Shown here piece by piece: positions 1-64,000 of a DNA stretch of 64,000 bases. Numbering within the stretch: the stretch's first letter is position 1; every line of letters begins with the position of its first letter. The notes under the pieces were generated by a model. It was not told the DNA's origin, searched no databases, and saw only the letters and a list, made by a program, of their open reading frames with translations. The stretch is from contig NZ_CADFDB010000001.1 in the NCBI RefSeq assembly GCF_902832845.1, positions 496,001-560,000 on the forward strand, given 5' to 3'. The translations under genes and the position numbers were made by a program. Source of the stretch: Burkholderia metallica (GTDB lineage Bacteria > Pseudomonadota > Gammaproteobacteria > Burkholderiales > Burkholderiaceae).

Positions 1-2
1 TG

Positions 3-1763
3 CTGGTCACGCAGATTGGACTCGCGTCGGCAGACGACACGGTGTACCAACGCATCCTCGACGACGTCAGGAACAAATACGCCGATGCGTCGCTCGAAAC
101 GCTCCTGAATGGCGCCGATGCGCGTGGGATGTTCATCGCGTCGCATACGGTGCCGGGGATTTATACGCGCGCTGCGTGGGATGGCATGATTGCCGCGGCG
201 ATCGACAAGGCTTCCGGCGAGCGCCAGCTCGGCGGCGATTGGGTGCTGACGGGCAAGCAGCCGCAGCAGACGATCGGCAACGCGGTCGCGTACGGTGCGA
301 TCCGGACCAGGACGATCGCGGACGAGAAACGCGCGGGCGACGAGTTGAAGCAGCGATTGACGGCACGCTATTTTGGCGAGTACACGGCCGCATGGCAGCG
401 CATGCTCAACAGTCTGCAGTGGCAACCGATGTCCAATCTCAGTGGCGCGGTAGAACAGCTTTCCCGTCTGGCGGATGCGCAGACTTCGCCATTGATCGCG
501 TTGATGCAATCCGTTCAGTATCAGGCGCAGGCGGGGCGCCCGTCGCAGGCACTGGCCGATACGCTGGTGAGAAAGGCACAAAATCTGATCGGGACGGACG
601 AGGACGCGTCTATCGTCGTTCACCCGCTCGACAAGCCGTTTGGTCCACTGCTGGTGCTGATGGGCGACATGAACGCGTCGCCTGCCGCTGCAAATGAGAA
701 GGGCGCGTCACCGGCCAGCATCGCGCTGAACGGCGTGAGCCTGTCGCGTTACCTGACGGCGGTCACGACGATGCGGCTGAAGCTGCAACAGATCTCGAAC
801 AGTCCTGACGCATCGGCAATGGCGCGCACGCTCGCACAGGCTGTGTTCCAGGGAAAATTGTCGGAATTGTCGCAGGCGCGCGATGACGCGGCACTCACGG
901 CTGCGAGCCTGGGTACGGCGTGGGCGGGGTTTGGCAATGCGATGTTTGCGCAGCCGCTCGACGCGGCATGGCAGACGATCCTGCAACCGGCCGCAGCGAG
1001 CCTGAATGACGCATGGCGAGTCAGTGTTGCAGCGCCGTTCAACGCGGCGATGAATGGCCGCTATCCGTTCTTCGACACGCAGGCCGATGCGTCCTTCGCG
1101 GAACTTGGACGCTATGTGCGACCCGATACAGGCTTGATCTCGCGTTTTGTCACGACACAGCTTGCCGGTGTAATGAAACCCGAGGGCGACCATTGGGTGC
1201 CTGACGAGCTGGCACCGCAGGCGCTGCAGTTCGACCCGGCATTCCTGAGTGCCGTCAGGCAGTTGTCGGCGGTTGGCGCGCAACTTTACCTGCAAGGCGA
1301 TGCGAGGGCGAAATTCGAAGTGATGGCGCTGCCGACGCCGCAAGTGACGCGCTCGGAACTGTCGGTCGACGGCAAGCAGATCGTCTATTTCAATCAGCAG
1401 GCGCGCTGGACGCCGTTGGCGTGGCCCGGCAATGGCTTGAACGGTCATGCGGGGCTCACGTGGCAGACGCTCGACGCGGGCTTGCGCCAGGCATTCGATG
1501 AGACGGGAGACTGGGCGTTCCTGCGGCTGATGAGCAAGGCCGACATCAAGCAGCTCGACAGTACGCGCTATCGGCTCACGTGGAATGCCGGGAACGATAT
1601 GCCGCTGTCGTACGTGTTGCGTACGCAGATCGGTGCCGGGCCGGTCGACCTGCTGAAACTACGCGGGTTCCGCATGCCTGATCGAATTTTCATTGTCCGC
1701 AAGGCGGCCGTCGCTTCGAAGATGTCGCCCTTGCCTCCGCTGCCACCGGAGCTCCAGCCATGA
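3..1763 (+). CDS. tssM: Type VI secretion protein TssM/IcmF, C-terminal part (5' end outside window)
   Basis: This is the C-terminal ~586 residues of the inner-membrane T6SS protein TssM (IcmF/VasK). The frame is open from base 3 to the window edge, so the GTG at 42 is internal and the N-terminal membrane and NTPase part lies outside. The visible part corresponds to the periplasmic region that contacts TssJ: mostly helical, then a beta-rich tail with phrases such as GPVDLLKLRGFRMP and a proline-rich end. The TGA overlaps the ATG of tssF (ATGA), which implies translational coupling. Family assignment comes from the IcmF C-terminal character and the two T6SS genes that follow. Family-known role: anchors the baseplate and sheath complex to the envelope with TssL and TssJ. 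Confidence 0.85.
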   Translation: MVTQIGLASADDTVYQRILDDVRNKYADASLETLLNGADARGMFIASHTVPGIYTRAAWDGMIAAAIDKASGERQLGGDWVLTGKQPQQTIGNAVAYGAIRTRTIADEKRAGDELKQRLTARYFGEYTAAWQRMLNSLQWQPMSNLSGAVEQLSRLADAQTSPLIALMQSVQYQAQAGRPSQALADTLVRKAQNLIGTDEDASIVVHPLDKPFGPLLVLMGDMNASPAAANEKGASPASIALNGVSLSRYLTAVTTMRLKLQQISNSPDASAMARTLAQAVFQGKLSELSQARDDAALTAASLGTAWAGFGNAMFAQPLDAAWQTILQPAAASLNDAWRVSVAAPFNAAMNGRYPFFDTQADASFAELGRYVRPDTGLISRFVTTQLAGVMKPEGDHWVPDELAPQALQFDPAFLSAVRQLSAVGAQLYLQGDARAKFEVMALPTPQVTRSELSVDGKQIVYFNQQARWTPLAWPGNGLNGHAGLTWQTLDAGLRQAFDETGDWAFLRLMSKADIKQLDSTRYRLTWNAGNDMPLSYVLRTQIGAGPVDLLKLRGFRMPDRIFIVRKAAVASKMSPLPPLPPELQP

Positions 1764-3610
1764 GTGAAGACAAACACGAACCGACGATGCCTGAAAAGGG
1801 CGGTTTCGATGCGGACGACGATCCATACCTGCGTTACTTCGACGCGGAGATGCGTTACCTGCGCGAAGCGGGGAAGGAATTTGCGAAATCCCGGCCACAA
1901 GTCGCCCGCCGTTTGGGAATGTCGATGCCCGGCGCGCGCCACGACAGTGTCGAGCAGACCTATGAGGGTTTCGCGCTCCTCGCGAGCCGGCTGCGCATGA
2001 AGCTCGACGACGCGTTGCCGGAAATCACCGACCCACTGGTCGATCATCTGTGGCCACATGCAGGTCGCACGATTCCGTCGCTGGCCATCCTCGAGTGCAT
2101 GCCGCGCGCAGGCGAGGCGCGGATTCTCGATACGTTGCCGTCTGGGTTGCAGGTACGATCGACACCGGTCGGACCGGACGGGACGGTCTGTGTTTATCGA
2201 ACCACGCAGGCGATACGTCTGCTGCCGCTCAGCGTGCGCGAGGCGGGCACGCACATGCGCGAAGACGGTCGTACGGTGATCCGACTCGCATTTGACCTTC
2301 TGCATCGCGAGCAGCGGTTGCGGGACGATCTGTCGCGTATCCGGCTATACCTGCATGGAGACCGACCGACTGCATCGGCGCTGTACGGCGCTTTCACGCG
2401 CCAGATTGAGTCGATCGGCGTGCGCATGCCGCGCATACTCGACGGCCAATTGCAACCACGGCCGGAGATGACTGTCGAGGCGACCGGCTTTGGCGCGCCG
2501 GCGCGACTTTGGCCGATCGATCTCGATGCGCGCGACGCCGATCTCGACCGTGAGCAGACGATGCTCGAGTATTTCGCGTTTCCCGAGAAGTTTCACTTCG
2601 TCGACTTGTGCGGTTTCGACACGGCAAGTGTGCCGCCGGGCGAAACGCGCGTTGAATTCGAAATCGTGATCCGGGATCGGATACCGGGTGACGTGACGTT
2701 CTGCGCGGACAACATCCGGCTATTTTGTACGCCGGTGATCAATCTGTTCGAACTGGACGCGCAGGCAATCCGACCGAACGTACACGAGCGCCACTATCCG
2801 GTGTGTGCCCCGGCGTCGGCGGGCGAGCACGTCGAGCCCTACGATGTACTGTCGGTCGTGGCCAACGATCCGCGCACCGCCAGACAATACACCTACCAGT
2901 CGATCAAGGAATTCAGGCACCGAGGCGGGATGATGCGATACGAGTCGCCTGATCGGCACTACCACGCGTCGGTTCGGCAGGGCGTGACGGGCCGGCGCGA
3001 GATGGTCGTGACGTTAGGCGGGCATCTCTGGGACGAACCCGGCAGCTTGCCGGACGCATACGTAACGGTTCGGCTGTTGGCAAACAACGGGCGCTTGCCG
3101 CGCATGGCGCTGCGTGAATCGATGATCGCCACGCCTGCTTCGAATTTCAACGGTGTCGAACGCGTGCGCAACCTGACGGCCCCGACGATGCCGCTGTATC
3201 CCCCGCGCGGCGGCGACTATCACTGGCGGGTGATTTCTCACTTCAACGGGGCGTGCGCAACCGAGCTGAACATGATGGACGCGAACGTGCTGCGCGGCGC
3301 ACTATCGTTGTACGACTGGACGCGACAGGACGATAACCGTCGACGTATCGACGCGATTCATTACGTTTGGCTCGACGAGGAAACGGAACTGGCAGGTGCG
3401 CGTGTCGACCGCATCGTGAATGTGAACGTGGGTATCGAGCCCGCGGGCTTCGCCGGACCGGGTGACGTCGCGTTGTTCGGGGACGTACTCAGCCGCTTCG
3501 TAGGCCGCTACGCAAGTGTCCATTTTGCGGTGCGGCTCGTTCTGTATGAAGGCGTGGGCGGTCCGATCCGGCGCTATCCCCGCACGATCAAAACGGGAGG
3601 CTGGTTGTGA
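1760..3610 (+). CDS. tssF: Type VI secretion baseplate protein TssF (ImpG/VasA)
   Basis: 616-residue cytoplasmic baseplate subunit of the type VI secretion system. It forms the wedge with TssG and TssK around the TssE/VgrG hub. The N-terminus carries the family signature: PYLRYFDAEMRYLREAG (about residues 22-38), EFAKSRPQVARRLG, then an EGFALLASRLRMKLDD helix and PEITDPLVDHLWP. Length is typical (about 580-630). The start overlaps the tssM stop by 4 bp and the end overlaps tssJ, so the three genes are one transcription unit. tssG, which usually follows tssF, is not downstream here; TssJ follows instead, so the cluster has an atypical order or tssG lies upstream of the window. Confidence 0.92.
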   Translation: MSEDKHEPTMPEKGGFDADDDPYLRYFDAEMRYLREAGKEFAKSRPQVARRLGMSMPGARHDSVEQTYEGFALLASRLRMKLDDALPEITDPLVDHLWPHAGRTIPSLAILECMPRAGEARILDTLPSGLQVRSTPVGPDGTVCVYRTTQAIRLLPLSVREAGTHMREDGRTVIRLAFDLLHREQRLRDDLSRIRLYLHGDRPTASALYGAFTRQIESIGVRMPRILDGQLQPRPEMTVEATGFGAPARLWPIDLDARDADLDREQTMLEYFAFPEKFHFVDLCGFDTASVPPGETRVEFEIVIRDRIPGDVTFCADNIRLFCTPVINLFELDAQAIRPNVHERHYPVCAPASAGEHVEPYDVLSVVANDPRTARQYTYQSIKEFRHRGGMMRYESPDRHYHASVRQGVTGRREMVVTLGGHLWDEPGSLPDAYVTVRLLANNGRLPRMALRESMIATPASNFNGVERVRNLTAPTMPLYPPRGGDYHWRVISHFNGACATELNMMDANVLRGALSLYDWTRQDDNRRRIDAIHYVWLDEETELAGARVDRIVNVNVGIEPAGFAGPGDVALFGDVLSRFVGRYASVHFAVRLVLYEGVGGPIRRYPRTIKTGGWL

Positions 3611-4137
3611 CGCTGCGAGCAAATCGGATGATGCGAAGTGTCCGGCGGGCGAGTGCTGTTGCGATGACGGCAGCATCGTTGTCCGGCTGTGGCACGTGGC
3701 AAGCGGTGAAGGCGACGACCACCGACATGACGCGAGCGATTTTCGTCGCGAAGATCAAGCAGATGAATCTCGTGATTGAAAGTCGCTCCGCACTTAACGA
3801 GAACGAGCAAGGGCAATCGCTGCCGGTTGTGATACGCATCTACCAGTTAAAGGATGCGAAGGTTTTCGAGAAGGCAGCTTACGTCCAGCTGCTCGACGAC
3901 GACAAAGCGTTATTGAGTGCCGATCTGCTCGGCAGGCAGGAGGCGACGCTTGCGCCCGACGCGACGGTGAGGCTGTCTGCGCCAATGGCGGATGACGCAC
4001 AAATCGTTGGGATCGCCGGGTTCTTTCGAAATCAGGACGGTGCCGAGTGGCAACTGACAATTCCGAAGTCGCAGTGGAAAAAGACGGATCCAGTCAAGCT
4101 GGTCGTGACGGGGAATCGGATGGAGCTGGTGCCCTGA
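3607..4137 (+). CDS. tssJ: Type VI secretion outer-membrane lipoprotein TssJ (VasD)
   Basis: 176-residue lipoprotein. A positively charged start and hydrophobic stretch end in lipobox LSGC (Cys at residue 28), so it should be exported and lipidated in the outer membrane. The mature part has the TssJ transthyretin-like fold signature: VVIRIYQLKDAKVFEKA, a FFRNQDGAEWQLTIP segment and a C-terminal VKLVVTGNRMEL strand. In the family it binds the periplasmic tail of TssM and tethers the membrane complex to the outer membrane. It starts 4 bp before the end of tssF and is the last gene of this T6SS unit; the next 120 bases hold no gene. Confidence 0.9.
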   Translation: MTLRANRMMRSVRRASAVAMTAASLSGCGTWQAVKATTTDMTRAIFVAKIKQMNLVIESRSALNENEQGQSLPVVIRIYQLKDAKVFEKAAYVQLLDDDKALLSADLLGRQEATLAPDATVRLSAPMADDAQIVGIAGFFRNQDGAEWQLTIPKSQWKKTDPVKLVVTGNRMELVP

Positions 4138-4258
4138 ACGAGATATTGCGAAGACTGCTGGAGTAACGCATCAAATGTTACGGGCTGGAGTTGTTGATTC
4201 AGCCAGTATGTTCCACGGCGTCGAGCGCTGAAGTTCATACCTGAATGGAGATGAGCCG

Positions 4259-4639
4259 TCATCTGGGCAAATCGCGCCGACGCGTGTCCGGTCCGATTCT
4301 CCCGGAATTGAGATCCTCGATCTTCTCCATCCTTTGCCGCGCCAGCTTCCGCAAGTAATTCGTCACACCGATCAAGAGCGCTTCGGCGAGCACGAGCGCA
4401 GGCACATTGGCCTGCCGCATCGCGAACGGCTGCCCCTTGATCCGCAGCACGATCCCGGCAAACTCGCCGATCGGCGAGTGTCACTCTTCCATGATCAGCC
4501 ACCCGCACGTACCGAGCCGGTACGCAGCCTGCGCAAACCGGAAGCAGAAGCCTAAGTACGCACGAACGACGCGGCCCGCGAGACGGATCGCAACACCACA
4601 ACCTGAAGCGGTATCCCGGTCCGAATGCCGGGCCTTCAC
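4259..4639 (-). pseudogene. Small gene interrupted by an in-frame TGA, unknown function
   Basis: On the minus strand a frame can begin with GTG at 4639, overlapping the TGA of the DUF3331 gene as GTGA. It runs 52 codons, meets TGA at 4481-4483, then continues open for 73 more codons to the stop at 4259. Both halves read like protein with strong GC at third positions: AYLGFCFRFAQAAYRLG before the stop and LRIKGQPFAMRQANVPALV after it. A single change of TGA to TGG would restore one ~126-residue protein. I do not recognise the family. Alternatives are two small genes (the second from GTG at 4450) or a sequencing error. Confidence 0.4.
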
Positions 4640-5034
4640 GCCGCTTCAGCAGGGCGGGCCGCGTCGATATACGCAGCCAGCACCATCGCGGCGGCGTTGC
4701 CCGGCGTCGAGCCGAGCAATTGCGGCGCATAGACGCTGTCGCCGATCTCGATCGGCTGCCCAGACAGCGCGCACACGCCGCGCTTGCGCGTGGTGAACAG
4801 CCGCCACTTCTGATAACCGTAGTGCCCGGTGCATGCGTCGCGCCACGAAATCATCACGGTGTCGGCCGTGGGCCGTTCGAGTACGCTGATGGTCGGCTTG
4901 CTCGTCGCGTCCCACGACGGCAGCCGGTCGCGCGTGATGCTGCGCCGCCGCGGCATGCTCCAGGAGACGGACGGCATGTCGAAGCTGCCGATCGCGGCGA
5001 CGGTGACGAGCCAGGGCGCTATACGGTTGTTCAT
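4636..5034 (-). CDS. DUF3331 domain protein
   Basis: 132-residue protein of a family (DUF3331) known almost only from Burkholderia and relatives; its function is unknown. The start is ATG at 5034; the longer open frame upstream is only the shadow of the NADH dehydrogenase gene. The diagnostic segment spans residues about 58-105: a VMISWRDACTGHYGYQKW stretch, then CALSGQPIEIGDSVYAP with a Cys-containing CxLSGxxI motif. There is no obvious signal peptide beyond a short hydrophobic N-terminus. It lies 44 bp downstream of ndh on the same strand and may be cotranscribed with it. Its stop overlaps a possible GTG start of the interrupted gene downstream. Confidence 0.75.
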   Translation of the reverse strand: MNNRIAPWLVTVAAIGSFDMPSVSWSMPRRRSITRDRLPSWDATSKPTISVLERPTADTVMISWRDACTGHYGYQKWRLFTTRKRGVCALSGQPIEIGDSVYAPQLLGSTPGNAAAMVLAAYIDAARPAEAA

Positions 5035-5078
5035 GTCGGTTTTCCTCGAAACGTTACGCGACACCGCGACGCGCGGCA

Positions 5079-6371
5079 TCACGACAGGCGGATGCGCGGC
5101 TGCACGCAGCCGTTGATCCGTTCGGCGATCCACAGCAGGGTCGCCTTGGAGAAGCCATGCAGCGCCTGCTGGTGCCGCCGGTAGAGCATCAGGTGGCTGA
5201 ACTGCGCGAAACGCCCCTGGATGAAGCCGCCGCGAAAGAACCCGAACTGCCCGAGCGTGCCGAACGCGTCGTAGTCGCTGATCGACACGAGCGCGCCGAA
5301 ATCGTGGAACGCGAACGGCGGAATCGGCTGGCCGTCGAGCCACGCGGGCAGGTGCTTCGCGAGATGCTCGGCCTGCTGCGTCGCGACCTGCGCGGTAGGC
5401 GGCAGCGGCCGTTCGTGGCCGTCGGGCAGCAGGCTCGCGCAATCGCCGATCGCGAACACGTGCTCGTCGCCGGTTGCCTGCAGCGTCGGCCCGACGACGA
5501 TCTGGTTCGCGCGATTCGTGTCGAGCCCGTCGAGCGCCTGCATGAAATCGGGCGCCTTCACGCCGGCCGCCCAGACCATCAGGTCCGCTTCCGCGAATGA
5601 ACCGTCGCCATAGTGAAAGCCGTTCGCGTCGGCCGATGTGACGCGGGTCGACGTCAGCACGTGAAAGCCGATCTGTTCGAGCCGGCGCTGCGCGGAAGCG
5701 GAAATCCGCGGCGGAAACGCGGCGAGGATGCGCGGGCCGCTTTCGAGCAGCGTGAGCTGCAGCCGTTCGCGCACCGTCTCGTCGCCATACGCCTGCGCCA
5801 CTTCCAGCAGGCGGCTCAGCTCCGCCGCGAGTTCGACGCCGGTCGCGCCCGCGCCGACGATCGCGACGCGGAACGGCTCGTTGCGCGCGATGCTGCGAAA
5901 CACGCGCATCCGCAACGCTTCGTTGAAGGTCTCGGCCTGCTGCTGGCTGTCGATGAAATAGCAGTGCTCGCGCACGCCCGGCACGCCGAAATCGTTGGCC
6001 TGGCTGCCGAGCGCCAGGATCAGCACGTCGTATTCGAGTTCGCGGGCTTCGAGCACGAGTTCGCCGTCCTGCGAGCGGATTTCGCCGAGCTGCACGCGGC
6101 GGCGGGCGCGATCGAGCCCTTTCAGTTCGCCGGGCTGGTACGTGTAGCCATGGTCGCGCGCATGGGCGAGGAAGATCACCTGCTGCTGCTGCACGTCGCG
6201 CGTGCCGGCCGCGATCGTGTGCAGCATCGGCTTCCAGATGTGGGTCGGACTGCGGTCGACGACGGTGACCTGCGCGCGCCCGGACCGGCCGAGACGCTCG
6301 CCCAGGCGGGTCGCGAGCTGCAATCCGGCGATCCCGCCGCCGACGATGACGATGCGTGTAGGGGTTGTCAT
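5079..6371 (-). CDS. ndh: Type II NADH dehydrogenase (NDH-2) / FAD-dependent pyridine nucleotide oxidoreductase
   Basis: 430-residue membrane-associated flavoenzyme that passes electrons from NADH to quinone without pumping protons. The FAD dinucleotide fold is at the N-terminus (VIVGGGIAGL, about residues 8-17). The NADH-binding Rossmann motif VGAGATGVELAAELS is at about 172-186. A GDCA motif near residue 315 is followed by a TAQVATQQAEHLA helix typical of NDH-2. The C-terminus (FGFFRGGFIQGRFAQFSHLMLYRRH) is the amphipathic membrane-binding region. The gene diverges from a TetR regulator; a palindrome sits a few bases upstream of the start. A sulfide:quinone reductase is less likely because I see no Cys pair in the right places. 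Confidence 0.88.
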   Translation of the reverse strand: MTTPTRIVIVGGGIAGLQLATRLGERLGRSGRAQVTVVDRSPTHIWKPMLHTIAAGTRDVQQQQVIFLAHARDHGYTYQPGELKGLDRARRRVQLGEIRSQDGELVLEARELEYDVLILALGSQANDFGVPGVREHCYFIDSQQQAETFNEALRMRVFRSIARNEPFRVAIVGAGATGVELAAELSRLLEVAQAYGDETVRERLQLTLLESGPRILAAFPPRISASAQRRLEQIGFHVLTSTRVTSADANGFHYGDGSFAEADLMVWAAGVKAPDFMQALDGLDTNRANQIVVGPTLQATGDEHVFAIGDCASLLPDGHERPLPPTAQVATQQAEHLAKHLPAWLDGQPIPPFAFHDFGALVSISDYDAFGTLGQFGFFRGGFIQGRFAQFSHLMLYRRHQQALHGFSKATLLWIAERINGCVQPRIRLS

Positions 6372-6378
6372 GGATAAA

Positions 6379-6392
6379 TCATCAAGTGATGA
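6379..6392. promoter_or_regulatory. Candidate TetR operator between ndh and the TetR gene
   Basis: TCATCA-AG-TGATGA is an inverted repeat with 6-bp arms, 8 bases upstream of the ndh ATG in the 147-bp divergent region. Its position over the ndh leader would suit repression by the adjacent TetR protein. This is inference from location and symmetry only. Confidence 0.35.
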
Positions 6393-6518
6393 ATAAGGTA
6401 TGATCCTAGCGCTTCCCGGCTTCGCGTGTCAACGGAGCAGGGCGGGTCCCCGGTTTCGGCGGCGTGCAAGCGGGGCCGGTACACGGGCATTCGAATCATT
6501 CAAGGAGAGCAGGGAAAC

Positions 6519-7169
6519 GTGGCTGAAGTCACTGAGCGCGCGACGGTCAAGCGTATGCGCGGGCGGCCGCTGGCCGGGGCGTCCGTCGGTCCGGACGTGA
6601 TATTGCGGGCCGCGCGCAAAATGTTTGCGAAACGTGGCTACGACGCGACGAGCGTGCGCGAAATCGCGCGGGAGCTGGGCATCGACGCGGCGCTGATCGC
6701 GCACCATTTCGGCACGAAAGAAACGTTGTGGCTGGCCGTCGTCGAGCAGATCGCCGAACTGGCCGAGCCGATGTTCGATGCGCTGCGTGCGTTGCGCACG
6801 TCGTCGCTGCCGCATCGCGATCGCGTACGCCGCGCGATCGAGCTGTGTGTCGCCCACGAGTTCGACGAGCCCGACCTGGGCATGTTCTTCTCGACGGCGG
6901 CGACCGAAGTGGGCGGGCGGCTCGACCGGCTGCAGGAGCGGCTCGTGCGTCCGTATTACGACATGATGTTCCCGCTGCTGTCGGAGGCGGTCGACGCCGG
7001 CGCGATCCGCCCGGTCGAACCGACGGTGCTGTTCTTCATGATCGCGAGCGCGATCGGTACGACGGTGTCGTACAGCCACACGATGCTGGCGTACACGTCG
7101 CTGCCCACGCGGCAGGACGCATTCCGGCAGGCCGTAGCGGACATCGCGTTCAACATCGTCGGCGGCTGA
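6519..7169 (+). CDS. TetR/AcrR family transcriptional regulator
   Basis: 216-residue DNA-binding repressor. GTG at 6519 is chosen because AAGGAGAG precedes it at a suitable distance; the earlier GTG at 6426 would add a low-quality N-terminal extension. The TetR helix-turn-helix lies at about residues 45-66 (SVREIARELGIDAALIAHHFG), preceded by VILRAARKMFAKRGYDATS. The rest is an all-helical ligand domain with a FFMIASAIGTTVSYSHTML helix near the end. It is divergent from ndh and is the natural candidate to control it. Ligand unknown. Confidence 0.85.
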   Translation: MAEVTERATVKRMRGRPLAGASVGPDVILRAARKMFAKRGYDATSVREIARELGIDAALIAHHFGTKETLWLAVVEQIAELAEPMFDALRALRTSSLPHRDRVRRAIELCVAHEFDEPDLGMFFSTAATEVGGRLDRLQERLVRPYYDMMFPLLSEAVDAGAIRPVEPTVLFFMIASAIGTTVSYSHTMLAYTSLPTRQDAFRQAVADIAFNIVGG

Positions 7170-7182
7170 GCGCCGCGCGCGC

Positions 7183-8094
7183 TCACGCCGCGGGTATCAG
7201 CCCCAGTTCGCGCACCGCGCTTCGCGCGGTCTCGCGCAGCGCATCGACGAGCGGCGACGGCGTCCGGTACGCGATCGCGAGCACGTACGCGAGCGGGCTG
7301 CCCGCATCCTTCAGTTCGCAGAACGTAATACCTTGCGGCTGCATCGGCACGAACAGGCGCGGCATCAGCGCGACGCCGATGCCGCCCGCGACGAGCCCGG
7401 CCGTCGTCTGCATCTGGCGCGGCTGCTGGACCACGCGCGGCGCGAAGCCGGCCTGCGCGCACGCGGTCACGATCAGCGCATGCATGCCGGGCCCGTGGTG
7501 CGCGGCGAACATGACCCACGGCTCGTCCGCCAGTTCGGCGAGAGCGATGCGCTTGCGGTGGGCGAGCCGGTGACCGTCGGGCAGCGCGGCGACCATCCGG
7601 TCGCGCAGCAGCGGCTCGACGCGCACGTCGCCCGCATCGGCAACCGGCAGTACGACGAGACCGACGTCCGTGCGGTCCTGGCGCAGCGCGAGCACCTGCT
7701 CGGCGGTCGTGCCTTCCTCGAGCTGGAAATCGACGTCCGGATGGCGTTCCTGGAATGCGCGGAGGATCAGCGGCAGCAACGCGTTGACCGTGCTGTCGAC
7801 GAAGCGCAGCCGCAGCGTGCCGCCGAGGCCGGCGCCCGCGCGACGGGCCACGGCCACCGCGCGCTCGGCCTGTTCGAGCGCGCGCCGCGCTTCGAGCAGG
7901 AACGCGTCGCCGGCCGGTGTGAGTACCGAGCCGCGATTGTCGCGCTCGAGCAGCGCGACGCCCAGCTCGTCCTCGAGCTTGCGGATCGCCGCGCTGAGCG
8001 GCGGCTGCGCCATGTGCAGCCGCTCGGCCGCGCGCCGGAAGCTGAGCGTCTCGGCGACCGCGATGAATTGCCTGAACTGGCGCAGATCGATCAT
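7183..8094 (-). CDS. LysR family transcriptional regulator
   Basis: 303-residue LysR-type regulator. N-terminal winged HTH at about residues 4-62 contains FIAVAETLSFRRAAERLHM and QPPLSAAIRKLEDELG. A periplasmic-binding-protein-like effector domain follows from about residue 90 (GTLRLRFVDSTVNALLPLIL onward). It sits tail-to-tail with the TetR gene and divergent from an SDR gene (8203), the usual arrangement for a LysR protein that controls its divergent neighbour. Effector not predictable. Confidence 0.88.
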   Translation of the reverse strand: MIDLRQFRQFIAVAETLSFRRAAERLHMAQPPLSAAIRKLEDELGVALLERDNRGSVLTPAGDAFLLEARRALEQAERAVAVARRAGAGLGGTLRLRFVDSTVNALLPLILRAFQERHPDVDFQLEEGTTAEQVLALRQDRTDVGLVVLPVADAGDVRVEPLLRDRMVAALPDGHRLAHRKRIALAELADEPWVMFAAHHGPGMHALIVTACAQAGFAPRVVQQPRQMQTTAGLVAGGIGVALMPRLFVPMQPQGITFCELKDAGSPLAYVLAIAYRTPSPLVDALRETARSAVRELGLIPAA

Positions 8095-8096
8095 GC

Positions 8097-8113
8097 GATA
8101 CCTTTCACGTATC
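8097..8113. promoter_or_regulatory. Candidate LysR site (T-N11-A dyad)
   Basis: GATAC-CTTTCAC-GTATC is an interrupted dyad with the LysR T-N11-A spacing (T8099 and A8111). It lies just upstream of the LysR start in the 108-bp region shared with the divergent SDR gene. It could be the autoregulatory or activation site; only symmetry and position support it. Confidence 0.35.
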
Positions 8114-8202
8114 AGTAGGTCATCGAATTCGTATTTTACCTATCACCATGCGTTGCCCAGAATGGTCCTGTCATCAACGTTCGGGATTCGGGAGGGCAGG
8201 TC

Positions 8203-8964
8203 ATGGCGGGAAACGAGCAACCAAGGACGGCGATCGTCACGGGCGGGTCGAGCGGGATCGGTTTTGCGATCGCGCGCCGGCTGGTGGAGGACGGCTATCG
8301 CGTCGCGATCGTCGGGCGCGATGCGGCGCGGCTGCAAGCGGCCGTCGCGCGTCTGGGCGCTGCGGCGATCGGGCACGCGGCCGACCTGAGCGTGCGGCGC
8401 GATGCGCAAGCGGCGGTCGCCGCGATCGTCGCGCGCTGGTCCAGCATCGACGTGCTGGTCAACAACGCGGGGCTGACCGGCCGCGTCGGCGCGGATACGG
8501 AGGCGGGCGAGGCCGAGGCCGTGTGGGACGCGGTCATCGACGCGAACCTGAAAAGCCTGTTCGTGACGACGATGGCCGTGCTGCCGCATCTGGCCGGGCA
8601 CGCCGCGCGGATCGTCAACATCGGCTCGATCGCGGCGCGCGCCGGCAGCCTGCTGCCGGGCGGCCTCGCGTACGCGGCGGCGAAGGCCGGCGTCGAAGGG
8701 TTCACGGTCGCGCTCGCGCGCGAACTCGGGCCGCGCGGCGTAACGGTCAATACGGTTGCGCCCGGCTACATCGCCGAGACGCGCTTCTTCGGGGAAGGCG
8801 GCGTCGCGCCGGCCATCGCGGCGACGATCCGCGAGCAAACGCCGGCCGGCCGCGCCGGCCATCCGGACGACATCGCGGACGCGGTCGCGTGGCTCGCCGG
8901 CCCGCGTGCGTCGTTCGTCACCGGCGCGACGATCGCGGTGAACGGCGGCTGGCGCGTTGGATGA
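8203..8964 (+). CDS. Short-chain dehydrogenase/reductase (SDR)
   Basis: 253-residue classical SDR. Cofactor motif TGGSSGIG is at about residues 14-21, NNAG at about 88-91, catalytic Ser in NIGSIAARAG, and the active-site YAAAKAG near residue 157. The C-terminus VTGATIAVNGGWRVG is typical of FabG-like enzymes. It should be a cytoplasmic NAD(P)-dependent oxidoreductase acting on an alcohol or ketone; the substrate is unknown. ATG at 8203 follows GGGAGGGCAGGTC. Expression is probably controlled by the divergent LysR protein. Confidence 0.86.
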   Translation: MAGNEQPRTAIVTGGSSGIGFAIARRLVEDGYRVAIVGRDAARLQAAVARLGAAAIGHAADLSVRRDAQAAVAAIVARWSSIDVLVNNAGLTGRVGADTEAGEAEAVWDAVIDANLKSLFVTTMAVLPHLAGHAARIVNIGSIAARAGSLLPGGLAYAAAKAGVEGFTVALARELGPRGVTVNTVAPGYIAETRFFGEGGVAPAIAATIREQTPAGRAGHPDDIADAVAWLAGPRASFVTGATIAVNGGWRVG

Positions 8965-9015
8965 CGTCAGCCACACGGCCGGCCGCGGCGTTGCGCGCCA
9001 CGCCCGGCCCGCCGG

Positions 9016-9495
9016 TCATTCGACGTCCGTGGGCGGCTTGTCGCCGAGCCAGCGCCGCGCGCCGGGCCCGTTGCGGCCCGCGCGGTCTTCCGGGTTCGTC
9101 AGCTTGCAGCGCTTCAGCGACAGGCAGCCGCAGCCGATGCATTCGTCGAGATTGATGTAGAGCCGCTGCAGCTCCTCTATCCGGCTCGCGACGCGCTGCT
9201 TCCAGCCGCGCGACAGCCGCTGCCAGTCCTTGTTGGTCGGCGCGGTGTCTTCGGGGAGGCTGACGAGCTGCTCGGCGATCTCGTCGAGCGAATAGCCGAT
9301 CTTCTGCGCGAACACGATGAACGCGATCAGCCGCAGCACCGCGCGCGAATAGTGGCGGTGGCTCGAACCGTTGCGGTGCGACTTGATGAGCCCGCGCGTC
9401 TCGTAGAACCGCAGCGTCGACGCCGGCACGCCGCTGCGCGCGGCCACTTCGCGGATCGACAGCAGCGGCCATTGCGGCACGTCCTGGATACCCAT
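9016..9495 (-). CDS. soxR: Redox-sensitive MerR-family regulator SoxR
   Basis: 159-residue SoxR. The MerR HTH starts at about residue 12 (LSIREVAARSGVPASTLRFYE). The [2Fe-2S] cluster ligands are Cys119, Cys122, Cys124 and Cys130 in the segment CIGCGCLSLKRC, the CX2CXCX5C pattern of SoxR. In the family, oxidation of the cluster by redox-cycling compounds turns the bound protein into an activator that untwists a promoter with an overlong spacer. The gene is divergent from an RND efflux operon whose promoter has a SoxR box. No soxS is nearby, as in other non-enteric bacteria where SoxR acts directly on pump genes. Confidence 0.95.
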   Translation of the reverse strand: MGIQDVPQWPLLSIREVAARSGVPASTLRFYETRGLIKSHRNGSSHRHYSRAVLRLIAFIVFAQKIGYSLDEIAEQLVSLPEDTAPTNKDWQRLSRGWKQRVASRIEELQRLYINLDECIGCGCLSLKRCKLTNPEDRAGRNGPGARRWLGDKPPTDVE

Positions 9496-9514
9496 GATGC
9501 TCCTCCGGGAAAGC

Positions 9515-9545
9515 TTGACTTGAAGTTAACTTCAACTTTTATGCT
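9515..9545 (+). promoter_or_regulatory. SoxR-controlled promoter of the RND operon, with SoxR box
   Basis: A perfect 16-bp palindrome TTGAAGTTAACTTCAA occupies 9520-9535. It overlaps a -35 element TTGACT (9515-9520), and a -10 element TATGCT lies at 9540-9545. The spacer is 19 bp, the hallmark of MerR/SoxR-activated promoters. The palindrome core AAGTTAACTT matches the known SoxR box. It also lies 24 bp upstream of the soxR start, so autoregulation is likely. Confidence 0.85.
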
Positions 9546-9574
9546 ACGCGGCAGTTTAACCCTCGCGAGGCATC

Positions 9575-10855
9575 ATGCTCTCCTTATCCCTACGCAGGAC
9601 GTCGCCTTTGGGTGCGGCCTGTGCACTGCTGCTGGCGTTGTCGGGCTGTCACGACGGCAAAGGCGCATCGTCGGCTCAATCCCCTCCCGAAGTCGGCGTC
9701 GCCACCGTCGCGCCGCGCACGATCCGCGTCGCGGACGAATTCAACGGCCGCGTCGAAGCCGTCGATGCAGTCGAACTGCGACCGCGCGTGAGCGGTTATC
9801 TGCAGCGCGTCGCGTACAAGGAGGGCGACCTGGTCGCGCAGGGCACGCTGTTGTTCGAAATCGATCCACGCCCGTACCGGATCGCGCTCGATCGCACGAA
9901 TGCGCAGTTGCAGCGGGCCCGCGCGGCCGCGAGCCTCGCGAACGTGCAGCTCAAGCGCGTGCAGACGCTGATCGATGCGCATGCGACGTCGCAGGAGGAG
10001 CTCGACAACGCACGCGCCACCGCCGAGCAGGCGCGCGCGGACCTGCAGGCGGCCGAGGCGGCCGTCGCCGACGCGAAGCTCAATCTCGGCTTCACCGAAG
10101 TGCGCGCGCCGATCGCGGGCCGGGTCGGCCGCGCGGTCGCCACCGTCGGCAACCTGGCGCGCGCGGACGACACGCTGCTGACGACCGTCGTGTCGCAGGA
10201 CCCCGTCTACGTGTACTTCGACTGCGACGAACAAAGCTACCTGCGCTACAACGCGCGTCGCGCCGATCCGAAGCATCGTGCGATCGGCGCCGATCCGGTG
10301 CGCGTGGGCCTCGCGAACGAAACCGGCTTCCCGCACGCGGGCACCGTCGATTTCCTCGACAACCGGCTCGACCCGCAAACGGGCACGATCCGCGCGCGCG
10401 TGCGGCTGCCGAATGCGGACCATACGTTTACGCCGGGGCTGTATGCGCGCGTGCAGCTCGTCAGCGGCCGCGACCAGGATGCGCTGCTCGTCGACGACAA
10501 GGCCGTGCTCACCGACCAGGACCGCAAGTACGTGTACGTGATCGGGCCCGGCGACAAGGCGCTGCGCCGCGACGTGACGATCGGCCGCGGGCTGGACGGC
10601 GAGCGGATCATCGAAAAGGGGATTCAGGCGGGCGACCGCGTGGTCGTCGACGGCGTGCAGCGGATCTACTATCCGGGCGCGCAGGTGAAGCCGAAGGCGC
10701 TGCCCGCGCACGCCGACGCCGACGCCGGCGCCAGCGCCGAGGCCGGTGCCGGTGCCGGCAACGGCGCGGGCACCGCGGCTGGCAACGCTTCGGGCGCCGC
10801 GCCCGGCAGCGCCCCGCAGGCCGTGGCCGACGCCGACGCGCCGGCCGCGCAGTAA
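9575..10855 (+). CDS. RND efflux periplasmic adaptor lipoprotein (membrane fusion protein)
   Basis: 426-residue AcrA/MexE-type adaptor that links the inner-membrane pump to the outer-membrane channel. Lipobox LSGC places the lipidated Cys at residue 25. The biotinyl-lipoyl half motifs are ELRPRVSGYLQRVAYKEGD (about 68-86) and LGFTEVRAPIAGRVG (about 172-186), flanking a helical hairpin with coiled-coil character. Beta-barrel and membrane-proximal domains follow. The last ~50 residues are an Ala/Gly/Asp low-complexity tail not usual for the family. It is the first gene of a three-gene operon, 13 bp before the pump gene, under the SoxR-type promoter. Confidence 0.93.
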   Translation: MLSLSLRRTSPLGAACALLLALSGCHDGKGASSAQSPPEVGVATVAPRTIRVADEFNGRVEAVDAVELRPRVSGYLQRVAYKEGDLVAQGTLLFEIDPRPYRIALDRTNAQLQRARAAASLANVQLKRVQTLIDAHATSQEELDNARATAEQARADLQAAEAAVADAKLNLGFTEVRAPIAGRVGRAVATVGNLARADDTLLTTVVSQDPVYVYFDCDEQSYLRYNARRADPKHRAIGADPVRVGLANETGFPHAGTVDFLDNRLDPQTGTIRARVRLPNADHTFTPGLYARVQLVSGRDQDALLVDDKAVLTDQDRKYVYVIGPGDKALRRDVTIGRGLDGERIIEKGIQAGDRVVVDGVQRIYYPGAQVKPKALPAHADADAGASAEAGAGAGNGAGTAAGNASGAAPGSAPQAVADADAPAAQ

Positions 10856-10868
10856 CGGGAGACAGGCG

Positions 10869-13800
10869 ATGGATTTCTCCCGATTCTTCATCGACCGGCC
10901 GATCTTCGCGGTCGTGCTGTCGATCGTCATCTTCGCGATCGGCCTGATCTCGATTCCGATGCTGCCGGCCGGCGAATATCCGGAAGTCGTGCCGCCGAGC
11001 GTCGTCGTTCGGGCGACGTATCCGGGCGCGAACCCGAAGGAAATCGCCGAATCGGTCGCCGAACCGCTGGAAGAGGCGATCAACGGCGTCGAAGGCATCA
11101 TGTACATGAAGTCGGTCGCGGGTTCCGACGGCAGCCTGCAGGTCGTCGTCACGTTCCTGCAGGGCGTCGATCCCGACACGGCCGCCGTGCGCGTGCAGAA
11201 CCGCGTGAGCCAGGCGCTGTCGCGTCTGCCCGACGAGGTGCGCCAGTACGGCGTGACCACGCAGAAGCAGTCGCCGACGCCGCTGATGTACGTGAGCCTG
11301 TACTCGCCCGACAACAGTCGCGATTCGCTGTACCTGCGCAACTACCTGACGCTGCACGTGAAGGACGAGTTGTCGCGGCTCGCCGGCATCGGCGACGTCG
11401 GCGTGTACGGGTCCGGCGACTATGCGATGCGGCTATGGCTCGACCCGAACCGGCTCGCGTCGCGCGGGCTGACCGCGAGCGACGTGATCGCCGCGGTGCG
11501 CGAGCAGAACGTGCAGGTGTCGGCCGGCCAGCTCGGCGCGGAACCGTCGCCGAAGAAAAACGACTTCCTGCTGTCGATCAACGTGCGCGGCCGGCTGCGC
11601 ACGGTGCAGGAGTTCGGCGACATCGTGCTGCGCAACGGCGACGACGGCCAGGTCGTGAAGCTGTCCGACGTCGCGCGCATCGAGCTCGGCGCGGGCGACT
11701 ACACGCTGCGCTCGTATTTCAACGACAGGCAGTCGGCCGTGGTCGGCATCTTCCTGTCGCCCGGCGCGAACGCGCTCGAAGTCGCGAAGGCCGTGTATGC
11801 GAAGTTCGACGAACTGTCTAAGCGCTTTCCGCCCGGCGTCGCGTACCGGCCCGTGTGGGACCCGACGGTGTTCGTGCGCGAATCGATCCGCTCGGTGCAG
11901 CACACGCTGATCGAAGCCGTCGTGCTGGTCGTGCTCGTCGTGATCCTGTTCCTGCAGACCTGGCGCGCGTCGATCATCCCGCTCGTCGCGGTGCCCGTCT
12001 CGGTCGTCGGCACGTTCGCGTGGCTCTATCTGCTCGGCTATTCGATCAACACGCTGACGCTGTTCGGGCTCGTGCTCGCGATCGGGATCGTCGTCGACGA
12101 TGCGATCGTGGTCGTCGAGAACGTCGAGCGCAACATCGCGCAGGGCCTGAGCCCGCGCGACGCCGCGCACCAGGCGATGCGCGAGGTGTCGGGGCCGATC
12201 GTCGCGATCGCGCTCGTGCTGTGCGCGGTGTTCGTGCCGATGGCCTTCATGTCCGGCGTCACCGGCCAGTTCTACCGGCAGTTCGCGGTGACGATCGCGA
12301 TTTCGACGGTGATCTCCGCGATCAACTCGCTGACGCTGTCGCCCGCGCTCGCCGCGAAGCTGCTGCGCCCGCACGACGCGCCGAAGGACGCGCTCACGCG
12401 CGGGCTCGACCGCGCGTTCGGCTGGCTGTTCCGTCCGTTCAACCGCTTCTTCGAGCGCAGTTCCGACCGCTATCACGGCGTCGTCTCGCGCACGCTGAAG
12501 CGGCGCGGCGTGGTGTTCGCGGTCTACGCGGCGCTGCTCGGGGCGACCGTGTTGCTGCTCAACGCGGTGCCGGGCGGCTTCATCCCCGTGCAGGACAAGC
12601 TGTACCTGTTCGCGGGCGCGAAGCTGCCGGAAGGCGCGTCGCTCGCGCGCACGAGCGAGGTGACCGAGCAGATGACGAAGATCGCGCTCGGCACCGACGG
12701 GGTGGAGATGGTGCCGGCGTTCGCGGGGCTGAACGCGCTGCAGGGCGTGAACACGCCGAACATCACGAACTCGTACGTGATCCTGAAGCCGTTCGACCAG
12801 CGTCACCGCAGCGCCGCGCAGATCAACGCGGACCTGAACGCGCGTTTCGCGGCGATCGGCGGCGGCATCACCTATGCGCTGATGCCGCCGCCGATCCAGG
12901 GCCTCGGCAACGGCTCCGGCTACGCGCTGTATCTGGAGGATCGCGGCGGGCTCGGCTACGGCGCATTGCAGAACGCGCTCACAGCGTTCCAGGCGGCGGT
13001 CGCGAAGACGCCCGGGATGAGCTATCCCGTCAGCTCGTACCAGGCGAACATTCCGCAGCTCGAGGTGAAGGTCGACCGGCTGAAGGCGAAGGCGCAGGGC
13101 GTCGCGCTGACCGATCTGTTCAATACGCTGCAGGTGTATCTCGGCTCGATGTACGTGAACGACTTCAATGCGTTCGGCCGCGTGTACCGCGTGATGGCGC
13201 AGGCCGATGCCGGCCACCGTCAGACGGCTGCCGACATCGCGAACCTGCGCACGCGCAATGCGAAGGGCGAGATGGTGCCGATCGGCTCGATGGTGACCGT
13301 GACGCCCGCGTACGGGCCCGACCCGGTGGTTCGCTACAACGGCTATCCGGCCGCGAGCCTGATCGGTGACGCCGATCCGAAGGTGATGTCGTCGTCGCAG
13401 GCGATCGAGAAGCTGCAGCAGATCGCGAAGGCGGTGCTGCCACCGGGCATCACGCTCGAATGGACCGACCTCAGCTACCAGCAGGTCACGCAGAGCAACG
13501 CGGCGATCGTCGTGTTCCCGCTCGCGGTGATGCTCGTGTTCCTCGTGCTCGCATCGCTGTACGAGAGCTGGACGCTGCCGCTCGCGGTGATCCTGATCGT
13601 GCCCGTGTGCATTTGCGCCGCGCTGTTCGGCGTGTGGCTGTCGGGCGGCGACAACAACGTGTTCGTGCAGGTCGGTCTCGTCGTGCTGATGGGCCTGGCG
13701 TGCAAGAACGCGATCCTGATCGTCGAGTTCGCGCGCGAGCTCGAAATCCAGGGCAAGGGCGTGATCGAAGCCGCGCTCGAAGCGTGCAGGCTGCGCCTGC

Positions 13801-14042
13801 GGCCGATCGTGATGACGTCGGTCGCGTTCATCGCGGGCTCGGTGCCGTTGCTGATCGGCGGCGGCGCGGGCAGCGAAGTGCGCGCGGCCACCGGCATCAC
13901 CGTGTTCGCGGGGATGCTCGGCGTCACGCTGTTCGGGCTGTTCCTGACGCCCGTGTTCTACGTGGCGATCCGCAAGCTCGCGGGCGGCACGCCGGCCGTG
14001 TGGGGCGAACACCACGGCACCCTCGAAGGAGAAAGCCGATGA
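10869..14042 (+). CDS. RND multidrug efflux pump, HAE1 family inner-membrane transporter
   Basis: 1057-residue proton-driven pump. ATG at 10869 gives the canonical N-terminus MDFSRFFIDRPIFAVVLS; the longer open frame is spurious. The sequence shows the RND layout: TM1, a large periplasmic loop, a TM2-6 block, then a second loop and TM block. The proton-relay motif GIVVDDAIVVVENVE places the Asp pair near residues 410-411. NAILIVEFARE, the TM10 region, is in the C-terminal half. Overall phrasing (AGEYPEVVPPSVVVRATYPGA) is closest to MexF/OqxB-type pumps. The stop overlaps the channel gene (ATGA). Likely substrates, inferred from SoxR control, are redox-active compounds or drugs. Confidence 0.93.
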   Translation: MDFSRFFIDRPIFAVVLSIVIFAIGLISIPMLPAGEYPEVVPPSVVVRATYPGANPKEIAESVAEPLEEAINGVEGIMYMKSVAGSDGSLQVVVTFLQGVDPDTAAVRVQNRVSQALSRLPDEVRQYGVTTQKQSPTPLMYVSLYSPDNSRDSLYLRNYLTLHVKDELSRLAGIGDVGVYGSGDYAMRLWLDPNRLASRGLTASDVIAAVREQNVQVSAGQLGAEPSPKKNDFLLSINVRGRLRTVQEFGDIVLRNGDDGQVVKLSDVARIELGAGDYTLRSYFNDRQSAVVGIFLSPGANALEVAKAVYAKFDELSKRFPPGVAYRPVWDPTVFVRESIRSVQHTLIEAVVLVVLVVILFLQTWRASIIPLVAVPVSVVGTFAWLYLLGYSINTLTLFGLVLAIGIVVDDAIVVVENVERNIAQGLSPRDAAHQAMREVSGPIVAIALVLCAVFVPMAFMSGVTGQFYRQFAVTIAISTVISAINSLTLSPALAAKLLRPHDAPKDALTRGLDRAFGWLFRPFNRFFERSSDRYHGVVSRTLKRRGVVFAVYAALLGATVLLLNAVPGGFIPVQDKLYLFAGAKLPEGASLARTSEVTEQMTKIALGTDGVEMVPAFAGLNALQGVNTPNITNSYVILKPFDQRHRSAAQINADLNARFAAIGGGITYALMPPPIQGLGNGSGYALYLEDRGGLGYGALQNALTAFQAAVAKTPGMSYPVSSYQANIPQLEVKVDRLKAKAQGVALTDLFNTLQVYLGSMYVNDFNAFGRVYRVMAQADAGHRQTAADIANLRTRNAKGEMVPIGSMVTVTPAYGPDPVVRYNGYPAASLIGDADPKVMSSSQAIEKLQQIAKAVLPPGITLEWTDLSYQQVTQSNAAIVVFPLAVMLVFLVLASLYESWTLPLAVILIVPVCICAALFGVWLSGGDNNVFVQVGLVVLMGLACKNAILIVEFARELEIQGKGVIEAALEACRLRLRPIVMTSVAFIAGSVPLLIGGGAGSEVRAATGITVFAGMLGVTLFGLFLTPVFYVAIRKLAGGTPAVWGEHHGTLEGESR

Positions 14043-15568
14043 GCGCCGCTTTCCGTCTTGCCGCGCTCGCGACGTCGGTGACGCTCGCCGCGTGCGCGGT
14101 CGGCCCCGATTTCAACCGGCCCGACACGGCCACGGCCGCGCGGTTCGCGCGCGATGCGCATCCGTCGGCGGCGCGCGATGCGTCGCCGTCCGCTACGACG
14201 CCGCAGACGCCGCCCGACGCGTCTGCCACTGCCGATGCCGCGTTCTGGCGCGGCTTCGGCGATCCGGTGCTGACGCAGCTGATCGACACGGCGCTCGCGG
14301 CGAACCAGGACCTGCAGGTCGCGGTGTCGCGCTACGACGCAGCGAATGCGCTGCTGTCGCAGGCGACGTTCGACCGCTATCCGACGCTCACCGCGAGCGG
14401 GCAGATCGGCCATCAGCTGATGAGCAAGGACCAGGCGTTCGGCGCGCCGCGCAGCCAGCGCGATACGCCGACGTCGAGCGTCGGGATCAATGCGGCGTGG
14501 GAGCTCGACCTGTTCGGCCGGGTGCGCCGTTCGATCGAGTCGCAGCGTGCGGAGACGGCCGCCAGCGCGGCGGACGTGCGCGCGGTGCGCGTCGCGATCG
14601 CCGCCGAGGTGGCGAGCACGTACGTCGATCTGCGCGGCTCGCAGGAGCGGCTGCGGATCGCACGCGAGAACGCCGACAACCAGAGGCAGACGCTCGCGCT
14701 GATCAACGCGCGGGTCGGCGCGGGGCGCGGCTCCGAACTCGATGCGGCGCGCTCGCGCGCGCAGTACGAAGCGACGACGTCGCGGATCGCCGTGTACGAA
14801 GCGGCGATCGGTGTCGACGAGCACCGGCTCGCGGTGCTGACCGGGCAGACGCCCGATGCGCTGATCGGCCGCTTCGATCTGCCGAACGCGGCCGCGGCGA
14901 CGGGCGCGCCGGTGCCGCTGCCCGCGCTTTCCGCCGACATCGATCCCGGCACGCCAGGCGACCTGCTGCGACGCCGGCCCGACGTCGCGGCCGCCGAGGC
15001 GCGGCTGCACGCCGCGACCGCGCGCGTCGGCGTCGCGACGGCCGACCTGTTCCCGCGCTTCACGCTGTCGGGGCTGCTCGGCAGCGCGACGAGCAGCTAC
15101 GGGTTCTTCCGCTCCGGCAGCGACACGAATCTGATCGCGCTCGGCGTCGACTGGTCGTTCCTCGACGTCGGCCGCGTGCGTGCGCGGATCGCCGCGAGCG
15201 ACGCGCAGGCGGCCGGCCAGCTCGCGCAGTACCGGCAAACGGTGCTCGGGGCGCTGGAGGAAACGGAGAACGCGCTGCTGCGCGCGGCCCGCACGCGTGA
15301 CGAGACCGGCCATCTCGTGCGCGCCGCGACCGACAGCGCGCGTGCCGCGCAACTGGCGCAGGCGCGGTTTGCGGCGGGCGCGATCGACTACTACGAAGTG
15401 CTCGACGCGCAACGCACGCTGCTGCAGGCGCAGGATGCGGCGGCCGACGGGCGGATGCGCAGCGCGGCGTCGACGGTCGCGCTGTACAAGGCGCTGGCGG
15501 GCGGCTGGCCGTCGGGCACGGGGCAGGGCCCGCAGCAACAGGGTCCGATCGCGCAGTCGGGACGGTAG
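14039..15568 (+). CDS. RND efflux outer-membrane lipoprotein channel, NodT/OprM family
   Basis: 509-residue outer-membrane factor. ATG at 14039 overlaps the pump stop and starts a lipoprotein signal with lipobox LAAC (Cys19), followed by AVGPDFNRP, the family's conserved N-terminus. Two OEP repeats follow: ELDLFGRVRRSIESQRAE in the first half and ADLFPRFTLSGLLGSATS with DWSFLDVGRVRARI in the second. Family members form a trimeric beta-barrel with a long periplasmic tunnel. It completes the tripartite pump with the two preceding genes. A His- and Cys-free Ala/Pro-rich linker lies between residues 30 and 75. Confidence 0.93.
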   Translation: MSAAFRLAALATSVTLAACAVGPDFNRPDTATAARFARDAHPSAARDASPSATTPQTPPDASATADAAFWRGFGDPVLTQLIDTALAANQDLQVAVSRYDAANALLSQATFDRYPTLTASGQIGHQLMSKDQAFGAPRSQRDTPTSSVGINAAWELDLFGRVRRSIESQRAETAASAADVRAVRVAIAAEVASTYVDLRGSQERLRIARENADNQRQTLALINARVGAGRGSELDAARSRAQYEATTSRIAVYEAAIGVDEHRLAVLTGQTPDALIGRFDLPNAAAATGAPVPLPALSADIDPGTPGDLLRRRPDVAAAEARLHAATARVGVATADLFPRFTLSGLLGSATSSYGFFRSGSDTNLIALGVDWSFLDVGRVRARIAASDAQAAGQLAQYRQTVLGALEETENALLRAARTRDETGHLVRAATDSARAAQLAQARFAAGAIDYYEVLDAQRTLLQAQDAAADGRMRSAASTVALYKALAGGWPSGTGQGPQQQGPIAQSGR

Positions 15569-15632
15569 CGCGGGGCAACGATCGTGGCGCCGCATCGTGC
15601 GGCGCAATGCCCGCCGATCCGCAGGCTGTGGG

Positions 15633-15644
15633 TTGCAAATGCAA
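15633..15644. promoter_or_regulatory. Operator copy 1 for the MarR regulator (marR promoter)
   Basis: TTGCA-AA-TGCAA, a perfect 5-bp-arm inverted repeat. It is one of four copies of TTGCA-N2-TGCAA, two here and two in front of the glutathione transferase gene. This copy lies upstream of the TAGAAT (15671-15676) -10-like hexamer. Confidence 0.65.
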
Positions 15645-15680
15645 TCGCATGGAAGCAATTTCCATCGAGGTAGAATTTGA

Positions 15681-15692
15681 TTGCATCTGCAA
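15681..15692. promoter_or_regulatory. Operator copy 2 for the MarR regulator (marR promoter)
   Basis: TTGCA-TC-TGCAA, flanked by TTGA and TTCAA that extend the dyad. It lies 4 bases after a TAGAAT -10-like hexamer and 23 bases before the marR ATG, a position that fits autorepression. Confidence 0.7.
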
Positions 15693-15715
15693 TTCAACGA
15701 GAGGAACGACCTGAC

Positions 15716-16171
15716 ATGAGCGCACCCGAACCCGATCTGTGGTTCTCGTTCGTCCGCGCGCACCGGACGATGGTTCGCGAGATCGAGCGCCGCCTCGCGG
15801 CGGCCGGCCTGCCGGCCTATGCGTGGTACGACGCGTTGTGGGGGCTCGAAAGCGGGCCCGACGGCACGCGCCGGATGCACGAACTGGCCGACGTGCTCGC
15901 GATCGAGCGCTACAACCTCACGCGGCTCGTCGACCGGCTCGAACAGGAGGGGCTCGTCACGCGCGCCCGTTCGGCGGACGATGGCCGCGCCGCGTATGCG
16001 AGCATCACCGACAAGGGGCGCACGCTGCGCAAGAAGATGTGGAAGGTGTACCAGTCGACGGTCGCGGAGCTCTTTCTCGATCAGTTCACCGGCAAGGAGC
16101 AGGCGGCGATGGCCGCCGCGCTCGACCGTGCAGCCGCCGCGGCGCGCGACGCCGCAGCCGACGCCAGATAG
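15716..16171 (+). CDS. MarR family transcriptional regulator
   Basis: 151-residue winged-helix regulator. Start ATG 15716 follows GAGAGGAACG. The MarR DNA-binding region spans about residues 42-95: RMHELADVLAIERYNLTRLVDRLEQEGLV is the recognition helix region and RARSADDGRAAYASITDKG the wing. Terminal helices form the dimer interface. Two copies of the palindrome TTGCA-N2-TGCAA precede it and two more precede the glutathione transferase gene 400 bp downstream. It is therefore probably an autorepressor that also controls that enzyme, the usual logic of MarR-type electrophile or phenol sensors. Confidence 0.88.
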   Translation: MSAPEPDLWFSFVRAHRTMVREIERRLAAAGLPAYAWYDALWGLESGPDGTRRMHELADVLAIERYNLTRLVDRLEQEGLVTRARSADDGRAAYASITDKGRTLRKKMWKVYQSTVAELFLDQFTGKEQAAMAAALDRAAAAARDAAADAR

Positions 16172-16517
16172 CGGATAGCGGCGGCCGGCAAGCAACCGTC
16201 AGCCGCTTGCATCACGGCGCATCGCCTGCGCGGCCCGGTCGGCCGGCATCCGACCGTCGTCGGTCGGTACGCGCAGCGCGATCGCGGCGATCCAGCCTGT
16301 CCCGGCGCGCGCATGCCGGAGCCCGGGGCGGCAGGTCCGTCGAGCGGCGAAACCGCGCGGCCGCGCGACGCGAGCCGCGGCATGATCGGCCTTTCGAGGC
16401 AGGCCGCCGAGGCGCGGCGGGTGTCGAGCGTCCGCATGGGCGGACCGGGTCGCCCAGTCTGCATGTCCCTTCTTCGAGTGCTGGCATGTCGCGGGGTGTG
16501 ACGGTTCCGATATAGGA
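16172..16517. other. Intergenic stretch without a convincing gene
   Basis: About 345 bp between the MarR and glutathione transferase genes. Open frames on both strands are short and Arg/Pro-rich in the way random GC-rich sequence is. The only structure I see is at the right end, where a TATAGG hexamer (16511-16516) precedes the tandem operators. Confidence 0.6.
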
Positions 16518-16529
16518 TTGCAATTGCAA
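16518..16529. promoter_or_regulatory. Operator copy 3 (glutathione transferase promoter)
   Basis: TTGCA-AT-TGCAA, a perfect copy of the marR operator palindrome, one base after a TATAGG -10-like hexamer and 41 bases before the glutathione transferase start. Confidence 0.7.
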
Positions 16530-16532
16530 CGA

Positions 16533-16544
16533 TTGCAGTTGCAA
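16533..16544. promoter_or_regulatory. Operator copy 4 (glutathione transferase promoter)
   Basis: TTGCA-GT-TGCAA, separated from copy 3 by three bases. Centre-to-centre distance is 15 bp, which would allow two repressor dimers to sit side by side over the start region. Confidence 0.7.
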
Positions 16545-16569
16545 CTTCAATCCGAAGACAAGGACCGAC

Positions 16570-17217
16570 ATGATCCCCACGTACCCCTTCACGTTCTATA
16601 CGGCCGACACGCCGAACGGGCACAAGATCGCCATTTATCTGGAAGAGGCCGGGCTCGCGCACGAGCGCGTGCACGTGAACCTGTCCGCCGGCGAGCAGCG
16701 CAGCCCGGCGTATCTCGCGATCAACCCGAACGGCAAGATTCCGGCCATCGTCGATCACGACGCCGGGCTGACCGTATTCGAATCCGGCGCGATCCTCGGC
16801 TATCTCGCCGAAAAGACGGGCTTTCTGCAGCCCGACACGCTCGCCGAGCGCACGGCGGTGCAGCAATGGCTGCATTTCCAGATCGGCGGGATCGGGCCGA
16901 TGCTCGGCCAGCTCTGGTGGTTCCTGCATGCATCGAAGACGGTCAATGCGGAGGCGATCGAGCGCTACCGGAACGAGGCACGGCGTCTCTATGGGGTGGT
17001 GAACGGCCGGTTGGCGGAGTCGCCGTTTCTCGCGTCGTCGCGGTACTCGATCGCCGACATCGCCGCGTTTCCGTGGCTGCGCACGGCGACCGAGCTCGAT
17101 CTCGACCTCGCCGGCTACCCGCACGTCGCGCGCTGGCTCGCCGCCATCGAGGAGCGGCCTGCCGTCCAGCGGGGCCTGATCGCATGCCGTGCGCCGGCGG
17201 CGCAGCGCGCGGGCTGA
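16570..17217 (+). CDS. Glutathione S-transferase family protein, YfcG-like
   Basis: 215-residue cytosolic GST. The thioredoxin-like N-domain (about 1-85) contains TPNGHKIAIYLEEAGL, the cis-Pro segment INPNGKIPAIVD and the glutathione-binding FESGAILGYLAEKTG. The helical C-domain contains QWLHFQIGGIGPMLGQ and SIADIAAFPWL. The TPNGHK and GPMLGQ features resemble the Nu-class/YfcG group, which has GSH-dependent disulfide-bond reductase activity. Two copies of the marR operator precede it, so expression is probably induced together with the MarR gene by an electrophile or similar stress. Confidence 0.88.
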   Translation: MIPTYPFTFYTADTPNGHKIAIYLEEAGLAHERVHVNLSAGEQRSPAYLAINPNGKIPAIVDHDAGLTVFESGAILGYLAEKTGFLQPDTLAERTAVQQWLHFQIGGIGPMLGQLWWFLHASKTVNAEAIERYRNEARRLYGVVNGRLAESPFLASSRYSIADIAAFPWLRTATELDLDLAGYPHVARWLAAIEERPAVQRGLIACRAPAAQRAG

Positions 17218-17419
17218 ACTCGCATCGCCCGCGCCGCACGGACGGCGCGGGCGCCGGCCGTCCGCCTGCCGGGAAACATCGTTCTCCTTCGTCGTAAACG
17301 TCTCGAATGCGTGATATTTGCGCCGCGCGATCCGGTTTAGAGTGGCCGCGAATCGATGACGATGTGTCGTATGGCCGCAGCCCCAGGCCGTACAGATGCA
17401 CAGAAAAGCTGGAGACAAA

Positions 17420-18934
17420 ATGAGTGAAGGCAGGATTACGCAGGTCGAGTCGTTCGGTTTCGAGCGCATTCCCGATGCATCGCGCTATGCGCGGCCGATC
17501 GATCTGTTCCGGTTGCTGTTCGGCGGCTGCAATACGTTTTCCACATCGGTGCTCGGCAGCTTTCCCGTGCTGGTCGGGCTGTCGTTCAAGGCCGGTGTCT
17601 GCGCGATCGTGCTCGGCGTGCTCGCCGGCACCTTCATCCTCGCGCCGATGAGCCTCTTCGGCCCGCGCAACGGCACGAGCGACCCCGTGTCGTCCGGCGC
17701 GCATTTCGGCATCCACGGCCGGATCGTCGGCTCGTTCCTCGCGCTGCTCACGTCGATCGCGTTCTTTTCGCTCGCGGTATGGAGCTCGGGCGATGCGCTC
17801 GTCGGCGGCGCGCACGACATGGTCGGCGTGCCGGTCAACGGGCTCACGCTCGGCGCGGCGTACATGGTGTTCGCGGTGCTCGTGCTGATCGTCTGCATCT
17901 ACGGCTTTCGCTTCATGCTGTGGGTCAACAAGATCGCCGTGTGGGCCGCGAGCCTTCTATTCGTCGCGGGCCTGTTCGCATTCGCCGGGCCGTTCGACAT
18001 GCACTACGCCGGCACGGTGCAGCCGGGCAGCGCGGGCTTCTGGGCGGCGTTCGTCGGCGCGGTGCTGGTGGCGCTGAGCAACCCGGTGTCGTTCGCGTCG
18101 ACGCTCGGCGACTGGGCCCGCTACATCCCGCAGCACACGCCGAAGCATCGCGTGATGGGCGCCGTGTTCGCCGCGCAGCTCGCGACCTTCGTGCCGTTCT
18201 TCTTCGGTCTCGCGACCGCGACGATCATCGCGACGAAGGCGCCCGCATTCATCGCGTCGAACGACTACGTCGGCGGCCTGCTCGCGATCTCGCCGCGCTG
18301 GTTCCTGTTGCCGATGTGCCTGATCGCGATCATCGGCGGGATGTCGACCGGCACCACCGCGCTATACGGCACCGGCCTCGACGTGTCGAGCATGTTCCCG
18401 CGCCTGCTGAACCGCGTGCGGGCGACGCTGCTGATCGGCACGATCGCGATCGCGTTCATCTTCGTCGGCCGCTTCTGGTTCAACCTCGTCGAAAGCGTCG
18501 CGACGTTCTCGACGCTGATCGATACGTTCAGCTGTCCGTGGATGGCGATCATGGTGATCGGCTACGTGACGCGGCGCGGCTACTATCTCGCCGACGACCT
18601 GCAGGTGTTCAACCGCGGCCTGCGCGGCGGCCACTACTGGTTCACGCACGGCTGGAACGTGCGCGCGATGGGGGCGTGGCTGCCGGCCGCGTTCGTCGGG
18701 CTCGCGTTCGTGAACCTGCCGGGCCAGTTCGTCGGGCCGCTCGGCAACCTCGCGGGCGGGCTCGACCTCAGCGTGCCGGTATCGCTGGTGGGCGGCGGGC
18801 TGCTGTATTTCGTGCTGCTGACGCTGTATCCGGAACCGGACGGCGTGTACGGCCCGCACGGGCGACGCTTCGTGCGCGGCGGCGGACGGACGGCGCGCGG
18901 TGTGGGCGCTCCGGCGATCCAGCCGAAGGGGTAA
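17420..18934 (+). CDS. NCS1 family purine/cytosine/allantoin-type permease
   Basis: 504-residue inner-membrane transporter with about 12 hydrophobic segments. The start ATG 17420 follows GGAGACAAA. Family features include FRLLFGGCNTFSTSVLGSFPV in TM1, the SDPVSSGAHFGIHGR loop, VALSNPVSFASTLGDWARYIP, and a TMs 8-10 region with GGMSTGTTALYGTGLDVSS. NCS1 proteins import nucleobases or related ureides with H+ or Na+. The nearby genes (SDR, VOC protein, amidohydrolase 3 kb away) do not name the substrate. It lies alone on its strand. Confidence 0.88.
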   Translation: MSEGRITQVESFGFERIPDASRYARPIDLFRLLFGGCNTFSTSVLGSFPVLVGLSFKAGVCAIVLGVLAGTFILAPMSLFGPRNGTSDPVSSGAHFGIHGRIVGSFLALLTSIAFFSLAVWSSGDALVGGAHDMVGVPVNGLTLGAAYMVFAVLVLIVCIYGFRFMLWVNKIAVWAASLLFVAGLFAFAGPFDMHYAGTVQPGSAGFWAAFVGAVLVALSNPVSFASTLGDWARYIPQHTPKHRVMGAVFAAQLATFVPFFFGLATATIIATKAPAFIASNDYVGGLLAISPRWFLLPMCLIAIIGGMSTGTTALYGTGLDVSSMFPRLLNRVRATLLIGTIAIAFIFVGRFWFNLVESVATFSTLIDTFSCPWMAIMVIGYVTRRGYYLADDLQVFNRGLRGGHYWFTHGWNVRAMGAWLPAAFVGLAFVNLPGQFVGPLGNLAGGLDLSVPVSLVGGGLLYFVLLTLYPEPDGVYGPHGRRFVRGGGRTARGVGAPAIQPKG

Positions 18935-19095
18935 GCGCGGCGCGTAGCGTGTCGCTGTGCGAATGACGAAGCCGCCACGCGGGAGAACTGTCGGTGGCAT
19001 CGTCGTTTCCGGGCGGGTGATTGCGTGAATTGCGTGAAGGGCGAGACGGTACGTTTCAGGCGGCGCATCGCACACGAAAACAAAACGAAAACGGA

Positions 19096-19123
19096 AATGA
19101 AAACGCCCGCCGGATCGGCGGGC
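19096..19123 (-). terminator. Rho-independent terminator of the SDR gene
   Basis: Hairpin with 8-bp arms GCCCGCCG / CGGCGGGC (19105-19112 and 19116-19123) and a 3-nt loop. On the minus strand it is followed by GTTTTC, 22 bp after the stop of the minus-strand SDR gene. Confidence 0.75.
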
Positions 19124-19144
19124 GCGCGTCGGCGTGCAGCGGTG

Positions 19145-19900
19145 TCAGTGGAACGAACTGCCCGCGAGCATCCCGCCGTCGACGATGAATTCCGACCCCG
19201 TGCAATACGCGGATTCGTCGGACGCGAGGAACAGCACGAGGCTGGCCACTTCATCGGGTTTGCCGATGCGCGCGATCGGCAGGCCGCTGTAGATCGACGA
19301 CGGATCGAAATCCGCGAACTCGGGCGGGCGCGCCATCACGGTATCGATGCCGCCGGGGTGCACCGAGTTCACGCGAATCCCGTAGCGGCCGAATTCGAGC
19401 GCGGCGGCTTTCGTCATCCCGCGCACCGCGAACTTGCTCGACACGTACGCGCTGCCGCCCGCGACGCCTTCCATCCCCGCCGTCGACGACACGTTGACGA
19501 TCGAGCCGCCGCCCGCCGCCTTCAGCGCGCCGAGCGCCGACTTCATGCCGAGCCAGCAGCCGACCTGGTTCACGTCGATCACCTTGCGATAGTCGTCGAG
19601 CGAACACGCTTCGATCGGCACCAGCTTCAGGATCGCCGCGTTGTTCACGAGGATGTCGAGCCGGCCGAAATGCGCGAGCGTCGCGTCGACGGCGGCCTGC
19701 CAGTCGGCCTCGCTCGTCACGTCGAGATGCTGGAAGCGCGCGGCGTCGCCGAGGTCGGCCGCGACGCGGCGGCCGGCGTCGTCGAGCACGTCGGCGATCA
19801 CTACGCGTGCGCCTTCGGCGGCGAACCGGCGCGCTTCAGCTTCTCCCTGGCCGCGGGCGCCGCCCGTGATCAGCGCTACCTTGCCTTCAAGTCGTTTCAT
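19145..19900 (-). CDS. Short-chain dehydrogenase/reductase
   Basis: 251-residue classical SDR. TGGARGQG cofactor loop at about residues 12-19, LDVTSEADW acidic motif, NNAA at about 87-90, catalytic Ser in NVSSTAG and the YVSSKFAVRGMTK active site near residue 151. VHPGGIDT and TGSEFIVDGG follow. Such sequences are often annotated as 3-alpha(or 20-beta)-hydroxysteroid or cyclohexanol-type dehydrogenases; the substrate cannot be fixed. It lies 39 bp downstream of a VOC protein gene on the same strand, likely cotranscribed, and ends at a clear terminator. Confidence 0.87.
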   Translation of the reverse strand: MKRLEGKVALITGGARGQGEAEARRFAAEGARVVIADVLDDAGRRVAADLGDAARFQHLDVTSEADWQAAVDATLAHFGRLDILVNNAAILKLVPIEACSLDDYRKVIDVNQVGCWLGMKSALGALKAAGGGSIVNVSSTAGMEGVAGGSAYVSSKFAVRGMTKAAALEFGRYGIRVNSVHPGGIDTVMARPPEFADFDPSSIYSGLPIARIGKPDEVASLVLFLASDESAYCTGSEFIVDGGMLAGSSFH

Positions 19901-19939
19901 GCTGCCTGCTCCTGTGAGTGAGGGGAAACGCGGGGCCGC

Positions 19940-20476
19940 TCACGCGGAAGCCCCCGCCGCGTCGATGATGCGAAGCGGGTCGGCGCCGTCCCATGCACGG
20001 GCTTCGGCGATGCCGTGCGCGATCATGTCGCGCATGCCGGCGCCTTCGATCACTTCGACACGCACGCCGGGATCGTCGGCGTCGTCGAGATACGCGACGC
20101 GGGTGGCCGCGTTGCGTGCGTCGAACACGACCCGCAGCCCGCGGGACGTGAGCCGCGCGAGCGCGGCATCGAGATCGTCGACGACCCACGCGACGTGATG
20201 CAGCCCGACGAGCGGCTGACCGTGCGCATCGCGATAGGGCGAAGGCGTGTCGTTCGTCACGTGGATCAGTTCGATCTGCAGATCGCCGCGATACGCGAGC
20301 CCGACGTCCATCGTGACCGTCACCGGGTTGCCGAGATGATGGCCGTCGACGCGCACGTTGCGGAAGACGGTCCACGGGCCGACGTCGTGGCGTTCGCGCC
20401 AGCGCGCGATGCTGCGGTCGAGATCGGCGACCACGTAGCCGATCTGGTCGATGGGGCCGAGGACAGGGTCGTTCAT
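19940..20476 (-). CDS. VOC (glyoxalase/bleomycin-resistance) superfamily protein
   Basis: 178-residue protein of the vicinal-oxygen-chelate fold. ATG 20476 begins MNDPVLGPIDQIGYVVADLD; the longer open frame lacks family sequence. Two beta-alpha-beta-beta-beta modules are visible: IDQIGYVVADLDRSIARW at the start and LHHVAWVVDDLDAALARL at about residues 93-110. The His of LHHVAW and a Glu in VRVEVIEGAG are the expected metal ligands. The second-module phrase resembles methylmalonyl-CoA epimerase/glyoxalase-like enzymes. Upstream partner of the SDR gene in a two-gene unit; a lyase, isomerase or dioxygenase role is possible. Confidence 0.78.
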   Translation of the reverse strand: MNDPVLGPIDQIGYVVADLDRSIARWRERHDVGPWTVFRNVRVDGHHLGNPVTVTMDVGLAYRGDLQIELIHVTNDTPSPYRDAHGQPLVGLHHVAWVVDDLDAALARLTSRGLRVVFDARNAATRVAYLDDADDPGVRVEVIEGAGMRDMIAHGIAEARAWDGADPLRIIDAAGASA

Positions 20477-20859
20477 GACGTCTCCGTGGCGCACGCACAT
20501 CTGCGTGCCGCGCGATGAATGACGGCCATGATCGCAACAAAGCGCGGGCGGCGTGCCATCCAAACGGACGAGTGCGTGCGCTTCGTTCCAGCGATGCAGG
20601 TGTGGAAAGCGGGAAGGAGAGGGCCCCGCCGGGCGGTCCGCGCGCTACCGCGCGTTCGGCCCCTTGACCGTCAGCCGGCACACAGCACGCGAGTGCGAGC
20701 AGGTTCGGGTCGCGCTCGCGTCCGCGCCGGCGGGCAATCGGCGCGGCGGCGGCCAGGGTATCGGCCGCGCCGATAGTCAGCATCGCGGGCGGCGGCCTAC
20801 CGCGGCGGCCAGCCGGTCGTTACGCTCGGGCGATCATCCACTCTGTCCGGAAGGTCGTC

Positions 20860-22110
20860 ATGTCCCGGCTCGACTACACGTTGCTCGGCCCCTGCCTGCT
20901 CGCGATCGCGATCGACGCGATGGGTTTCGGGCTCGCCTATCCGATGATGTCCGCGATCTTCAGCGATCCGCACGCGGGCATCCTGCCGGCCGATGCCGGT
21001 GCGCACGCGCGCAATTTCTACCTCGGTCTCGGCTACGGAATCTATCCGTTGTGCATGTTCTTCGGCTCGTCGCTGATGGGCGACCTGTCCGACCGCTACG
21101 GCCGCCGCCGGATCCTGCTGCTGTGCCTGCTCGGCCTCGCGGCCGGCTACGCGCTGATGGCGGCCGGCGCATGGCGCGCGAGCGTCGCGCTGCTGCTGGC
21201 CGGCCGTGGGCTCACCGGGCTGATGGCCGGCTGCCAGGGCATCGCGCAGGCGGCCATCACCGATCTCAGCACGCCCGAGAACAAGGCGTACAACATGAGC
21301 AACATGTCGCTCGCGTTCAGCGCGGGCGTGATCGTCGGCCCGGTGCTCGGCGGGCTCACGTCCGACCGCACGATCTCGCCGCTGTTCGACTACGGCACGC
21401 CGTTCGTGCTGGTCGCCGCGCTGTCGTTGATCTGCGCGTGCTGGACCTGGGTGTCGTACCGCGACTCGGCCGCGCCGCGCGGCGGCACGCGCATCGATCT
21501 GCTGGTGCCGCTGCGGATCATCGGCGAGGCCGCGCGCCAGCGCAACGTCGCGTTCCTGTCGGTCGTGTTCTTTCTGATGCAGGTCGGCTACGGGCTCTAC
21601 CTGCAGACCATCATGCTGTTGCTGCAGACGAAATTCGGCTATACGAGCGCGCGGCTCGGGCTGTTCAGCGGCGTGATCGGCGTTTGCTTCGTGTTCGGGC
21701 TGCTGGTCGTCGTGCGGCTGATGCTGCGCGTGTGGCGTGTGATCGATATCGCGAAGACGGGCCTGCTCGTCGCCGGGCTGGGCCAGATCCTGTCCGCGCT
21801 GTTTCCGCACGAGCCGGTGGTGTGGGCGCTCGCGACCGTCGTCGGTTGCTTCGACATGGTGGCGTACACGACGATGTATACGGCTTTTTCCGATGCCGTC
21901 AGCGAGGACCGGCAGGGCTGGGCGCTCGGCGTCGCGGGTTCGGTGATGGCCGTTGCGTGGGTCGTCACGGGCGCGCTGACGAACCTGCTGCCCGCGCTCG
22001 GCGAGACCGGCCTGCTGATGATCGGCGGCGCGGCGTTCCTGCTCGGCTTCGTGATGATGACGGCATACGGCCGCACGCGGCCGGGTGCGCGGGCGGCCGC
22101 GCTGTCCTAG
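20860..22110 (+). CDS. MFS transporter, drug-exporter-like
   Basis: 416-residue major facilitator with about 12 hydrophobic segments. The loop 2-3 signature GDLSDRYGRRRILLL (about residues 73-87) and the motif C-like GVIVGPVLGGL in TM5 point to a DHA1-type proton antiporter. The DHA1 branch includes TetA and other drug or sugar exporters. RBS GGAAGG lies before the ATG. It is flanked by genes on the opposite strand, so it is monocistronic; there is no regulator directly adjacent. Substrate unknown. Confidence 0.85.
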   Translation: MSRLDYTLLGPCLLAIAIDAMGFGLAYPMMSAIFSDPHAGILPADAGAHARNFYLGLGYGIYPLCMFFGSSLMGDLSDRYGRRRILLLCLLGLAAGYALMAAGAWRASVALLLAGRGLTGLMAGCQGIAQAAITDLSTPENKAYNMSNMSLAFSAGVIVGPVLGGLTSDRTISPLFDYGTPFVLVAALSLICACWTWVSYRDSAAPRGGTRIDLLVPLRIIGEAARQRNVAFLSVVFFLMQVGYGLYLQTIMLLLQTKFGYTSARLGLFSGVIGVCFVFGLLVVVRLMLRVWRVIDIAKTGLLVAGLGQILSALFPHEPVVWALATVVGCFDMVAYTTMYTAFSDAVSEDRQGWALGVAGSVMAVAWVVTGALTNLLPALGETGLLMIGGAAFLLGFVMMTAYGRTRPGARAAALS

Positions 22111-22259
22111 GCGGTTGCGTGCGCTGGCCCGCTCCTGTCGGACGTTGTCCCGCGCACCGCCGTCGCGTCGCGCCGCGCTGTCGGACACGTTCGGCGACGT
22201 GCTGACGACCGCGCAGGGGCCGGCGCTGCCCGTCGCCTGACGGCCGCGCGGTGCGTGCG

Positions 22260-23885
22260 TCAGTCGGCCCACCCCGGCGCGGCGTAGACGACTTCGCCGC
22301 GAAAGCACGTCTCGATCGCGCGGGTCTGCGCGAACGTCTCGACCGGGTGCGCGAACGGATTGCGGTCGAGGATCGCGAAGCTCGCGTCCTTGCCCGCTTC
22401 GAGCGAACCCGTGCAGTCGTCGAAGCGCAGCGCATACGCGGTGTTCACCGTATAGGCTTCGAGCATCGTGAGCAGGTCGAGGCGTTCGTGCGGATTCCAC
22501 GGCGGGCTGTCGGGCTGGTCGATCAGCAGGTGCGTGACGCCCGTCTGGATGATCTGCATCGGGTCCATCGTGCTGACCGACCAGTCGGAGCCGGCTGCGA
22601 GCATCGCGCCCGCGTTGCGCAGGCTGCGGAACGGGTAGTTGCGCGCGGTGCGCTCGGCGCCGAGCAGGTCTCGATAGAGCTGTTGCTGCTCCTCGCGAGC
22701 GGCCGTCCACAGCGTCTGCACGCTGGCGATCGCGCCCAGCCGGTTGATGCGGCTCATGTCGGCCGGATCGACGAGCTGCAGGTGCGCGAGCTGCGCGCGC
22801 CGGTCGCGCATGCCGTTGCGGATCTGCACGTATTCGAGCGCGTCGAGCGTCATGCGCACCGCGCGGTCGGCGAGCGTGTGGAAATGCAGGTCGAAGCCGG
22901 CCGTATCGGCGAGCAGGCAGATCTCGTTCAGCGCGTCCTGGCTCCACAGCGCGAGGCCGCAATCGTCGGTGCCCGCGTACGGCTCGAGCAGCGCGGCGGT
23001 TTTCGATTCGGGTACGCCGTCGACGAAGATCTTCACCGTATGCAGGCGCAGGTTGTCGCATGCGTACTCGCGACGCCACCGGGTAAAGCGCTCGATCTGT
23101 TCGCGCGGATCGCGGCGCGGATTCGCATAGAGGCCCGCGCTCATGTACACCTTCAGCGTGCCCGAGCGCTGCGCGTCGGCATAAGCCTTGAGTTCGGCTT
23201 CCTCGACACGTGCGTCGAACCAGCCGGTGATGCCGTAGCCGTGCGCCATCCTGTGCGCCTTCGCGAGCGACTTCGGGTAGCCGGCCGGGCTCAGTTGCGG
23301 AATGAGCGGGCAGACGCGGTAGAACGCTGCTTCGTGCACGACGCCGTCGGGTGCGCCGGACGCATCGCGTCCGTACACGCCGCCGGCCGGGTCGGGCGTG
23401 TCGGCGCGGATGCCGGCCGCTTCGAGCCCCTTCGTGTTGAGGCAGCCGCTGTGCACGTCGAAACCGACCACGAGCAGCGGCCGGTCGGGGACGATCCGGT
23501 CGAGCAGTTCGCGGGTCGGATACGCGCCGAACGCGGCCAGGTTCGCGCCGCCGAGATAGACCCACGGTTCGTTCGGCGTCGCGTCGGCGCATTCGCGGAT
23601 GCGCTGCAGGATCGCATCGGGATCGTTGATGCCGGACAGGTCGAAGTCGCCGAGGATCTGGTGGCCTTCGAGCGGGTGCACGTGGCCGTCGATGAGGCCC
23701 GGCAGCATCAGCCTGCCGGCCAGGTCGACGATGCGCGTCGCGGGGCCGGCCAGCGGACGGATCTCGTCGTCGCGGCCGACGGCGGCGATCTTGCCGTCCC
23801 GGGTGGCGAGTGCCTGGGCGAAGCGGCGCTGCGCGTCGCCGGTGTAAAGCAGGCCGTTCAGATAGATGGTGTCGGCGTGTTGCAT
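22260..23885 (-). CDS. Amidohydrolase family protein (YtcJ/LAF3-like)
   Basis: 541-residue metal-dependent hydrolase of the amidohydrolase_3 group. ATG 23885 is preceded by CCGGAGGAGACAC. Key features: GRLMLPGLIDGHVHP (metal-binding HxH near residue 65), HFHTLADRAVRMTLDALEY with the second His region, and a C-terminal SVSTMDPMQIIQTGVT carrying the Asp zone. The end shows LDLLTMLEAYTVNTAYALRFDD and GSLEAGKDASFAILDRNPF, which is the amidohydrolase composite beta-sandwich return. Family members hydrolyse amides, N-acyl groups or ring amides; no substrate can be assigned. It stands alone between the MFS gene and a LuxR-type regulator. Confidence 0.85.
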   Translation of the reverse strand: MQHADTIYLNGLLYTGDAQRRFAQALATRDGKIAAVGRDDEIRPLAGPATRIVDLAGRLMLPGLIDGHVHPLEGHQILGDFDLSGINDPDAILQRIRECADATPNEPWVYLGGANLAAFGAYPTRELLDRIVPDRPLLVVGFDVHSGCLNTKGLEAAGIRADTPDPAGGVYGRDASGAPDGVVHEAAFYRVCPLIPQLSPAGYPKSLAKAHRMAHGYGITGWFDARVEEAELKAYADAQRSGTLKVYMSAGLYANPRRDPREQIERFTRWRREYACDNLRLHTVKIFVDGVPESKTAALLEPYAGTDDCGLALWSQDALNEICLLADTAGFDLHFHTLADRAVRMTLDALEYVQIRNGMRDRRAQLAHLQLVDPADMSRINRLGAIASVQTLWTAAREEQQQLYRDLLGAERTARNYPFRSLRNAGAMLAAGSDWSVSTMDPMQIIQTGVTHLLIDQPDSPPWNPHERLDLLTMLEAYTVNTAYALRFDDCTGSLEAGKDASFAILDRNPFAHPVETFAQTRAIETCFRGEVVYAAPGWAD

Positions 23886-24292
23886 GTGTCTCCTCCGGAT
23901 GGGGCGGTACGACGGGCGCACGTGTCCGGCGGGCGGCCCGTGTGGGTCGTCCGGTCGTGTGAACCCGGTTGGTTGGAACGGGGTGAGGGGCGGCTAGGTG
24001 CCGGTGCTGCGCGGCAGCCGCGACGATGCGCGATGGCGAAGGCCGGCTGCGGCCGGAGCGTCATGCCGATCGCGCCGCCGGGGCTGACCTGGCGGATCGA
24101 TGGTCGACGCGCGCGCGGCCGTGCGGGCCGGCGTCCATCCGGTATTCGGCATTCCGTGTCTCCTGGCGTCCGACGCTTTCCTGTCGTCGGGTGAGTCAGA
24201 TACTAGGAGTGGGGCGGCCGGCTGTCTGTCATCGTTTTGAGGACAACGCGCGACAAAGGCAGTGGGGGCGTACGGCGAGGTGGGGGCGCCGC
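23886..24292. other. Intergenic stretch without a convincing gene
   Basis: About 400 bp between the amidohydrolase start and the end of the LuxR-type gene. Frames here are short and Arg/Pro-rich. I see no strong terminator or repeat. It should hold the amidohydrolase promoter. Confidence 0.5.
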
Positions 24293-25117
24293 CTAGTGAC
24301 CGTGATCTTGCGGCGCTTCGTCTTCGGTCACGCACCACGCGAACAGCCCGGCCCGGTTCGCCACGCCGAGTTTTGCGAGCGCACGCCCGAGATAGGTGCG
24401 CACGCTGCTCGGCTTGAGCGCGAGCGTGTCGGAGATCTGCGGGATGGGCCGGCCTTGCAGTACCGCGCGGCACACGAGCCGTTCGCGCTGCGACAGCGCC
24501 GCGCCGCTGGCCGACAAGCGCTGTTCGAACCGTTGCAGCAGCGCGCCGTCGTCCGAGCGCGGCGTCAGGCGCGCGAGCCGCGCATGCTGGATCAGCAGCG
24601 GCAGCACGAAATCGCCGAGCTGCCGCAGCAGCGCCAGCTCGGCCAGCGTATAGGACGGCTGGCCGCGCCGGCGGAACAGCGAAAACGCGTAGACGTAGTC
24701 GCGCTCGCTGCCGAGCAGCGTACAGTCTTCGCCGAGGTCGCCGAGCGCGAACTGGCGGCCGTATTCGGTCGCCGTGTCGACTTCTTCATTGCACGAGAAC
24801 ACGAGCTGCGAATCGGTGGCGCGTTCGATATGCGGGAGCAGCGCGTCGGTGCGCCACTCGCCCTGCGTATACAGATCGAGCGCGTGGCGCGTGCCGTCGG
24901 GATCGTCGCCGCCCGCGAAGAACAGCACGTCGACGCTGTCGACCGATTGCGACGGCGCATCGCGGCGGTAGCGCGTCGCGACGCTGTAATGGGACTGCGG
25001 ATCGACGGTTTCGCGCAGCCACGCCCAAAGCCGGGCGGGAAACTGCGGACTGCCGAGGCTGGCGACCAGGTCGCCGGCGTTGCTGAGGGAAATATGGGCG
25101 GGGCTCATCGTTGACAC
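24293..25117 (-). CDS. LuxR-type HTH transcriptional regulator
   Basis: 274-residue protein with a C-terminal LuxR/GerE helix-turn-helix: LSQRERLVCRAVLQGRPIPQISDTLALKPSSVRTYLGRALAKLGVANRAGL, about residues 208-258 (quoted here only by its key residues: Glu of QRER, the SSVRTYLGRA recognition helix and LGVANR). The N-terminal ~200 residues are not a recognisable acyl-homoserine-lactone domain; they look GAF-like at most. GTG 25117 or ATG 25108 could be the start; neither has a strong RBS. It is transcribed towards the amidohydrolase and could regulate it. Confidence 0.75.
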   Translation of the reverse strand: MSTMSPAHISLSNAGDLVASLGSPQFPARLWAWLRETVDPQSHYSVATRYRRDAPSQSVDSVDVLFFAGGDDPDGTRHALDLYTQGEWRTDALLPHIERATDSQLVFSCNEEVDTATEYGRQFALGDLGEDCTLLGSERDYVYAFSLFRRRGQPSYTLAELALLRQLGDFVLPLLIQHARLARLTPRSDDGALLQRFEQRLSASGAALSQRERLVCRAVLQGRPIPQISDTLALKPSSVRTYLGRALAKLGVANRAGLFAWCVTEDEAPQDHGH

Positions 25118-25216
25118 CGTCTTCGCGAACGGCCGCCCGTGCCGGCCGTGCTTCGCGTGCGACGGTGCGCCGGCGGCGAGGCGCTCGGCGGTGCGGTCAT
25201 GCGGGACGGAGGCCGG

Positions 25217-25257
25217 CGCGGCGGCGAAGCCCGATTGTAGGGGACTTCGCCGCCGCG
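25217..25257. repeat. 13-bp inverted repeat between the SnoaL-like and LuxR genes
   Basis: CGCGGCGGCGAAG (25217-25229) and its exact complement (25245-25257), 15-nt spacer. It lies 85 bp past the SnoaL-like gene's stop and 100 bp before the LuxR start. No T-run follows on either strand, so a factor-dependent terminator or an operator are both possible. Confidence 0.45.
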
Positions 25258-25342
25258 GGGCATTCGCACTTGCCCGGCAGGCGGCCGATCGTTCGTCGAC
25301 GGGCGGCGCGTATCGTCGCGCACCGCATGGCGGCCTCGCGCG

Positions 25343-25819
25343 TCAGAACATCGTGTTTGCGTTCGCGGACGTTTCGGGCACCGGCTGGATCACGTCCCAG
25401 TGTTCGACGATCTTGCCGTTCTTCACGCGGAAGATGTCGACGACGGCTTCGCCGCGGTCGCCGGGGCGCTCGGTTGCATGCACGTGCAGATAGACGAGAT
25501 CGCCGTCGGTTGCGCTGCGCACGATGCGCGCGCGCGATGCCGGGTTCTTCTGGAACGCGCCGACGAAATACGACACGAATGGCTGCTTGCCGTCCGGCAC
25601 CTGCGGATTGTGCTGTTTGTAGTCGTCCGCGACGACGGCGGCGGCCTCGAGCGCTTCGTGCTTGTTGAAGAAGCGGTCGTAGAACGTCAGCACGAGCTGG
25701 CGGTTGGCTTCCTCGGCGGCCAGGTCGCGCGTGGTCGGGCCGGCGGCCAGCGCGGCCGTCGACGCGGCCAGCAGGACGAGCGCGGCAACGGCGCTAACGG
25801 GAGAGCGGAGCGATGACAT
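25343..25819 (-). CDS. Exported SnoaL/NTF2-like protein
   Basis: 158-residue protein with an N-terminal signal peptide (hydrophobic core AVAALVLLAASTAALA, cleavage near AALAAG). The body is a SnoaL-like alpha+beta cone: QLVLTFYDRFFNKHEALEAAAVVADDYKQHNP, a GDLVYLHVHATERPGD strand pair and VVDIFRVKNGKIVEHWDVIQPVP. This is the pattern of secreted SnoaL/polyketide-cyclase-like proteins of unknown role. It is divergent from an HxlR regulator with a long perfect inverted repeat between them, suggesting it is the regulator's target. Confidence 0.82.
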   Translation of the reverse strand: MSSLRSPVSAVAALVLLAASTAALAAGPTTRDLAAEEANRQLVLTFYDRFFNKHEALEAAAVVADDYKQHNPQVPDGKQPFVSYFVGAFQKNPASRARIVRSATDGDLVYLHVHATERPGDRGEAVVDIFRVKNGKIVEHWDVIQPVPETSANANTMF

Positions 25820-26007
25820 GCAGCGGGTTCCTTGTCTGACGAAGCGTGGGTGGGCGCGCGATGCGCGATGGCGGGTCGCGCCGTGGGTGTCGTCACGATA
25901 CGGACAGCGCGAGGCCGCGCGGTGTCGTCATGCTTCGTTGAACTGGCGAATCCGCGCGGCTGTCGGGTCGAGCGAATGGTACAGTTGCTGCGAACCCGTC
26001 ACAAGAA

Positions 26008-26042
26008 GTCAGCGCGGTGTGAACAGGTCACACCGCGCTGAC
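26008..26042. promoter_or_regulatory. 15-bp-arm perfect inverted repeat upstream of the HxlR gene
   Basis: Arms at 26008-26022 and 26028-26042 are exact complements (core AGCGCGGTGTGA / TCACACCGCGCT) around the spacer ACAGG. The right edge is 30 bp before the HxlR ATG. HxlR proteins bind inverted repeats as dimers, so this is a candidate operator; as RNA it would also form a strong 5'-leader hairpin. No T-run follows. Confidence 0.55.
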
Positions 26043-26072
26043 CGTGCATTGCCGTTGAAAGAGAATCCAGTC

Positions 26073-26459
26073 ATGCCGTTCCCGTCCGCAGATGAACCCG
26101 TCGAACTCGATCAGCCGTGCCCGATCCGCGATGTGCTCGACCGCATCGGCGACCAGTGGAGCCTGCTGGTGCTCGAAGCGCTGGCAGGCGGAACGATGCG
26201 CTTCAACGAACTCGGCCGCGCGATCGGCGACGTATCGAATCAGATGCTGTCGCGTACGCTGAAGCGGCTCGAACAGGACGGCTTCGTCAGTCGTGCGCTG
26301 TTCGCCGAAGTGCCGCCGCGCGTCGAATATGCGCTGACCGACCTCGGGCGTTCGTTCCTGACGCCGATGCACGCGATGATCCGGTGGGCCGACGAACATC
26401 ATCGCGCAATCTGCGCGGCGCGACGTCGTGCCCGGGCGCTGGAGAGCGATGGGCGCTAG
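26073..26459 (+). CDS. HxlR family transcriptional regulator
   Basis: 128-residue winged-helix regulator. ATG 26073 gives the family-typical N-terminus with Cys in QPCPIRDVLDRIGDQWSLLVLEAL (residues about 14-37). It continues with MRFNELGRAI and VSNQMLSRTLKRLEQDGFVSR (recognition helix) and a wing ending in YALTDLGRSFL. HxlR-type proteins respond to reactive carbonyls or redox signals, often through the conserved N-terminal Cys, present here. It is divergent from the SnoaL-like gene, and a 15-bp-arm palindrome lies just upstream. Confidence 0.88.
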   Translation: MPFPSADEPVELDQPCPIRDVLDRIGDQWSLLVLEALAGGTMRFNELGRAIGDVSNQMLSRTLKRLEQDGFVSRALFAEVPPRVEYALTDLGRSFLTPMHAMIRWADEHHRAICAARRRARALESDGR

Positions 26460-26952
26460 GCAGCGCGCAGGCGTGCTGTGCTGTCGATGGGTGTCGTGTT
26501 GCCGCGCGAATGCGATGCGATGCGACGGGACGGGGGGGCAACTGCATGAGCATCGTTATCGCATGAATGCGTTGTCCGAATGATTGCGCGCGTGTGAGCG
26601 CGGTAGCCGATGCTCACGTTCCGTTCGTCCCGAATGTGACGACGTATTGTGGCGCGAAGCTCAAGGGGCACGCGCCGGGGTGACCGAATTGCGGTCTTCC
26701 ACCGCAACGTGCGCGTCAGGTGCGGGATGATCCGGACGTGACGGGAAGGCATGCGGTTTATCGGCGAGCATGCCGACGGTTGATGTTGCGTGACCAATGC
26801 CTCCGAAGAAGTACGAGCGCGGGCATCGGAGCGGGGGGAGACAGGATTCGCGGGAGCGCCCGCCGGGCATCGCGATCCCGGGGCCGAACGGCGCGGGTTC
26901 GCCCGCGCCGCCCGGTTCCGGGCCTGCCATCGGCCGGGTGGCGGGTGCCTGC
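26460..26952. other. Intergenic stretch without a convincing gene
   Basis: About 490 bp between the convergent HxlR and YXWGXW genes. Open frames in this stretch are fragments rich in Arg and Pro without family sequence. I see no clear hairpin terminator. Confidence 0.5.
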
Positions 26953-27324
26953 CTATCGCCACGTACCGTCGACGTAGATCCACACCCGTCCCTGGCGTCG
27001 CCAGTAGCCGGGCACCCACCGGCGCCCCGGGCGCCGCGCGACCCAGCGACCGGGCACCCATATATAGCGGCCACCCTGCCAGCGCCAGTAGCCGTCCGTC
27101 CATATATAGCCGTGCGGCCGGGGCGGCGGCGGACGGCGGTCGTGCCGGGCGGCCGGCGGCCCGAAGCCCGGACGGTCCGCATAGGGTGGTCGGCCGGGCG
27201 GGCGGTTCGGGCCGGGCGGCCGATACCCGGGCGGCGCGGGCTGGGCCGAGGCGGCCCGCAGCCAGCCGGTGCCGGCGAGGGCGACGGTCAGTCCGATGGC
27301 GCGCAACAACGAGCGTCGATTCAT
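26953..27324 (-). CDS. YXWGXW repeat-containing exported protein
   Basis: 123-residue protein with a twin-Arg-like start (MNRRSLLRAIG) and a signal peptide ending near ASAQ. A Pro/Arg/Gly-rich linker spans about residues 29-70. Three to four short repeats follow: GYIWTDGYWRWQGGRYIWVPGRW, RWVPGYWRRQG and VWIYVDGTW (key residues Trp-Pro-Gly-x-Trp). This matches the YXWGXW/WVPGYW family of small secreted or surface-associated proteins of unknown function, common in Burkholderia. Monocistronic; the 600 bp upstream belong to the divergent porin promoter. Confidence 0.8.
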   Translation of the reverse strand: MNRRSLLRAIGLTVALAGTGWLRAASAQPAPPGYRPPGPNRPPGRPPYADRPGFGPPAARHDRRPPPPRPHGYIWTDGYWRWQGGRYIWVPGRWVARRPGRRWVPGYWRRQGRVWIYVDGTWR

Positions 27325-27935
27325 GGCGTGTCCTGTTCTGTATGCGAGGCTGCCTTACATTAGCCTGCCGGTTCGCCAGCCGGGTTACGCGAGCGGTTAA
27401 GGCTGTTACCGCGTGTCACGGCAGGCGAGCGGGCCGCCGACGGGCGGAGGCCGGCCTCCCTGTTTCAGCGACCGGCGGCGATGCATGGCTCGCGGCGCGC
27501 AGGTCGCATGCTGTTTATCGGCCGTCGGACGCGGTTTAGCCGCTCGGCGCCCGAATTTGGGACTAAACTAGGTAAAAGTTGCCGACTCTTGGGGTGCCGA
27601 TTCGAATCCGTTTGTTGTTTCTATGCAACCGTCAAGACGATGACATGAAAGAATGGTGCGATGAGAGGGTCCAAAAAGACCCCGTCAAGAAGTCAAAAAC
27701 AAACGTTAAAACAAATACTTATAACACTTCCCCATTTTCATTATTTCTAGTTCTGGAAAAGCTTATTTCTTTATTTGCGGATCGCTCCCCTAGGGTACAC
27801 CCCTAAACTCACGGTTCCCAAACGGGCAACTATCCGGGCGCCGCCAGCAGGACCGATGGCGCTCCCAGGCGGTTGCAGACCGTTTATGAACAAGGTCGCG
27901 AGACCTGCCTCTTTTTATAGAAGGGAGCTCCACGA
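27325..27935. promoter_or_regulatory. Long upstream region of the major porin, with an AT-rich island
   Basis: This 611-bp gap contains a visibly AT-rich block at about 27590-27790, in contrast to its GC-rich surroundings. It holds runs such as AAACAAATACTTATAACACT and TTTATTTGCGG and should hold the porin promoter. A GC-rich leader of about 120 bp follows before the porin ATG, with RBS AGAAGGGAG. A 75-codon frame at 27579-27806 lies inside the island but lacks an RBS and any recognisable sequence, so I do not call it a gene. Confidence 0.5.
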
Positions 27936-29054
27936 ATGAACAAGACTCTGATCGTTGCAGCAGCTGCAGCATCGTTCGCTACCGTCGCTCACGCGCAAAG
28001 CAGCGTCACGCTGTACGGCGTGCTGGACGCAGGCATCACCTACACGAGCAACGTCCAACCGGCACTGGGCCAAGCTGGCAAGTCGCGCTGGGCGATGGGT
28101 TCGGGCATTGACCAGAGCCGTTTCGGCCTGCGTGGCTCGGAAGACCTGGGTGGCGGCCTGAAGGCAATCTTCACGTTGGAAAGCGGCTTCGGCATCGGTG
28201 ACGGCAAGCTGGGCAACAACGGCGGCATGTTCAACCGCCAAGCTTTCGTCGGCCTGTCGAGCCAGTACGGCACGGTCACGCTGGGTAAGCAATATGACGC
28301 AACGCAAGACTTCCTGGCGCCGCTGACGGCAACGGGCTCGTGGGGCGGCACGTACTTCGCGCACCCGCTGAACCTGGACCGCCTGAGCACGACCGGCGAC
28401 GTCGCATCGAACAACACGATCAAGTACACGAGCGCTAACTACGCTGGCCTGCAATTCGGCGGTACGTACTCGTTCTCGAACAACACGAACTTCGGCAACA
28501 ACCGTGCATACAGCGCGGGCGTGGCATACCAGTTCCAAGGCCTGAAGCTCGCAGGTGCATACTCGCAAGCTAACCTGGGTGACGGTACGAACGGTAGCGG
28601 CGCAACGTCGTCGGCAATCGGTGGTCTGGCTAGCCAAGGCCGTGTCCGCACGTACGGTGCTGCTGCTGGCTACGCATTCGGCCCGGCACAAGTCGGCGCT
28701 GCATGGACGCAAGCGCGTCTGGACAACAATGCAGTCGGTGTTGGCACGCTGCGCACTGACAACTACGAAGTCAACGCAAAGTACAACCTGACGCCGGCTC
28801 TCGGCCTGGGTGCTGCTTACACGTACACGAACGCGAAGATCAACAACGGCAGCACGCACTGGAACCAGTTCGGTCTGCAAGCTGACTACGCACTGTCGAA
28901 GCGCACGGACGTCTACGCACAAGCTGTGTACCAGCGTGCAGCGAAGAACGGCATCGGCGCATCGATCTACAACGGCAACAGCTTCAACGACAACCTGCCG
29001 AGCTCGTCGATCAACCAAACCGCAGCAACGGTTGGTCTGCGTCACCGCTTCTAA
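27936..29054 (+). CDS. Gram-negative trimeric porin (Burkholderia major outer-membrane porin type)
   Basis: 372-residue outer-membrane protein. Signal peptide MNKTLIVAAAAASFATVAHA, then QSSVTLYGVLDAGITYTSN, the standard start of the mature beta-proteobacterial porin. It shows alternating amphipathic strands, SRFGLRGSEDLGGGLKAIFTLESGF, RQAFVGLSSQYGTVTLGKQYD and a C-terminal VGLRHRF ending in Phe as required for BAM assembly. It forms a general diffusion pore. Codon choice differs from neighbours (more GCA, GCT, CAA), as expected for a very highly expressed gene. It has its own long promoter region and a strong terminator. Confidence 0.95.
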   Translation: MNKTLIVAAAAASFATVAHAQSSVTLYGVLDAGITYTSNVQPALGQAGKSRWAMGSGIDQSRFGLRGSEDLGGGLKAIFTLESGFGIGDGKLGNNGGMFNRQAFVGLSSQYGTVTLGKQYDATQDFLAPLTATGSWGGTYFAHPLNLDRLSTTGDVASNNTIKYTSANYAGLQFGGTYSFSNNTNFGNNRAYSAGVAYQFQGLKLAGAYSQANLGDGTNGSGATSSAIGGLASQGRVRTYGAAAGYAFGPAQVGAAWTQARLDNNAVGVGTLRTDNYEVNAKYNLTPALGLGAAYTYTNAKINNGSTHWNQFGLQADYALSKRTDVYAQAVYQRAAKNGIGASIYNGNSFNDNLPSSSINQTAATVGLRHRF

Positions 29055-29088
29055 GCGTGACGGCGGGGTAACCCGCATCGCAGCATCG

Positions 29089-29118
29089 AAAAAGGCGCCT
29101 TCGGGCGCCTTTTTTTTC
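29089..29118 (+). terminator. Rho-independent terminator of the porin gene
   Basis: Stem GGCGCC (29094-29099) / GGCGCC (29104-29109) with TTCG tetraloop, extended by AAA/TTT pairs, then a run of eight T. It lies 35 bp after the porin stop. Confidence 0.93.
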
Positions 29119-29160
29119 GCCTGCGGAATGCGAGGCCGGCGATTCGTCGCGTCCGGATGC

Positions 29161-29190
29161 AAAAAAGCGAGGCCGGTGCCTCGCTTTCTT
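29161..29190 (-). terminator. Rho-independent terminator of rnk
   Basis: Hairpin AAAGCGAGGC / GCCTCGCTTT (29164-29173 and 29178-29187), 4-nt loop. The A-run at 29161-29166 reads as a T-run on the minus strand, 31 bp beyond the rnk stop. Confidence 0.88.
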
Positions 29191-29220
29191 CTTGGTGCGG
29201 CGGTGCCGCCGGCAGGCGGC

Positions 29221-29619
29221 TCAGCGCGTGTATTCGCCGTTGGCTTCCGGCTGGAACACGATCGCGGCGACCTTCATCAGCTTTTCGGCGCCGCTCGGCT
29301 GCATCACCTTGACCATCTGGCCGCGCTGAGTGCCCAACAGGGCCATGCCGACGGGCGAGAACACGTTCAGGCGGCCCAGTTCGAGATTGGCGGCATCCGG
29401 ATAAACAATCGTCCAGGTTGCCTGTTCCTGGGTCGCTTCGTCGAGCAGCGTGATCTGCGAATTCATCGTGACGACGTTCGCCTTGATCGCATCGGGCTGG
29501 ACGATGTCGGCGCGTTCGAGCAGCGTATCGAGCATCGTCTGGAAGCGCGGGTTGTGTTCGGCGTGCTTCTCGAGGCGAGCAACGTCGAGTTCGGTCAACT
29601 GGTAAAGGCGTTGTTTCAT
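29221..29619 (-). CDS. rnk: Regulator of nucleoside diphosphate kinase (Rnk), GreA/GreB-like
   Basis: 132-residue cytoplasmic protein that binds RNA polymerase in the family. ATG 29619 is preceded by TTGGAGAACTTCC; the longer frame to 29643 adds no family sequence. The N-terminus is a short coiled coil (LTELDVARLEKHAEHNPRFQTML), shorter than in GreA and without the acidic tip. The C-terminal FKBP-like fold shows VTMNSQITLLDE, YPDAANLELGRLNVFSPVGMALLG and GQMVKVMQPSGAEKLMKV. Monocistronic, convergent with the porin, between two terminators. Confidence 0.88.
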   Translation of the reverse strand: MKQRLYQLTELDVARLEKHAEHNPRFQTMLDTLLERADIVQPDAIKANVVTMNSQITLLDEATQEQATWTIVYPDAANLELGRLNVFSPVGMALLGTQRGQMVKVMQPSGAEKLMKVAAIVFQPEANGEYTR

Positions 29620-30129
29620 GGAAGTTCTCCAAATGATCGGCAAGGGGCAGGCGTGGCGTGCCTTTGAGGATCGCCCGGAGCCTGTCTGACCTGGCTCCGG
29701 GAGGAGACCGAGCCGTCAGATCAGGCGCCGGGCAGGGGCGAGCGGCGCCTGGGCCGTGCGTCGAGCGAGGGGATGCGCCGGCTGGCCGGCGCGCGCACGC
29801 ACGCCGGCCGGGCCGGACAGCGAAACCGAGAGGGGCGTGAGCGCGTACATGGATGGAATATCGACTGGCGAATAAAACCTTACGATTCTACAACACAACC
29901 TTGGGAATATGTGATTTGGCTGTCGGCGTTTCGTCAGCGATTGTTGTGCTGGCGGTGCAAGTGGCAGCGACATCATCCAGAAAAGGCGCTCGATTTTTGT
30001 CAAAATCGCAACGCTGTATGTTCAAACTAAGGGTTTCCCCTTGGGGTGGCGCGAACTACACTGCATTCAATCGCTTCAGGCATTCCTGCCGAGGCGACGC
30101 CATAAGAGAACATATTCCGGAGGTCAATC
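29620..30129. other. Intergenic stretch without a convincing gene
   Basis: 510 bp between rnk and the DUF4148 gene, which are divergent. The left half is GC-rich and the right half clearly more AT-rich. A small hairpin CGATTTT-TGTC-AAAATCG lies at 29991-30008. RBS CCGGAGG is at the right end. It should contain both divergent promoters; I see no gene. Confidence 0.45.
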
Positions 30130-30459
30130 ATGAAGTCGATCATCTACGCAGCCATCGCCGCATCCGTCCTTGCCGCCCCGATCGCATCGTTTGCGCAGTC
30201 CGAGCAAGGGCTCACGCGCGACCAGGTCAAGTCCGAACTCGTGCAGCTCGAACAGAACGGCTACAAGCCGCTGGCGAGCGATTCGCAGTATCCGGACAAC
30301 GTCCAGGCTGCCGAACGACGCATCCAGCCGAACCAGCCGATGCTCGCGCAGGCCGATACGAGCGGCTACGGTGCCGTGGCGACGGGTGCCGGCCAGGCCG
30401 GCCGCCGCATGACGCGCGAAGCACCGAATCCCGTGAACTCGGTCTACTTCGGCAACTGA
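30130..30459 (+). CDS. DUF4148 domain exported protein
   Basis: 109-residue small secreted protein. Signal peptide MKSIIYAAIAASVLAAPIASFA, then QSEQGLTRDQVKSELVQLEQNGYKP (residues about 23-47), the DUF4148 signature, followed by a Gln/Ala-rich variable tail ending NPVNSVYFGN. Family members are numerous in Burkholderia and of unknown function, presumably periplasmic. RBS CCGGAGGTCA precedes the ATG. It has its own terminator at 30572. Confidence 0.85.
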   Translation: MKSIIYAAIAASVLAAPIASFAQSEQGLTRDQVKSELVQLEQNGYKPLASDSQYPDNVQAAERRIQPNQPMLAQADTSGYGAVATGAGQAGRRMTREAPNPVNSVYFGN

Positions 30460-30571
30460 ACGTCCCCGGGTCTGCCCGAGCGCACCGCTTGAACGACGAG
30501 ACGCGCGCCAGTCGCGCGCGTCATGCGCCCGCAGGAGCAGAACCTCCGTCGTCGCATTCCGGCGACTTTCC

Positions 30572-30602
30572 GCCCAGACGCTCGCGCGTTTGGGCCTTTT
30601 TT
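30572..30602 (+). terminator. Rho-independent terminator of the DUF4148 gene
   Basis: GCCCAGACGC (30572-30581), TCGC loop, GCGTTTGGGC (30586-30595), then CTTTTTTT. One G-T pair in a 10-bp stem. It sits between the convergent DUF4148 and CBS genes. Confidence 0.88.
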
Positions 30603-30613
30603 GCTGGGGCCGG

Positions 30614-31075
30614 TCAGGCGGACGTGACCGCGGGCGTGCCGTGGATATAGTGTTCGAGCTGGCTGATCGTGAACTGCTGATCGGCGATCACGCTCTTGAC
30701 GAGGTCGCCGATCGAGATGAGGCCGACCAGCTTGCCGCCATCGAGGACGGGCAGGTGGCGCATCCGGTGTTCGGTCATCAGCGCCATGCACTCGTCGGTG
30801 GATTGCGACGGTTCGACGTAGCGTACCTTCGCCGTCATGATTTCCTCGACGCGGGTGGCCTTCGACGAGCGATCCTGCAGGACGACCTTGCGCGCGTAGT
30901 CGCGCTCGGTGACGATGCCTGCGATGTCGTCGCCGTCCACGACCAGCAGCGCGCCGATGCCTTTTTCCGCCATCAGCTTGATGGCGTCGTAGACGAAATC
31001 GGTCTTCTTGACGGTGTAGATGGTGCGGCCCGAATCCGGCTTGGCCTTGAGAAGCTGCGCGACAGTCGTGCTCAT
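30614..31075 (-). CDS. CBS-domain pair protein
   Basis: 153-residue stand-alone protein with two CBS motifs (Bateman module). The first is at about residues 18-70 (VYDAIKLMAEKGIGALLVVDGDDIAGIVTERDYARKV). The second is at about 80-135 (STDECMALMTEHRMRHLPVLDGGKLVGLISIGDLVKSV). Such modules sense adenine nucleotides. No fused effector domain is present; the partner is unknown. ATG 31075; it diverges from ribA across 177 bp. Confidence 0.88.
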   Translation of the reverse strand: MSTTVAQLLKAKPDSGRTIYTVKKTDFVYDAIKLMAEKGIGALLVVDGDDIAGIVTERDYARKVVLQDRSSKATRVEEIMTAKVRYVEPSQSTDECMALMTEHRMRHLPVLDGGKLVGLISIGDLVKSVIADQQFTISQLEHYIHGTPAVTSA

Positions 31076-31252
31076 TCGCTTTCTCCGTGTGCAGTTCGAT
31101 ACTGGGCAGGCAGGGCGCGATGCGTGTCACCCGACGAGCCCAGTATAGCCGCGCAGGCGGCGGCAGTCGCGTGACGATTCCAGATTAGCGGTAAACTCCC
31201 GTCACGCACTATCCACACAATTCCTACATTCCAGAACGTTTCGATTGAATTC

Positions 31253-31903
31253 ATGATGTCTTCGCGTCCCCAATCGCCCACGCCGGGCAATGGCCAGGCC
31301 GACGAGTGCGTGACGCTCGTCGCCACCGCGTCGCTGCCCACGCGCTACGGTACGTTCACGTCTTACGCTTTTCGCGTATCGGGCAGCGATGCCGAACATC
31401 TTGCGCTCGTGATGGGCGACGTCGCCGGCGAGCAGTCCGTGCTGACGCGGCTGCATTCCGAATGCCTGACCGGAGACGTGTTCGGCTCCTACCGCTGCGA
31501 CTGCGGCGAGCAGCTCGATCTTGCATTGCGCTACATCGCGGCCGAAGACCGCGGCGTGCTGCTGTATCTGCGCGGCCATGAAGGGCGCGGGATCGGCCTG
31601 AGCAACAAGATCCGCGCGTACGCGCTGCAGGAGCAGGGGCGCGACACCGTCGAGGCGAACCTCGATCTCGGCCTGCCCGATGATGCCCGCGAATACGACT
31701 CGGCCGCTGCGATTCTTCGCATCCTCGGCGTGACGTCGGTGCGGCTGATGAGCAACAATCCGGCGAAGTTCGACACGCTCGCGAAGCACGGCATTCCGGT
31801 GTGTGAGCGCGTGGCGCTCGCGGTGCCCGTGCGCGAGGAAAACGAGCGTTATATCCGTACGAAGCAGACGAAATTTGGGCATTACTTCGAGGAAAACGAG
31901 TAA
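31253..31903 (+). CDS. ribA: GTP cyclohydrolase II
   Basis: 216-residue enzyme converting GTP to 2,5-diamino-6-ribosylamino-4-pyrimidinone phosphate, formate and pyrophosphate, the first step of riboflavin synthesis. The zinc site is [21 protein letters not shown] (Cys ligands near residues 71, 82 and 84). [20 protein letters not shown] provides the catalytic and GTP-binding Arg/Glu residues. [16 protein letters not shown] is the conserved C-terminal motif. It is a stand-alone GCH-II, not a RibBA fusion, and no other rib gene lies nearby, so it may be a second copy. I see no FMN riboswitch upstream. Confidence 0.93.
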
Positions 31904-31909
31904 CTGCCG

Positions 31910-31931
31910 CGGGCGCGTCGGCGCCCGTTTT
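31910..31931 (+). terminator. Rho-independent terminator of ribA
   Basis: CGGGCGC (31910-31916), GTCG loop, GCGCCCG (31921-31927), then TTTTCC, 6 bp after the ribA stop codon. Confidence 0.8.
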
Positions 31932-32053
31932 CCGTTATCGGTTCAAGGGATCGTCGCCGGCAGCAGCGACGATCTCGATTTCCCCTCCATCCGTTCCGCC
32001 TTCGGGTACGTGACGCAGCTCGCGTCTCGCCACCTGAACGAACCGTGTCCCCC

Positions 32054-32620
32054 ATGCCCACCCCATCGAAGCTCGAAACCGAACGTCTGACGCTGCGCCG
32101 TTGGCGGCCGGCGGATGCGGGCGCGCTGTCGGCGATGCATGCCGATCCGGATGTGACCGCGTGGCTCGCGCGCGGTCCGATGTCCGTTGACGAGGCGAGC
32201 GACGTCATCGCCCGTTTCGATACGCATTTCGATGCCCACGGCTTCGGCCCATGGGCGGTCGAGCGCCGTGCCGACAGGATGGTGATCGGGGTGTGCGGAC
32301 TGTCGAGCGAAGTACGTGCGACTCACCCGATGGCACCGTGCGTCGAGATCATGTGGCGGCTGGCGCGCCACGCATGGGGGCAAGGCTATGTTGCCGAAGC
32401 AGCCGCCGCCGCGTTGGCCGACGGGTTCGACCGGCTCGGGCTCGGCGAGATCTTTGCGTGGACGGCCGACATCAACCTTCGATCGCAACATGTGATGGAG
32501 CGGCTCGGCATGCAGCGTCAGCCGGCGCGCGATTTCGACCATCCTGCGTTGTCGGAAGGGCACGCGCTGCGCCGGCACGTCGTGTATGTGGCCCGCGCCG
32601 CCGGCCTGACCGGCGTGTAA
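32054..32620 (+). CDS. GNAT acetyltransferase, RimJ/RimL type
   Basis: 188-residue N-acetyltransferase. ATG 32054 is chosen; an in-frame GTG at 32045 is also possible. Family features: ETERLTLRRWRPADAGALSAM at the start, GVCGLSS (beta4), VEIMWRLARHAWGQGYVAEAAAAAL with the acetyl-CoA loop RHAWGQGY, then LGEIFAWTADINLRSQHVMERLGMQ. Proteins of this type acetylate ribosomal protein N-termini, amino acids or drugs; the substrate is not predictable. Stands alone after ribA. Confidence 0.85.
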   Translation: MPTPSKLETERLTLRRWRPADAGALSAMHADPDVTAWLARGPMSVDEASDVIARFDTHFDAHGFGPWAVERRADRMVIGVCGLSSEVRATHPMAPCVEIMWRLARHAWGQGYVAEAAAAALADGFDRLGLGEIFAWTADINLRSQHVMERLGMQRQPARDFDHPALSEGHALRRHVVYVARAAGLTGV

Positions 32621-32641
32621 CAGTTCGCACGAATTTGCGCG

Positions 32642-33028
32642 TCAGCGCCACGTACCGTTCTGCAGCACGATCCGGTAGCCGTCGGCATCCTCGAAAGTCT
32701 GGCCGGATATTTCCCAATACGGATTGAACGACGTGACGGGCATGAATCCATGCGCGGTGGCGCGCGCGCAGGCGGCTTCCCATTCCGGCCGATCGGGCAG
32801 GTAGAACACGATCAGGTCTTCCGGTGTCGGCGACGGCGCGATCGGATGGTCGGGGCAGTGCGTGAATTCGAAGTGATAATCGAGGCCGTCGCGTCCGAGC
32901 ATCACGCCCGAAAAGCCGTCGTGATCTTCAAAGCGCGCAAGGACGGACAAGTCGAGGGCGTCGCGATACATGCGCTCGGTTCGGGCGAGGTTGCTGACCG
33001 GGCGGGCAATGCGCAGATGGGCGTGCAA
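32642..33028 (-). CDS. VOC superfamily protein (glyoxalase-like)
   Basis: About 128 residues from a TTG start at 33028 (LHAHLRIARPVSNLARTERMY); an ATG at 33115 is the alternative. The single-chain VOC pattern is clear: HLRIARPVSNLARTERMYRDALDLSVL, GLDYHFEFTHCPDHP, EDLIVFYLPD and a C-terminal DADGYRIVLQNGTWR. Family members bind a divalent metal or act as small-molecule-binding dimers. It is convergent with the GNAT gene (22 bp). Function unknown. Confidence 0.72.
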   Translation of the reverse strand: MHAHLRIARPVSNLARTERMYRDALDLSVLARFEDHDGFSGVMLGRDGLDYHFEFTHCPDHPIAPSPTPEDLIVFYLPDRPEWEAACARATAHGFMPVTSFNPYWEISGQTFEDADGYRIVLQNGTWR

Positions 33029-33322
33029 GATGGCCTCGGGGTGAGTGGCGGGCCGGTCAATGATAAGCCGGCCGGTCCGGATTGCGCGATGCGAACGGAT
33101 CGCGTCGCGGCGCATGCTCGTCGTATCGAACGACAGGGGCGCATTTCGGCCAAACGAACCAAACGTCGAATCTCGTATCGCGAAAGAAAAACATGACACT
33201 ACCGATCAAATGCGCGCACCCCGTTACGGCAGAGGCTTGTTCGAACACCTGTCGAAGTCAGGCCTTCATCTCGGCTTGTCGACCGACGGGCAGAGGTGCC
33301 CATCCCGAACGGGAGGCCGCGA

Positions 33323-33613
33323 ATGGGTAAGCCCGATCTGCGCCGGCCGGTTGCCGGCCCTTATCGCCAGTCGCGATGGGCGGCCGTGCTCGAAGTTGTC
33401 TTTGGATGGGTGGCCAAGGGGACGATGGTGTCGCTCGGACTCGGAGTGGCCGCATTGGCGGTATTGACGGGCGACGTGAGTGCGCTGACGGACCTGCCGA
33501 CAACGAAAAAGGGCTGGCTGTATTTGCTGCTGGCTGTGGTCGTGGCGGTCGCGCTGATATTCGCGGTGCATCACTACTGGTTGCGGCCGGCGGGGATGCG
33601 GCCGGCGGGCTAG
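33323..33613 (+). CDS. Small membrane protein, unknown
   Basis: 96-residue protein from ATG 33323 (RBS GGGAGGCC). Two transmembrane segments are visible: AVLEVVFGWVAKGTMVSLGLGVAALAVL at about residues 20-50 and WLYLLLAVVVAVALIFAVHHYWL at about 65-87. The two are separated by a short charged TTKKG loop, and the ends are basic. I do not recognise a family. It is isolated, convergent with the candidate small RNA at 33655. Confidence 0.6.
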   Translation: MGKPDLRRPVAGPYRQSRWAAVLEVVFGWVAKGTMVSLGLGVAALAVLTGDVSALTDLPTTKKGWLYLLLAVVVAVALIFAVHHYWLRPAGMRPAG

Positions 33614-33654
33614 GCGGGGCGAAAGAGGATGTGTCCCCGTAATTTGCGCAGACA

Positions 33655-33760
33655 AGAAAAAAGCCCGCTTCATTGAGCGGGCTGAATCCATGTTTGGAGA
33701 CATGGAGGAGACAGACGTAAATTTAAGGGAAAACCCGAGGCATGGCAAGCCCTAGTTGCA
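33655..33760 (-). ncRNA. Candidate small RNA with CU-rich loop motif and terminator
   Basis: Minus-strand element in the gap beyond the cepI-linked gene. In 5'-3' order on the minus strand it has an unpaired TCTCCTCC (complement of a Shine-Dalgarno, plus positions 33704-33711), a hairpin CCATGT-CTCCAA-ACATGG (33688-33705) and a terminator AGCCCGCT-N6-AGCGGGCT (33662-33683) followed by TTTTTT. The free anti-SD motif plus two hairpins resembles Burkholderia sRNAs that pair with ribosome-binding sites. The 5' end is not determined. It could instead be only the 3' UTR and terminator of the upstream minus-strand gene. Confidence 0.45.
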
Positions 33761-33787
33761 TCGATACAACCATCTGTTGCGCTGCGT

Positions 33788-34552
33788 TCACATGCCGCCG
33801 GCGCGCGCGTGTGCCGCAAACGCGCTGAACCGCTCCTGCGCGACCGGCAACGCGTACTTGTCGCGCATTTCCGTCTCGATCCACGCGCAGGCCTCGCGCG
33901 CGCAGTCGGTCAGCGCGTGCCGCGTGGCGTGCCCGTCGATGTCGTACACGAAGCGCACGCCGACTTCATCGTCGGCGACCTGTCGCTCGAGCTGGTTGAG
34001 CTGCAGTTGCGGCCCGTGCTGCTGCGACAGCGCGCGCAATTCGTCGAAGTGATATTCGAGCCAGTCGGCAAAGAACAGCGCGTCGCTGTGGCACGGCAGC
34101 CGGAAGGCCGCGCTGCGCGACGGGCGCGGCGCGGCTTCGCCGGTCGATGCGTGCGGTTCACCGTCGGTGGCGATGGACGTTTCGACGGGCGCAAGCGGGT
34201 GCCGAAGCCGGCGGTACGGTTCGCGATCACGCAACGCATGCCACAGCAATTCGTCGCCGGCGGCACCGGACGGCTGCATCGTCAGATCATGCCGGCCTTC
34301 GCCGACCGGGGCGACGTCGCGGATCACGAGGCGCAGCGAGCAGAGCGGCTCGTCCGCGACCAGCAGTGTCGCAGCACGCGGCAGCCCGCAGACGAGCGGC
34401 GCGGCGCCGGCGGCCCGGAACACGAGGCCGCGACGGTCGAGCCGCACGAGCGGCAGCGGCCGGGGAAACGACGGGTAGGCGACCGCGATGCGGGCGCCGT
34501 TAGCGCTCGTCAATCCGGGCATCATCGCGCGAAAGACCTGGGACTGGTCCAC
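33788..34552 (-). CDS. Conserved protein encoded downstream of cepI (BCAM1871-like)
   Basis: 254-residue protein with GTG start at 34552, preceded by GAAGGAGAATCAAC. It has no signal peptide or membrane segment. N-terminal half: beta-rich with LPLVRLDRRGLVFRAAG and a CGLPRAATLLVADEPLCSLRLVIRDVAPVGEGRHDL stretch (seen as alternating strands, perhaps PilZ-like). C-terminal half: helical, with FFADWLEYHFDELRALSQQ. In B. cenocepacia the gene directly after cepI, BCAM1871, is cotranscribed with it and reported to influence quorum-sensing output; this gene holds the same position, 51 bp after cepI. The molecular function is unknown. Confidence 0.75.
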   Translation of the reverse strand: MDQSQVFRAMMPGLTSANGARIAVAYPSFPRPLPLVRLDRRGLVFRAAGAAPLVCGLPRAATLLVADEPLCSLRLVIRDVAPVGEGRHDLTMQPSGAAGDELLWHALRDREPYRRLRHPLAPVETSIATDGEPHASTGEAAPRPSRSAAFRLPCHSDALFFADWLEYHFDELRALSQQHGPQLQLNQLERQVADDEVGVRFVYDIDGHATRHALTDCAREACAWIETEMRDKYALPVAQERFSAFAAHARAGGM

Positions 34553-34603
34553 GTTGATTCTCCTTCGTTACGATGCCGCCCGGGCAGAAACGCGTGTTCC
34601 GGC

Positions 34604-35212
34604 TCAGGCGGCGATGGCTTGCCGGGCAGCGTGCCCCGGCGCGATTCCTAGTGCAGCAAACGTTTGCGGATCGATGTCGATCCAGCACGCGACCACCAGA
34701 CGTCCGTCCACCTGCTTCGGCGGGCCTGCGCGGTGCGCGTGGATGCCGATCCGGCGGAACAGCCGCTCCATGCTCGCGAACGTCACGCCGATCAGCTGCC
34801 GCGCGCCGAGCTGCGCCGCGCATCCGACGACGGCTGCGAGCATCGGGCGCACGGCCCATTCGGCGTTGCCCGGGCCGCCTTCGTCGTCGGTTGCCGCGAA
34901 CCGGGACAGCTCCCAGACGGCAGCCGACTGCGGCAGCGGCATGTCTTCGGCGATCAGATCGGCGAACAGCGACTTCAGCAGATACGGGCGCGTCGTCGGC
35001 AGCAGGCGCGCACATCCGCACATGTCGCCGCCGGCGTTTCGCGCGAACACGTACACGGTATCGTCGCGATCGAACTGATCGCGCTCGAAACTTTCGTTTG
35101 CCGACGGGAGTGCCCAACCCAGCTGCTCGACGAACACGCGGCGCCGGTAGCGCCCGAGATCCGCCGCAAGTTCGTGTGGCAACCGCCCTTCCTCGTGAAC
35201 GAAGGTCCGCAT
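34604..35212 (-). CDS. cepI: N-acyl-homoserine-lactone synthase CepI
   Basis: 202-residue LuxI-family enzyme that makes N-octanoyl- (and some N-hexanoyl-) homoserine lactone from acyl-ACP and S-adenosylmethionine. Conserved features: RYRRRVFVEQLGWALP (invariant Arg, Phe, Trp), ESFERDQFDRDDTVYVFAR (Glu/Asp of the active site), CGCARLLPTTRPYLL and AVWELSRFAA. The length and sequence match CepI of the Burkholderia cepacia complex. A cep box lies about 58 bp upstream. The order cepR, rsaM, cepI, BCAM1871-like is that of B. cenocepacia. Confidence 0.97.
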   Translation of the reverse strand: MRTFVHEEGRLPHELAADLGRYRRRVFVEQLGWALPSANESFERDQFDRDDTVYVFARNAGGDMCGCARLLPTTRPYLLKSLFADLIAEDMPLPQSAAVWELSRFAATDDEGGPGNAEWAVRPMLAAVVGCAAQLGARQLIGVTFASMERLFRRIGIHAHRAGPPKQVDGRLVVACWIDIDPQTFAALGIAPGHAARQAIAA

Positions 35213-35269
35213 GGTGTCCTCGGATCTGTGCTTTTGTATGCACGCATTACATCGCGGGGCACGAGGGGG

Positions 35270-35291
35270 CTGTAACTGGTAACTCTTACAG
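35270..35291 (-). promoter_or_regulatory. cep box (CepR binding site) upstream of cepI
   Basis: 22-bp imperfect dyad. On the minus strand its ends are CTGTAA and TTACAG around a 10-bp centre, the known cep-box layout. It lies 58 bp upstream of the cepI ATG, so CepR-octanoyl-HSL should activate cepI here. Confidence 0.85.
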
Positions 35292-35421
35292 GGTGACGCG
35301 GGAATGACGCCGATCAGGACGTGGTAACGGTTTCTTGATCAACGGGATTGAAAACCGTGGCGCTTTTGCTTATAAAGAGCCCCAGCATCACGGAAATCGT
35401 CAGAGGAATGCGCGCCAGTTG

Positions 35422-35865
35422 TCACTGGAGCGTCGGACCGGCATGATAGGCGTCGTTGTGCCCGAGCAGGGCCGCCGCGACCGCAGCCGGCCAGTCGATG
35501 CACGCAAGCCGCGCGGCGAGCGCGGCGGCCGTGCGGAACATGCCGATGTCGGTGCCCGTGGCGTCGACGGCCATCACGTTGCTGCGGACGTCGCCGCCCG
35601 CGATCACGAACGTGCCCGTCGCGCGTTCGAGATACCAGTCCCAGCCGATCGTCACGTAAGCGACGCCGGCACTGGCCGGGCGATGCCATTCGGTATAGCC
35701 GGCGAGCCGGGCGTCGATCGCGCTGTCGCGCAGTTCCGCGAGCAGCGATGCGTCGAGGCCGCTCGCGACATGGTCGAGCGCAAGCACGGCCAGCGTGCCT
35801 TCTGACAGGCGTACGTAGCCGTCCGGGGACGGGCCGGAGACCGGGTGCAGCAAAGGTGAAGTCAT
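35422..35865 (-). CDS. rsaM: RsaM/CepM family quorum-sensing modulator (DUF4902)
   Basis: 147-residue protein of the RsaM family, located between divergent cepR and cepI as in other Burkholderia LuxI/LuxR loci. Visible features: YVRLSEGTLAVLALDHVASGLDA at the start, Trp-rich AGYTEWHRP and YVTIGWDWYLE (strongly conserved), then GGDVRSNVMAVD and a C-terminal helix CIDWPAAVAAALL. RsaM proteins restrain acyl-HSL production; they have a beta-barrel-like fold with no known DNA-binding motif. It diverges from cepR across 73 bp and reads in the same direction as cepI. Confidence 0.92.
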   Translation of the reverse strand: MTSPLLHPVSGPSPDGYVRLSEGTLAVLALDHVASGLDASLLAELRDSAIDARLAGYTEWHRPASAGVAYVTIGWDWYLERATGTFVIAGGDVRSNVMAVDATGTDIGMFRTAAALAARLACIDWPAAVAAALLGHNDAYHAGPTLQ

Positions 35866-35938
35866 GCGCGGAATGTATCAGCCTCGAACGGGTGCTGGAA
35901 CCTGACAAGTATGACAGCGTGACGTTGTCGGAGAATGA

Positions 35939-36658
35939 ATGGAACTGCGCTGGCAGGATGCCTATCAACAATTCAGCGCCGCGGAAGACGAGCAGCAGCT
36001 CTTCCAGCGGATCGCTGCCTATTCCAAGCGGCTTGGATTCGAATACTGCTGTTACGGCATTCGCGTTCCGCTGCCCGTCTCGAAGCCGGCGGTCGCGATC
36101 TTCAATACCTATCCGGACGGCTGGATGGCGCACTACCAGGCGCAGAACTACATCGACATCGACTCGACGGTTCGCGACGGCGCGCTCAGCACCAACATGA
36201 TCGTCTGGCCTGACGTCGACCGGATCGAGCCGTGCCCGCTGTGGCAGGACGCGCGTGATTTCGGGCTGTCGGTGGGGGTCGCGCAGTCGAGCTGGGCCGC
36301 GCGCGGGGCGTTCGGTCTGCTGAGCATCGCACGCCATGCCGATCCGCTGACGCCGGCAGAAATCAACATGCTGACGCTTCAGACGAACTGGCTCGCGAAC
36401 CTGTCGCACTCGCTGATGAGCCGCTTCATGGTGCCGAAGCTGTCGCCGGCGGCGGGCGTCACGCTGACCGCGCGCGAGCGCGAGGTGCTGTGCTGGACCG
36501 CCGAGGGCAAGACCGCCTGCGAAATCGGCCAGATCCTCAGCATCTCGGAACGGACGGTCAACTTCCACGTCAACAACATCCTCGAGAAACTGGGCGCGAC
36601 GAACAAGGTCCAGGCGGTCGTCAAGGCCATCTCGGCCGGACTGATCGAGACGCCCTGA
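35939..36658 (+). CDS. cepR: LuxR-family acyl-homoserine-lactone receptor CepR
   Basis: 239-residue quorum-sensing regulator. The N-terminal autoinducer-binding domain (about 1-160) carries the conserved YGIRVPLP, YPDGWMAHYQAQNYIDIDS (Trp, Tyr and Asp pocket residues) and AARGAFGLLSIAR. The GerE HTH (about 172-235) shows LTAREREVLCWTAEGKTACEIG and SERTVNFHVNNILEKLGATNK. It binds octanoyl-HSL and activates or represses genes with cep boxes, including cepI 700 bp away. ATG 35939 is preceded by GGAGA. Confidence 0.97.
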   Translation: MELRWQDAYQQFSAAEDEQQLFQRIAAYSKRLGFEYCCYGIRVPLPVSKPAVAIFNTYPDGWMAHYQAQNYIDIDSTVRDGALSTNMIVWPDVDRIEPCPLWQDARDFGLSVGVAQSSWAARGAFGLLSIARHADPLTPAEINMLTLQTNWLANLSHSLMSRFMVPKLSPAAGVTLTAREREVLCWTAEGKTACEIGQILSISERTVNFHVNNILEKLGATNKVQAVVKAISAGLIETP

Positions 36659-36666
36659 CCCGCAGA

Positions 36667-36702
36667 CGGGCGGCCCGCAGTGCGACACGCGGCGGCCGCC
36701 CG
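36667..36702. terminator. Possible hairpin terminator between cepR and the mgtC-like gene
   Basis: 9-bp perfect stem CGGGCGGCC (36667-36675) / GGCCGCCCG (36694-36702), 18-nt loop, in the 49-bp gap between convergent genes. It has no T-run, so termination is uncertain. Confidence 0.35.
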
Positions 36703-36707
36703 GGCGC

Positions 36708-37415
36708 TCACTCCATCATCGGCTCCGCTTCCTTCGCGGTCCAGCTCACGCTGGAAATGCTCTTCTCCATGCTCATCCGGCTGGCGATCTGCTCGAGCTT
36801 CTGCTGATCCTTCGGATGCAGCTTCAGCGTCGCCGTGACCTTCAGCCGGTCCGGCTGGTCGGGCACGTCTTCGCTCGTCAGGCTCTGGAACGACAGCGGC
36901 TTCGCATACATCGCGTTCGACAGCAGCGTGCGGATGTGCACTTCGTCGGCGGCCAGGCAGATCACGGTGATCTGGTATTCGCGTACGAGGTCGGCATTCG
37001 ATACCGGCGTCGCGTTGATCGCCTGGCTGACGCCGCGCAGCACCGTGTTGGTGAGCAGCACGACGCCCGTGCCGGCGAGCGCGGGCACGTAATGGCCGGA
37101 GCCGGCCAGCACGCCGACGGCGGCCGAGCACCACAGCGTCGCGGCGGTGTTGATGCCCTGGATCGAGCCCTTGTCGCGCATGATCACGCCGCCGCCGAGA
37201 AAGCCGACGCCCGACACGACGTACGCGGCGATTTGCGTGACGCCCGCGACGCCGTTGCCGGTCAGCACGCCGAGCGTGACGAACAGGCATGCGCCGCTCG
37301 CGACGAGCGTGATGGTGCGCAGGCCGGCCGTGCGCTGGCGCATCTGGCGCTCGAGGCCGATGGCGACGCCGCAGGCGAACGCGGTGAAAAGACGGAGTGC
37401 GAAATCGAAAGTCAT
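36708..37415 (-). CDS. mgtC: MgtC/SapB family membrane protein
   Basis: 235-residue inner-membrane protein. ATG 37415 begins MTFDFALRLFTAFACGVAIGLERQMRQRTAGLRT, the MgtC start with the conserved GLERQ; the upstream extension is not family sequence. Four to five transmembrane segments follow with GVGFLGGGVIMRDKGSIQGINTAATLW and AALVGVLAGSG-type text to about residue 135. A C-terminal cytoplasmic ACT-like domain follows (VSNADLVREYQITVICLAAD onward). MgtC is linked to growth in low Mg2+ and survival in macrophages. A perfect palindrome lies 82 bp upstream. Confidence 0.88.
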   Translation of the reverse strand: MTFDFALRLFTAFACGVAIGLERQMRQRTAGLRTITLVASGACLFVTLGVLTGNGVAGVTQIAAYVVSGVGFLGGGVIMRDKGSIQGINTAATLWCSAAVGVLAGSGHYVPALAGTGVVLLTNTVLRGVSQAINATPVSNADLVREYQITVICLAADEVHIRTLLSNAMYAKPLSFQSLTSEDVPDQPDRLKVTATLKLHPKDQQKLEQIASRMSMEKSISSVSWTAKEAEPMME

Positions 37416-37496
37416 GGGTGTCCTGCCGTGAAGGCGCGCGTGCCGTTTCGCGCGGCCGCGGCGCGATGCCGAAGACGACGCGAAGATAGCCGTCAT

Positions 37497-37517
37497 CGCG
37501 CGGTACTGTACCGCGCG
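37497..37517. promoter_or_regulatory. Perfect 21-bp palindrome upstream of the mgtC-like gene
   Basis: CGCGCGGTAC-T-GTACCGCGCG, 10-bp arms and one central base, 82 bp upstream of the mgtC start. It is a candidate operator; no adjacent regulator explains it. Confidence 0.45.
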
Positions 37518-37719
37518 TATGCGTCATTCAGTGTGAAACGGGAGGCGTGCGGCTCGCGGAACGCGAGCCGGGCAGGAGAACTGCGTCGGACAGGCGTTCA
37601 GGCGGCAAGCGGCGCACGCAACGGAGTGCTGCAACTGTCCACGATGGTTCCTGAAGGAAGAATGGGCGGCATTCTAGTGGGCGGCGAGCGCATGCGTCAA
37701 CCGCCTCGCGGCGGTCGCG
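37518..37719. other. Intergenic stretch
   Basis: About 200 bp between the palindrome and the stop of the outer-membrane factor gene. I see no gene or clear terminator; the operon ending at 37720 must terminate here by a signal I cannot identify. Confidence 0.4.
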
Positions 37720-39264
37720 CTACTGCGCCGAGCCGATCGTCCCCGTCGCCAGCGCGAGCGCGGCAGCGGCCGACAGCGCACCGGCATAGCTGTCGACCTC
37801 CGCGTTGCGGGCGGCGAGCAGCTGGCTTTGCGCGATCGTCGCATCGGTGACCGAACCGACGCCGTTGCGGTACGCGGTCAGCGCCGCGTCGTAGCTCGTC
37901 TGCGCGGCATCGACGAGTGCCTTCGCGGCATCGTGCGATGCGAGGCTCGTCTGCACCGCGTTCTGCGCGGCGACGACCTGGCGGACGGCTTCCTCCTTGG
38001 TCCGTGTGAGTCGCGCGGAGGCGCTTTGCGCATCGTTGCGCGCCTGCATCAACACGGCCGAGCGCAGGCCGCCGTCGTACAGCGGAATCGTCACGCCGAG
38101 AAACACGCCGCCGCCGTAGCGGCTGCCGTTCAGGTTGACGGTCGGCGCCTGGTCGCCGATCGCCGGCAGCGCGGAGATGGACGTGCCGCCGCTCGCGTAC
38201 GACGTCGACGCGGACAGGAAGATCTTCGGCATGAACGCGGCTTCCGCGGCCTTGATCTTCGCGCGGTTGGCTTTTTCGAGCGCGAACGCGCCCTGCAGGT
38301 CGGGGCGGCGCGCGATCGCATCCGCCACGATTGCGTCGACCGATGCGCCGAGCGCGGGCGGCAGCGGCCGCTTCGGCGGCGCGGCGATGGTCGGCTTCGA
38401 CAGCGGCGAAATGCCGAGCGCGGACACGAGGGCGAGGTAGCTGTCGCTCTCCGCGCCGCTCGCCTGCACGAGCGCGAGGTTGGCCTGCGCGCGATTCTGC
38501 GTCGCCTGCGCGAGCTCGACGACCGTGCCGACACCATGCTTGAGCCGCGCGCGGGAGGCCGCGAGGATCGCGTCCGCGTTCGCGAGGCCCTGCTGCGCGC
38601 TGAGCGCGCGTGAGCGTGCCGCGTCGTAGCGGTAGTACGCGACGGTCACGTCGTGGATCACCTGCTGATGCACGGCCGTGAACGCGACGTTCGACGCGAT
38701 CGACGCCTGTTCGGCCGCTTCGACGCGCGCCGCGCGGCCGCCGAAATCGAACAGCAGCCATTGCAGCGACAGCGCCGAGATGGTGCCGTGCACGGTGGAG
38801 TCGCTCGACGATTCGCCGAGGATCGACGACGTCGAGCCGTGGTTTGCCTGGTAGCCGCCCATCGCCGTCGCGGACAACCTCGGCAGATAGGCGGCCTTGG
38901 CCAGCCCGACCGCGAGCGCCGCGTTGCGGGCGTCGTTCCATGCGATGCGGGTCAGCGGGTTCGCCGATTCGGCGAGATCGATCAGCTCCGGCAGCGTGTA
39001 CGCGTGTGCGGCATCGAGGGCGGCCGGCGGCGAGACCGACGCCAGCGCGGGCGACGCGGGCAGCGTGTAGTCGTGCGGACCTTGCGCGGACGCGCGCGGC
39101 GGGCCCGGCACGATGTCGCCTGCAGCCGACGTTTGCGGCTGCCACGGGCGATCGGGCGCCTCCGGCGCCAGATCGATCGACGACGTCGCGCAACCGGCCA
39201 GCGCGACGGCGGTCGCGAGGGCGGCGGCGGCGATCGACGCGGCCGGCGGTTCAGGTACGCGCAT
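37720..39264 (-). CDS. TolC-family outer-membrane efflux lipoprotein
   Basis: 514-residue outer-membrane factor. Signal with lipobox LAGC (Cys near residue 25) followed by ATSSIDLAPEAPDRPW. Two OEP domains: YTLPELIDLAESANPLTRIAWNDARN with LSATAMGGYQA in the first, and RPDLQGAFALEKANRAKIKAAEAAFMPKI in the second. Long coiled helices are rich in Ala, Gln and Ser. Last gene of a four-gene efflux operon; its start lies inside the end of the FUSC gene (14-bp overlap). Confidence 0.9.
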   Translation of the reverse strand: MRVPEPPAASIAAAALATAVALAGCATSSIDLAPEAPDRPWQPQTSAAGDIVPGPPRASAQGPHDYTLPASPALASVSPPAALDAAHAYTLPELIDLAESANPLTRIAWNDARNAALAVGLAKAAYLPRLSATAMGGYQANHGSTSSILGESSSDSTVHGTISALSLQWLLFDFGGRAARVEAAEQASIASNVAFTAVHQQVIHDVTVAYYRYDAARSRALSAQQGLANADAILAASRARLKHGVGTVVELAQATQNRAQANLALVQASGAESDSYLALVSALGISPLSKPTIAAPPKRPLPPALGASVDAIVADAIARRPDLQGAFALEKANRAKIKAAEAAFMPKIFLSASTSYASGGTSISALPAIGDQAPTVNLNGSRYGGGVFLGVTIPLYDGGLRSAVLMQARNDAQSASARLTRTKEEAVRQVVAAQNAVQTSLASHDAAKALVDAAQTSYDAALTAYRNGVGSVTDATIAQSQLLAARNAEVDSYAGALSAAAALALATGTIGSAQ

Positions 39265-41284
39265 GGGGGGCAGGCTCCTTCGGTGTGGCTTGACGGGCGG
39301 CGTCGGCGATGCGCGCGAGCCGCGTGTCGATCAGGTTCAGCAGTGCGTCGCGCGCAGGGTCGGCGGGCGTGCCGCCCGGCGGCGGGGACGATGGCGCGGC
39401 GGATTGCGCCGGGGCGGTTGTGTCGTCGCGCGGTTCGGTCACGCGGGCGAGTTGCGCATCGAGCGCCGCGTCGCCGGGCTTGCGTTCGGCGAGCAGGAAC
39501 AGCGGGCCTTCGAGCGCGCCGAGTTCCGCGAGCGCGCGCCGTCGCGTGGCGAGCCACGTGGCAGCCGGGCGCACCCACGACGGTTCGTAGTGGACCAGCC
39601 CGAGCTCCTGCGCGAGCGCGCCGTGACGGGCGAACGCTTCAGCGGCGAGCGCGCGTCGTTCGGCCGGCTGCGCGACTTGCACGAGGCGCCGCCACTGGTC
39701 GATCAGCGCCGCGAGACCGACGTCGATCTGCTTGCCGATGCTGACGGGCCAGATGCGCGTGAACACGAGATACACGACGACGTTGCCGAGCAGGATGCCG
39801 ATCGTGCGATCGCGCGCGATCGTCAGGTCGAAGCCGGGGCCGGCGCCCTGGATCACGCACAGGAAAAACGCGAATGCGATCTGGAAGCCGGCGTACGCGA
39901 TGCGCGGCGAGCCGAACGCGACCCATGCGGCGAGCCATGCGCCGGCGAACACGAGCGCCATCAGGTCGCCGACCGACGACAGCGACGGCACGACGAATAC
40001 GAGTGCCGCCGTGCCGAGCAGCGCGCCGACGATGCAGCCGAAGATCCGCAGCGTGAGCTTCTCGACCGTTTCGGCCGTCGACCCGAGCGACACGATGTAG
40101 CAGGTGACGACGCAAGTATGGATGCCCGACCAGTCGAGCTGCGAATACAGCAGGTAGCAGAAGATCGCCGCGGCGGTCGTCTTCAGCGCGTAGCGGATGT
40201 GGTCGGGGTTGGTGCGCGCGTCGGGCAGGAAGAAGCCGCCGCGCGGTGCGGGCGAGGGGACGGGGGCGTTTGACGAAGCCGTCGAAGCCGTGGAAGCGAC
40301 ATCGGTCGTGGCGGCCGGCTCCGCGAAACGCGTGATCGCCGCATGAAGATCCGTCGCGGCGACACGCGCGAGCGGCGGCAGCGTTTCGATCGGCGGCAGC
40401 GCGAGCGTCACGTCGACCGGGTAGCCGCCCTGGTCGAGAATGTCGGCCATCTCGTCGAGCGTCGCCGCGATCGGGGCGGCGTATGCGTCGGGCAATCGGG
40501 CGCCCGGTTCGCGATCGGCCAGCGCGACGCCGACCAGCAGCGCGGTGCTCGACGCCACGGCCTGCCGCAACGCCACGAAGTCGGCGGCGGACGACGAGCC
40601 TTCGAGTTTCGACAGCTTGAGCCATGTGAGCAACTGCTTGTCGCCTTCGTGCAGGCTGGCGTCGAACGCGTCGCGCGCCGCCTCGTCGCCGCGCAGCCGC
40701 TGCGCGGCGAGCCGCAGGCGCTTCGCGAGCTGCGCGTGCGCGAGCTTGCGCGGCGACGGCGCGATCAGCAGGTTGACGACGATCGCGACGCCGACCGGAA
40801 TCGCGATCGTCAGCCAGATGTACAGCAGCGCGCGCGTCGCGGCTTCGCCGAACGGCGCGAGGCCGAGCTGGTCGAGCCCGAAGCCGACGATCATCGCGAG
40901 GATCGCGCCGACCGGGCGCAGCTTGCTGGCCGACGTCAGGTAGAGGAGGCCGACCGACAGCACGGCCATGCACGCGACCCGCAGAATCGAATAGTCGATG
41001 CTGAAGATCGCGATGCCGAGCACGAGCCCGATCACGATCGTGACGATCAGCAGCAGCGCGGCCGCGAGCACGACGCTCGTCACGCGGTCGGCACGGATCA
41101 TGAAGAACACGACGTATGCGGACAGCGCGGCTTCGGGCGTGCCGTAGGCGGCCGTCACGAACGCGGTCAGCGCGCAGATCAGCGCGACCCGCACGGCAAT
41201 CGACGTGCGTCCCGGAAACGGCGCGAGCAGTCGCAGGACTTCGCGCAGGCCCGGCGCGCGAACCTCAGCGGCAGGCAGTGCCAT
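39251..41284 (-). CDS. FUSC-family inner-membrane exporter (AaeB-like aromatic acid efflux)
   Basis: 677-residue integral membrane protein with two blocks of about six hydrophobic segments (residues about 20-190 and 350-520). Large cytoplasmic parts follow each block, the FUSC/AaeB layout. Typical text: ALICALTAFVTAAYGTPEAALSAYVVFFM and, in the second block, YALKTTAAAIFCYLLYSQLDWSGIHTCVVTCYIVSLG. AaeB-type proteins export aromatic carboxylic acids such as p-hydroxybenzoate together with an HlyD-like partner, encoded next door. The start overlaps the end of that adaptor gene by 20 bp. Confidence 0.9.
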   Translation of the reverse strand: MALPAAEVRAPGLREVLRLLAPFPGRTSIAVRVALICALTAFVTAAYGTPEAALSAYVVFFMIRADRVTSVVLAAALLLIVTIVIGLVLGIAIFSIDYSILRVACMAVLSVGLLYLTSASKLRPVGAILAMIVGFGLDQLGLAPFGEAATRALLYIWLTIAIPVGVAIVVNLLIAPSPRKLAHAQLAKRLRLAAQRLRGDEAARDAFDASLHEGDKQLLTWLKLSKLEGSSSAADFVALRQAVASSTALLVGVALADREPGARLPDAYAAPIAATLDEMADILDQGGYPVDVTLALPPIETLPPLARVAATDLHAAITRFAEPAATTDVASTASTASSNAPVPSPAPRGGFFLPDARTNPDHIRYALKTTAAAIFCYLLYSQLDWSGIHTCVVTCYIVSLGSTAETVEKLTLRIFGCIVGALLGTAALVFVVPSLSSVGDLMALVFAGAWLAAWVAFGSPRIAYAGFQIAFAFFLCVIQGAGPGFDLTIARDRTIGILLGNVVVYLVFTRIWPVSIGKQIDVGLAALIDQWRRLVQVAQPAERRALAAEAFARHGALAQELGLVHYEPSWVRPAATWLATRRRALAELGALEGPLFLLAERKPGDAALDAQLARVTEPRDDTTAPAQSAAPSSPPPGGTPADPARDALLNLIDTRLARIADAARQATPKEPAPHART

Positions 41285-42314
41285 GCCGGACCTCGACGAT
41301 CGCGCTGGCGCCGACGCGCACGAGCCGGGCGTCGGGTTCGTCGAGCTTCACGCGCACGGGGAAGCGCTGCGCGACGTGCACCCAGTTCACCGAGTTCTGC
41401 ACGATCGGCAGCGAGCGCGGCAGGTTGATGCGGGCGCTGTCGGCGATGCCCGCGCCGATACCGACGACCTTGCCCGTCAGCGGGCGGCTGCGGTCGATCA
41501 TCGAATAGACGGTCGCGCAGTCGCCGACCTCGATGCGGCTCAGCGACGTCTCGCGGAAGTTGCCGACGGCGAACCATTCGCGCGCGTCGATCAGCGTGAA
41601 GATCGACTGGTTCGGCGCCAGCGTTTCGCCGGCGAGTACGGTCAGGCCCGTGACGAGGCCGTCGTGCGGCGCGCGCACGACGGTGTCTTCGAGCGCATGC
41701 TGCGCGCGGGCCAGCGCGGCCTCGCGCGCGTGCAGCGTCGCGATCGCGTCGGCCTCGTCGCCGATCGTCTGCGCGGACGCGCGCTGCTGTTCCTGGGCCT
41801 GCGCGAGCGACACGGCCGCGTCGCGCTGGCGGACCTTCGCCTGGTCGAACTGCTGCGCGCTGACGTAGCCCTGCGCGGCGAGCGGGGCGAGGCGGTTCAC
41901 GTCGCGCGTCGCGAGGTCGTGGTTCTGCGTCGCGCGCTTGACCTGCTCGGCGGCAACCGTCGCGTTCGAGCGCTCGCCGATCAGCGAACGGCGGCGCGTG
42001 TCGAGCGATGCGCGCGCGAGCTCGAGGTCGGCCTGCGCCTGCGCAACCGTCAGCCGGTACGGCACCGGATCGATCGCGTACAGCAGGTCGCCCTTCGCGA
42101 CGCGCTGGTTTTCATGCACGGCGAGCTGCACGATGCGGCCGCCGACCGGCGACGCGACGTGCACGACGTCCGCATCGATCGACGCGTCGTCGGTGGACGG
42201 GTAGGCCGTCGTGCGGTGGTACGCGTACGCGAGTGCCGCGATGCCGAGCGCGACGATCGCCAGCGCGATCACGCGGCCTTTGACGGACGGGCGGGCGGTT
42301 CCGGCGGCCTTCAT
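41265..42314 (-). CDS. HlyD/EmrA-type membrane fusion protein (AaeA-like)
   Basis: 349-residue adaptor. ATG 42314 starts a cytoplasmic tail, then one transmembrane segment VIALAIVALGIAALAYAYHRT and a periplasmic domain. The lipoyl half motifs are VVHVASPVGGRIVQLAVHENQRVAKGD (about 48-74) and LEDTVVRAPHDGLVTGLTVLAGETL (about 200-224). A coiled-coil hairpin of Ala/Gln/Arg-rich helices lies between them. It connects the FUSC exporter to the TolC-like channel; all are cotranscribed with overlapping ends. Confidence 0.9.
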   Translation of the reverse strand: MKAAGTARPSVKGRVIALAIVALGIAALAYAYHRTTAYPSTDDASIDADVVHVASPVGGRIVQLAVHENQRVAKGDLLYAIDPVPYRLTVAQAQADLELARASLDTRRRSLIGERSNATVAAEQVKRATQNHDLATRDVNRLAPLAAQGYVSAQQFDQAKVRQRDAAVSLAQAQEQQRASAQTIGDEADAIATLHAREAALARAQHALEDTVVRAPHDGLVTGLTVLAGETLAPNQSIFTLIDAREWFAVGNFRETSLSRIEVGDCATVYSMIDRSRPLTGKVVGIGAGIADSARINLPRSLPIVQNSVNWVHVAQRFPVRVKLDEPDARLVRVGASAIVEVRHGTACR

Positions 42315-42604
42315 GCGAACGGCCCCGTGCCGGTGAGCCACACGATCACGGCGACCACGAGCCCGATCGCGGTGCAGACGGCAAGCTGGTAGGGTACCGT
42401 GGCGGCCCAGCCGGTCGCGACGAACACGCGGTGCGCGACGATCGCGCCGACGACGCCGACGATCGCACTGACGAGCCAAAGCGGGAAATACGCGCCGAAC
42501 AGGACGTACGACGGTGCGCCGCGCGATGCGCAGCCCGCGAGCGGCAGGGCGGGCGCAAGGATGGCGGCGACGCGCAAGGGCGCGCGCGGCATTGTTTTTC
42601 TCAT
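42311..42604 (-). CDS. YtcA-family small membrane lipoprotein
   Basis: 97-residue protein. N-terminal lipoprotein signal with lipobox LAGC (Cys25), then SRGAPSYVLFGAYFPLWL and two transmembrane helices (LVSAIVGVVGAIVAHRVFV and TAIGLVVAVIVWLTG). This is the YtcA pattern, small proteins encoded ahead of HlyD/FUSC efflux genes. Stop and next start overlap (ATGA at 42311-42314). It is probably an accessory subunit of the efflux system; its role is unproven. Confidence 0.82.
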   Translation of the reverse strand: MRKTMPRAPLRVAAILAPALPLAGCASRGAPSYVLFGAYFPLWLVSAIVGVVGAIVAHRVFVATGWAATVPYQLAVCTAIGLVVAVIVWLTGTGPFA

Positions 42605-43289
42605 GGTGTGACGAGCTCGACGTTGGGGGTGGATGCCGGGCGCGGCGCAATGCGGATCGTCGCCGCGACGACGATTCCGAGATACGGAGCCGATAATAAA
42701 GCAGCGCGATGCGGACCGCCAGCCGCCCGTTTCGCGCATCGTGGGGGCGTTGCCGGTTGGGGGCGCGTCCGCACGCCCGGCATCGTGGTTCGACCGCCGA
42801 AGCCGGATCGTCGCGATTCTGCCAGTGCCGGCTCGCGTAGGGTTGCTAACGGACTGTAAAGAATCGTCAGACGAACGCAGGATGACTCGATTTGCCGTGT
42901 CGGCGGCGCGGAATCGTTGCGGAAGCGGCAGATTGCCGTTCGAACGGGCGGGAATCGGGGGGGGAGCGTTGATCGCGCCTACTGCGGGCAGACCGATGAA
43001 GTCGCGATCGAAGCCGCTTTGGTTGGCCACAATGAAGGTGGTGCGATCAAGCCCGCGTCGGTCGTCCGACGAAACCGCGGTCCAAACCGCTCCGGGCATC
43101 TCGACGAAACCCCGAGCAAGCGTTGCGATGCACGGTGTCGAAGCCCGACCGGCGAACGGTCGTCACAGCTGCGATCTGTGTACCATCCATAAGTATGGCG
43201 CGCCGCGCGGCACGAAGCCTCACGACGGCCTCGTCCGACGCGCGGCGCGGAACGCGGTAACGCGGTATCGCAACGAAGGTGAACGTTCC
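42605..43289. other. Long divergent intergenic region without a convincing gene
   Basis: 685 bp between the efflux operon and the metallophosphoesterase gene. Frames crossing it are Arg/Pro/Ser-rich without family sequence. It should contain both promoters. I looked for a LysR gene (an AaeR equivalent) here and see none. Confidence 0.5.
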
Positions 43290-44438
43290 ATGCGAAGTTT
43301 CTTTGTCCGGTTCATTGCAATCGGCGTGCTGTTCCATCTGTACGTCGGGATGCGGATCATTCCCGACGCATTCGCTTCGCCGGTCGCGCGCACGATCGCC
43401 GCGCTCGTGCTGGCGAGCTTCGTCGTGCTGATTCCGGTCGGCATGTTCTCGCGCCGCTTCGACGAAGGCTGGGCGGCGACGCTGGTCGGCTGGGCCGGCG
43501 CGCTCGTGATGGGCTTCTTCTCGTCGCTGCTCCTGCTCACGCTGTTCCGCGAGTTCGTGTTGCTCGGTGTATTGACCTGGCGGCATCTCGGGCACGACGG
43601 CGCATGGCCCGGCGCGGCGACCGACACGGCGCTCGGCGTGCTGGCCGGCGCGGTGTTCGTCACGGCGGTCGGGTTCGTCGGTGCGCGCCGCACGGCGGCG
43701 GTCAAGCGCGTGTCGATTCCGGTTGCGGGGCTACCGGCCGGGCTCGACGGGCTGACGATCGTGCAACTGTCCGACATCCATGTCGGGCCGACGATCAAGC
43801 GGCCCTATGTCGAACGGATCGTGCGTGCGGTCAATGCGCTCGACGCCGACCTCGTCGTCGTGACGGGCGACGTGGTCGACGGCTCGGTCAAGCGCCTGCG
43901 CGAGCACACCGCGCCGCTCGGCCGCATGCAGTCGCGACATGGCAGTTTCCTGGTGACGGGCAACCACGAGTATTACGCCGGCGCGCATGCGTGGATCGAC
44001 GAGTTCCGGCGGATCGGGCTGACGGTGCTGCTCAACGAGCACGTGCTGATCGAGCATGACGGTGCGCGCGCGGTGCTCGCGGGCGTCACCGATTTCACCG
44101 CGGGCGGGTTCGATCCCGCCCATCGCAGCGACCCCGCGCAGGCGCTGGCCGGGGCGCCGCGCGACGTCGGCACGAAGATCCTGCTCGCGCACCAGCCGCG
44201 CAGTGCGGAAGCGGCGAGCCGCGCGGGGTTCACCGTGCAGTTGTCGGGGCATACGCACGGCGGTCAGTTCCTGCCGTGGCCGCCGTTCGTGCGGCTGCAG
44301 CAGCCGGTGATCGGCGGGCTGACCCGCATCGGCGATCTGTGGCTCTATACGAGCCGCGGCACCGGGTACTGGGGGCCGCCGAACCGTTTCGGCGTGCCGT
44401 CCGAGATCACGCTGGTCCGGCTGACGCGCGGCCGGTAG
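43290..44438 (+). CDS. Membrane-anchored metallophosphoesterase
   Basis: 382-residue protein; ATG 43290 (the frame is open far upstream but the sequence there is not protein-like). Four N-terminal transmembrane segments (about residues 5-130, e.g. GWAGALVMGFFSSLLLLTLF) precede a YkuE/YaeI-like calcineurin phosphoesterase domain. Metal motifs are in order: LSDIHVG, VTGDVVDG, GNHEYYAG, and SGHTHGGQF with its two His. YaeI-type enzymes cleave phosphodiester bonds in lipid or nucleotide substrates at the membrane. Monocistronic. Confidence 0.88.
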   Translation: MRSFFVRFIAIGVLFHLYVGMRIIPDAFASPVARTIAALVLASFVVLIPVGMFSRRFDEGWAATLVGWAGALVMGFFSSLLLLTLFREFVLLGVLTWRHLGHDGAWPGAATDTALGVLAGAVFVTAVGFVGARRTAAVKRVSIPVAGLPAGLDGLTIVQLSDIHVGPTIKRPYVERIVRAVNALDADLVVVTGDVVDGSVKRLREHTAPLGRMQSRHGSFLVTGNHEYYAGAHAWIDEFRRIGLTVLLNEHVLIEHDGARAVLAGVTDFTAGGFDPAHRSDPAQALAGAPRDVGTKILLAHQPRSAEAASRAGFTVQLSGHTHGGQFLPWPPFVRLQQPVIGGLTRIGDLWLYTSRGTGYWGPPNRFGVPSEITLVRLTRGR

Positions 44439-44795
44439 TGCGCCTTCCCCCGTTCGGAAAAATCATTCGTGGAGCCGATGCAAGACCGGCGTAGGCGGGC
44501 ACGGGCGCCGGCCGTCACGCGATGCGCGCGATGTCGTCGAAGTCGAAGCGCGGGCTGCGGGGGAACAGGTCGGCCGGCTGGCTGGCGGAAGAGAGCGGCG
44601 CCGTTCGGCAGGGTGCGCTGCGACACGCCGCGATGATCGCGTGACGGGCGAACGCGCATCGCGTGGCGCATGTTGCACGGTGCATGACGCGGCGGTTACC
44701 TTCCATCCGCGAATGACAGCGCATGGCGGTGCGCGATGCCGTTGGCTAGTATGCAGGCATGCACCGCTCGCTGCGTTCATCGCGTTCCTTTCGAC
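44439..44795. other. Intergenic stretch without a convincing gene
   Basis: About 355 bp between the metallophosphoesterase and alkB. A minus-strand frame at 44515-44724 is short and lacks a recognisable start region; I do not call it. Confidence 0.45.
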
Positions 44796-45410
44796 ATGTC
44801 GACCCCCGATCTCTTCGCTGACACGCCGGCTCCCGAAGTGGACTGGTACCCGGACTGGCTCGCGCCGCCAGATGCCGATCGCGCGCTGGCCGCGCTGATC
44901 GTCGAGGTCGCGTGGAAGCAGGATACGATCCGCACGCCGCGCGGCCGCATTCCGTTGCCGCGGCTCACCGCGTGGCAGGGCGAGCCGGATGCCGTCTACG
45001 TGTATTCGGGAATCCACAACGTGCCGGCGCCGTGGACGCCGGCCGTGTTGGACCTGAAGCGCGCGGTCGAGGCGACGTGCGGCGCAAGTTTCAACAGCGT
45101 GCTGCTCAATCGCTACCGCAACGGGCAGGACAGCCTCGGCTGGCACGCGGACAACGAGCCCGAGCTCGGCGACGCGCCGGTGATCGCGTCGGTGAGCCTC
45201 GGCGCGATGCGCGTGTTCGATCTTCGTCATCGCGCGACCGGCGTCACGCATGCGTATCGTCTCGTGCACGGCAGCCTGCTCGTGATGCGCGGGCGCACGC
45301 AGGCCGAATGGCAGCATCGTGTGCCGAAAGCGCCGGGCGTGCAGGGCGAGCGCGTGAACCTGACGTTCCGGCGCGTGGTGCTGGCCGATATCGGGCGGTC
45401 ACAGCTCTGA
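44796..45410 (+). CDS. alkB: Alpha-ketoglutarate-dependent DNA alkylation repair dioxygenase, AlkB family
   Basis: 204-residue Fe(II)/2-oxoglutarate dioxygenase that removes methyl lesions such as 1-methyladenine and 3-methylcytosine. ATG 44796. The nucleotide-lid region is followed by FNSVLLNRYRNGQDSLGWHADNEPELG (HxD metal motif, near residue 110). GSLLVMRGRTQAEWQHRVPKA supplies the distal His. GERVNLTFRRV supplies the Arg residues binding 2-oxoglutarate. This is the ALKBH2/3-like short form common in proteobacteria rather than the E. coli ada-linked type. Stands alone. Confidence 0.9.
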   Translation: MSTPDLFADTPAPEVDWYPDWLAPPDADRALAALIVEVAWKQDTIRTPRGRIPLPRLTAWQGEPDAVYVYSGIHNVPAPWTPAVLDLKRAVEATCGASFNSVLLNRYRNGQDSLGWHADNEPELGDAPVIASVSLGAMRVFDLRHRATGVTHAYRLVHGSLLVMRGRTQAEWQHRVPKAPGVQGERVNLTFRRVVLADIGRSQL

Positions 45411-45684
45411 TCGACGGGGACTTCGGAAGATTCGTGCCCCGTTTTCGCGATTCACGGGCGACCGATGCAGGCAAGCGTTCGCGTGTGCGGCACGTTGCCG
45501 CACGAGCGTCGCGCCGTGTACGCCGAAACGGCGCTGAGGCCCGTGGCATATGGGTTTCAGGCAAACTCGATCGACCGCCCGGTTTTGATAGATGAGTGAA
45601 ACCTCTGATGGTGCGTCGCAACAATCATTGACTAGACTCACGATTGGCAGAATCGCGTCGAGTCCCGGCGCGATCTTTTCGACA
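45411..45684. other. Intergenic stretch
   Basis: About 270 bp between alkB and the small gene at 45733. No convincing gene. It precedes the leader hairpin at 45685. Confidence 0.4.
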
Positions 45685-45720
45685 TGCCCCGAGCGTCGCC
45701 GATGCGACGCGCAAGGGGCA
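45685..45720 (+). promoter_or_regulatory. Leader hairpin abutting the RBS of the small gene at 45733
   Basis: Two-tier stem: TGCCCC (45685-45690) pairs with GGGGCA (45715-45720), and inside it GCGTCGC (45693-45699) pairs with GCGACGC (45704-45710). The 3' arm runs directly into AGGAG, so folding could limit ribosome access. Confidence 0.4.
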
Positions 45721-45732
45721 GGAGCACAACGC

Positions 45733-45939
45733 GTGACCGTATTCGACCCTTCCTTCGAACCCTCGCTGCACGTCTTTGAACAAGACGGCGGATGGCAATG
45801 GGCGCTGACGGTGAAGCGGGCGACCGGCGTCGGCGTGAAAGTCGTCGCGTTCAGCCGGGAAGGCTTTCGCGGCGAAGCCGAGGCTTATGCAGCCGGCCAG
45901 CTTGCCCGCGCCGAGTATGACGCCGCCGTGACGGCCTGA
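45733..45939 (+). CDS. Small conserved-looking protein, unknown
   Basis: 68-residue protein with GTG start at 45733, spaced from AGGAG. Sequence begins VTVFDPSFEPSLHVFEQDGGWQW, then a beta-hairpin-like VKVVAFSREGFRGEAEAYAAG and an Ala-rich helix end. No signal or membrane segment. I do not recognise the family. The GC-rich codon pattern, RBS, leader hairpin and terminator support it as real. Confidence 0.55.
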   Translation: MTVFDPSFEPSLHVFEQDGGWQWALTVKRATGVGVKVVAFSREGFRGEAEAYAAGQLARAEYDAAVTA

Positions 45940-45995
45940 CGCCGTCGCGTCGCGCCGTCGCGTCGATTTCGCCCGAGGATCGTCTTCATCATTTG

Positions 45996-46017
45996 CCGCC
46001 CGGCGCCGGGCGGTTTT
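45996..46017 (+). terminator. Rho-independent terminator after the small gene
   Basis: CCGCCCGG (45996-46003), CG, CCGGGCGG (46006-46013), then TTTT, 57 bp after the stop. Confidence 0.7.
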
Positions 46018-46214
46018 CCGATCGTTTTCCGTTTTTCCGTGCGCTCCACGCGGTTGCCCCGTGCGCTTTGCGCAACAGCGCTCGCGGCGCGTCTGTCCAT
46101 TTGCGTCACCTGCGCCAAATGGTCCGTTCCATTCGACACGTGCGGGCCATGCGCCGCGCTTCACGTTCCTGCATGGCGTCGCGCCTTCCATCGCTGCTAT
46201 CCTCTCGACCGTGA

Positions 46215-46295
46215 ATGACTGACTCTCCACGGCGTCGCGATGCGAGCGGGTATGAACCCGCGTGCGCACTGAGGTAGCATGACTGACTATCCACG
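46215..46295 (+). repeat. Imperfect 17-bp direct repeat upstream of the first IclR gene
   Basis: ATGACTGACTCTCCACG (46215-46231) and ATGACTGACTATCCACG (46279-46295) differ at one base and start 64 bp apart. A partial third copy, TGACTGATTTCC, begins near 46316. Location in the iclR promoter region suggests possible regulator sites. Confidence 0.5.
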
Positions 46296-46343
46296 ACGAT
46301 CCGTGACCTGTTTCGTGACTGATTTCCTACCGTCCATGTCCAC

Positions 46344-47237
46344 ATGGCCAAGACAACGATGAGCGGCGCACCCGACCGCGCGGCGCCCGCCGACGACGAA
46401 TCGTCCGGCGGCGCGTCGTCCTACCTGGTGCCGGGCCTCGAACGCGGGCTGCGGATTCTCGCCGAATTCTCCGCGCGCGAGCCCGTGCTCGGCGCGCCCG
46501 AGTTGTCGAAGCGCATCGGCATTCCGCGCACGACCACGTTCCGCCTGCTGCAGACGCTCGAAGCGCTCGGCTTCCTCGAGCGCGTGAACGGCGACCGCTA
46601 TTTCCGGCTGGGTGTCGGCGTGCTGCGGCTCGGCTTCGAATACCTGAATTCGCTCGAACTGACCGATCTCGGCGCGCCCGTGCTCGAACGGTTGCGCGAT
46701 GCCACCGGCTTTTCGACGCATCTGTTGATCCGCGACCAGCGCGACGTCGTGTTCGTCGCGAAAGCGCAGAGCAACGCGTCGATGTTCGGCTCGGTGAAGG
46801 TGCACGTCGGCACGCGCCTGCCCGCGCATGCGACCGTGCACGGCCACGTGCTGATGGGCGACCTGACGCGCGACGCGCTGCGCCAGCTCTATCCGGAAAA
46901 GCGCCTCGAGCAGTTCACCGAGCGCACGCCGGGCACCGTCGACGAACTGTACGAACGCGTGCGCCATTACGCGCGGCTCGGCTATGCGGTCAGCGAGGCG
47001 GCGTTCGAGAGCGGCATCTCCGCCGTGACGGCGCCGGTGCGCGATCATTCGGGCTCGATCGTCGCGGCGATCACCGCGACGGTGCCGCGCTCGGAGATCG
47101 GCGAGGCCGGCGAGAAGGAGCGGCTCGTCGAAGCCGTGTGCGGCGCGGCGGTCGACCTGTCGCAGCGGCTGAACTATCGTCCGCTCGAAAGCGACCCGAC
47201 GTTCGCGCACGCGCGCCACAAGGTCGCGATGTTCTGA
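46344..47237 (+). CDS. IclR family transcriptional regulator (first paralogue)
   Basis: 297-residue regulator. The N-terminal winged HTH (about residues 27-90) shows YLVPGLERGLRILAEFSAREP and PELSKRIGIPRTTTFRLLQTLEALGFLER. The C-terminal effector domain has STHLLIRDQRDVVFVAKAQS, HVGTRLPAHATVHGHVLMGDL and SGISAVTAPVRDHSGSIVAAI. It is closely similar along its length to the IclR encoded within the catabolic operon (52975). It probably acts on the TGTTCC-N6-GGAACA boxes 1.5-2.7 kb away. It is convergent with the porin gene across a bidirectional terminator. Confidence 0.92.
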   Translation: MAKTTMSGAPDRAAPADDESSGGASSYLVPGLERGLRILAEFSAREPVLGAPELSKRIGIPRTTTFRLLQTLEALGFLERVNGDRYFRLGVGVLRLGFEYLNSLELTDLGAPVLERLRDATGFSTHLLIRDQRDVVFVAKAQSNASMFGSVKVHVGTRLPAHATVHGHVLMGDLTRDALRQLYPEKRLEQFTERTPGTVDELYERVRHYARLGYAVSEAAFESGISAVTAPVRDHSGSIVAAITATVPRSEIGEAGEKERLVEAVCGAAVDLSQRLNYRPLESDPTFAHARHKVAMF

Positions 47238-47396
47238 GGGTTCCGGTTTCCGGTGCGCGACCGGCTCGCGGCCGCACATCGATCGCGCGTGCGCGCCAGC
47301 GTCTGTGTGCCGATCCCTGGAAATCTCCCGGTATTCGGGCGACTCGATGCGCCGATGCGCGGATGCGTCGTCGGCAAACGACATCAGTACTCCCCA

Positions 47397-47430
47397 AGAC
47401 AAAAGCGGCCCGCGGGCCGCTTTTGTCTTA
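47397..47430. terminator. Bidirectional terminator between the IclR and porin genes
   Basis: Perfect 34-bp palindrome. Each arm is AAGACAAAAGCGGCCCG or its complement; the outer A/T tracts serve as T-runs in both directions. It lies between convergent genes, 159 bp after iclR and 25 bp after the porin stop. Confidence 0.88.
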
Positions 47431-47455
47431 TCGGGCGCCGAACGCCCGATCCCGT

Positions 47456-48535
47456 TCAGAACGAGTGGTGAATCCCGGTGAGCACGATCACCTGGTTCGC
47501 GGTGCTCGACACGCCTGCCGTGAAGAACGCGGCCTTCGCGCCGCCCGACCCGTGTTCGTACAACACGTTCGCATAGAGTTGCGTGCGCTTCGACAGCGCA
47601 TAGATGTCGCCGAGCTCGACCTGCGTCCAGCGGCGGCCGGCCAGCGTCGTGGTCGCCGCGCCGCCCGCGATCGTGTTGAACGCGCTGCTGCGGTAGTTCA
47701 CGCCCGCATCGTAGCTCTGGAACGTGTCCGAAAAACCGTTCGACTGCATCTTCGTGCGCGTGTACAGGCCATGCACAAGGAAGTCGCCGAACTGGTAGGA
47801 CGCGCCCGCACCGATGTTCTCCACCTTGCTCGCTGTGTAGCCGTTCGCGGTGTTCTGCCCCTGGAACGACGTGATGCCGGTCGTGCCGATCAGGATCGAG
47901 CGGTCGTGCTCGTTCGAGTACACGGCCGACGCCTTGAACGGCCCGTTCGCATAATTCAGCGCGACGCCGACCGATTTGCCGGTCGAGAAGTTCGTCGTGT
48001 TGCCGAGCGCCATCGTCGCCGCGGCCGAGAAGCCCGCGAAGGCCGGCGACCGGTACTTGACCGAGTTGTTGTACGGCACGTTGCCGGTCGCGGCGAGACC
48101 GTCGATGTTGCCTGGGTGGAACGCGTACCAGCTCATCGCGAGATAGGCCGTGCTGAGCGGATCGAGATAGTCGAACGACAGCGGCGTCTGGCGGCCGAGC
48201 GTCAGCGTGCCGTAGCGCTCCGAACCGAGGCCGACGAATGCCGCGCGGTTCCAGATCGTGTTCGCGGTCGCGAACTGCCCGTTGTTCGTATAGAAGCCGT
48301 TTTCGAGCTGGAAGATCGCCGACAGGCCGTCGCCGAGGTCTTCCTTGCCCTTCAGGCCCCACCGGTCGGGCTGCGTATTGCCCTGGATCATCGCCCACTT
48401 CGCATGGCCGCCGACGTTGTTCACGTAAGCGACCCCCGCATCGAGGCTGCCGTACAGCACCACGCTGCTCTGCGCCCACGCGCCCGACGCGGCGCCCAAT
48501 CCGATCATTGCTGCTGCTACCGCTTGCTTGACCAT
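47456..48535 (-). CDS. Gram-negative porin linked to the aromatic catabolic operon
   Basis: 359-residue outer-membrane porin. ATG 48535 after CAGGAGATCAA; signal peptide MVKQAVAAAMIGLGAASGAWA, then QSSVVLYGSLDAGVAYVNN. Family features: DRWGLKGKEDLGDGLSAIFQLENGF, RAAFVGLGSERYGTLTLGRQTP and C-terminal Phe (VLTGIHHSF). Codon use is ordinary GC-rich, unlike the major porin at 27936, so it is likely an inducible, substrate-linked pore. Its promoter is divergent from the catabolic operon and carries the same IclR-type palindrome, implying co-induction and a role in substrate entry. Confidence 0.93.
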   Translation of the reverse strand: MVKQAVAAAMIGLGAASGAWAQSSVVLYGSLDAGVAYVNNVGGHAKWAMIQGNTQPDRWGLKGKEDLGDGLSAIFQLENGFYTNNGQFATANTIWNRAAFVGLGSERYGTLTLGRQTPLSFDYLDPLSTAYLAMSWYAFHPGNIDGLAATGNVPYNNSVKYRSPAFAGFSAAATMALGNTTNFSTGKSVGVALNYANGPFKASAVYSNEHDRSILIGTTGITSFQGQNTANGYTASKVENIGAGASYQFGDFLVHGLYTRTKMQSNGFSDTFQSYDAGVNYRSSAFNTIAGGAATTTLAGRRWTQVELGDIYALSKRTQLYANVLYEHGSGGAKAAFFTAGVSSTANQVIVLTGIHHSF

Positions 48536-48637
48536 TTGATCTCCTGAATCTCCGTACCTGATGAAAACGTGCCATGGCGGCATGCACGGAAGAACGGCCG
48601 GCCATCGTGCGTTTTCGCCATCGAGCGGGCATTTTTA

Positions 48638-48655
48638 TGTTCCATATAAGGAACA
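48638..48655. promoter_or_regulatory. IclR-type operator at the porin promoter
   Basis: TGTTCC-ATATAA-GGAACA, perfect 6-bp arms with 6-bp spacer. Relative to the predicted porin start (near 48669) it covers about +14 to +31, a repressor-roadblock position. Identical arms occur at 48922-48939. Confidence 0.75.
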
Positions 48656-48675
48656 ATGTGCCTCTGATGGAATGG

Positions 48676-48703
48676 AGTATAGGGGTGTGCAGCGCCGAAT
48701 CAA
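48676..48703 (-). promoter_or_regulatory. Predicted promoter of the catabolic-operon porin
   Basis: On the minus strand: -35 TTGATT (48698-48703), 16-bp spacer, -10 TATACT (48676-48681). The IclR-type palindrome follows about 20 bp downstream. Confidence 0.6.
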
Positions 48704-48876
48704 AAATAAATTTTTCGGGACGGATGAGCTTGCGGTGCGACCCGGCTGCGCGGAGCGAATCCGTGAAAAAGTCGGTAAATCCCTGCCGAATAACAAAAAA
48801 TTACATTCGATAAGGTAGGGCGGCGGGTTCGTTGAGCGCGCGGTCGGTGTTTTCCCTAGGACATGCAGCTTTTTGT

Positions 48877-48904
48877 TTTACTCGTGGAAAGTCGCTCCTA
48901 TAAT
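48877..48904 (+). promoter_or_regulatory. Predicted promoter of the aromatic catabolic operon
   Basis: -35 TTTACT (48877-48882), 16-bp spacer, -10 TATAAT (48899-48904, perfect consensus). The predicted start is near 48911 and the IclR-type box covers about +11 to +28. First gene begins at 48981 behind AGAAGGAAGGG. Confidence 0.65.
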
Positions 48905-48921
48905 CACCATCCATAAACTGC

Positions 48922-48939
48922 TGTTCCGGATATGGAACA
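48922..48939. promoter_or_regulatory. IclR-type operator at the catabolic operon promoter
   Basis: TGTTCC-GGATAT-GGAACA, same arms and spacing as the porin box at 48638; a further half-site GGAACA follows at 48944. It lies just downstream of the -10 element. Confidence 0.75.
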
Positions 48940-48980
48940 AATCGGAACAAACCGAGCGTCGCTCAGAAGGAAGGGTTGAG

Positions 48981-49298
48981 ATGTCTGAACAATGGATTTG
49001 CGCCGGACACGCCGGCGCGCTGTCGGAAGACACGCCGATCGAGTTCAAGCGGACCGACGGCGTCGAAATCGGGATCTACCGCGTCGGCGACGACGTGTAT
49101 GCGCTCGAGAACGTATGTCCGCATGCGTACGCGCTGCTGACGCAGGGGTTCGTCGACGAAGGCACCGTCGAATGCCCGCTGCACGAGGCCGTGTTCGACA
49201 TCAGGACGGGCGAATGCCTGAAGGGTCCGGGCGGGCGCGCACTGAAGCAGTACGCGGTGCGCCTCGCCGGCGAGGAAATCCAGATCAAGGTGGAATGA
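48981..49298 (+). CDS. Rieske [2Fe-2S] ferredoxin component of a ring-hydroxylating oxygenase
   Basis: 105-residue small electron carrier. ATG 48981 follows AAGGAAGGGTTGAG. Cluster ligands: CPHAYALL (Cys and His near residues 46 and 48) and CPLHEAVFD (Cys and His near 65 and 68), giving CxH...CxxH. The fold starts with WICAGHAGALSEDTPIEF as in biphenyl/naphthalene-type ferredoxins. First gene of the operon; it should shuttle electrons from the FAD reductase (59635) to the oxygenase (49666). The next gene starts 1 bp after its stop. Confidence 0.92.
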   Translation: MSEQWICAGHAGALSEDTPIEFKRTDGVEIGIYRVGDDVYALENVCPHAYALLTQGFVDEGTVECPLHEAVFDIRTGECLKGPGGRALKQYAVRLAGEEIQIKVE

Positions 49299-49299
49299 C

Positions 49300-49611
49300 A
49301 TGAAAGAAGCGACCGTCAACTTCAATCCCTTCCTGAAGCCGTGGGTGGCGCCGCAGCCGAACAACGTCGCGGGCAAGGGGCAGATCGAGATCCCCGGCCA
49401 GGTCGAGAACCAGGTCTGGCAGAACCGCAAGGCCGCGCCGACCCAGTACGAAAACGACCTCGGCGACGCGCTCGAACGCGTGTTCGAAGCCGGCGCGACC
49501 GAGCTGGACGACGTCGTCGCGGGCCTGAACCGCATCGGCTTCCGCGCGCCGGACGGCACCGCGTGGACCGCCGAGCGCTTCCGCGCCGAAATGGCCTCGC
49601 TCGCGGAGTGA
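49300..49611 (+). CDS. Small recombinase-like HTH protein of Rieske operons
   Basis: 103-residue protein. N-terminal extension with FNPFLKPWVAPQPNNVAGKGQIEIPGQVENQVWQ (Pro/Asn-rich), then a compact C-terminal domain, LGDALERVFEAGATELDDVVAGLNRIGFRAPDGTAWTAERF. That domain resembles the HTH of serine recombinases (a recombinase-like helix-turn-helix family). No catalytic recombinase domain is present. Placed 1 bp after the ferredoxin gene and before the oxygenase gene, so it is an integral operon member. Role unknown: DNA-binding regulator or protein partner of the oxygenase are both possible. Confidence 0.7.
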   Translation: MKEATVNFNPFLKPWVAPQPNNVAGKGQIEIPGQVENQVWQNRKAAPTQYENDLGDALERVFEAGATELDDVVAGLNRIGFRAPDGTAWTAERFRAEMASLAE

Positions 49612-49665
49612 GCGCGCTGACGCGCTGACCGCCGAGCCGACGACAACCGCATCCGGAGCACACTG

Positions 49666-50736
49666 ATGACGTCCCCCGCACAACACGCAGTCCAACACGA
49701 CCCGGTCCGTGACTATCTCGACCGCGGCATCAAGAACTACTGGTATCCCGTCGCGCCGAGCTGGCAGGTGTCGAATGCGCCTGTCGGCCTCACGCGCCTG
49801 TCCGAGCAGATCGTGCTGTGGCGCGATCACGACGGCAAGGTCCATGCGCTCGAAGATCGCTGCCCGCACCGCGGCGCGCGCCTGTCGCTCGGCTGGAACC
49901 TCGGCGGCAACATCGCCTGCTGGTATCACGGCATCGAAGTTGACGGCGGCGGCACGGTCAACCGCGTGCCGGCCGTGTCGAACTGTCCGCTCGAAGGCAC
50001 GAAGTGCGTGAAGTCGTACCCGGTCGAAGAGAAGGCCGGCGCGATCTTCCTGTGGTTCGGCGACGAAGCGCACGGCGAGCCGGCGCCGCTGAACCTGCCG
50101 GAAGAACTGGTCGCCGACGAATACGCGCACTTCCTGTGCGTGTCGAACTGGAAGTGCAATTACCAGTACGCGATCGACAACGTGATGGACCCGATGCACG
50201 GTGCGTACCTGCATGCCACCTCACACTCGATGGCCGAAGGCGACAAGCAGGCCGACATGCGCGTGCGCAAGACGGAAACGGGCCTGATGTTCGAGAAGGT
50301 CGGCCAGCGCGACGTGAACTTCGACTGGGTCGAGCTCGGCGAAACGGGCTGCCTGTGGATGCGCCTCGCGATTCCGTACAAGCAGAAGTTCGGCCCGGGC
50401 GGCAACTTCGGGATCATCGGCTTCGCGACGCCGGTCGACGGCGACCACTGCCAGGTCTACTTCTGGCGCACGCGCAAGGTCAGCGGCTGGCAGCGCGACG
50501 TGTGGCGCTTCATGTATCGCAACCGCCTCGAGGGGCTGCACTGGGACGTGCTCGAGCAGGACCGCTACGTCCTCGAAAGCCTCGCGCCGCAGGCCCGCGA
50601 TCACGAATACCTGTATCAGCACGACGTCGGCATCACGCGCGTGCGCCGGATGCTGCGCCAGCGTGCGCAGGAGCATCTCTCCGCGCTCGACGCGCATCGT
50701 GCGGCGCAGGCCGCGGCGGAGCCGTCGAATGGCTGA
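49666..50736 (+). CDS. Aromatic ring-hydroxylating oxygenase alpha subunit (Rieske type)
   Basis: 356-residue oxygenase. The N-terminal Rieske domain has CPHRGARL (Cys/His near residues 64-66) and CWYHGIEV (Cys/His near 85-88). The catalytic domain has the mononuclear iron site NVMDPMHGAYLHATSH (two His near 177-182), with a third ligand expected near QDRYVLES. No beta-subunit gene is present in the operon, so an alpha-only enzyme like O-demethylases or LigX-type oxygenases is expected. It would attack the aromatic substrate using the ferredoxin and reductase encoded at the ends of the operon. Substrate unknown. Confidence 0.9.
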   Translation: MTSPAQHAVQHDPVRDYLDRGIKNYWYPVAPSWQVSNAPVGLTRLSEQIVLWRDHDGKVHALEDRCPHRGARLSLGWNLGGNIACWYHGIEVDGGGTVNRVPAVSNCPLEGTKCVKSYPVEEKAGAIFLWFGDEAHGEPAPLNLPEELVADEYAHFLCVSNWKCNYQYAIDNVMDPMHGAYLHATSHSMAEGDKQADMRVRKTETGLMFEKVGQRDVNFDWVELGETGCLWMRLAIPYKQKFGPGGNFGIIGFATPVDGDHCQVYFWRTRKVSGWQRDVWRFMYRNRLEGLHWDVLEQDRYVLESLAPQARDHEYLYQHDVGITRVRRMLRQRAQEHLSALDAHRAAQAAAEPSNG

Positions 50737-51499
50737 GCGCGCTCCGGTCGTGTCGCTCGCGGGGCGCCGCGTGCTCGTCACGGGCGGCGCGCGCGGGCTC
50801 GGCGCGGCGTTCGTGACGGCGCTCGTCGAAGCGGGCGCGCAGGTCGCGTTCGGCGACGTGCTGGCCGACGAAGGCCGTGCGCTTGCCGCGCAACTCGCCG
50901 AAGCGGGCCACGTCGCGCATTTCTTTGCACTCGATCTCGCCGATCCGGCGAGCGTCGACGCGTTCGTCGCGCAGGGCGCGGCGGCGCTCGGCGGCATCGA
51001 CGCGCTGATCAACAACGCGGCGATCACGAACTCGGGCGGCAAGCTGTCGACGGAGCTCGACGTGTCGACCTGGGACGCCGTGATGAACGTGAACGTGCGC
51101 GGCGTGTGGCTCGTCAGCAATGCGGCGCTGCCGCACCTCGCGCAGTCGGGCCGCGGCGCGATCGTGAACCTCGCATCGGACACCGCGCTGTGGGGCGCGC
51201 CGAAGCTGCTCGCGTACGTCGCCAGCAAGGGTGCAGTGATCGCGATGACGCATGCGCAGGCGCGCGAATTCGGCGCGCACGGCGTGACGGTCAACGCGAT
51301 CGCGCCGGGGCTCACCGAAGTCGAGGCGACCGCCTACGTGCCGGCCGAGCGCCACGCGTTCTACATGCAGGGCCGCGCGCTGACGCGCGCGCAGGTGCCC
51401 GACGACGTGACGGGCCCGGTGCTGTTCCTGCTGTCGGACGGCGCGCGCTTCGTGACGGGGCAGTTGCTGCCGGTCAACGGCGGCTTCGTGATGAATTGA
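50729..51499 (+). CDS. Short-chain dehydrogenase/reductase, catabolic
   Basis: 256-residue classical SDR starting 8 bp inside the oxygenase gene. Cofactor motif TGGARGLG at about residues 19-26, DLADP, NNAAITNSGG at about 94-103, Ser in NLASDTALWG, active site YVASKGAV near residue 161 with both Tyr and Lys present. C-terminus FVTGQLLPVNGGFVMN. A role such as cis-dihydrodiol or hydroxy-intermediate dehydrogenation directly after the oxygenase is a reasonable inference from position. Confidence 0.87.
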   Translation: MAERAPVVSLAGRRVLVTGGARGLGAAFVTALVEAGAQVAFGDVLADEGRALAAQLAEAGHVAHFFALDLADPASVDAFVAQGAAALGGIDALINNAAITNSGGKLSTELDVSTWDAVMNVNVRGVWLVSNAALPHLAQSGRGAIVNLASDTALWGAPKLLAYVASKGAVIAMTHAQAREFGAHGVTVNAIAPGLTEVEATAYVPAERHAFYMQGRALTRAQVPDDVTGPVLFLLSDGARFVTGQLLPVNGGFVMN

Positions 51500-51536
51500 T
51501 TGAACTGAAGTTTTCACTCTGATGAAGGAGAGGACG

Positions 51537-52064
51537 ATGGCGGACGCCGATCTCGAACGCAAGTCGTGGGACCAGCCGGAAGGCGCAAGCTTCAACGACT
51601 GGATGGAAGGGCGCGTGGCGCGCTATGCGACGCGTCGCTACGACTGGGACGCACTGAAGTTCCAGGCCGACTACGACCCGAAGTACCGCCGCGCGCAGAT
51701 GCGCTACGTCGGCACTGGCGGCACGGGCGTCGCGAAGGACGTCAACACGGTGCCGGCCGGCGGCTTCACGTTCTCGACGATGGTCATCCCGGCCGGCAAC
51801 ATCGGCCCGAGCCACATCCACATGGACGTCGAGGAAATCTTCTTCGTGCTGCGCGGCAAGATGAAGGTGATCTGCGAGCGTGACGGCGAGACGTGGGAAG
51901 CGGTCCTCGGCGAGCGCGACCTGATCTCGGTGCCGCCGGGCGTGTATCGCACGGAAATCAACATCGGCGAGGAAGATGCGCTGATGTGCGTGATGCTCGG
52001 TTCGCCGAAGCCGGTCACGCCGACGTATCCGCCCGATTCGCCGCTCGCGAAGATCAAGCGTTGA
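51537..52064 (+). CDS. Cupin-domain protein
   Basis: 175-residue single-domain cupin; ATG 51537 after GAAGGAGAGGACG. The cupin metal motif is IGPSHIHMDVEEIFFVLRGKMKV (two His and Glu near residues 100-106). The second motif, ERDLISVPPGVYRTEIN, lacks the usual motif-2 His (Tyr-Arg there). An N-terminal helical arm precedes the barrel. Cupins in catabolic operons can be dioxygenases, isomerases or lyases; none can be singled out here. Confidence 0.82.
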   Translation: MADADLERKSWDQPEGASFNDWMEGRVARYATRRYDWDALKFQADYDPKYRRAQMRYVGTGGTGVAKDVNTVPAGGFTFSTMVIPAGNIGPSHIHMDVEEIFFVLRGKMKVICERDGETWEAVLGERDLISVPPGVYRTEINIGEEDALMCVMLGSPKPVTPTYPPDSPLAKIKR

Positions 52065-52081
52065 GACGGAGCGGCTGAGCA

Positions 52082-52978
52082 ATGAGTGTCATCGACAAAC
52101 GTGAACGCGACCGCACCGCGGCGTTCGCCGCGCTGCTCGGGCAGTTTCCCGAACAGCGTTGCGCGGCCGGCGCAGCGGGCACGATCGGCTACCGTGAGGC
52201 CGGCGCGCAGCATGCGGGCCGCGCGCTGCCCGTCGTGCTGCTGCACGGCATCGGGTCGGGCGCCGCATCGTGGGTGCGCCAGCTCGACACGCTCGGCGCA
52301 TCGCGGCGCGTGCTCGCGTGGGATGCGCCCGGTTACGGCGTGTCGACGCCGGTGCACGGCGAGTCGCCGGCCGCCGCCGATTACGCGGCGTCGCTGAACG
52401 CGTGGCTCGAGGCACTCGGCATCGAACGCTGCGTGCTGGTCGGCCACTCGCTCGGCGCGATCATCGCGGGCGGTCTCGCCCGCGCGATGCCCGCGCGGAT
52501 CGCCGGCCTGCTGCTGGTGTCGCCCGCGGGCGGCTACGGCGGCGCGCCCGCCGAAACGCGCGAATCGCGTCGCGACGCGCGGCTCGCGATGCTCGCCGCA
52601 CTCGGCCCGGCGGGGCTCGCCGAGCAGCGCAGCGGCAACATGCTGTCTGGTTTCGCGAACGAGGAGGCGCGCGCGTGGGTGCGCTGGAACATGGCGCGCA
52701 TCGTGCCGGCCGGCTACGCGCAGGCCACGCATCTGCTCGCGAACGCCGATCTCGCGGCCGATCTCGCCGGTTTTCGCGGCCGCACGGCCGTGGCCGTCGG
52801 CGCGAACGACGCGATCACGCCGCCTGCCGCGTGCGAGCGGATCGCCGCGGCCGCGCACGTCGGGCTGCAGGTGATTCCGCAAGCCGGTCATGCCGGCTAT
52901 GTCGAGGCACCGGCCGTTTATTCCGCACTGATCGACACGTTCTGCCGTCAGTGCGACTCGCAGCGGGGGCTGGCATGA
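52082..52978 (+). CDS. Alpha/beta hydrolase (possible meta-cleavage product hydrolase)
   Basis: 298-residue alpha/beta-hydrolase. Oxyanion motif VVLLHGIGSGAASW at about residues 51-64, nucleophile VGHSLGAII (Ser near 123), acid in GANDAITPP (Asp near 241) and catalytic His in AGHAGYVEAP (near 268). The pattern resembles HsaD/BphD-type C-C hydrolases and related esterases. Together with the VOC-type dioxygenase downstream it could cleave a ring-fission product; that pairing is inference. Confidence 0.85.
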   Translation: MSVIDKRERDRTAAFAALLGQFPEQRCAAGAAGTIGYREAGAQHAGRALPVVLLHGIGSGAASWVRQLDTLGASRRVLAWDAPGYGVSTPVHGESPAAADYAASLNAWLEALGIERCVLVGHSLGAIIAGGLARAMPARIAGLLLVSPAGGYGGAPAETRESRRDARLAMLAALGPAGLAEQRSGNMLSGFANEEARAWVRWNMARIVPAGYAQATHLLANADLAADLAGFRGRTAVAVGANDAITPPAACERIAAAAHVGLQVIPQAGHAGYVEAPAVYSALIDTFCRQCDSQRGLA

Positions 52979-53832
52979 ACGAACCGCTGAAACAACCCGA
53001 ACTCGAGAACGCGAGGGCCGAAGCCAGTTACGTCGTGCCCGGCCTCGAACGCGGGCTGCGGATCCTCGCGGAATTCTCGCCGCGCGAGCCCGTGCTCGGT
53101 GCGCCCGAGCTGTCGAAGCGGCTCGGCATTCCGCGCACGACGGTGTTCCGTCTGCTGCAGACGCTCGAATCGCTCGGCTTCCTCGAGCGCGCGGACAAGG
53201 ATCGCAACTACAAGCTCGGCATCGCCGTGCTGCGGCTCGGCTTCGAATACCTGAGCTCGCTGGAGCTGACCGATCTCGGCCTGCCGGTGATCGAGAGCCT
53301 GCGCGATGCGACCGGCTTCACGACGCACATCGTGATCCGCGACGGCCGCGACGTGGTGTTCGTCGCGAAGGCGCAGAGCCAGGCGCCGGTGTTCAGCTCG
53401 ATCCGCGTGAACGTCGGCACGCGCCTGCCCGCGCATGCGACGACGCACGGCCACGTGCTGATGGGCGACCTGTCGTTGAAGGAACTGCAAGCGCTGTATC
53501 CGGAAGGCACACTGAACCGGATGACGAACGCGACGCCGGAAACGGTCGACGCGCTGTATGCGGTGATCCGCGAGGATGCGCTGCGCGGCTACGGCGTCAG
53601 CAACTCGTCGTTCGAGCGCGGCATTTCGGTGGTCACGGCGCCGGTGCGCAACGAAACGCAGCGGATCGTCGCGTGCATCACGGTGACGGTGCCGCGGCCG
53701 GAAATCGACGCGGCGCTGATCGCGGACGGCCTGATCGACAAGGTGCAGCGCGCGGCGGCAGAACTGTCGCGGCGGCTCAATTACCGCTCGGACGACGAGC
53801 ACACGTTCATGAAAGCATTAGGACTCCGATGA
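52975..53832 (+). CDS. IclR family transcriptional regulator (second paralogue, inside the operon)
   Basis: 285-residue regulator starting in ATGA overlap with the hydrolase gene. It aligns along its length with the IclR at 46344: YVVPGLERGLRILAEFSPREP, PELSKRLGIPRTTVFRLLQTLESLGFLER, RDGRDVVFVAKAQSQ, VGTRLPAHATTHGHVLMGDL, SFERGISVVTAPVRNET. Most HTH recognition residues are shared, so both may bind the same TGTTCC-N6-GGAACA box. Being inside the operon, its dose rises with induction. This implies feedback regulation. Confidence 0.92.
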   Translation: MNEPLKQPELENARAEASYVVPGLERGLRILAEFSPREPVLGAPELSKRLGIPRTTVFRLLQTLESLGFLERADKDRNYKLGIAVLRLGFEYLSSLELTDLGLPVIESLRDATGFTTHIVIRDGRDVVFVAKAQSQAPVFSSIRVNVGTRLPAHATTHGHVLMGDLSLKELQALYPEGTLNRMTNATPETVDALYAVIREDALRGYGVSNSSFERGISVVTAPVRNETQRIVACITVTVPRPEIDAALIADGLIDKVQRAAAELSRRLNYRSDDEHTFMKALGLR

Positions 53833-54618
53833 TTCAGATCGATCTGACCGGGCAGGTGGCGGTGGTGACGGGCGGTTCGTCCGGCATCGGCCTCGCGACC
53901 GCCGAACGGTTTCTGCAGGCGGGCGCATCGGTCGCGATTTGCGGCCGGGACGGCGAGCGCCTCGCGCGCGCCGAAGCGATGCTCGTCGAAAAATATCCGG
54001 GCGCGCAATTGCTCGCCGTGCGCTGCAACGTGCTCGACGAAGCCGATGTGGCTGCGTTCGCGCAGGCGGTGTCCGCGCGCTTCGGCCGCGCCGACATGCT
54101 GGTCAACAACGCCGGCCAGGGCCGCGTATCGACCTTCGCCGACACGACCGACGACGCGTGGCGCGAAGAGCTCGAACTGAAGTATTTCAGCATCATCCGC
54201 CCGACGCGCGCGTTCCTGCCGCTGCTGCGCGACGCGCAGGCGCCGACGATCACCTGCGTGAACTCGCTGCTCGCGCTGCAGCCGGAGCCGCACATGGTCG
54301 CGACGTCGTCGGCGCGCGCGGGCGTGCTGAGCCTCGTGAAGTCGCTCGCGACCGAACTCGCGCCGCAGCGCATCCGCGTGAACTCGATCCTGATCGGCAT
54401 CGTCGAGTCGGGGCAGTGGCGCCGCCGCTACGAAGCGCAGGCGCAGGCCGGCGAAAGCTGGGACGACTGGACGGGCGCGCTCGCCCGCAAGAAGAACATT
54501 CCGCTGAACCGCTTCGGCAAGCCTGACGAGGCCGCCTGGGCGCTCTTTTATCTCGCAACGCATCTGTCGTCCTACACGACGGGCAGCCATATCGACGTTT
54601 CTGGAGGCTTTGCACGCC

Positions 54619-54626
<8 letters not shown>
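53829..54626 (+). CDS. SDR-fold protein with non-canonical active site
   Basis: 265-residue SDR-fold protein. The cofactor motif TGGSSGIGLATAERF (about 14-28), NNAGQGRV and the Ser segment CVNSLLALQPEP are normal. At the expected YxxxK position the sequence reads MVATSSARAGVLSLVKSL: Tyr is Thr and Lys is Arg. The C-terminus YTTGSHIDVSGGF is normal. It may bind NAD(P) without classical reductase chemistry, or use a different catalytic set. It overlaps iclR by 4 bp and the ThDP-enzyme gene by 8 bp. Confidence 0.8.
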
Positions 54627-57094
<2,468 letters not shown>

Positions 57095-57166
57095 CCGGGC
57101 CATTGAATGCCCGCCCGCGCCACGGCGCGGGCGAGCCTGCAGAGACAGATTTGTGGGACTTGTGAC

Positions 57167-58657
57167 ATGACTCCTTTCGATACGCGCCTCGTACCCGACG
57201 GCAACATCCTGATCGGCGGCGAATGGCGGCGCGGCCGTGGCGCGCCTTACGCGAGCATCTATCCGGCCGACCAGTCGCTGAACATGGAAGTGTCGACCGC
57301 GGACGCGCAAGACGCGGCCGACGCCGTCGTGGCCGCCGATGCCGCGTGGCGCCGCGCCGACTGGGCCGGGCTGAAGCCGCATCTGCGCGCGCAGGTGCTG
57401 TACCGCATCGCCGATCTGATCATGCAGCGCCACGAAGCGCTCGCGAACCTGCAGCGTCGCGACAACGGCAAGCCAATCGGCGAGACGCGCGTGCTGGTGG
57501 CGAGCGCCGCGAACACGTTCCGCTATTTCGCGGCGTGCCTCGAAACGCTCGACGAAGAGCTGACGCCGTCGCGCGGCGACTACCTGACGATGAGCGTGTA
57601 CGAACCGATCGGCGTGATCGCGGCGATCACGCCGTGGAATTCGCCGATCGCGTCCGACGCGCAGAAGCTCGCGCCGGCGCTCGCGGGCGGCAACGCGGTG
57701 GTGTTGAAGCCGGCCGAAGTCACGCCGCTCGTGTCGCTCGCGCTGGCGCGCATCTGCGAGGAAGCCGGCGTGCCGAAGGGCGTGCTGAGCGTGCTGCCGG
57801 GCAAGGGCTCGGTGATCGGCGACGTGCTCGTGCGGCATCCGCTGGTGAAGAAGGTGTCGTTTACCGGCGGCACCGAAGTGGGCCGCGGCATCGCGCGCAT
57901 CGCGGCCGAGAAGCTGATGCCCGTGTCGCTCGAACTCGGCGGCAAGTCGCCGACGATCGTATGCGACGACGCCAATCTCGATCACGCGGTCAACGGCGTG
58001 CTGTACGGCATCTTCAGCTCGTCGGGCGAAGCGTGCATCGCGGGCTCACGGCTGTTCGTGCAGCGCTCGGTGTACGACGAATTCATGCGACGCCTGGTGG
58101 CCGGCGCCCGCAAGCTGCGCGTGGGCGACCCGACGCGGCCCGACACGCAGATGGGGCCGCTGATCACCGCGAAGCATCGCGAATCGGTGGAGCGCTACGT
58201 CGCGCTCGGCCTCGAGGAAGGCGGCCGCCTGCTGTGCGGCGGCGAGCGGCCGTCGGGCGACGGCCGCGAAGACGGCTTCTTCTATCAGCCGACGATTCTC
58301 GAAGGTCTGCCGAACAGCGCGCGCATCTGCCAGGAAGAAATCTTCGGGCCGGTGCTCGTCGCGATGCCGTTCGACGACGAAGCGTCGCTGATCGTGGAGG
58401 CGAACGACAGCGTGTTCGGTCTTGCGGCCGGCATCTGGACGCGCGACTACAAGCGCGCATGGCGCATCGCGCGTGCGCTGGAGACGGGCACCGTCTGGAT
58501 CAACACGTACAAGCTGTTTTCGATCTCCACGCCGTTCTCGGGCTGGAAGGAGAGCGGGATGGGGCGCGAGAAGGGGCGCCTCGGTATCCGCGAGTACATG
58601 CAGCAGAAGAGCCTCTACTGGGGATTGAACGACGCGCCGCTGCCGTGGGCGAACTGA
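57167..58657 (+). CDS. NAD(P)-dependent aldehyde dehydrogenase
   Basis: 496-residue ALDH; ATG 57167. It shows EPIGVIAAITPWNSP (Asn of the oxyanion hole, near 163), KPAEVTPL, the cofactor loop VSFTGGTEVGRGIA near 238, LELGGKSP with catalytic Glu (near 262) and SSGEACIAGSR with the catalytic Cys (near 296). EEIFGPVL and PFSGWKESGMGREKG complete the family pattern. It would oxidise an aldehyde formed in the lower pathway, plausibly the product of the ThDP enzyme. Gap to the preceding gene 72 bp, to the next 18 bp. Confidence 0.93.
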   Translation: MTPFDTRLVPDGNILIGGEWRRGRGAPYASIYPADQSLNMEVSTADAQDAADAVVAADAAWRRADWAGLKPHLRAQVLYRIADLIMQRHEALANLQRRDNGKPIGETRVLVASAANTFRYFAACLETLDEELTPSRGDYLTMSVYEPIGVIAAITPWNSPIASDAQKLAPALAGGNAVVLKPAEVTPLVSLALARICEEAGVPKGVLSVLPGKGSVIGDVLVRHPLVKKVSFTGGTEVGRGIARIAAEKLMPVSLELGGKSPTIVCDDANLDHAVNGVLYGIFSSSGEACIAGSRLFVQRSVYDEFMRRLVAGARKLRVGDPTRPDTQMGPLITAKHRESVERYVALGLEEGGRLLCGGERPSGDGREDGFFYQPTILEGLPNSARICQEEIFGPVLVAMPFDDEASLIVEANDSVFGLAAGIWTRDYKRAWRIARALETGTVWINTYKLFSISTPFSGWKESGMGREKGRLGIREYMQQKSLYWGLNDAPLPWAN

Positions 58658-58675
58658 GCGAAGGGGAATGACGCA

Positions 58676-59638
58676 ATGAGCATTTTGGGAATCGAGCAGA
58701 TCACGTACGGCGTCGACGATCTCGCGACCTGCCGGCGCTTTTTCGCCGACTGGGGGCTGAAGGAAGTCGAGCACGACGACACGCAAGCACGCTTCGAGAC
58801 GCTGAACGGCTGCACCGTGCTGGTCGTCAAGGCCGACGATCCGGCGCTGCCGCCCGCGTTCGAAGCGGGCCCGACGGTGCGCGAAGTCACGTGGGGCGTC
58901 GCGACGCAGCAGGAACTCGACGCGCTGCGCGGCAAGCTCGCCGGCCAGCCCGGCTTTTACGCACGGAAGGACGCGCTCGGCTGTACCGACCCGAACGGGA
59001 TGGCGATTCGCATCGAAGTCACGCGCAAGCGTGAACTCGACATCACCGGCTCGCCGTCGAACGTGTGGGGCCGCACGCTGCGCGTCGACCAGCCGAGCCC
59101 GATCTACGCACGCGCGGAGCCGGTCGAGGTCGGCCACGTGGTGTTCTTCACGAACTGCCTCGACGCACAGGAAAAGTTCTATCACGAGCTGCTCGGCTTC
59201 GAGACGTCCGACCGTTATCCGGGCCGCGGTGCGTTCATGCGCTGCGCGCCGCACGGCGGCCACCACGACCTGTTCCTGCTCGCGCTGCCGAACGGCAAAC
59301 GCGGCCTGAACCATGTCGCGTTCACCGTGCGCGATATTCACGAAGTGTTCGGCGGCGGCCTGCACATCGACCGCTGCGGCTGGCAAACGCAACTCGGCCC
59401 GGGACGCCACCCGGTGTCGTCCGCGTACTTCTGGTACTTCCAGAATCCGGCCGGCGGCCTGATCGAGTACTACGCGGACGAGGACATGCTGACGCCCGAG
59501 TGGCAGCCGCGCGAATTCGAACCGGGCCCGACCGTGTTCGCCGAATGGGCCGTCGACGGCGGCCTCGACGGCAACACGCGCCGGCAGAAGGACGCGAAGG
59601 CGCCGGAAGGCAAGTTCATGACGGAGCGCAAATCGTGA
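58676..59638 (+). CDS. VOC-superfamily ring-cleavage (extradiol-type) dioxygenase
   Basis: 320-residue two-module VOC protein, the size of type I extradiol dioxygenases. First module: IEQITYGVDDLATCRRFFADWGL. Second module: VEVGHVVFFTNCLDAQEKFYHELLGFE with a His ligand near residue 159. LNHVAFTVRDIHEVF has the second His (near 221), and GLIEYYADEDML the Glu (near 268), the 2-His-1-carboxylate set. It would cleave a catecholic or hydroxylated intermediate beside a hydroxyl. Its stop overlaps the GTG start of the reductase gene. Confidence 0.82.
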   Translation: MSILGIEQITYGVDDLATCRRFFADWGLKEVEHDDTQARFETLNGCTVLVVKADDPALPPAFEAGPTVREVTWGVATQQELDALRGKLAGQPGFYARKDALGCTDPNGMAIRIEVTRKRELDITGSPSNVWGRTLRVDQPSPIYARAEPVEVGHVVFFTNCLDAQEKFYHELLGFETSDRYPGRGAFMRCAPHGGHHDLFLLALPNGKRGLNHVAFTVRDIHEVFGGGLHIDRCGWQTQLGPGRHPVSSAYFWYFQNPAGGLIEYYADEDMLTPEWQPREFEPGPTVFAEWAVDGGLDGNTRRQKDAKAPEGKFMTERKS

Positions 59639-60879
59639 GCGAAGGGACCACACAGGAGCAGGCCGCGCCCGGCACGGTCGTCGTGATCGGCGGCGGCCAG
59701 GCGGCCGGCTGGGTGCTGAAGACGCTGCGCGCGGAAGGCTACGCGGGCCGCCTCGTGATGATCGCGGACGAACCGCATCTGCCGTACGAGCGCCCGCCGC
59801 TGTCGAAGGCCGTGCTGGCCGGCGACGCCGACATCGACACCGTGCGCGTCGTGCGCCCGGACGAATTCGACACGCTGAACGTCGAAGCGTGGCAGCCGGA
59901 ACGCGCCGCGTCGATCGACCGCGCCCGCCGCGTCGTGAAAACCGCAAGCGGCCGCGAGATCGAATACGACCGCCTCGTGATCGCGACCGGCGGCACGTCG
60001 CGCCGCCTGCCGGATTCGATCGTCAGGACGCCGAACCTGCATTACCTGCGCACGCTCGACGAAGCGTCCGCGCTTGGCGAGAAGCTGCGCGCGAGCCGGC
60101 GCGTGCTCGTGATCGGCGGCGGCTGGATCGGCCTCGAAGTCGCGGCGACCGCGCGCAAGCTCGGCGTCGACGCCGTGGTGGTCGAAGGGGCGCCGCGGCT
60201 GTGCGGCCGCTCGGTGCCGCAGATCGTGTCGGATTTCCTGCTCGACCTGCATCGCGCGAACGGCGTCGACGTGCGGCTCGGTGCGGCACTCGCGTCGCTC
60301 GACGCGCAGCCGGGCGATGCGTCGAAGGTCCGCGCGACGCTTGCCGACGGCACGACGATCGACGCCGATTTCGCGGTGGCCGGCATCGGCATCGCGCTGA
60401 ACGCGTCGCTCGCGAGCGACGCGGGGCTGGCCGTCGACGACGGCATAGTCGTCGACGAATTCGGCGCGACGAGCGACCCGGCGATCTTCGCGTGCGGCGA
60501 CGTCGCGAACCATCACAACGGCTGGCTGAAGCGGCGCGTGCGGCTCGAATCGTGGGCCAATGCGCAGAACCAGGCGATCGCGGCCGCGAAGGCGGTGCTA
60601 GGCGTGCGTGCGCCGTACGCGGAGATTCCGTGGTTCTGGTCCGATCAGTACGACGTGAACCTGCAGATCCTCGGCGATCTGCCGGCCGATGCGCAGCTCG
60701 TCGTGCGCGGCGAGCTGGCCGCGCGTCGGGCGACGTTGTTTTTCGTGGGCGAAGGACATGTGAGAGGTGTCATCGCCGTCAACAACGCGCGCGAGCTGAA
60801 ACTCGCGCGCAAGTGGATGAACCAGGGCCGGGCAGTCGATACGGAAGCCCTGGCAGACACGAGCAAGGCCTTGGCCTGA
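59635..60879 (+). CDS. FAD-dependent ferredoxin reductase of the oxygenase system
   Basis: 414-residue rubredoxin/ferredoxin-reductase-type flavoprotein with GTG start in overlap (GTGA). The FAD motif VVVIGGGQAAGWVLKTLRAEG is at about 15-35, followed by DEPHLPYERPPLSKAVLAG. The NADH motif VLVIGGGWIGLEVAATARKLG is near 155-175, GIGIALN and FACGDVANHHN near 285. The C-terminus PWFWSDQYDVNLQILG is diagnostic. It should transfer electrons from NADH to the operon's Rieske ferredoxin, giving a three-component oxygenase with genes at both ends of the operon. Confidence 0.93.
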   Translation: MSEGTTQEQAAPGTVVVIGGGQAAGWVLKTLRAEGYAGRLVMIADEPHLPYERPPLSKAVLAGDADIDTVRVVRPDEFDTLNVEAWQPERAASIDRARRVVKTASGREIEYDRLVIATGGTSRRLPDSIVRTPNLHYLRTLDEASALGEKLRASRRVLVIGGGWIGLEVAATARKLGVDAVVVEGAPRLCGRSVPQIVSDFLLDLHRANGVDVRLGAALASLDAQPGDASKVRATLADGTTIDADFAVAGIGIALNASLASDAGLAVDDGIVVDEFGATSDPAIFACGDVANHHNGWLKRRVRLESWANAQNQAIAAAKAVLGVRAPYAEIPWFWSDQYDVNLQILGDLPADAQLVVRGELAARRATLFFVGEGHVRGVIAVNNARELKLARKWMNQGRAVDTEALADTSKALA

Positions 60880-60909
60880 CCGCGCGACGAGACACAGGAG
60901 ACTCCCCGC

Positions 60910-62310
60910 ATGAGCACTTTCGACAACGTCGTGGCCGGACGCGCCACGATGGAAGCTGCCGCCTCCACGCCCGGCGCGATCATCGCGCGGCTCGAGCGGC
61001 TTCCTGCCAACGCGATGCAGATCCGTGCGCGCGTGCTGATCGGCACCGCAACGTTCTTCGACGGCTTCGACGTGATCACGATCGCGGCGACGCTGCCGCT
61101 GCTGATTCACAAATGGGGGCTGTCGCCGACGCAGATCGGCATGCTGATCGCGTCCGGCGCGATCGGCCAGCTGATCGGCGCCTTCCTGTTTCCCGCGCTG
61201 TCCGAGAAACACGGCCGCGTGAAGGCGATCGCGTGGAGTTCGGCCGTGATCGGCGTCACGAGCATCGCATGCGGCTTCGCGCCGACGTTCGAGATCTTCG
61301 TGCTGCTGCGGATCTTGCAGGGCCTCGGCCTCGGCGGCGAGCTGCCGGTCGCCGCGACGTACATCAACGAGATCACGCGCGCCCATGGCCGCGGCCGTTT
61401 CGTGCTGCTGTACGAGATCGTGTTCCCGATCGGCCTGCTCGTGTCGATGGCGCTCGGCGCATGGCTCGTGCCGCGCTTCGGCTGGGAAATCATGTACTTC
61501 GTCGGCGGGCTGCCGCTGATCCTGTCGCTGGTGCTTACGCGCCTCGTGCCGGAGTCGCCGCGCTGGCTCGCGTCGCGCGGGCGTCTGGCCGAAGCAGGGC
61601 GGGCGGTCGGCGCGTTCGAAACGTCGGTGCGCGGCGAACTGCCGCCCGTCACGCAGGCGGCCGCGTTCGACGAGATGGTGCGCCAGCATCCGAAGCGCAA
61701 GATGAGCGACCTGTTCAGCGCCGCGTATCGCAAGCGCACGCTCGCGGTCGCGACGTTGTGGGCGACCTGTGGGTTCATCCAGTACGGGCTGTCGACGTGG
61801 CTGCCGACGATCTACAAGAACTTCTATCACGCGCCGCTGCAGCTCGCGCTGAACCTCGCGGTGATCGGCTCGGTGATGGGCGTGCTCGGGTCGCTGGCGT
61901 CCGCGCTGCTCGTCGACAAGCTCGGCCGCAAGCCGGTGATCGTCTGGTCGTTCGTGCTGTGCGCGCTGTCGTTGGCGCTCGCGGGCATCTATCACGCGTC
62001 GTCGGTGTACGTCGTTGCGCTTTTCTGCTCGCTGTCGCTCGGGTTGATGGCGTCGGGGTTCATTACCGCGTACGTCTATACGCCGGAGCAGTATCCGACG
62101 AGCATCCGCGCGTCGGGCTGCGGGCTCGGCAGCGCGTGGCTGAAGATCGCATCGTTCGTCGCGCCGATGGTCGTGCCGCACGCGATTATCGGCGGGAACC
62201 TCGCGCCGGCGTTCTACCTGATCGGCGTCGTGCCGCTGATCGCGGCGCTGACCGTGCACTTCGTCGGCATCGAGACGAAGGGGAAGGTGCTCGAAGCGCT
62301 GGAAGCGTAA
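60910..62310 (+). CDS. MFS transporter, aromatic acid:H+ symporter (AAHS) type
   Basis: 466-residue inner-membrane transporter with about 12 transmembrane segments. Features: ATFFDGFDVITIAATLPLL in TM1 with the Asp-rich DGFD motif typical of AAHS/PcaK. LSEKHGRVKAIAW is loop 2-3 and RILQGLGLGGELPVAATYINE is TM4. GFIQYGLSTWLPTIYKNFY is TM7 and ETKGKVLEAL the C-terminal tail. It probably imports the aromatic substrate. Last gene of the operon, 30 bp after the reductase gene, followed by a strong terminator. Confidence 0.9.
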   Translation: MSTFDNVVAGRATMEAAASTPGAIIARLERLPANAMQIRARVLIGTATFFDGFDVITIAATLPLLIHKWGLSPTQIGMLIASGAIGQLIGAFLFPALSEKHGRVKAIAWSSAVIGVTSIACGFAPTFEIFVLLRILQGLGLGGELPVAATYINEITRAHGRGRFVLLYEIVFPIGLLVSMALGAWLVPRFGWEIMYFVGGLPLILSLVLTRLVPESPRWLASRGRLAEAGRAVGAFETSVRGELPPVTQAAAFDEMVRQHPKRKMSDLFSAAYRKRTLAVATLWATCGFIQYGLSTWLPTIYKNFYHAPLQLALNLAVIGSVMGVLGSLASALLVDKLGRKPVIVWSFVLCALSLALAGIYHASSVYVVALFCSLSLGLMASGFITAYVYTPEQYPTSIRASGCGLGSAWLKIASFVAPMVVPHAIIGGNLAPAFYLIGVVPLIAALTVHFVGIETKGKVLEALEA

Positions 62311-62340
62311 GCGCGGCCGGTGGTAGCGGATGACGTGACG

Positions 62341-62369
62341 AGGCCCGGGCGGATGTCCGGGCCTTTTTG
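62341..62369 (+). terminator. Rho-independent terminator of the catabolic operon
   Basis: AGGCCCGG (62341-62348) / CCGGGCCT (62357-62364) with 8-nt loop, then TTTTTG. It lies 30 bp after the MFS stop and marks the end of the 14-gene operon. Confidence 0.88.
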
Positions 62370-62480
62370 TCTGGCGCGCCGCGGGTGCCGGTGCAGAGCG
62401 CGTCGTGCGAACGCGCGCAGTGACCGGCTTGCGGCTTGCGTGTTCTAATTCACGCTTCCGTTTTCAGAACGACTGTCGCC

Positions 62481-63032
62481 ATGCCCGTGTTCGAACCCGT
62501 CACGCTGAGTACCTCCCGCCTCCTCCTGCGGCCGCTGCGCGAAGCCGACGCGCACGCGTTCTTCGAGATCTGGTCGGATGTGGAAGCGATGCGCTATTTC
62601 TCGTTCGCGCCGATGACGCGCGTCGAACAGGCCGTCGAGCGCGTCGCGCGCAACCTGACGACGTCCGCGAGCGGACAGGACCTGATCTGCGTGCTCGAAC
62701 TGCGGGAAACCGGCGAAGCGCTCGGCGAATGCGCGCTGTTCCATGCGAACGACCAATGCCGGCGCGCCGAGATCGGCTTCAGCCTGCGGCGCGCGTTCTG
62801 GCGCGGCGGCTACATGCGCGAGGCGGCATCGGCCGTGCTCGATCACGCGTTCGGCACGCTGCGGCTGAACCGGATTGAAGCCGATATCGATCCGCGCAAC
62901 GTCGCATCGGCGCAGTTGCTCGAACGGCTCGGGTTCACGCGAGAAGGGGTGCTGCGCGAACGCTGGATCGTCGGCGACGAAGTGTCGGACAGCGCGCTGT
63001 ACGGGTTGCTGGCGAGCGACCGGCGCGCGTGA
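62481..63032 (+). CDS. GNAT acetyltransferase, RimJ/RimL type
   Basis: 183-residue N-acetyltransferase; ATG 62481 (an upstream frame to 62436 lacks family sequence). Start TLSTSRLLLRPLREADAHAFFEIWSD, then LGECALFH, IGFSLRRAFWRGGYMREAASAVLDHAF (acetyl-CoA loop RAFWRGGY) and IEADIDPRNVASAQLLERLGFTREGVLRERW. Typical of ribosomal-protein-alanine or small-molecule acetyltransferases. It has an independent context after the operon terminator. Confidence 0.88.
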   Translation: MPVFEPVTLSTSRLLLRPLREADAHAFFEIWSDVEAMRYFSFAPMTRVEQAVERVARNLTTSASGQDLICVLELRETGEALGECALFHANDQCRRAEIGFSLRRAFWRGGYMREAASAVLDHAFGTLRLNRIEADIDPRNVASAQLLERLGFTREGVLRERWIVGDEVSDSALYGLLASDRRA

Positions 63033-63072
63033 TGCGCAGGCATGCGGGGCACTTGGGCGCCGGCGCGATGAC

Positions 63073-63999
63073 TCACAGCTTCGCGAGCCGGTCCTCGACC
63101 ATGTCTCTCCCGCGCAGCGTCGCCCTCCATCGATCGGGCAGCGCCTGCTCGCCATACAGCGCGCCGGCGAGGCTGCCGGCGATGGCCGCCGTCGTATCCG
63201 TGTCGTTGCCGAGCGCGATCGCGCGCTTCACGCAGTCTTCGTAGCTGCGCGTCGACAGCAGGCAATGGATCGACGACCAGAAGCTGTCGACCACGTACCC
63301 GGAGCCTTGCGGCGCATCGAAGCGGCCATCGAGCACGACCTTCAGTTCGATCTCGTCGGCCGTGCCCGCGTAGCGCGTCAGCAGCTCGTCTTCGGCCGCG
63401 CGCACCGCATCGGGCGCGGGCTGGCCTTCGACGATGCCCCACGCCGTCAGCCCATAGAGCGCACAGCACAGCTGCGAGCGCACGTGGCCGTGCGTGACGA
63501 CGCTCTGCCGGCACGCGAGCCGGATCGTTTCGTCGCGCGATGCGGCGGCCATCACCACCGGAAAGCAGCGCATCAATGCGCCGTTGCCGTTGTCGTGCTC
63601 GCCGTCCGGGCCGGCCGCTGACGGCGCCGCGCCGGCCGCCAGCGCATGGAGCGCCCGCTGCGTCTGCAGGCCGACGTCGAACACGCAGCCGTCCGGCGTG
63701 AAGGCGCCGCGATGAAACCAGTCCTGCAGGTTGCGGGCGAACGCATCGAGGTTCAGGCTGCGGTCGTCCGTCAGCGCGTCGAGCAACGCGAGCGCCTGCG
63801 CGCCGTCGTCGCTCCAGGTGCCGGGCGGCACGCCGTCGTGTGCGCGCGCAAAGCCGGGCGGCGGCGTCATGTCGATCGCGGCGGGCGGCGGGATCGACGC
63901 CGCGTCGTGGAATTCGTACGGCACGCCCAGCGCGTCGCCGATCAGCAGGCCAAGCAGGCCGCCGCGCAGCCGGTATCGTCGGTTCGGAATCGCTGTCAT
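63073..63999 (-). CDS. ADP-ribosylglycohydrolase family protein (DraG/ARH-like)
   Basis: 308-residue protein. Metal-binding and substrate motifs: GLLIGDALGVPYEFHD near residues 16-31, PGTWSDDGAQALAL (Ser-Asp-Asp near 62), NGALMRCFPVVMAA near 135 and GNDTDTTAAIAGSLAGALYG near 265 with the Asp ligands. These enzymes remove ADP-ribose from proteins (Arg- or Ser-linked) or related nucleosides using two Mg2+ ions. No ADP-ribosyltransferase gene is adjacent in the window; the region upstream lies outside. The ATG is at the window's last bases. Confidence 0.88.
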   Translation of the reverse strand: MTAIPNRRYRLRGGLLGLLIGDALGVPYEFHDAASIPPPAAIDMTPPPGFARAHDGVPPGTWSDDGAQALALLDALTDDRSLNLDAFARNLQDWFHRGAFTPDGCVFDVGLQTQRALHALAAGAAPSAAGPDGEHDNGNGALMRCFPVVMAAASRDETIRLACRQSVVTHGHVRSQLCCALYGLTAWGIVEGQPAPDAVRAAEDELLTRYAGTADEIELKVVLDGRFDAPQGSGYVVDSFWSSIHCLLSTRSYEDCVKRAIALGNDTDTTAAIAGSLAGALYGEQALPDRWRATLRGRDMVEDRLAKL

Positions 64000-64000
64000 C

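Follow-up and report, generated by a model that had tools for sequence, protein, structure and literature searches.

A conserved catabolic gene cassette of Burkholderia metallica that may encode kynurenate degradation

Introduction

A 14-gene operon of Burkholderia metallica is read here, with moderate confidence and from its sequence, as a substrate-induced unit for the import and complete breakdown of kynurenate (4-hydroxyquinoline-2-carboxylate) along the quinoline pathway of the 1960s. The sequence itself shows which genes the unit holds, that their catalytic motifs are intact, how they are conserved and grouped into modules, and that its two palindromes occur nowhere else in the genome. 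Animals, plants, and microbes all form kynurenate and xanthurenate, two bioactive products of tryptophan. To our knowledge, sixty years of biochemistry on their bacterial breakdown have left it without assigned genes, and the kynurenate pathway is known as biochemistry only. Its enzymes were reportedly described by Taniuchi and Hayaishi (EC 1.14.99.2, 1.3.1.18, and 1.13.11.10). The citing papers describe the pathway as proposed in Pseudomonas. No paper assigning kynurenate-degradation genes was found among the titles and abstract openings of the open-licence papers listed, which is weak evidence of absence.

If the kynurenate reading is true, the gene set would serve as a marker for kynurenate removers in gut, soil, insects, and infection, spanning Klebsiella, Acinetobacter, Serratia, Enterobacter, and Burkholderia relatives. 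It would also put sequences to orphan enzymes, explain what the puzzling aspartate dehydrogenase does in catabolism, and tell what the HTH_62 family is for.

Results and Discussion

Operon layout and control region

The window, meaning the whole stretch of 64,000 nucleotides that was analysed, carries 14 intact genes at 48981-62310, all on the + strand and head to tail, with no internal stops in an ORF scan. Neighbouring genes overlap by 4 or 8 bases at six of the 13 junctions; at the others they lie 1-72 bases apart. A sigma-70-like promoter (48877-48904, +; 10/12 matches) lies upstream, and an intrinsic terminator (62340-62365, +) with an 11-pair stem and a T tail lies downstream. Promoter-like sites are weak evidence alone, since 46500-64000 holds two, one on each strand, where shuffled sequence gives a mean of 1.2. 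Terminator-like sites number 7 (shuffle mean 10.5), and the stem at 62340-62365 is the longest by far. No Rfam match reached gathering scores in 48600-62500. Relatives of the gene set co-occur across phyla, indicating that the grouping is more than chance. A tightly packed set of 14 genes with overlapping junctions, a promoter-like site, and a terminator had been described from the sequence before, and this description is confirmed.

The boundaries then drawn, 48981-62310, are too narrow: upstream, the unit also takes in a divergent porin (47456-48583, -; PF13609, E 4e-47), a second IclR gene, and two palindromes. The operon itself encodes an IclR regulator as gene 7 (52975-53832, +; PF01614/PF09339), whose top NCBIfam match, PcaR/PcaU/PobR, is under cut-off. 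Used as tblastn query, it matched 46398-47213 with 65% identity, within an ORF for a second IclR-family regulator (46344-47237, +); an upstream IclR gene with 66-69% identity also occurs in L043, L044, L069, L166, L168, and L169. The palindromes, TGTTCC-N6-GGAACA, are putative IclR operators: one lies on the porin side (48638-48655; shuffle mean 0.00), and the other, located by motif scan, lies just 3' of the -10 box (48922-48939). These are the only two copies in the whole 7.55 Mb genome. A GTTCC-N6-GGAAC pair is present in 19 of the 20 same-genus loci examined, and L030 has none.

Entry-module proteins and importer

The first gene encodes a Rieske-type ferredoxin (48981-49298; PF00355; top NCBIfam match AndAb, under cut-off), the electron carrier for the oxygenase. 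It is followed by a small HTH_62 protein (49300-49611; PF20552, E 4e-30), which scores 104.1 bits against a gathering score of 27 and which we propose as an oxygenase accessory. Of 299 genomes, 9 have the Rieske gene, and these same 9 give the strong HTH_62 matches; a regulatory role is disfavoured, as the protein tracks the oxygenase and not the IclR genes. The Rieske oxygenase alpha subunit (49666-50736; PF00355 and VanA_C), a putative kynurenate 7,8-dioxygenase, has C66, H68, C85, H88, D175, H178, H183, and D299 invariant among 15 sequences. No Rieske beta-subunit family was detected by Pfam or NCBIfam among the 14 proteins, making this an alpha-only oxygenase. A short-chain dehydrogenase, SDR1 (50729-51499; adh_short_C2), is the proposed cis-dihydrodiol dehydrogenase. 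The operon ends with a ferredoxin reductase (59635-60879; Pyr_redox_2 and Reductase_C) and an MFS importer resembling aromatic acid/H+ symporters (60910-62310). For the importer, TIGR00895 (AAHS) is the best NCBIfam match, at 225.9 bits below the cut-off of 418.55.

Several characterized oxygenase systems were compared with the unit. The iad system for indole-3-acetate in Variovorax is alike in being a Rieske operon for a tryptophan-derived N-heteroaromatic acid, but IadD is described as working with the small subunit IadE and the FMN-type reductase IadC (PMC10374108), whereas the present oxygenase is alpha-only with a ferredoxin and an FAD-type reductase. The iad reading was rejected on this subunit make-up, a two-subunit (alpha/beta) oxygenase being absent here. 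Anthranilate 1,2-dioxygenase (andA) has a distantly related ferredoxin and reductase, and was rejected since all curated cut-offs were missed (AndAb 90.3 of 150 bits, AndAa 364 of 650, AndAc 19.1 of 750). Among the closest solved Rieske proteins are the terminal components of dicamba O-demethylase (DdmC, 93 bits) and carbazole 1,9a-dioxygenase (74 bits), with the best stretch spanning only about residues 20-195. Both belong to other operons and act on other substrates.

Lower-module proteins

Seven + strand genes form the lower module. The VOC enzyme (58676-59638; PF00903) appears to have a type I extradiol ring-cleavage site, with H154, H213, and E264 as well as H197 and Y254 invariant among six sequences. 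The cupin (51522-52064; PF07883), a candidate dihydroxypicolinate ring-opening oxygenase, has a weak quercetinase match (E 2e-4) and invariant H98, H100, and E104 among 13 sequences. An alpha/beta hydrolase (52082-52978; PF12697), with Ser123, Asp243, and His270 invariant among six sequences, may cleave an amide or a C-C bond, and SDR2 (53829-54626; NF005468, 484 bits, cut-off 266) may reduce a ring-fission enone. The cupin, hydrolase, and SDR2 received their proposed roles by elimination. The ThDP enzyme (54619-56286; NF005470, 973.6 bits, cut-off 495) is a putative 2-oxoacid decarboxylase, and the aldehyde dehydrogenase (57167-58657, alternative start 57107; PF00171) carries its Cys and Glu motifs. 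The seventh protein (56279-57094), proposed for an iminosuccinate/aspartate step, exceeds the equivalog model for L-aspartate dehydrogenase of the PRK13303 type (NF009826, 567.7 bits, cut-off 479). Unlike the usual L-aspartate dehydrogenase, it is set in a catabolic operon and not among NAD biosynthesis genes. Pfam and NCBIfam bore out every family named in the preliminary description, with the MFS protein closest to AAHS though below its cut-off; its inventory stood for these members and had left IclR (gene 7) and HTH_62 (gene 2) unnamed.

Conservation and module structure

The gene combination had been thought peculiar, which the comparison does not support: it is a widely conserved cassette. 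All 14 genes have relatives, reordered, in Klebsiella, Serratia, and Acinetobacter, near-complete sets occur in Novosphingobium, Paracoccus, and Streptomyces, and hosts of near-intact sets include many soil, plant, insect, and hospital bacteria. The loci compared are the 80 kept from one search based on aspartate dehydrogenase and ranked by likeness to the Klebsiella enzyme. Module counts rest on tblastn, because in some of the GC-rich loci a simple gene caller overlooked genes or put them in the wrong frame.

The comparison divides the cassette into a swappable entry module (Rieske oxygenase, HTH_62, SDR1, ferredoxin, and reductase) and a fixed lower module of seven core genes (VOC, cupin, hydrolase, SDR2, ThDP enzyme, aspartate dehydrogenase, and aldehyde dehydrogenase). 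At least six of the seven core genes are present in 68 of the 80 loci. Among these 68, 59 have Rieske, SDR1, and HTH_62, two (L146 and L159) are cut at contig ends, and seven have a flavin monooxygenase instead, where the flavin gene reaches the edge of the examined stretch in five of the seven, so that a Rieske gene may lie farther out. SDR1 (>44% identity) was found in 60 of 60 loci with the Rieske gene and in none of the 20 without it, and this co-travelling is the behaviour expected of a dihydrodiol dehydrogenase. The adjacent aldehyde dehydrogenase is absent from L164 and L165, and the ThDP marker PRK07064 stands without other cluster genes in the stretches examined of L213 and, on short contigs, L214 and L215.

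Clear flavin genes were counted in 8 of the 80 loci, with four Acinetobacter fragments at locus edges left out. Seven halophile loci carry a flavin monooxygenase and a TRAP importer in the position of the entry module, six of them with an arylsulfatase, a layout checked in L137 and L149. The L192 flavin enzyme is 63% identical to its L137 counterpart, and its nearest PDB entry is 6-hydroxynicotinate 3-monooxygenase; such a NicC-like enzyme is what one would expect if a hydroxylated N-heteroaromatic, for example xanthurenate, were ortho-hydroxylated. A cupin doing the same job as the flavin monooxygenase was considered and discarded, as all seven flavin-bearing, Rieske-less loci retain the cupin. 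Molybdenum hydroxylases, commonly used in N-heterocycle breakdown, adjoin the Rieske gene in L209 and L210; in L072 they follow the VOC gene and in L166 the MFS gene.

It is rather unlikely, yet possible, that the same chemistry and modules serve another N-heterobicyclic acid or phenol, such as quinaldate, xanthurenate alone, a 4-quinolone, quinoline-4-carboxylate, or a plant alkaloid. The molybdenum hydroxylases, the NicC-like enzyme, and the aspartate dehydrogenase indicate just an N-heteroaromatic, and substrates may differ among Rieske subtypes, which are about 52-55% or at least 58% identical to the window protein (side by side once, in G343) and 45-48% in alphaproteobacteria. Such substrates account less directly for the decarboxylase-aldehyde dehydrogenase pair and for a C4 amino-diacid product, and the broad host range suggests a common natural compound. 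A ring substrate free of nitrogen is improbable. Here aspartate dehydrogenase would serve amino-group or NADPH balance, or would take as substrate a product of ring fission, for example an aminated muconate formed in situ. In favour, enzymes of the Rieske, VOC, and hydrolase families act mostly on N-free aromatics, and the dehydrogenase can stand alone, as 10 of the 80 loci have it with no other cluster gene. Against this, it is a fixed core gene from Streptomyces to Klebsiella, and molybdenum hydroxylases and RidA recur among the cluster variants. The earlier suggestion of a nitrogen-containing aromatic is supported.

Proposed kynurenate pathway

Dioxygenase, dihydrodiol dehydrogenase, extradiol dioxygenase, 2-oxoacid decarboxylase, and aldehyde dehydrogenase, as judged by families and motifs only, all occur in one unit. 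Dioxygenation, dihydrodiol dehydrogenation, 8,8a extradiol cleavage, reduction, 2-oxoacid decarboxylation, and aldehyde oxidation map onto its gene families, and the enzyme classes fit the old kynurenate pathway one reaction after another. The molybdenum hydroxylases of four related loci and the presence of the core in the Delftia-like genome G196 speak for this reading, as may the tryptophan dioxygenase and kynureninase near the cluster of G208. Substrate, reactions, step order, and regulation are all predicted as follows. Kynurenate would enter through the porin and the MFS carrier, and the Rieske oxygenase, supplied by reductase and ferredoxin and assisted by HTH_62, would add O2 across C7-C8. 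Re-aromatisation by SDR1 would give 7,8-dihydroxykynurenate, in which the VOC enzyme would cut the 8,8a bond to leave a pyridine ring that bears a 2-oxoacid side chain. The side-chain double bond would be reduced by SDR2, the 2-oxoacid decarboxylated by the ThDP enzyme, and the aldehyde oxidized by the aldehyde dehydrogenase to 5-(2-carboxyethyl)-4,6-dihydroxypicolinate. Porin and operon may be controlled by the IclR protein or proteins at the two palindromes.

The end of the pathway, ring opening and aspartate, is a proposal of the present analysis. Cupin and hydrolase would open and split the pyridine ring. One fragment would be a C5 diacid, 2-oxoglutarate in the oxygenolytic case or glutarate in the hydrolytic case, and the other a C4 amino-diacid (iminosuccinate/aminofumarate). 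Aspartate dehydrogenase would convert the C4 fragment to aspartate, or aspartate to oxaloacetate and ammonia. Oxygen at C4 of the picolinate would yield an aspartate skeleton and a C5 diacid, thus accounting for the aspartate dehydrogenase. The preliminary description of an aromatic catabolic operon with oxygenation, ring fission, 2-oxoacid decarboxylation, and aldehyde oxidation holds up; its placing of oxygenation before fission stands, and hydrolysis is now placed after decarboxylation and aldehyde oxidation.

That the cluster makes or tailors a quinoline product, such as a xanthurenate-derived siderophore, is highly improbable. Xanthurenate is a siderophore precursor in Pseudomonas (PMC5897657), but the unit has ring-cleavage, decarboxylation, and importer-like genes, and no adenylation or sulfurylase family occurs among its 14 proteins.

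A wider version of the kynurenate proposal is tentative, and we hold it as doubtful. The cassette would represent the missing quinoline-branch genes of tryptophan catabolism with interchangeable entries: Rieske, HTH_62, and SDR1 for kynurenate; flavin monooxygenase with sulfatase or glycosidase for xanthurenate or its conjugates; and molybdenum hydroxylase for quinaldate. HTH_62, now catalogued among recombinase-like DNA-binding domains, would be the obligate partner of a distinct Rieske oxygenase, and the cupin would open dihydroxypicolinate by an undescribed reaction to 2-oxoglutarate and iminosuccinate, the latter captured as aspartate by aspartate dehydrogenase.

Genomic context and tryptophan catabolism

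The Delftia-like genome G196 carries all seven core genes together with Rieske, HTH_62, and SDR1, and its porin is identical to Omp32 at 293 of 298 residues. Pseudomonas acidovorans, now named Delftia acidovorans, is the organism that we take to be the classic one of the quinoline pathway; G196 need not be the 1960s strain.

Tryptophan 2,3-dioxygenase occurs in 10 of 15 cluster genomes vs 83 of 381 others, a difference confounded by lineage and genome size. A search of 23 genomes, of which 18 bear the cluster, placed the gene close to it in G208 alone, with tryptophan dioxygenase and kynureninase 9.2 kb away; kynureninase leads to anthranilate. In G388 the dioxygenase gene sits among genes that read as anthranilyl-CoA type. 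Neither of the two Klebsiella-kind cluster genomes (G166 and G279) has tryptophan 2,3-dioxygenase, and these would therefore need external kynurenate. A family scan of about 20 flanking proteins revealed no kynurenine aminotransferase beside a cluster. The biochemically studied aspartate dehydrogenase PA3505 of P. aeruginosa may lie in the same cluster, a point given no weight here. The Acinetobacter cluster genes are mucin-induced, which is not specific as to substrate.

Operon structure and distribution

The window has a GC content of 67.5% and belongs to a genome of 7.55 Mb. The operon comprises 14 intact forward-strand genes spanning 48981-62310, with 4- or 8-base overlaps at six junctions. 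A promoter-like site (48877-48904) lies on its 5' side and a terminator-like hairpin (62340-62365) on its 3' side. Family matches bore out the genes named in the preliminary description, which did not name two members, the HTH_62 protein (49300-49611) and an internal IclR regulator (52975-53832). Catalytic residues are present in the Rieske oxygenase, the VOC enzyme, the hydrolase and the ALDH.

The Rieske gene was found at 86% identity or more in 33 of the 37 same-genus genomes examined, and its best named matches are Burkholderia records (95-97%). Across the phylum, a Rieske relative occurs in 9 of 299 genomes (E 1e-60) and the ThDP marker PRK07064 in 15 of 398; the order set yielded the marker in 10 of 250 genomes. 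PRK07064 is not perfectly specific, since three loci of the order set (L213, L214 and L215, two of them on short contigs) carry it without other cluster genes in the stretch covered. Relatives of all 14 genes are present in Caballeronia in the same order as in the window, and in Acinetobacter baumannii and Klebsiella pneumoniae in a changed order, with an MFS protein only 21-22% identical. The cluster is also present in the type strain of Acinetobacter baylyi (L129), a species used in the laboratory. Streptomyces has most of the gene set, with a weak VOC match. The Novosphingobium set and Paracoccus gave no ferredoxin match; in the latter, ABC importers replace the MFS gene, the VOC is divergent (25%) and the cupin match is weak. 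One Acinetobacter and one Klebsiella locus (L066, L067) are PLSDB plasmid records with chromosomal-type neighbours (pgaBCD and def; speA, metK and gshB), and may be misfiled or integrated replicons.

Named genomes were surveyed with an aspartate dehydrogenase (AspDH) alignment headed by a Klebsiella protein, and the best 80 of at least 592 encoding stretches were compared. At least six of the seven core genes (VOC, cupin, hydrolase, SDR2, ThDP, AspDH and ALDH) were present in 68 of these 80 loci. A short contig with the entry module and five core genes (L116) was counted apart, and 11 loci had neither the core set nor the entry module, ten of them carrying AspDH alone. Where AspDH relatives lacked all the remaining core genes under the identity threshold applied (L114, L124, L150, L151, L153-L156, L158, L160), they probably serve another role.

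Exchangeable entry modules

There is good support for a cassette that breaks down N-heteroaromatic compounds and whose entry modules are exchangeable, a reading that we consider very probable. Among the best 80 of at least 592 loci, the genes for the Rieske oxygenase, SDR1 (the proposed cis-dihydrodiol dehydrogenase) and HTH_62 occur together in 59 of the 68 that bear the core, and all three are absent from the other nine. Two of the nine (L146, L159) stop at contig borders; the remaining seven are of Halomonas type or from Saccharospirillum and have a flavin monooxygenase instead, its gene extending past the edge of the stretch covered in five. The complete alternative operon, seen in Saccharospirillum (L137), consists of the flavin monooxygenase, three TRAP importer genes, an arylsulfatase (CxPxR motif), an IclR gene and the lower genes VOC, cupin, hydrolase, SDR2, AspDH, ALDH and ThDP, and a Rieske version from Halomonas (L118) has the same lower half. 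The two entries are not exclusive: L162, one of the 80, has the flavin gene beside a Rieske gene, as do L073, L190 and L194, among other loci, and four Acinetobacter loci of the 80 contain edge fragments of the flavin gene. The best solved relative of one flavin enzyme (L192) is 6-hydroxynicotinate 3-monooxygenase (287 bits). The simplest reading of these gene contents is that two routes would converge on one catechol, by dioxygenation and dehydrogenation of an unsubstituted ring or by hydroxylation of its phenol.

Strong HTH_62 matches (E <1e-10) were obtained in exactly the 9 of 299 genomes with the Rieske gene, and five weaker ones (E 1e-6 to 2e-5) in longer frames of five other genomes among the 299. 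HTH_62 and Rieske genes are also present in the same 60 of the 80 named loci (best 80 of at least 592). Although these genomes are non-independent, the tight link suits an oxygenase partner better than a free regulator.

Two Rieske subtypes were seen, at least 58% and about 52-55% identical to that of the window (L040 in genome G343; L042 and L043 in genome G304; L073), and both may occur in one genome. The 52-55% subtype is often accompanied by a VanB-type reductase and RidA, a member of the imine deaminase family; RidA was found in L040, L042, L073, L162 and L163, all with this second subtype.

Arylsulfatase and TRAP importer genes accompany the flavin monooxygenase version in L137, L149 and related Halomonas-type loci, and a Novosphingobium locus (L068) carries a GH3 glycosidase. 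Sulfate and glucoside conjugates, such as those of xanthurenate, are known, and these genes suggest the use of conjugates of this kind.

Proposed kynurenate degradation

Several loci carry molybdenum hydroxylases, which, like RidA, hint at an N-heteroaromatic substrate. In L072, a xanthine-dehydrogenase-type enzyme is encoded behind the VOC gene; L209 and L210 have relatives of it (64-65% identity) adjoining the Rieske gene. Among solved proteins, the L072 enzyme is closest to 4-hydroxybenzoyl-CoA reductase, with a match to quinoline 2-oxidoreductase as well. A second type (2Fe-2S subunit, molybdopterin subunit and cytochrome c) lies behind the MFS gene in L166. Serratia marcescens produces kynurenate with a molybdenum enzyme, quinaldate 4-oxidoreductase, and seven Serratia loci contain the cluster (best 80 of at least 592).

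In the 'quinoline' pathway of the 1960s papers and KEGG, kynurenate is converted via the 7,8-dihydrodiol to 7,8-dihydroxykynurenate, which undergoes 8,8a extradiol cleavage. The product, a carboxy-oxo-propenyl dihydroxypicolinate, is then reduced, and the last steps are decarboxylation to a formylethyl compound and oxidation to a carboxyethyl compound. These steps would be covered by the Rieske system, SDR1, VOC, SDR2, ThDP and ALDH. By carbon counting, the carboxyl, C2, C3, C4 and nitrogen of the remaining picolinate make up an aspartate skeleton, and C5, C6 and the side chain a C5 diacid. With the other steps covered, this leaves the cupin and hydrolase, which would open the ring, and AspDH, which would handle the C4 fragment. 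Kynurenate is the best single reading for the Rieske substrate, and a moderately probable one. According to PMC5610271, which cites Taniuchi and Hayaishi 1963, a route of degradation had been suggested for P. fluorescens, and kynurenate degradation with glutamate synthesis by Pseudomonas extracts is mentioned where PMC11354673 cites Horibata et al. 1961. The cassette may give genes to orphan enzymes.

Link to tryptophan catabolism

One genome with the core genes (G196) encodes a porin identical at 293 of 298 residues to Omp32, a Delftia acidovorans protein. This species, for which Pseudomonas acidovorans is an old name, is the standard example of an organism that uses the quinoline pathway. 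On a contig other than the cluster's (C35, L189), G196 has two tryptophan 2,3-dioxygenase (TDO) genes separated by 8 kb, and the interval contains kynureninase and arylformamidase genes. In G208, a distance of 9.2 kb separates TDO and kynureninase from the first gene of the cluster; kynureninase scored 260.7 bits (cut-off 246.4) and TDO 380.4, just under its cut-off of 390.7. TDO was present in 10 of 15 cluster genomes versus 83 of 381 others (Fisher p 3.5e-4), and within the order in 7 of 7 versus 13 of 26 (p 0.018); these counts assume that the TDO and cluster genome samples are identical, and kinship and genome size confound both comparisons. TDO was not found in the cluster genomes G166 and G279, nor in G004, G059 and G238; in the first two, the cluster genes that were compared share 80-100% identity with those of Klebsiella.

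From annotations and order, we infer that certain A1S_ tags denote the A. baumannii copy of the cluster. A1S_0954, 0956, 0957 and 0958 were up 2.2- to 3.7-fold in a mucin study (PMC5757984), and another study (PMC3758355) lists A1S_0945, 0946 and 0956 as showing expression in biofilm alone, with low values; the relevant parts of neither paper name a substrate for these genes.

Upstream region

Upstream of the operon lie a divergent porin gene (47456-48583) and another IclR gene (46344-47237), which shares 65% identity with the IclR gene inside the operon. The exact 18-bp palindrome TGTTCC-N6-GGAACA occurs twice in the window (48638 and 48922; shuffle mean 0.00), both times between porin and operon, and the rest of the genome has no further copy. 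Of 20 short loci from the same genus, 19 have a pair of the shorter GTTCC-N6-GGAAC sites and one (L030) has none. The search for this form was negative in L072 and L196, and in the one locus tested for each of Klebsiella (L067), Acinetobacter (L066), Halomonas (L118) and Saccharospirillum (L137). Two sites each were found in L043 and L044, and at least one in L069, L073, L162, L163, L166, L168, L169 and L195. Judged from sequence, the palindromes are putative operators of the IclR protein or proteins for porin and operon. The region 46344-48583, placed outside the operon in the preliminary description, appears to belong to the same regulon.
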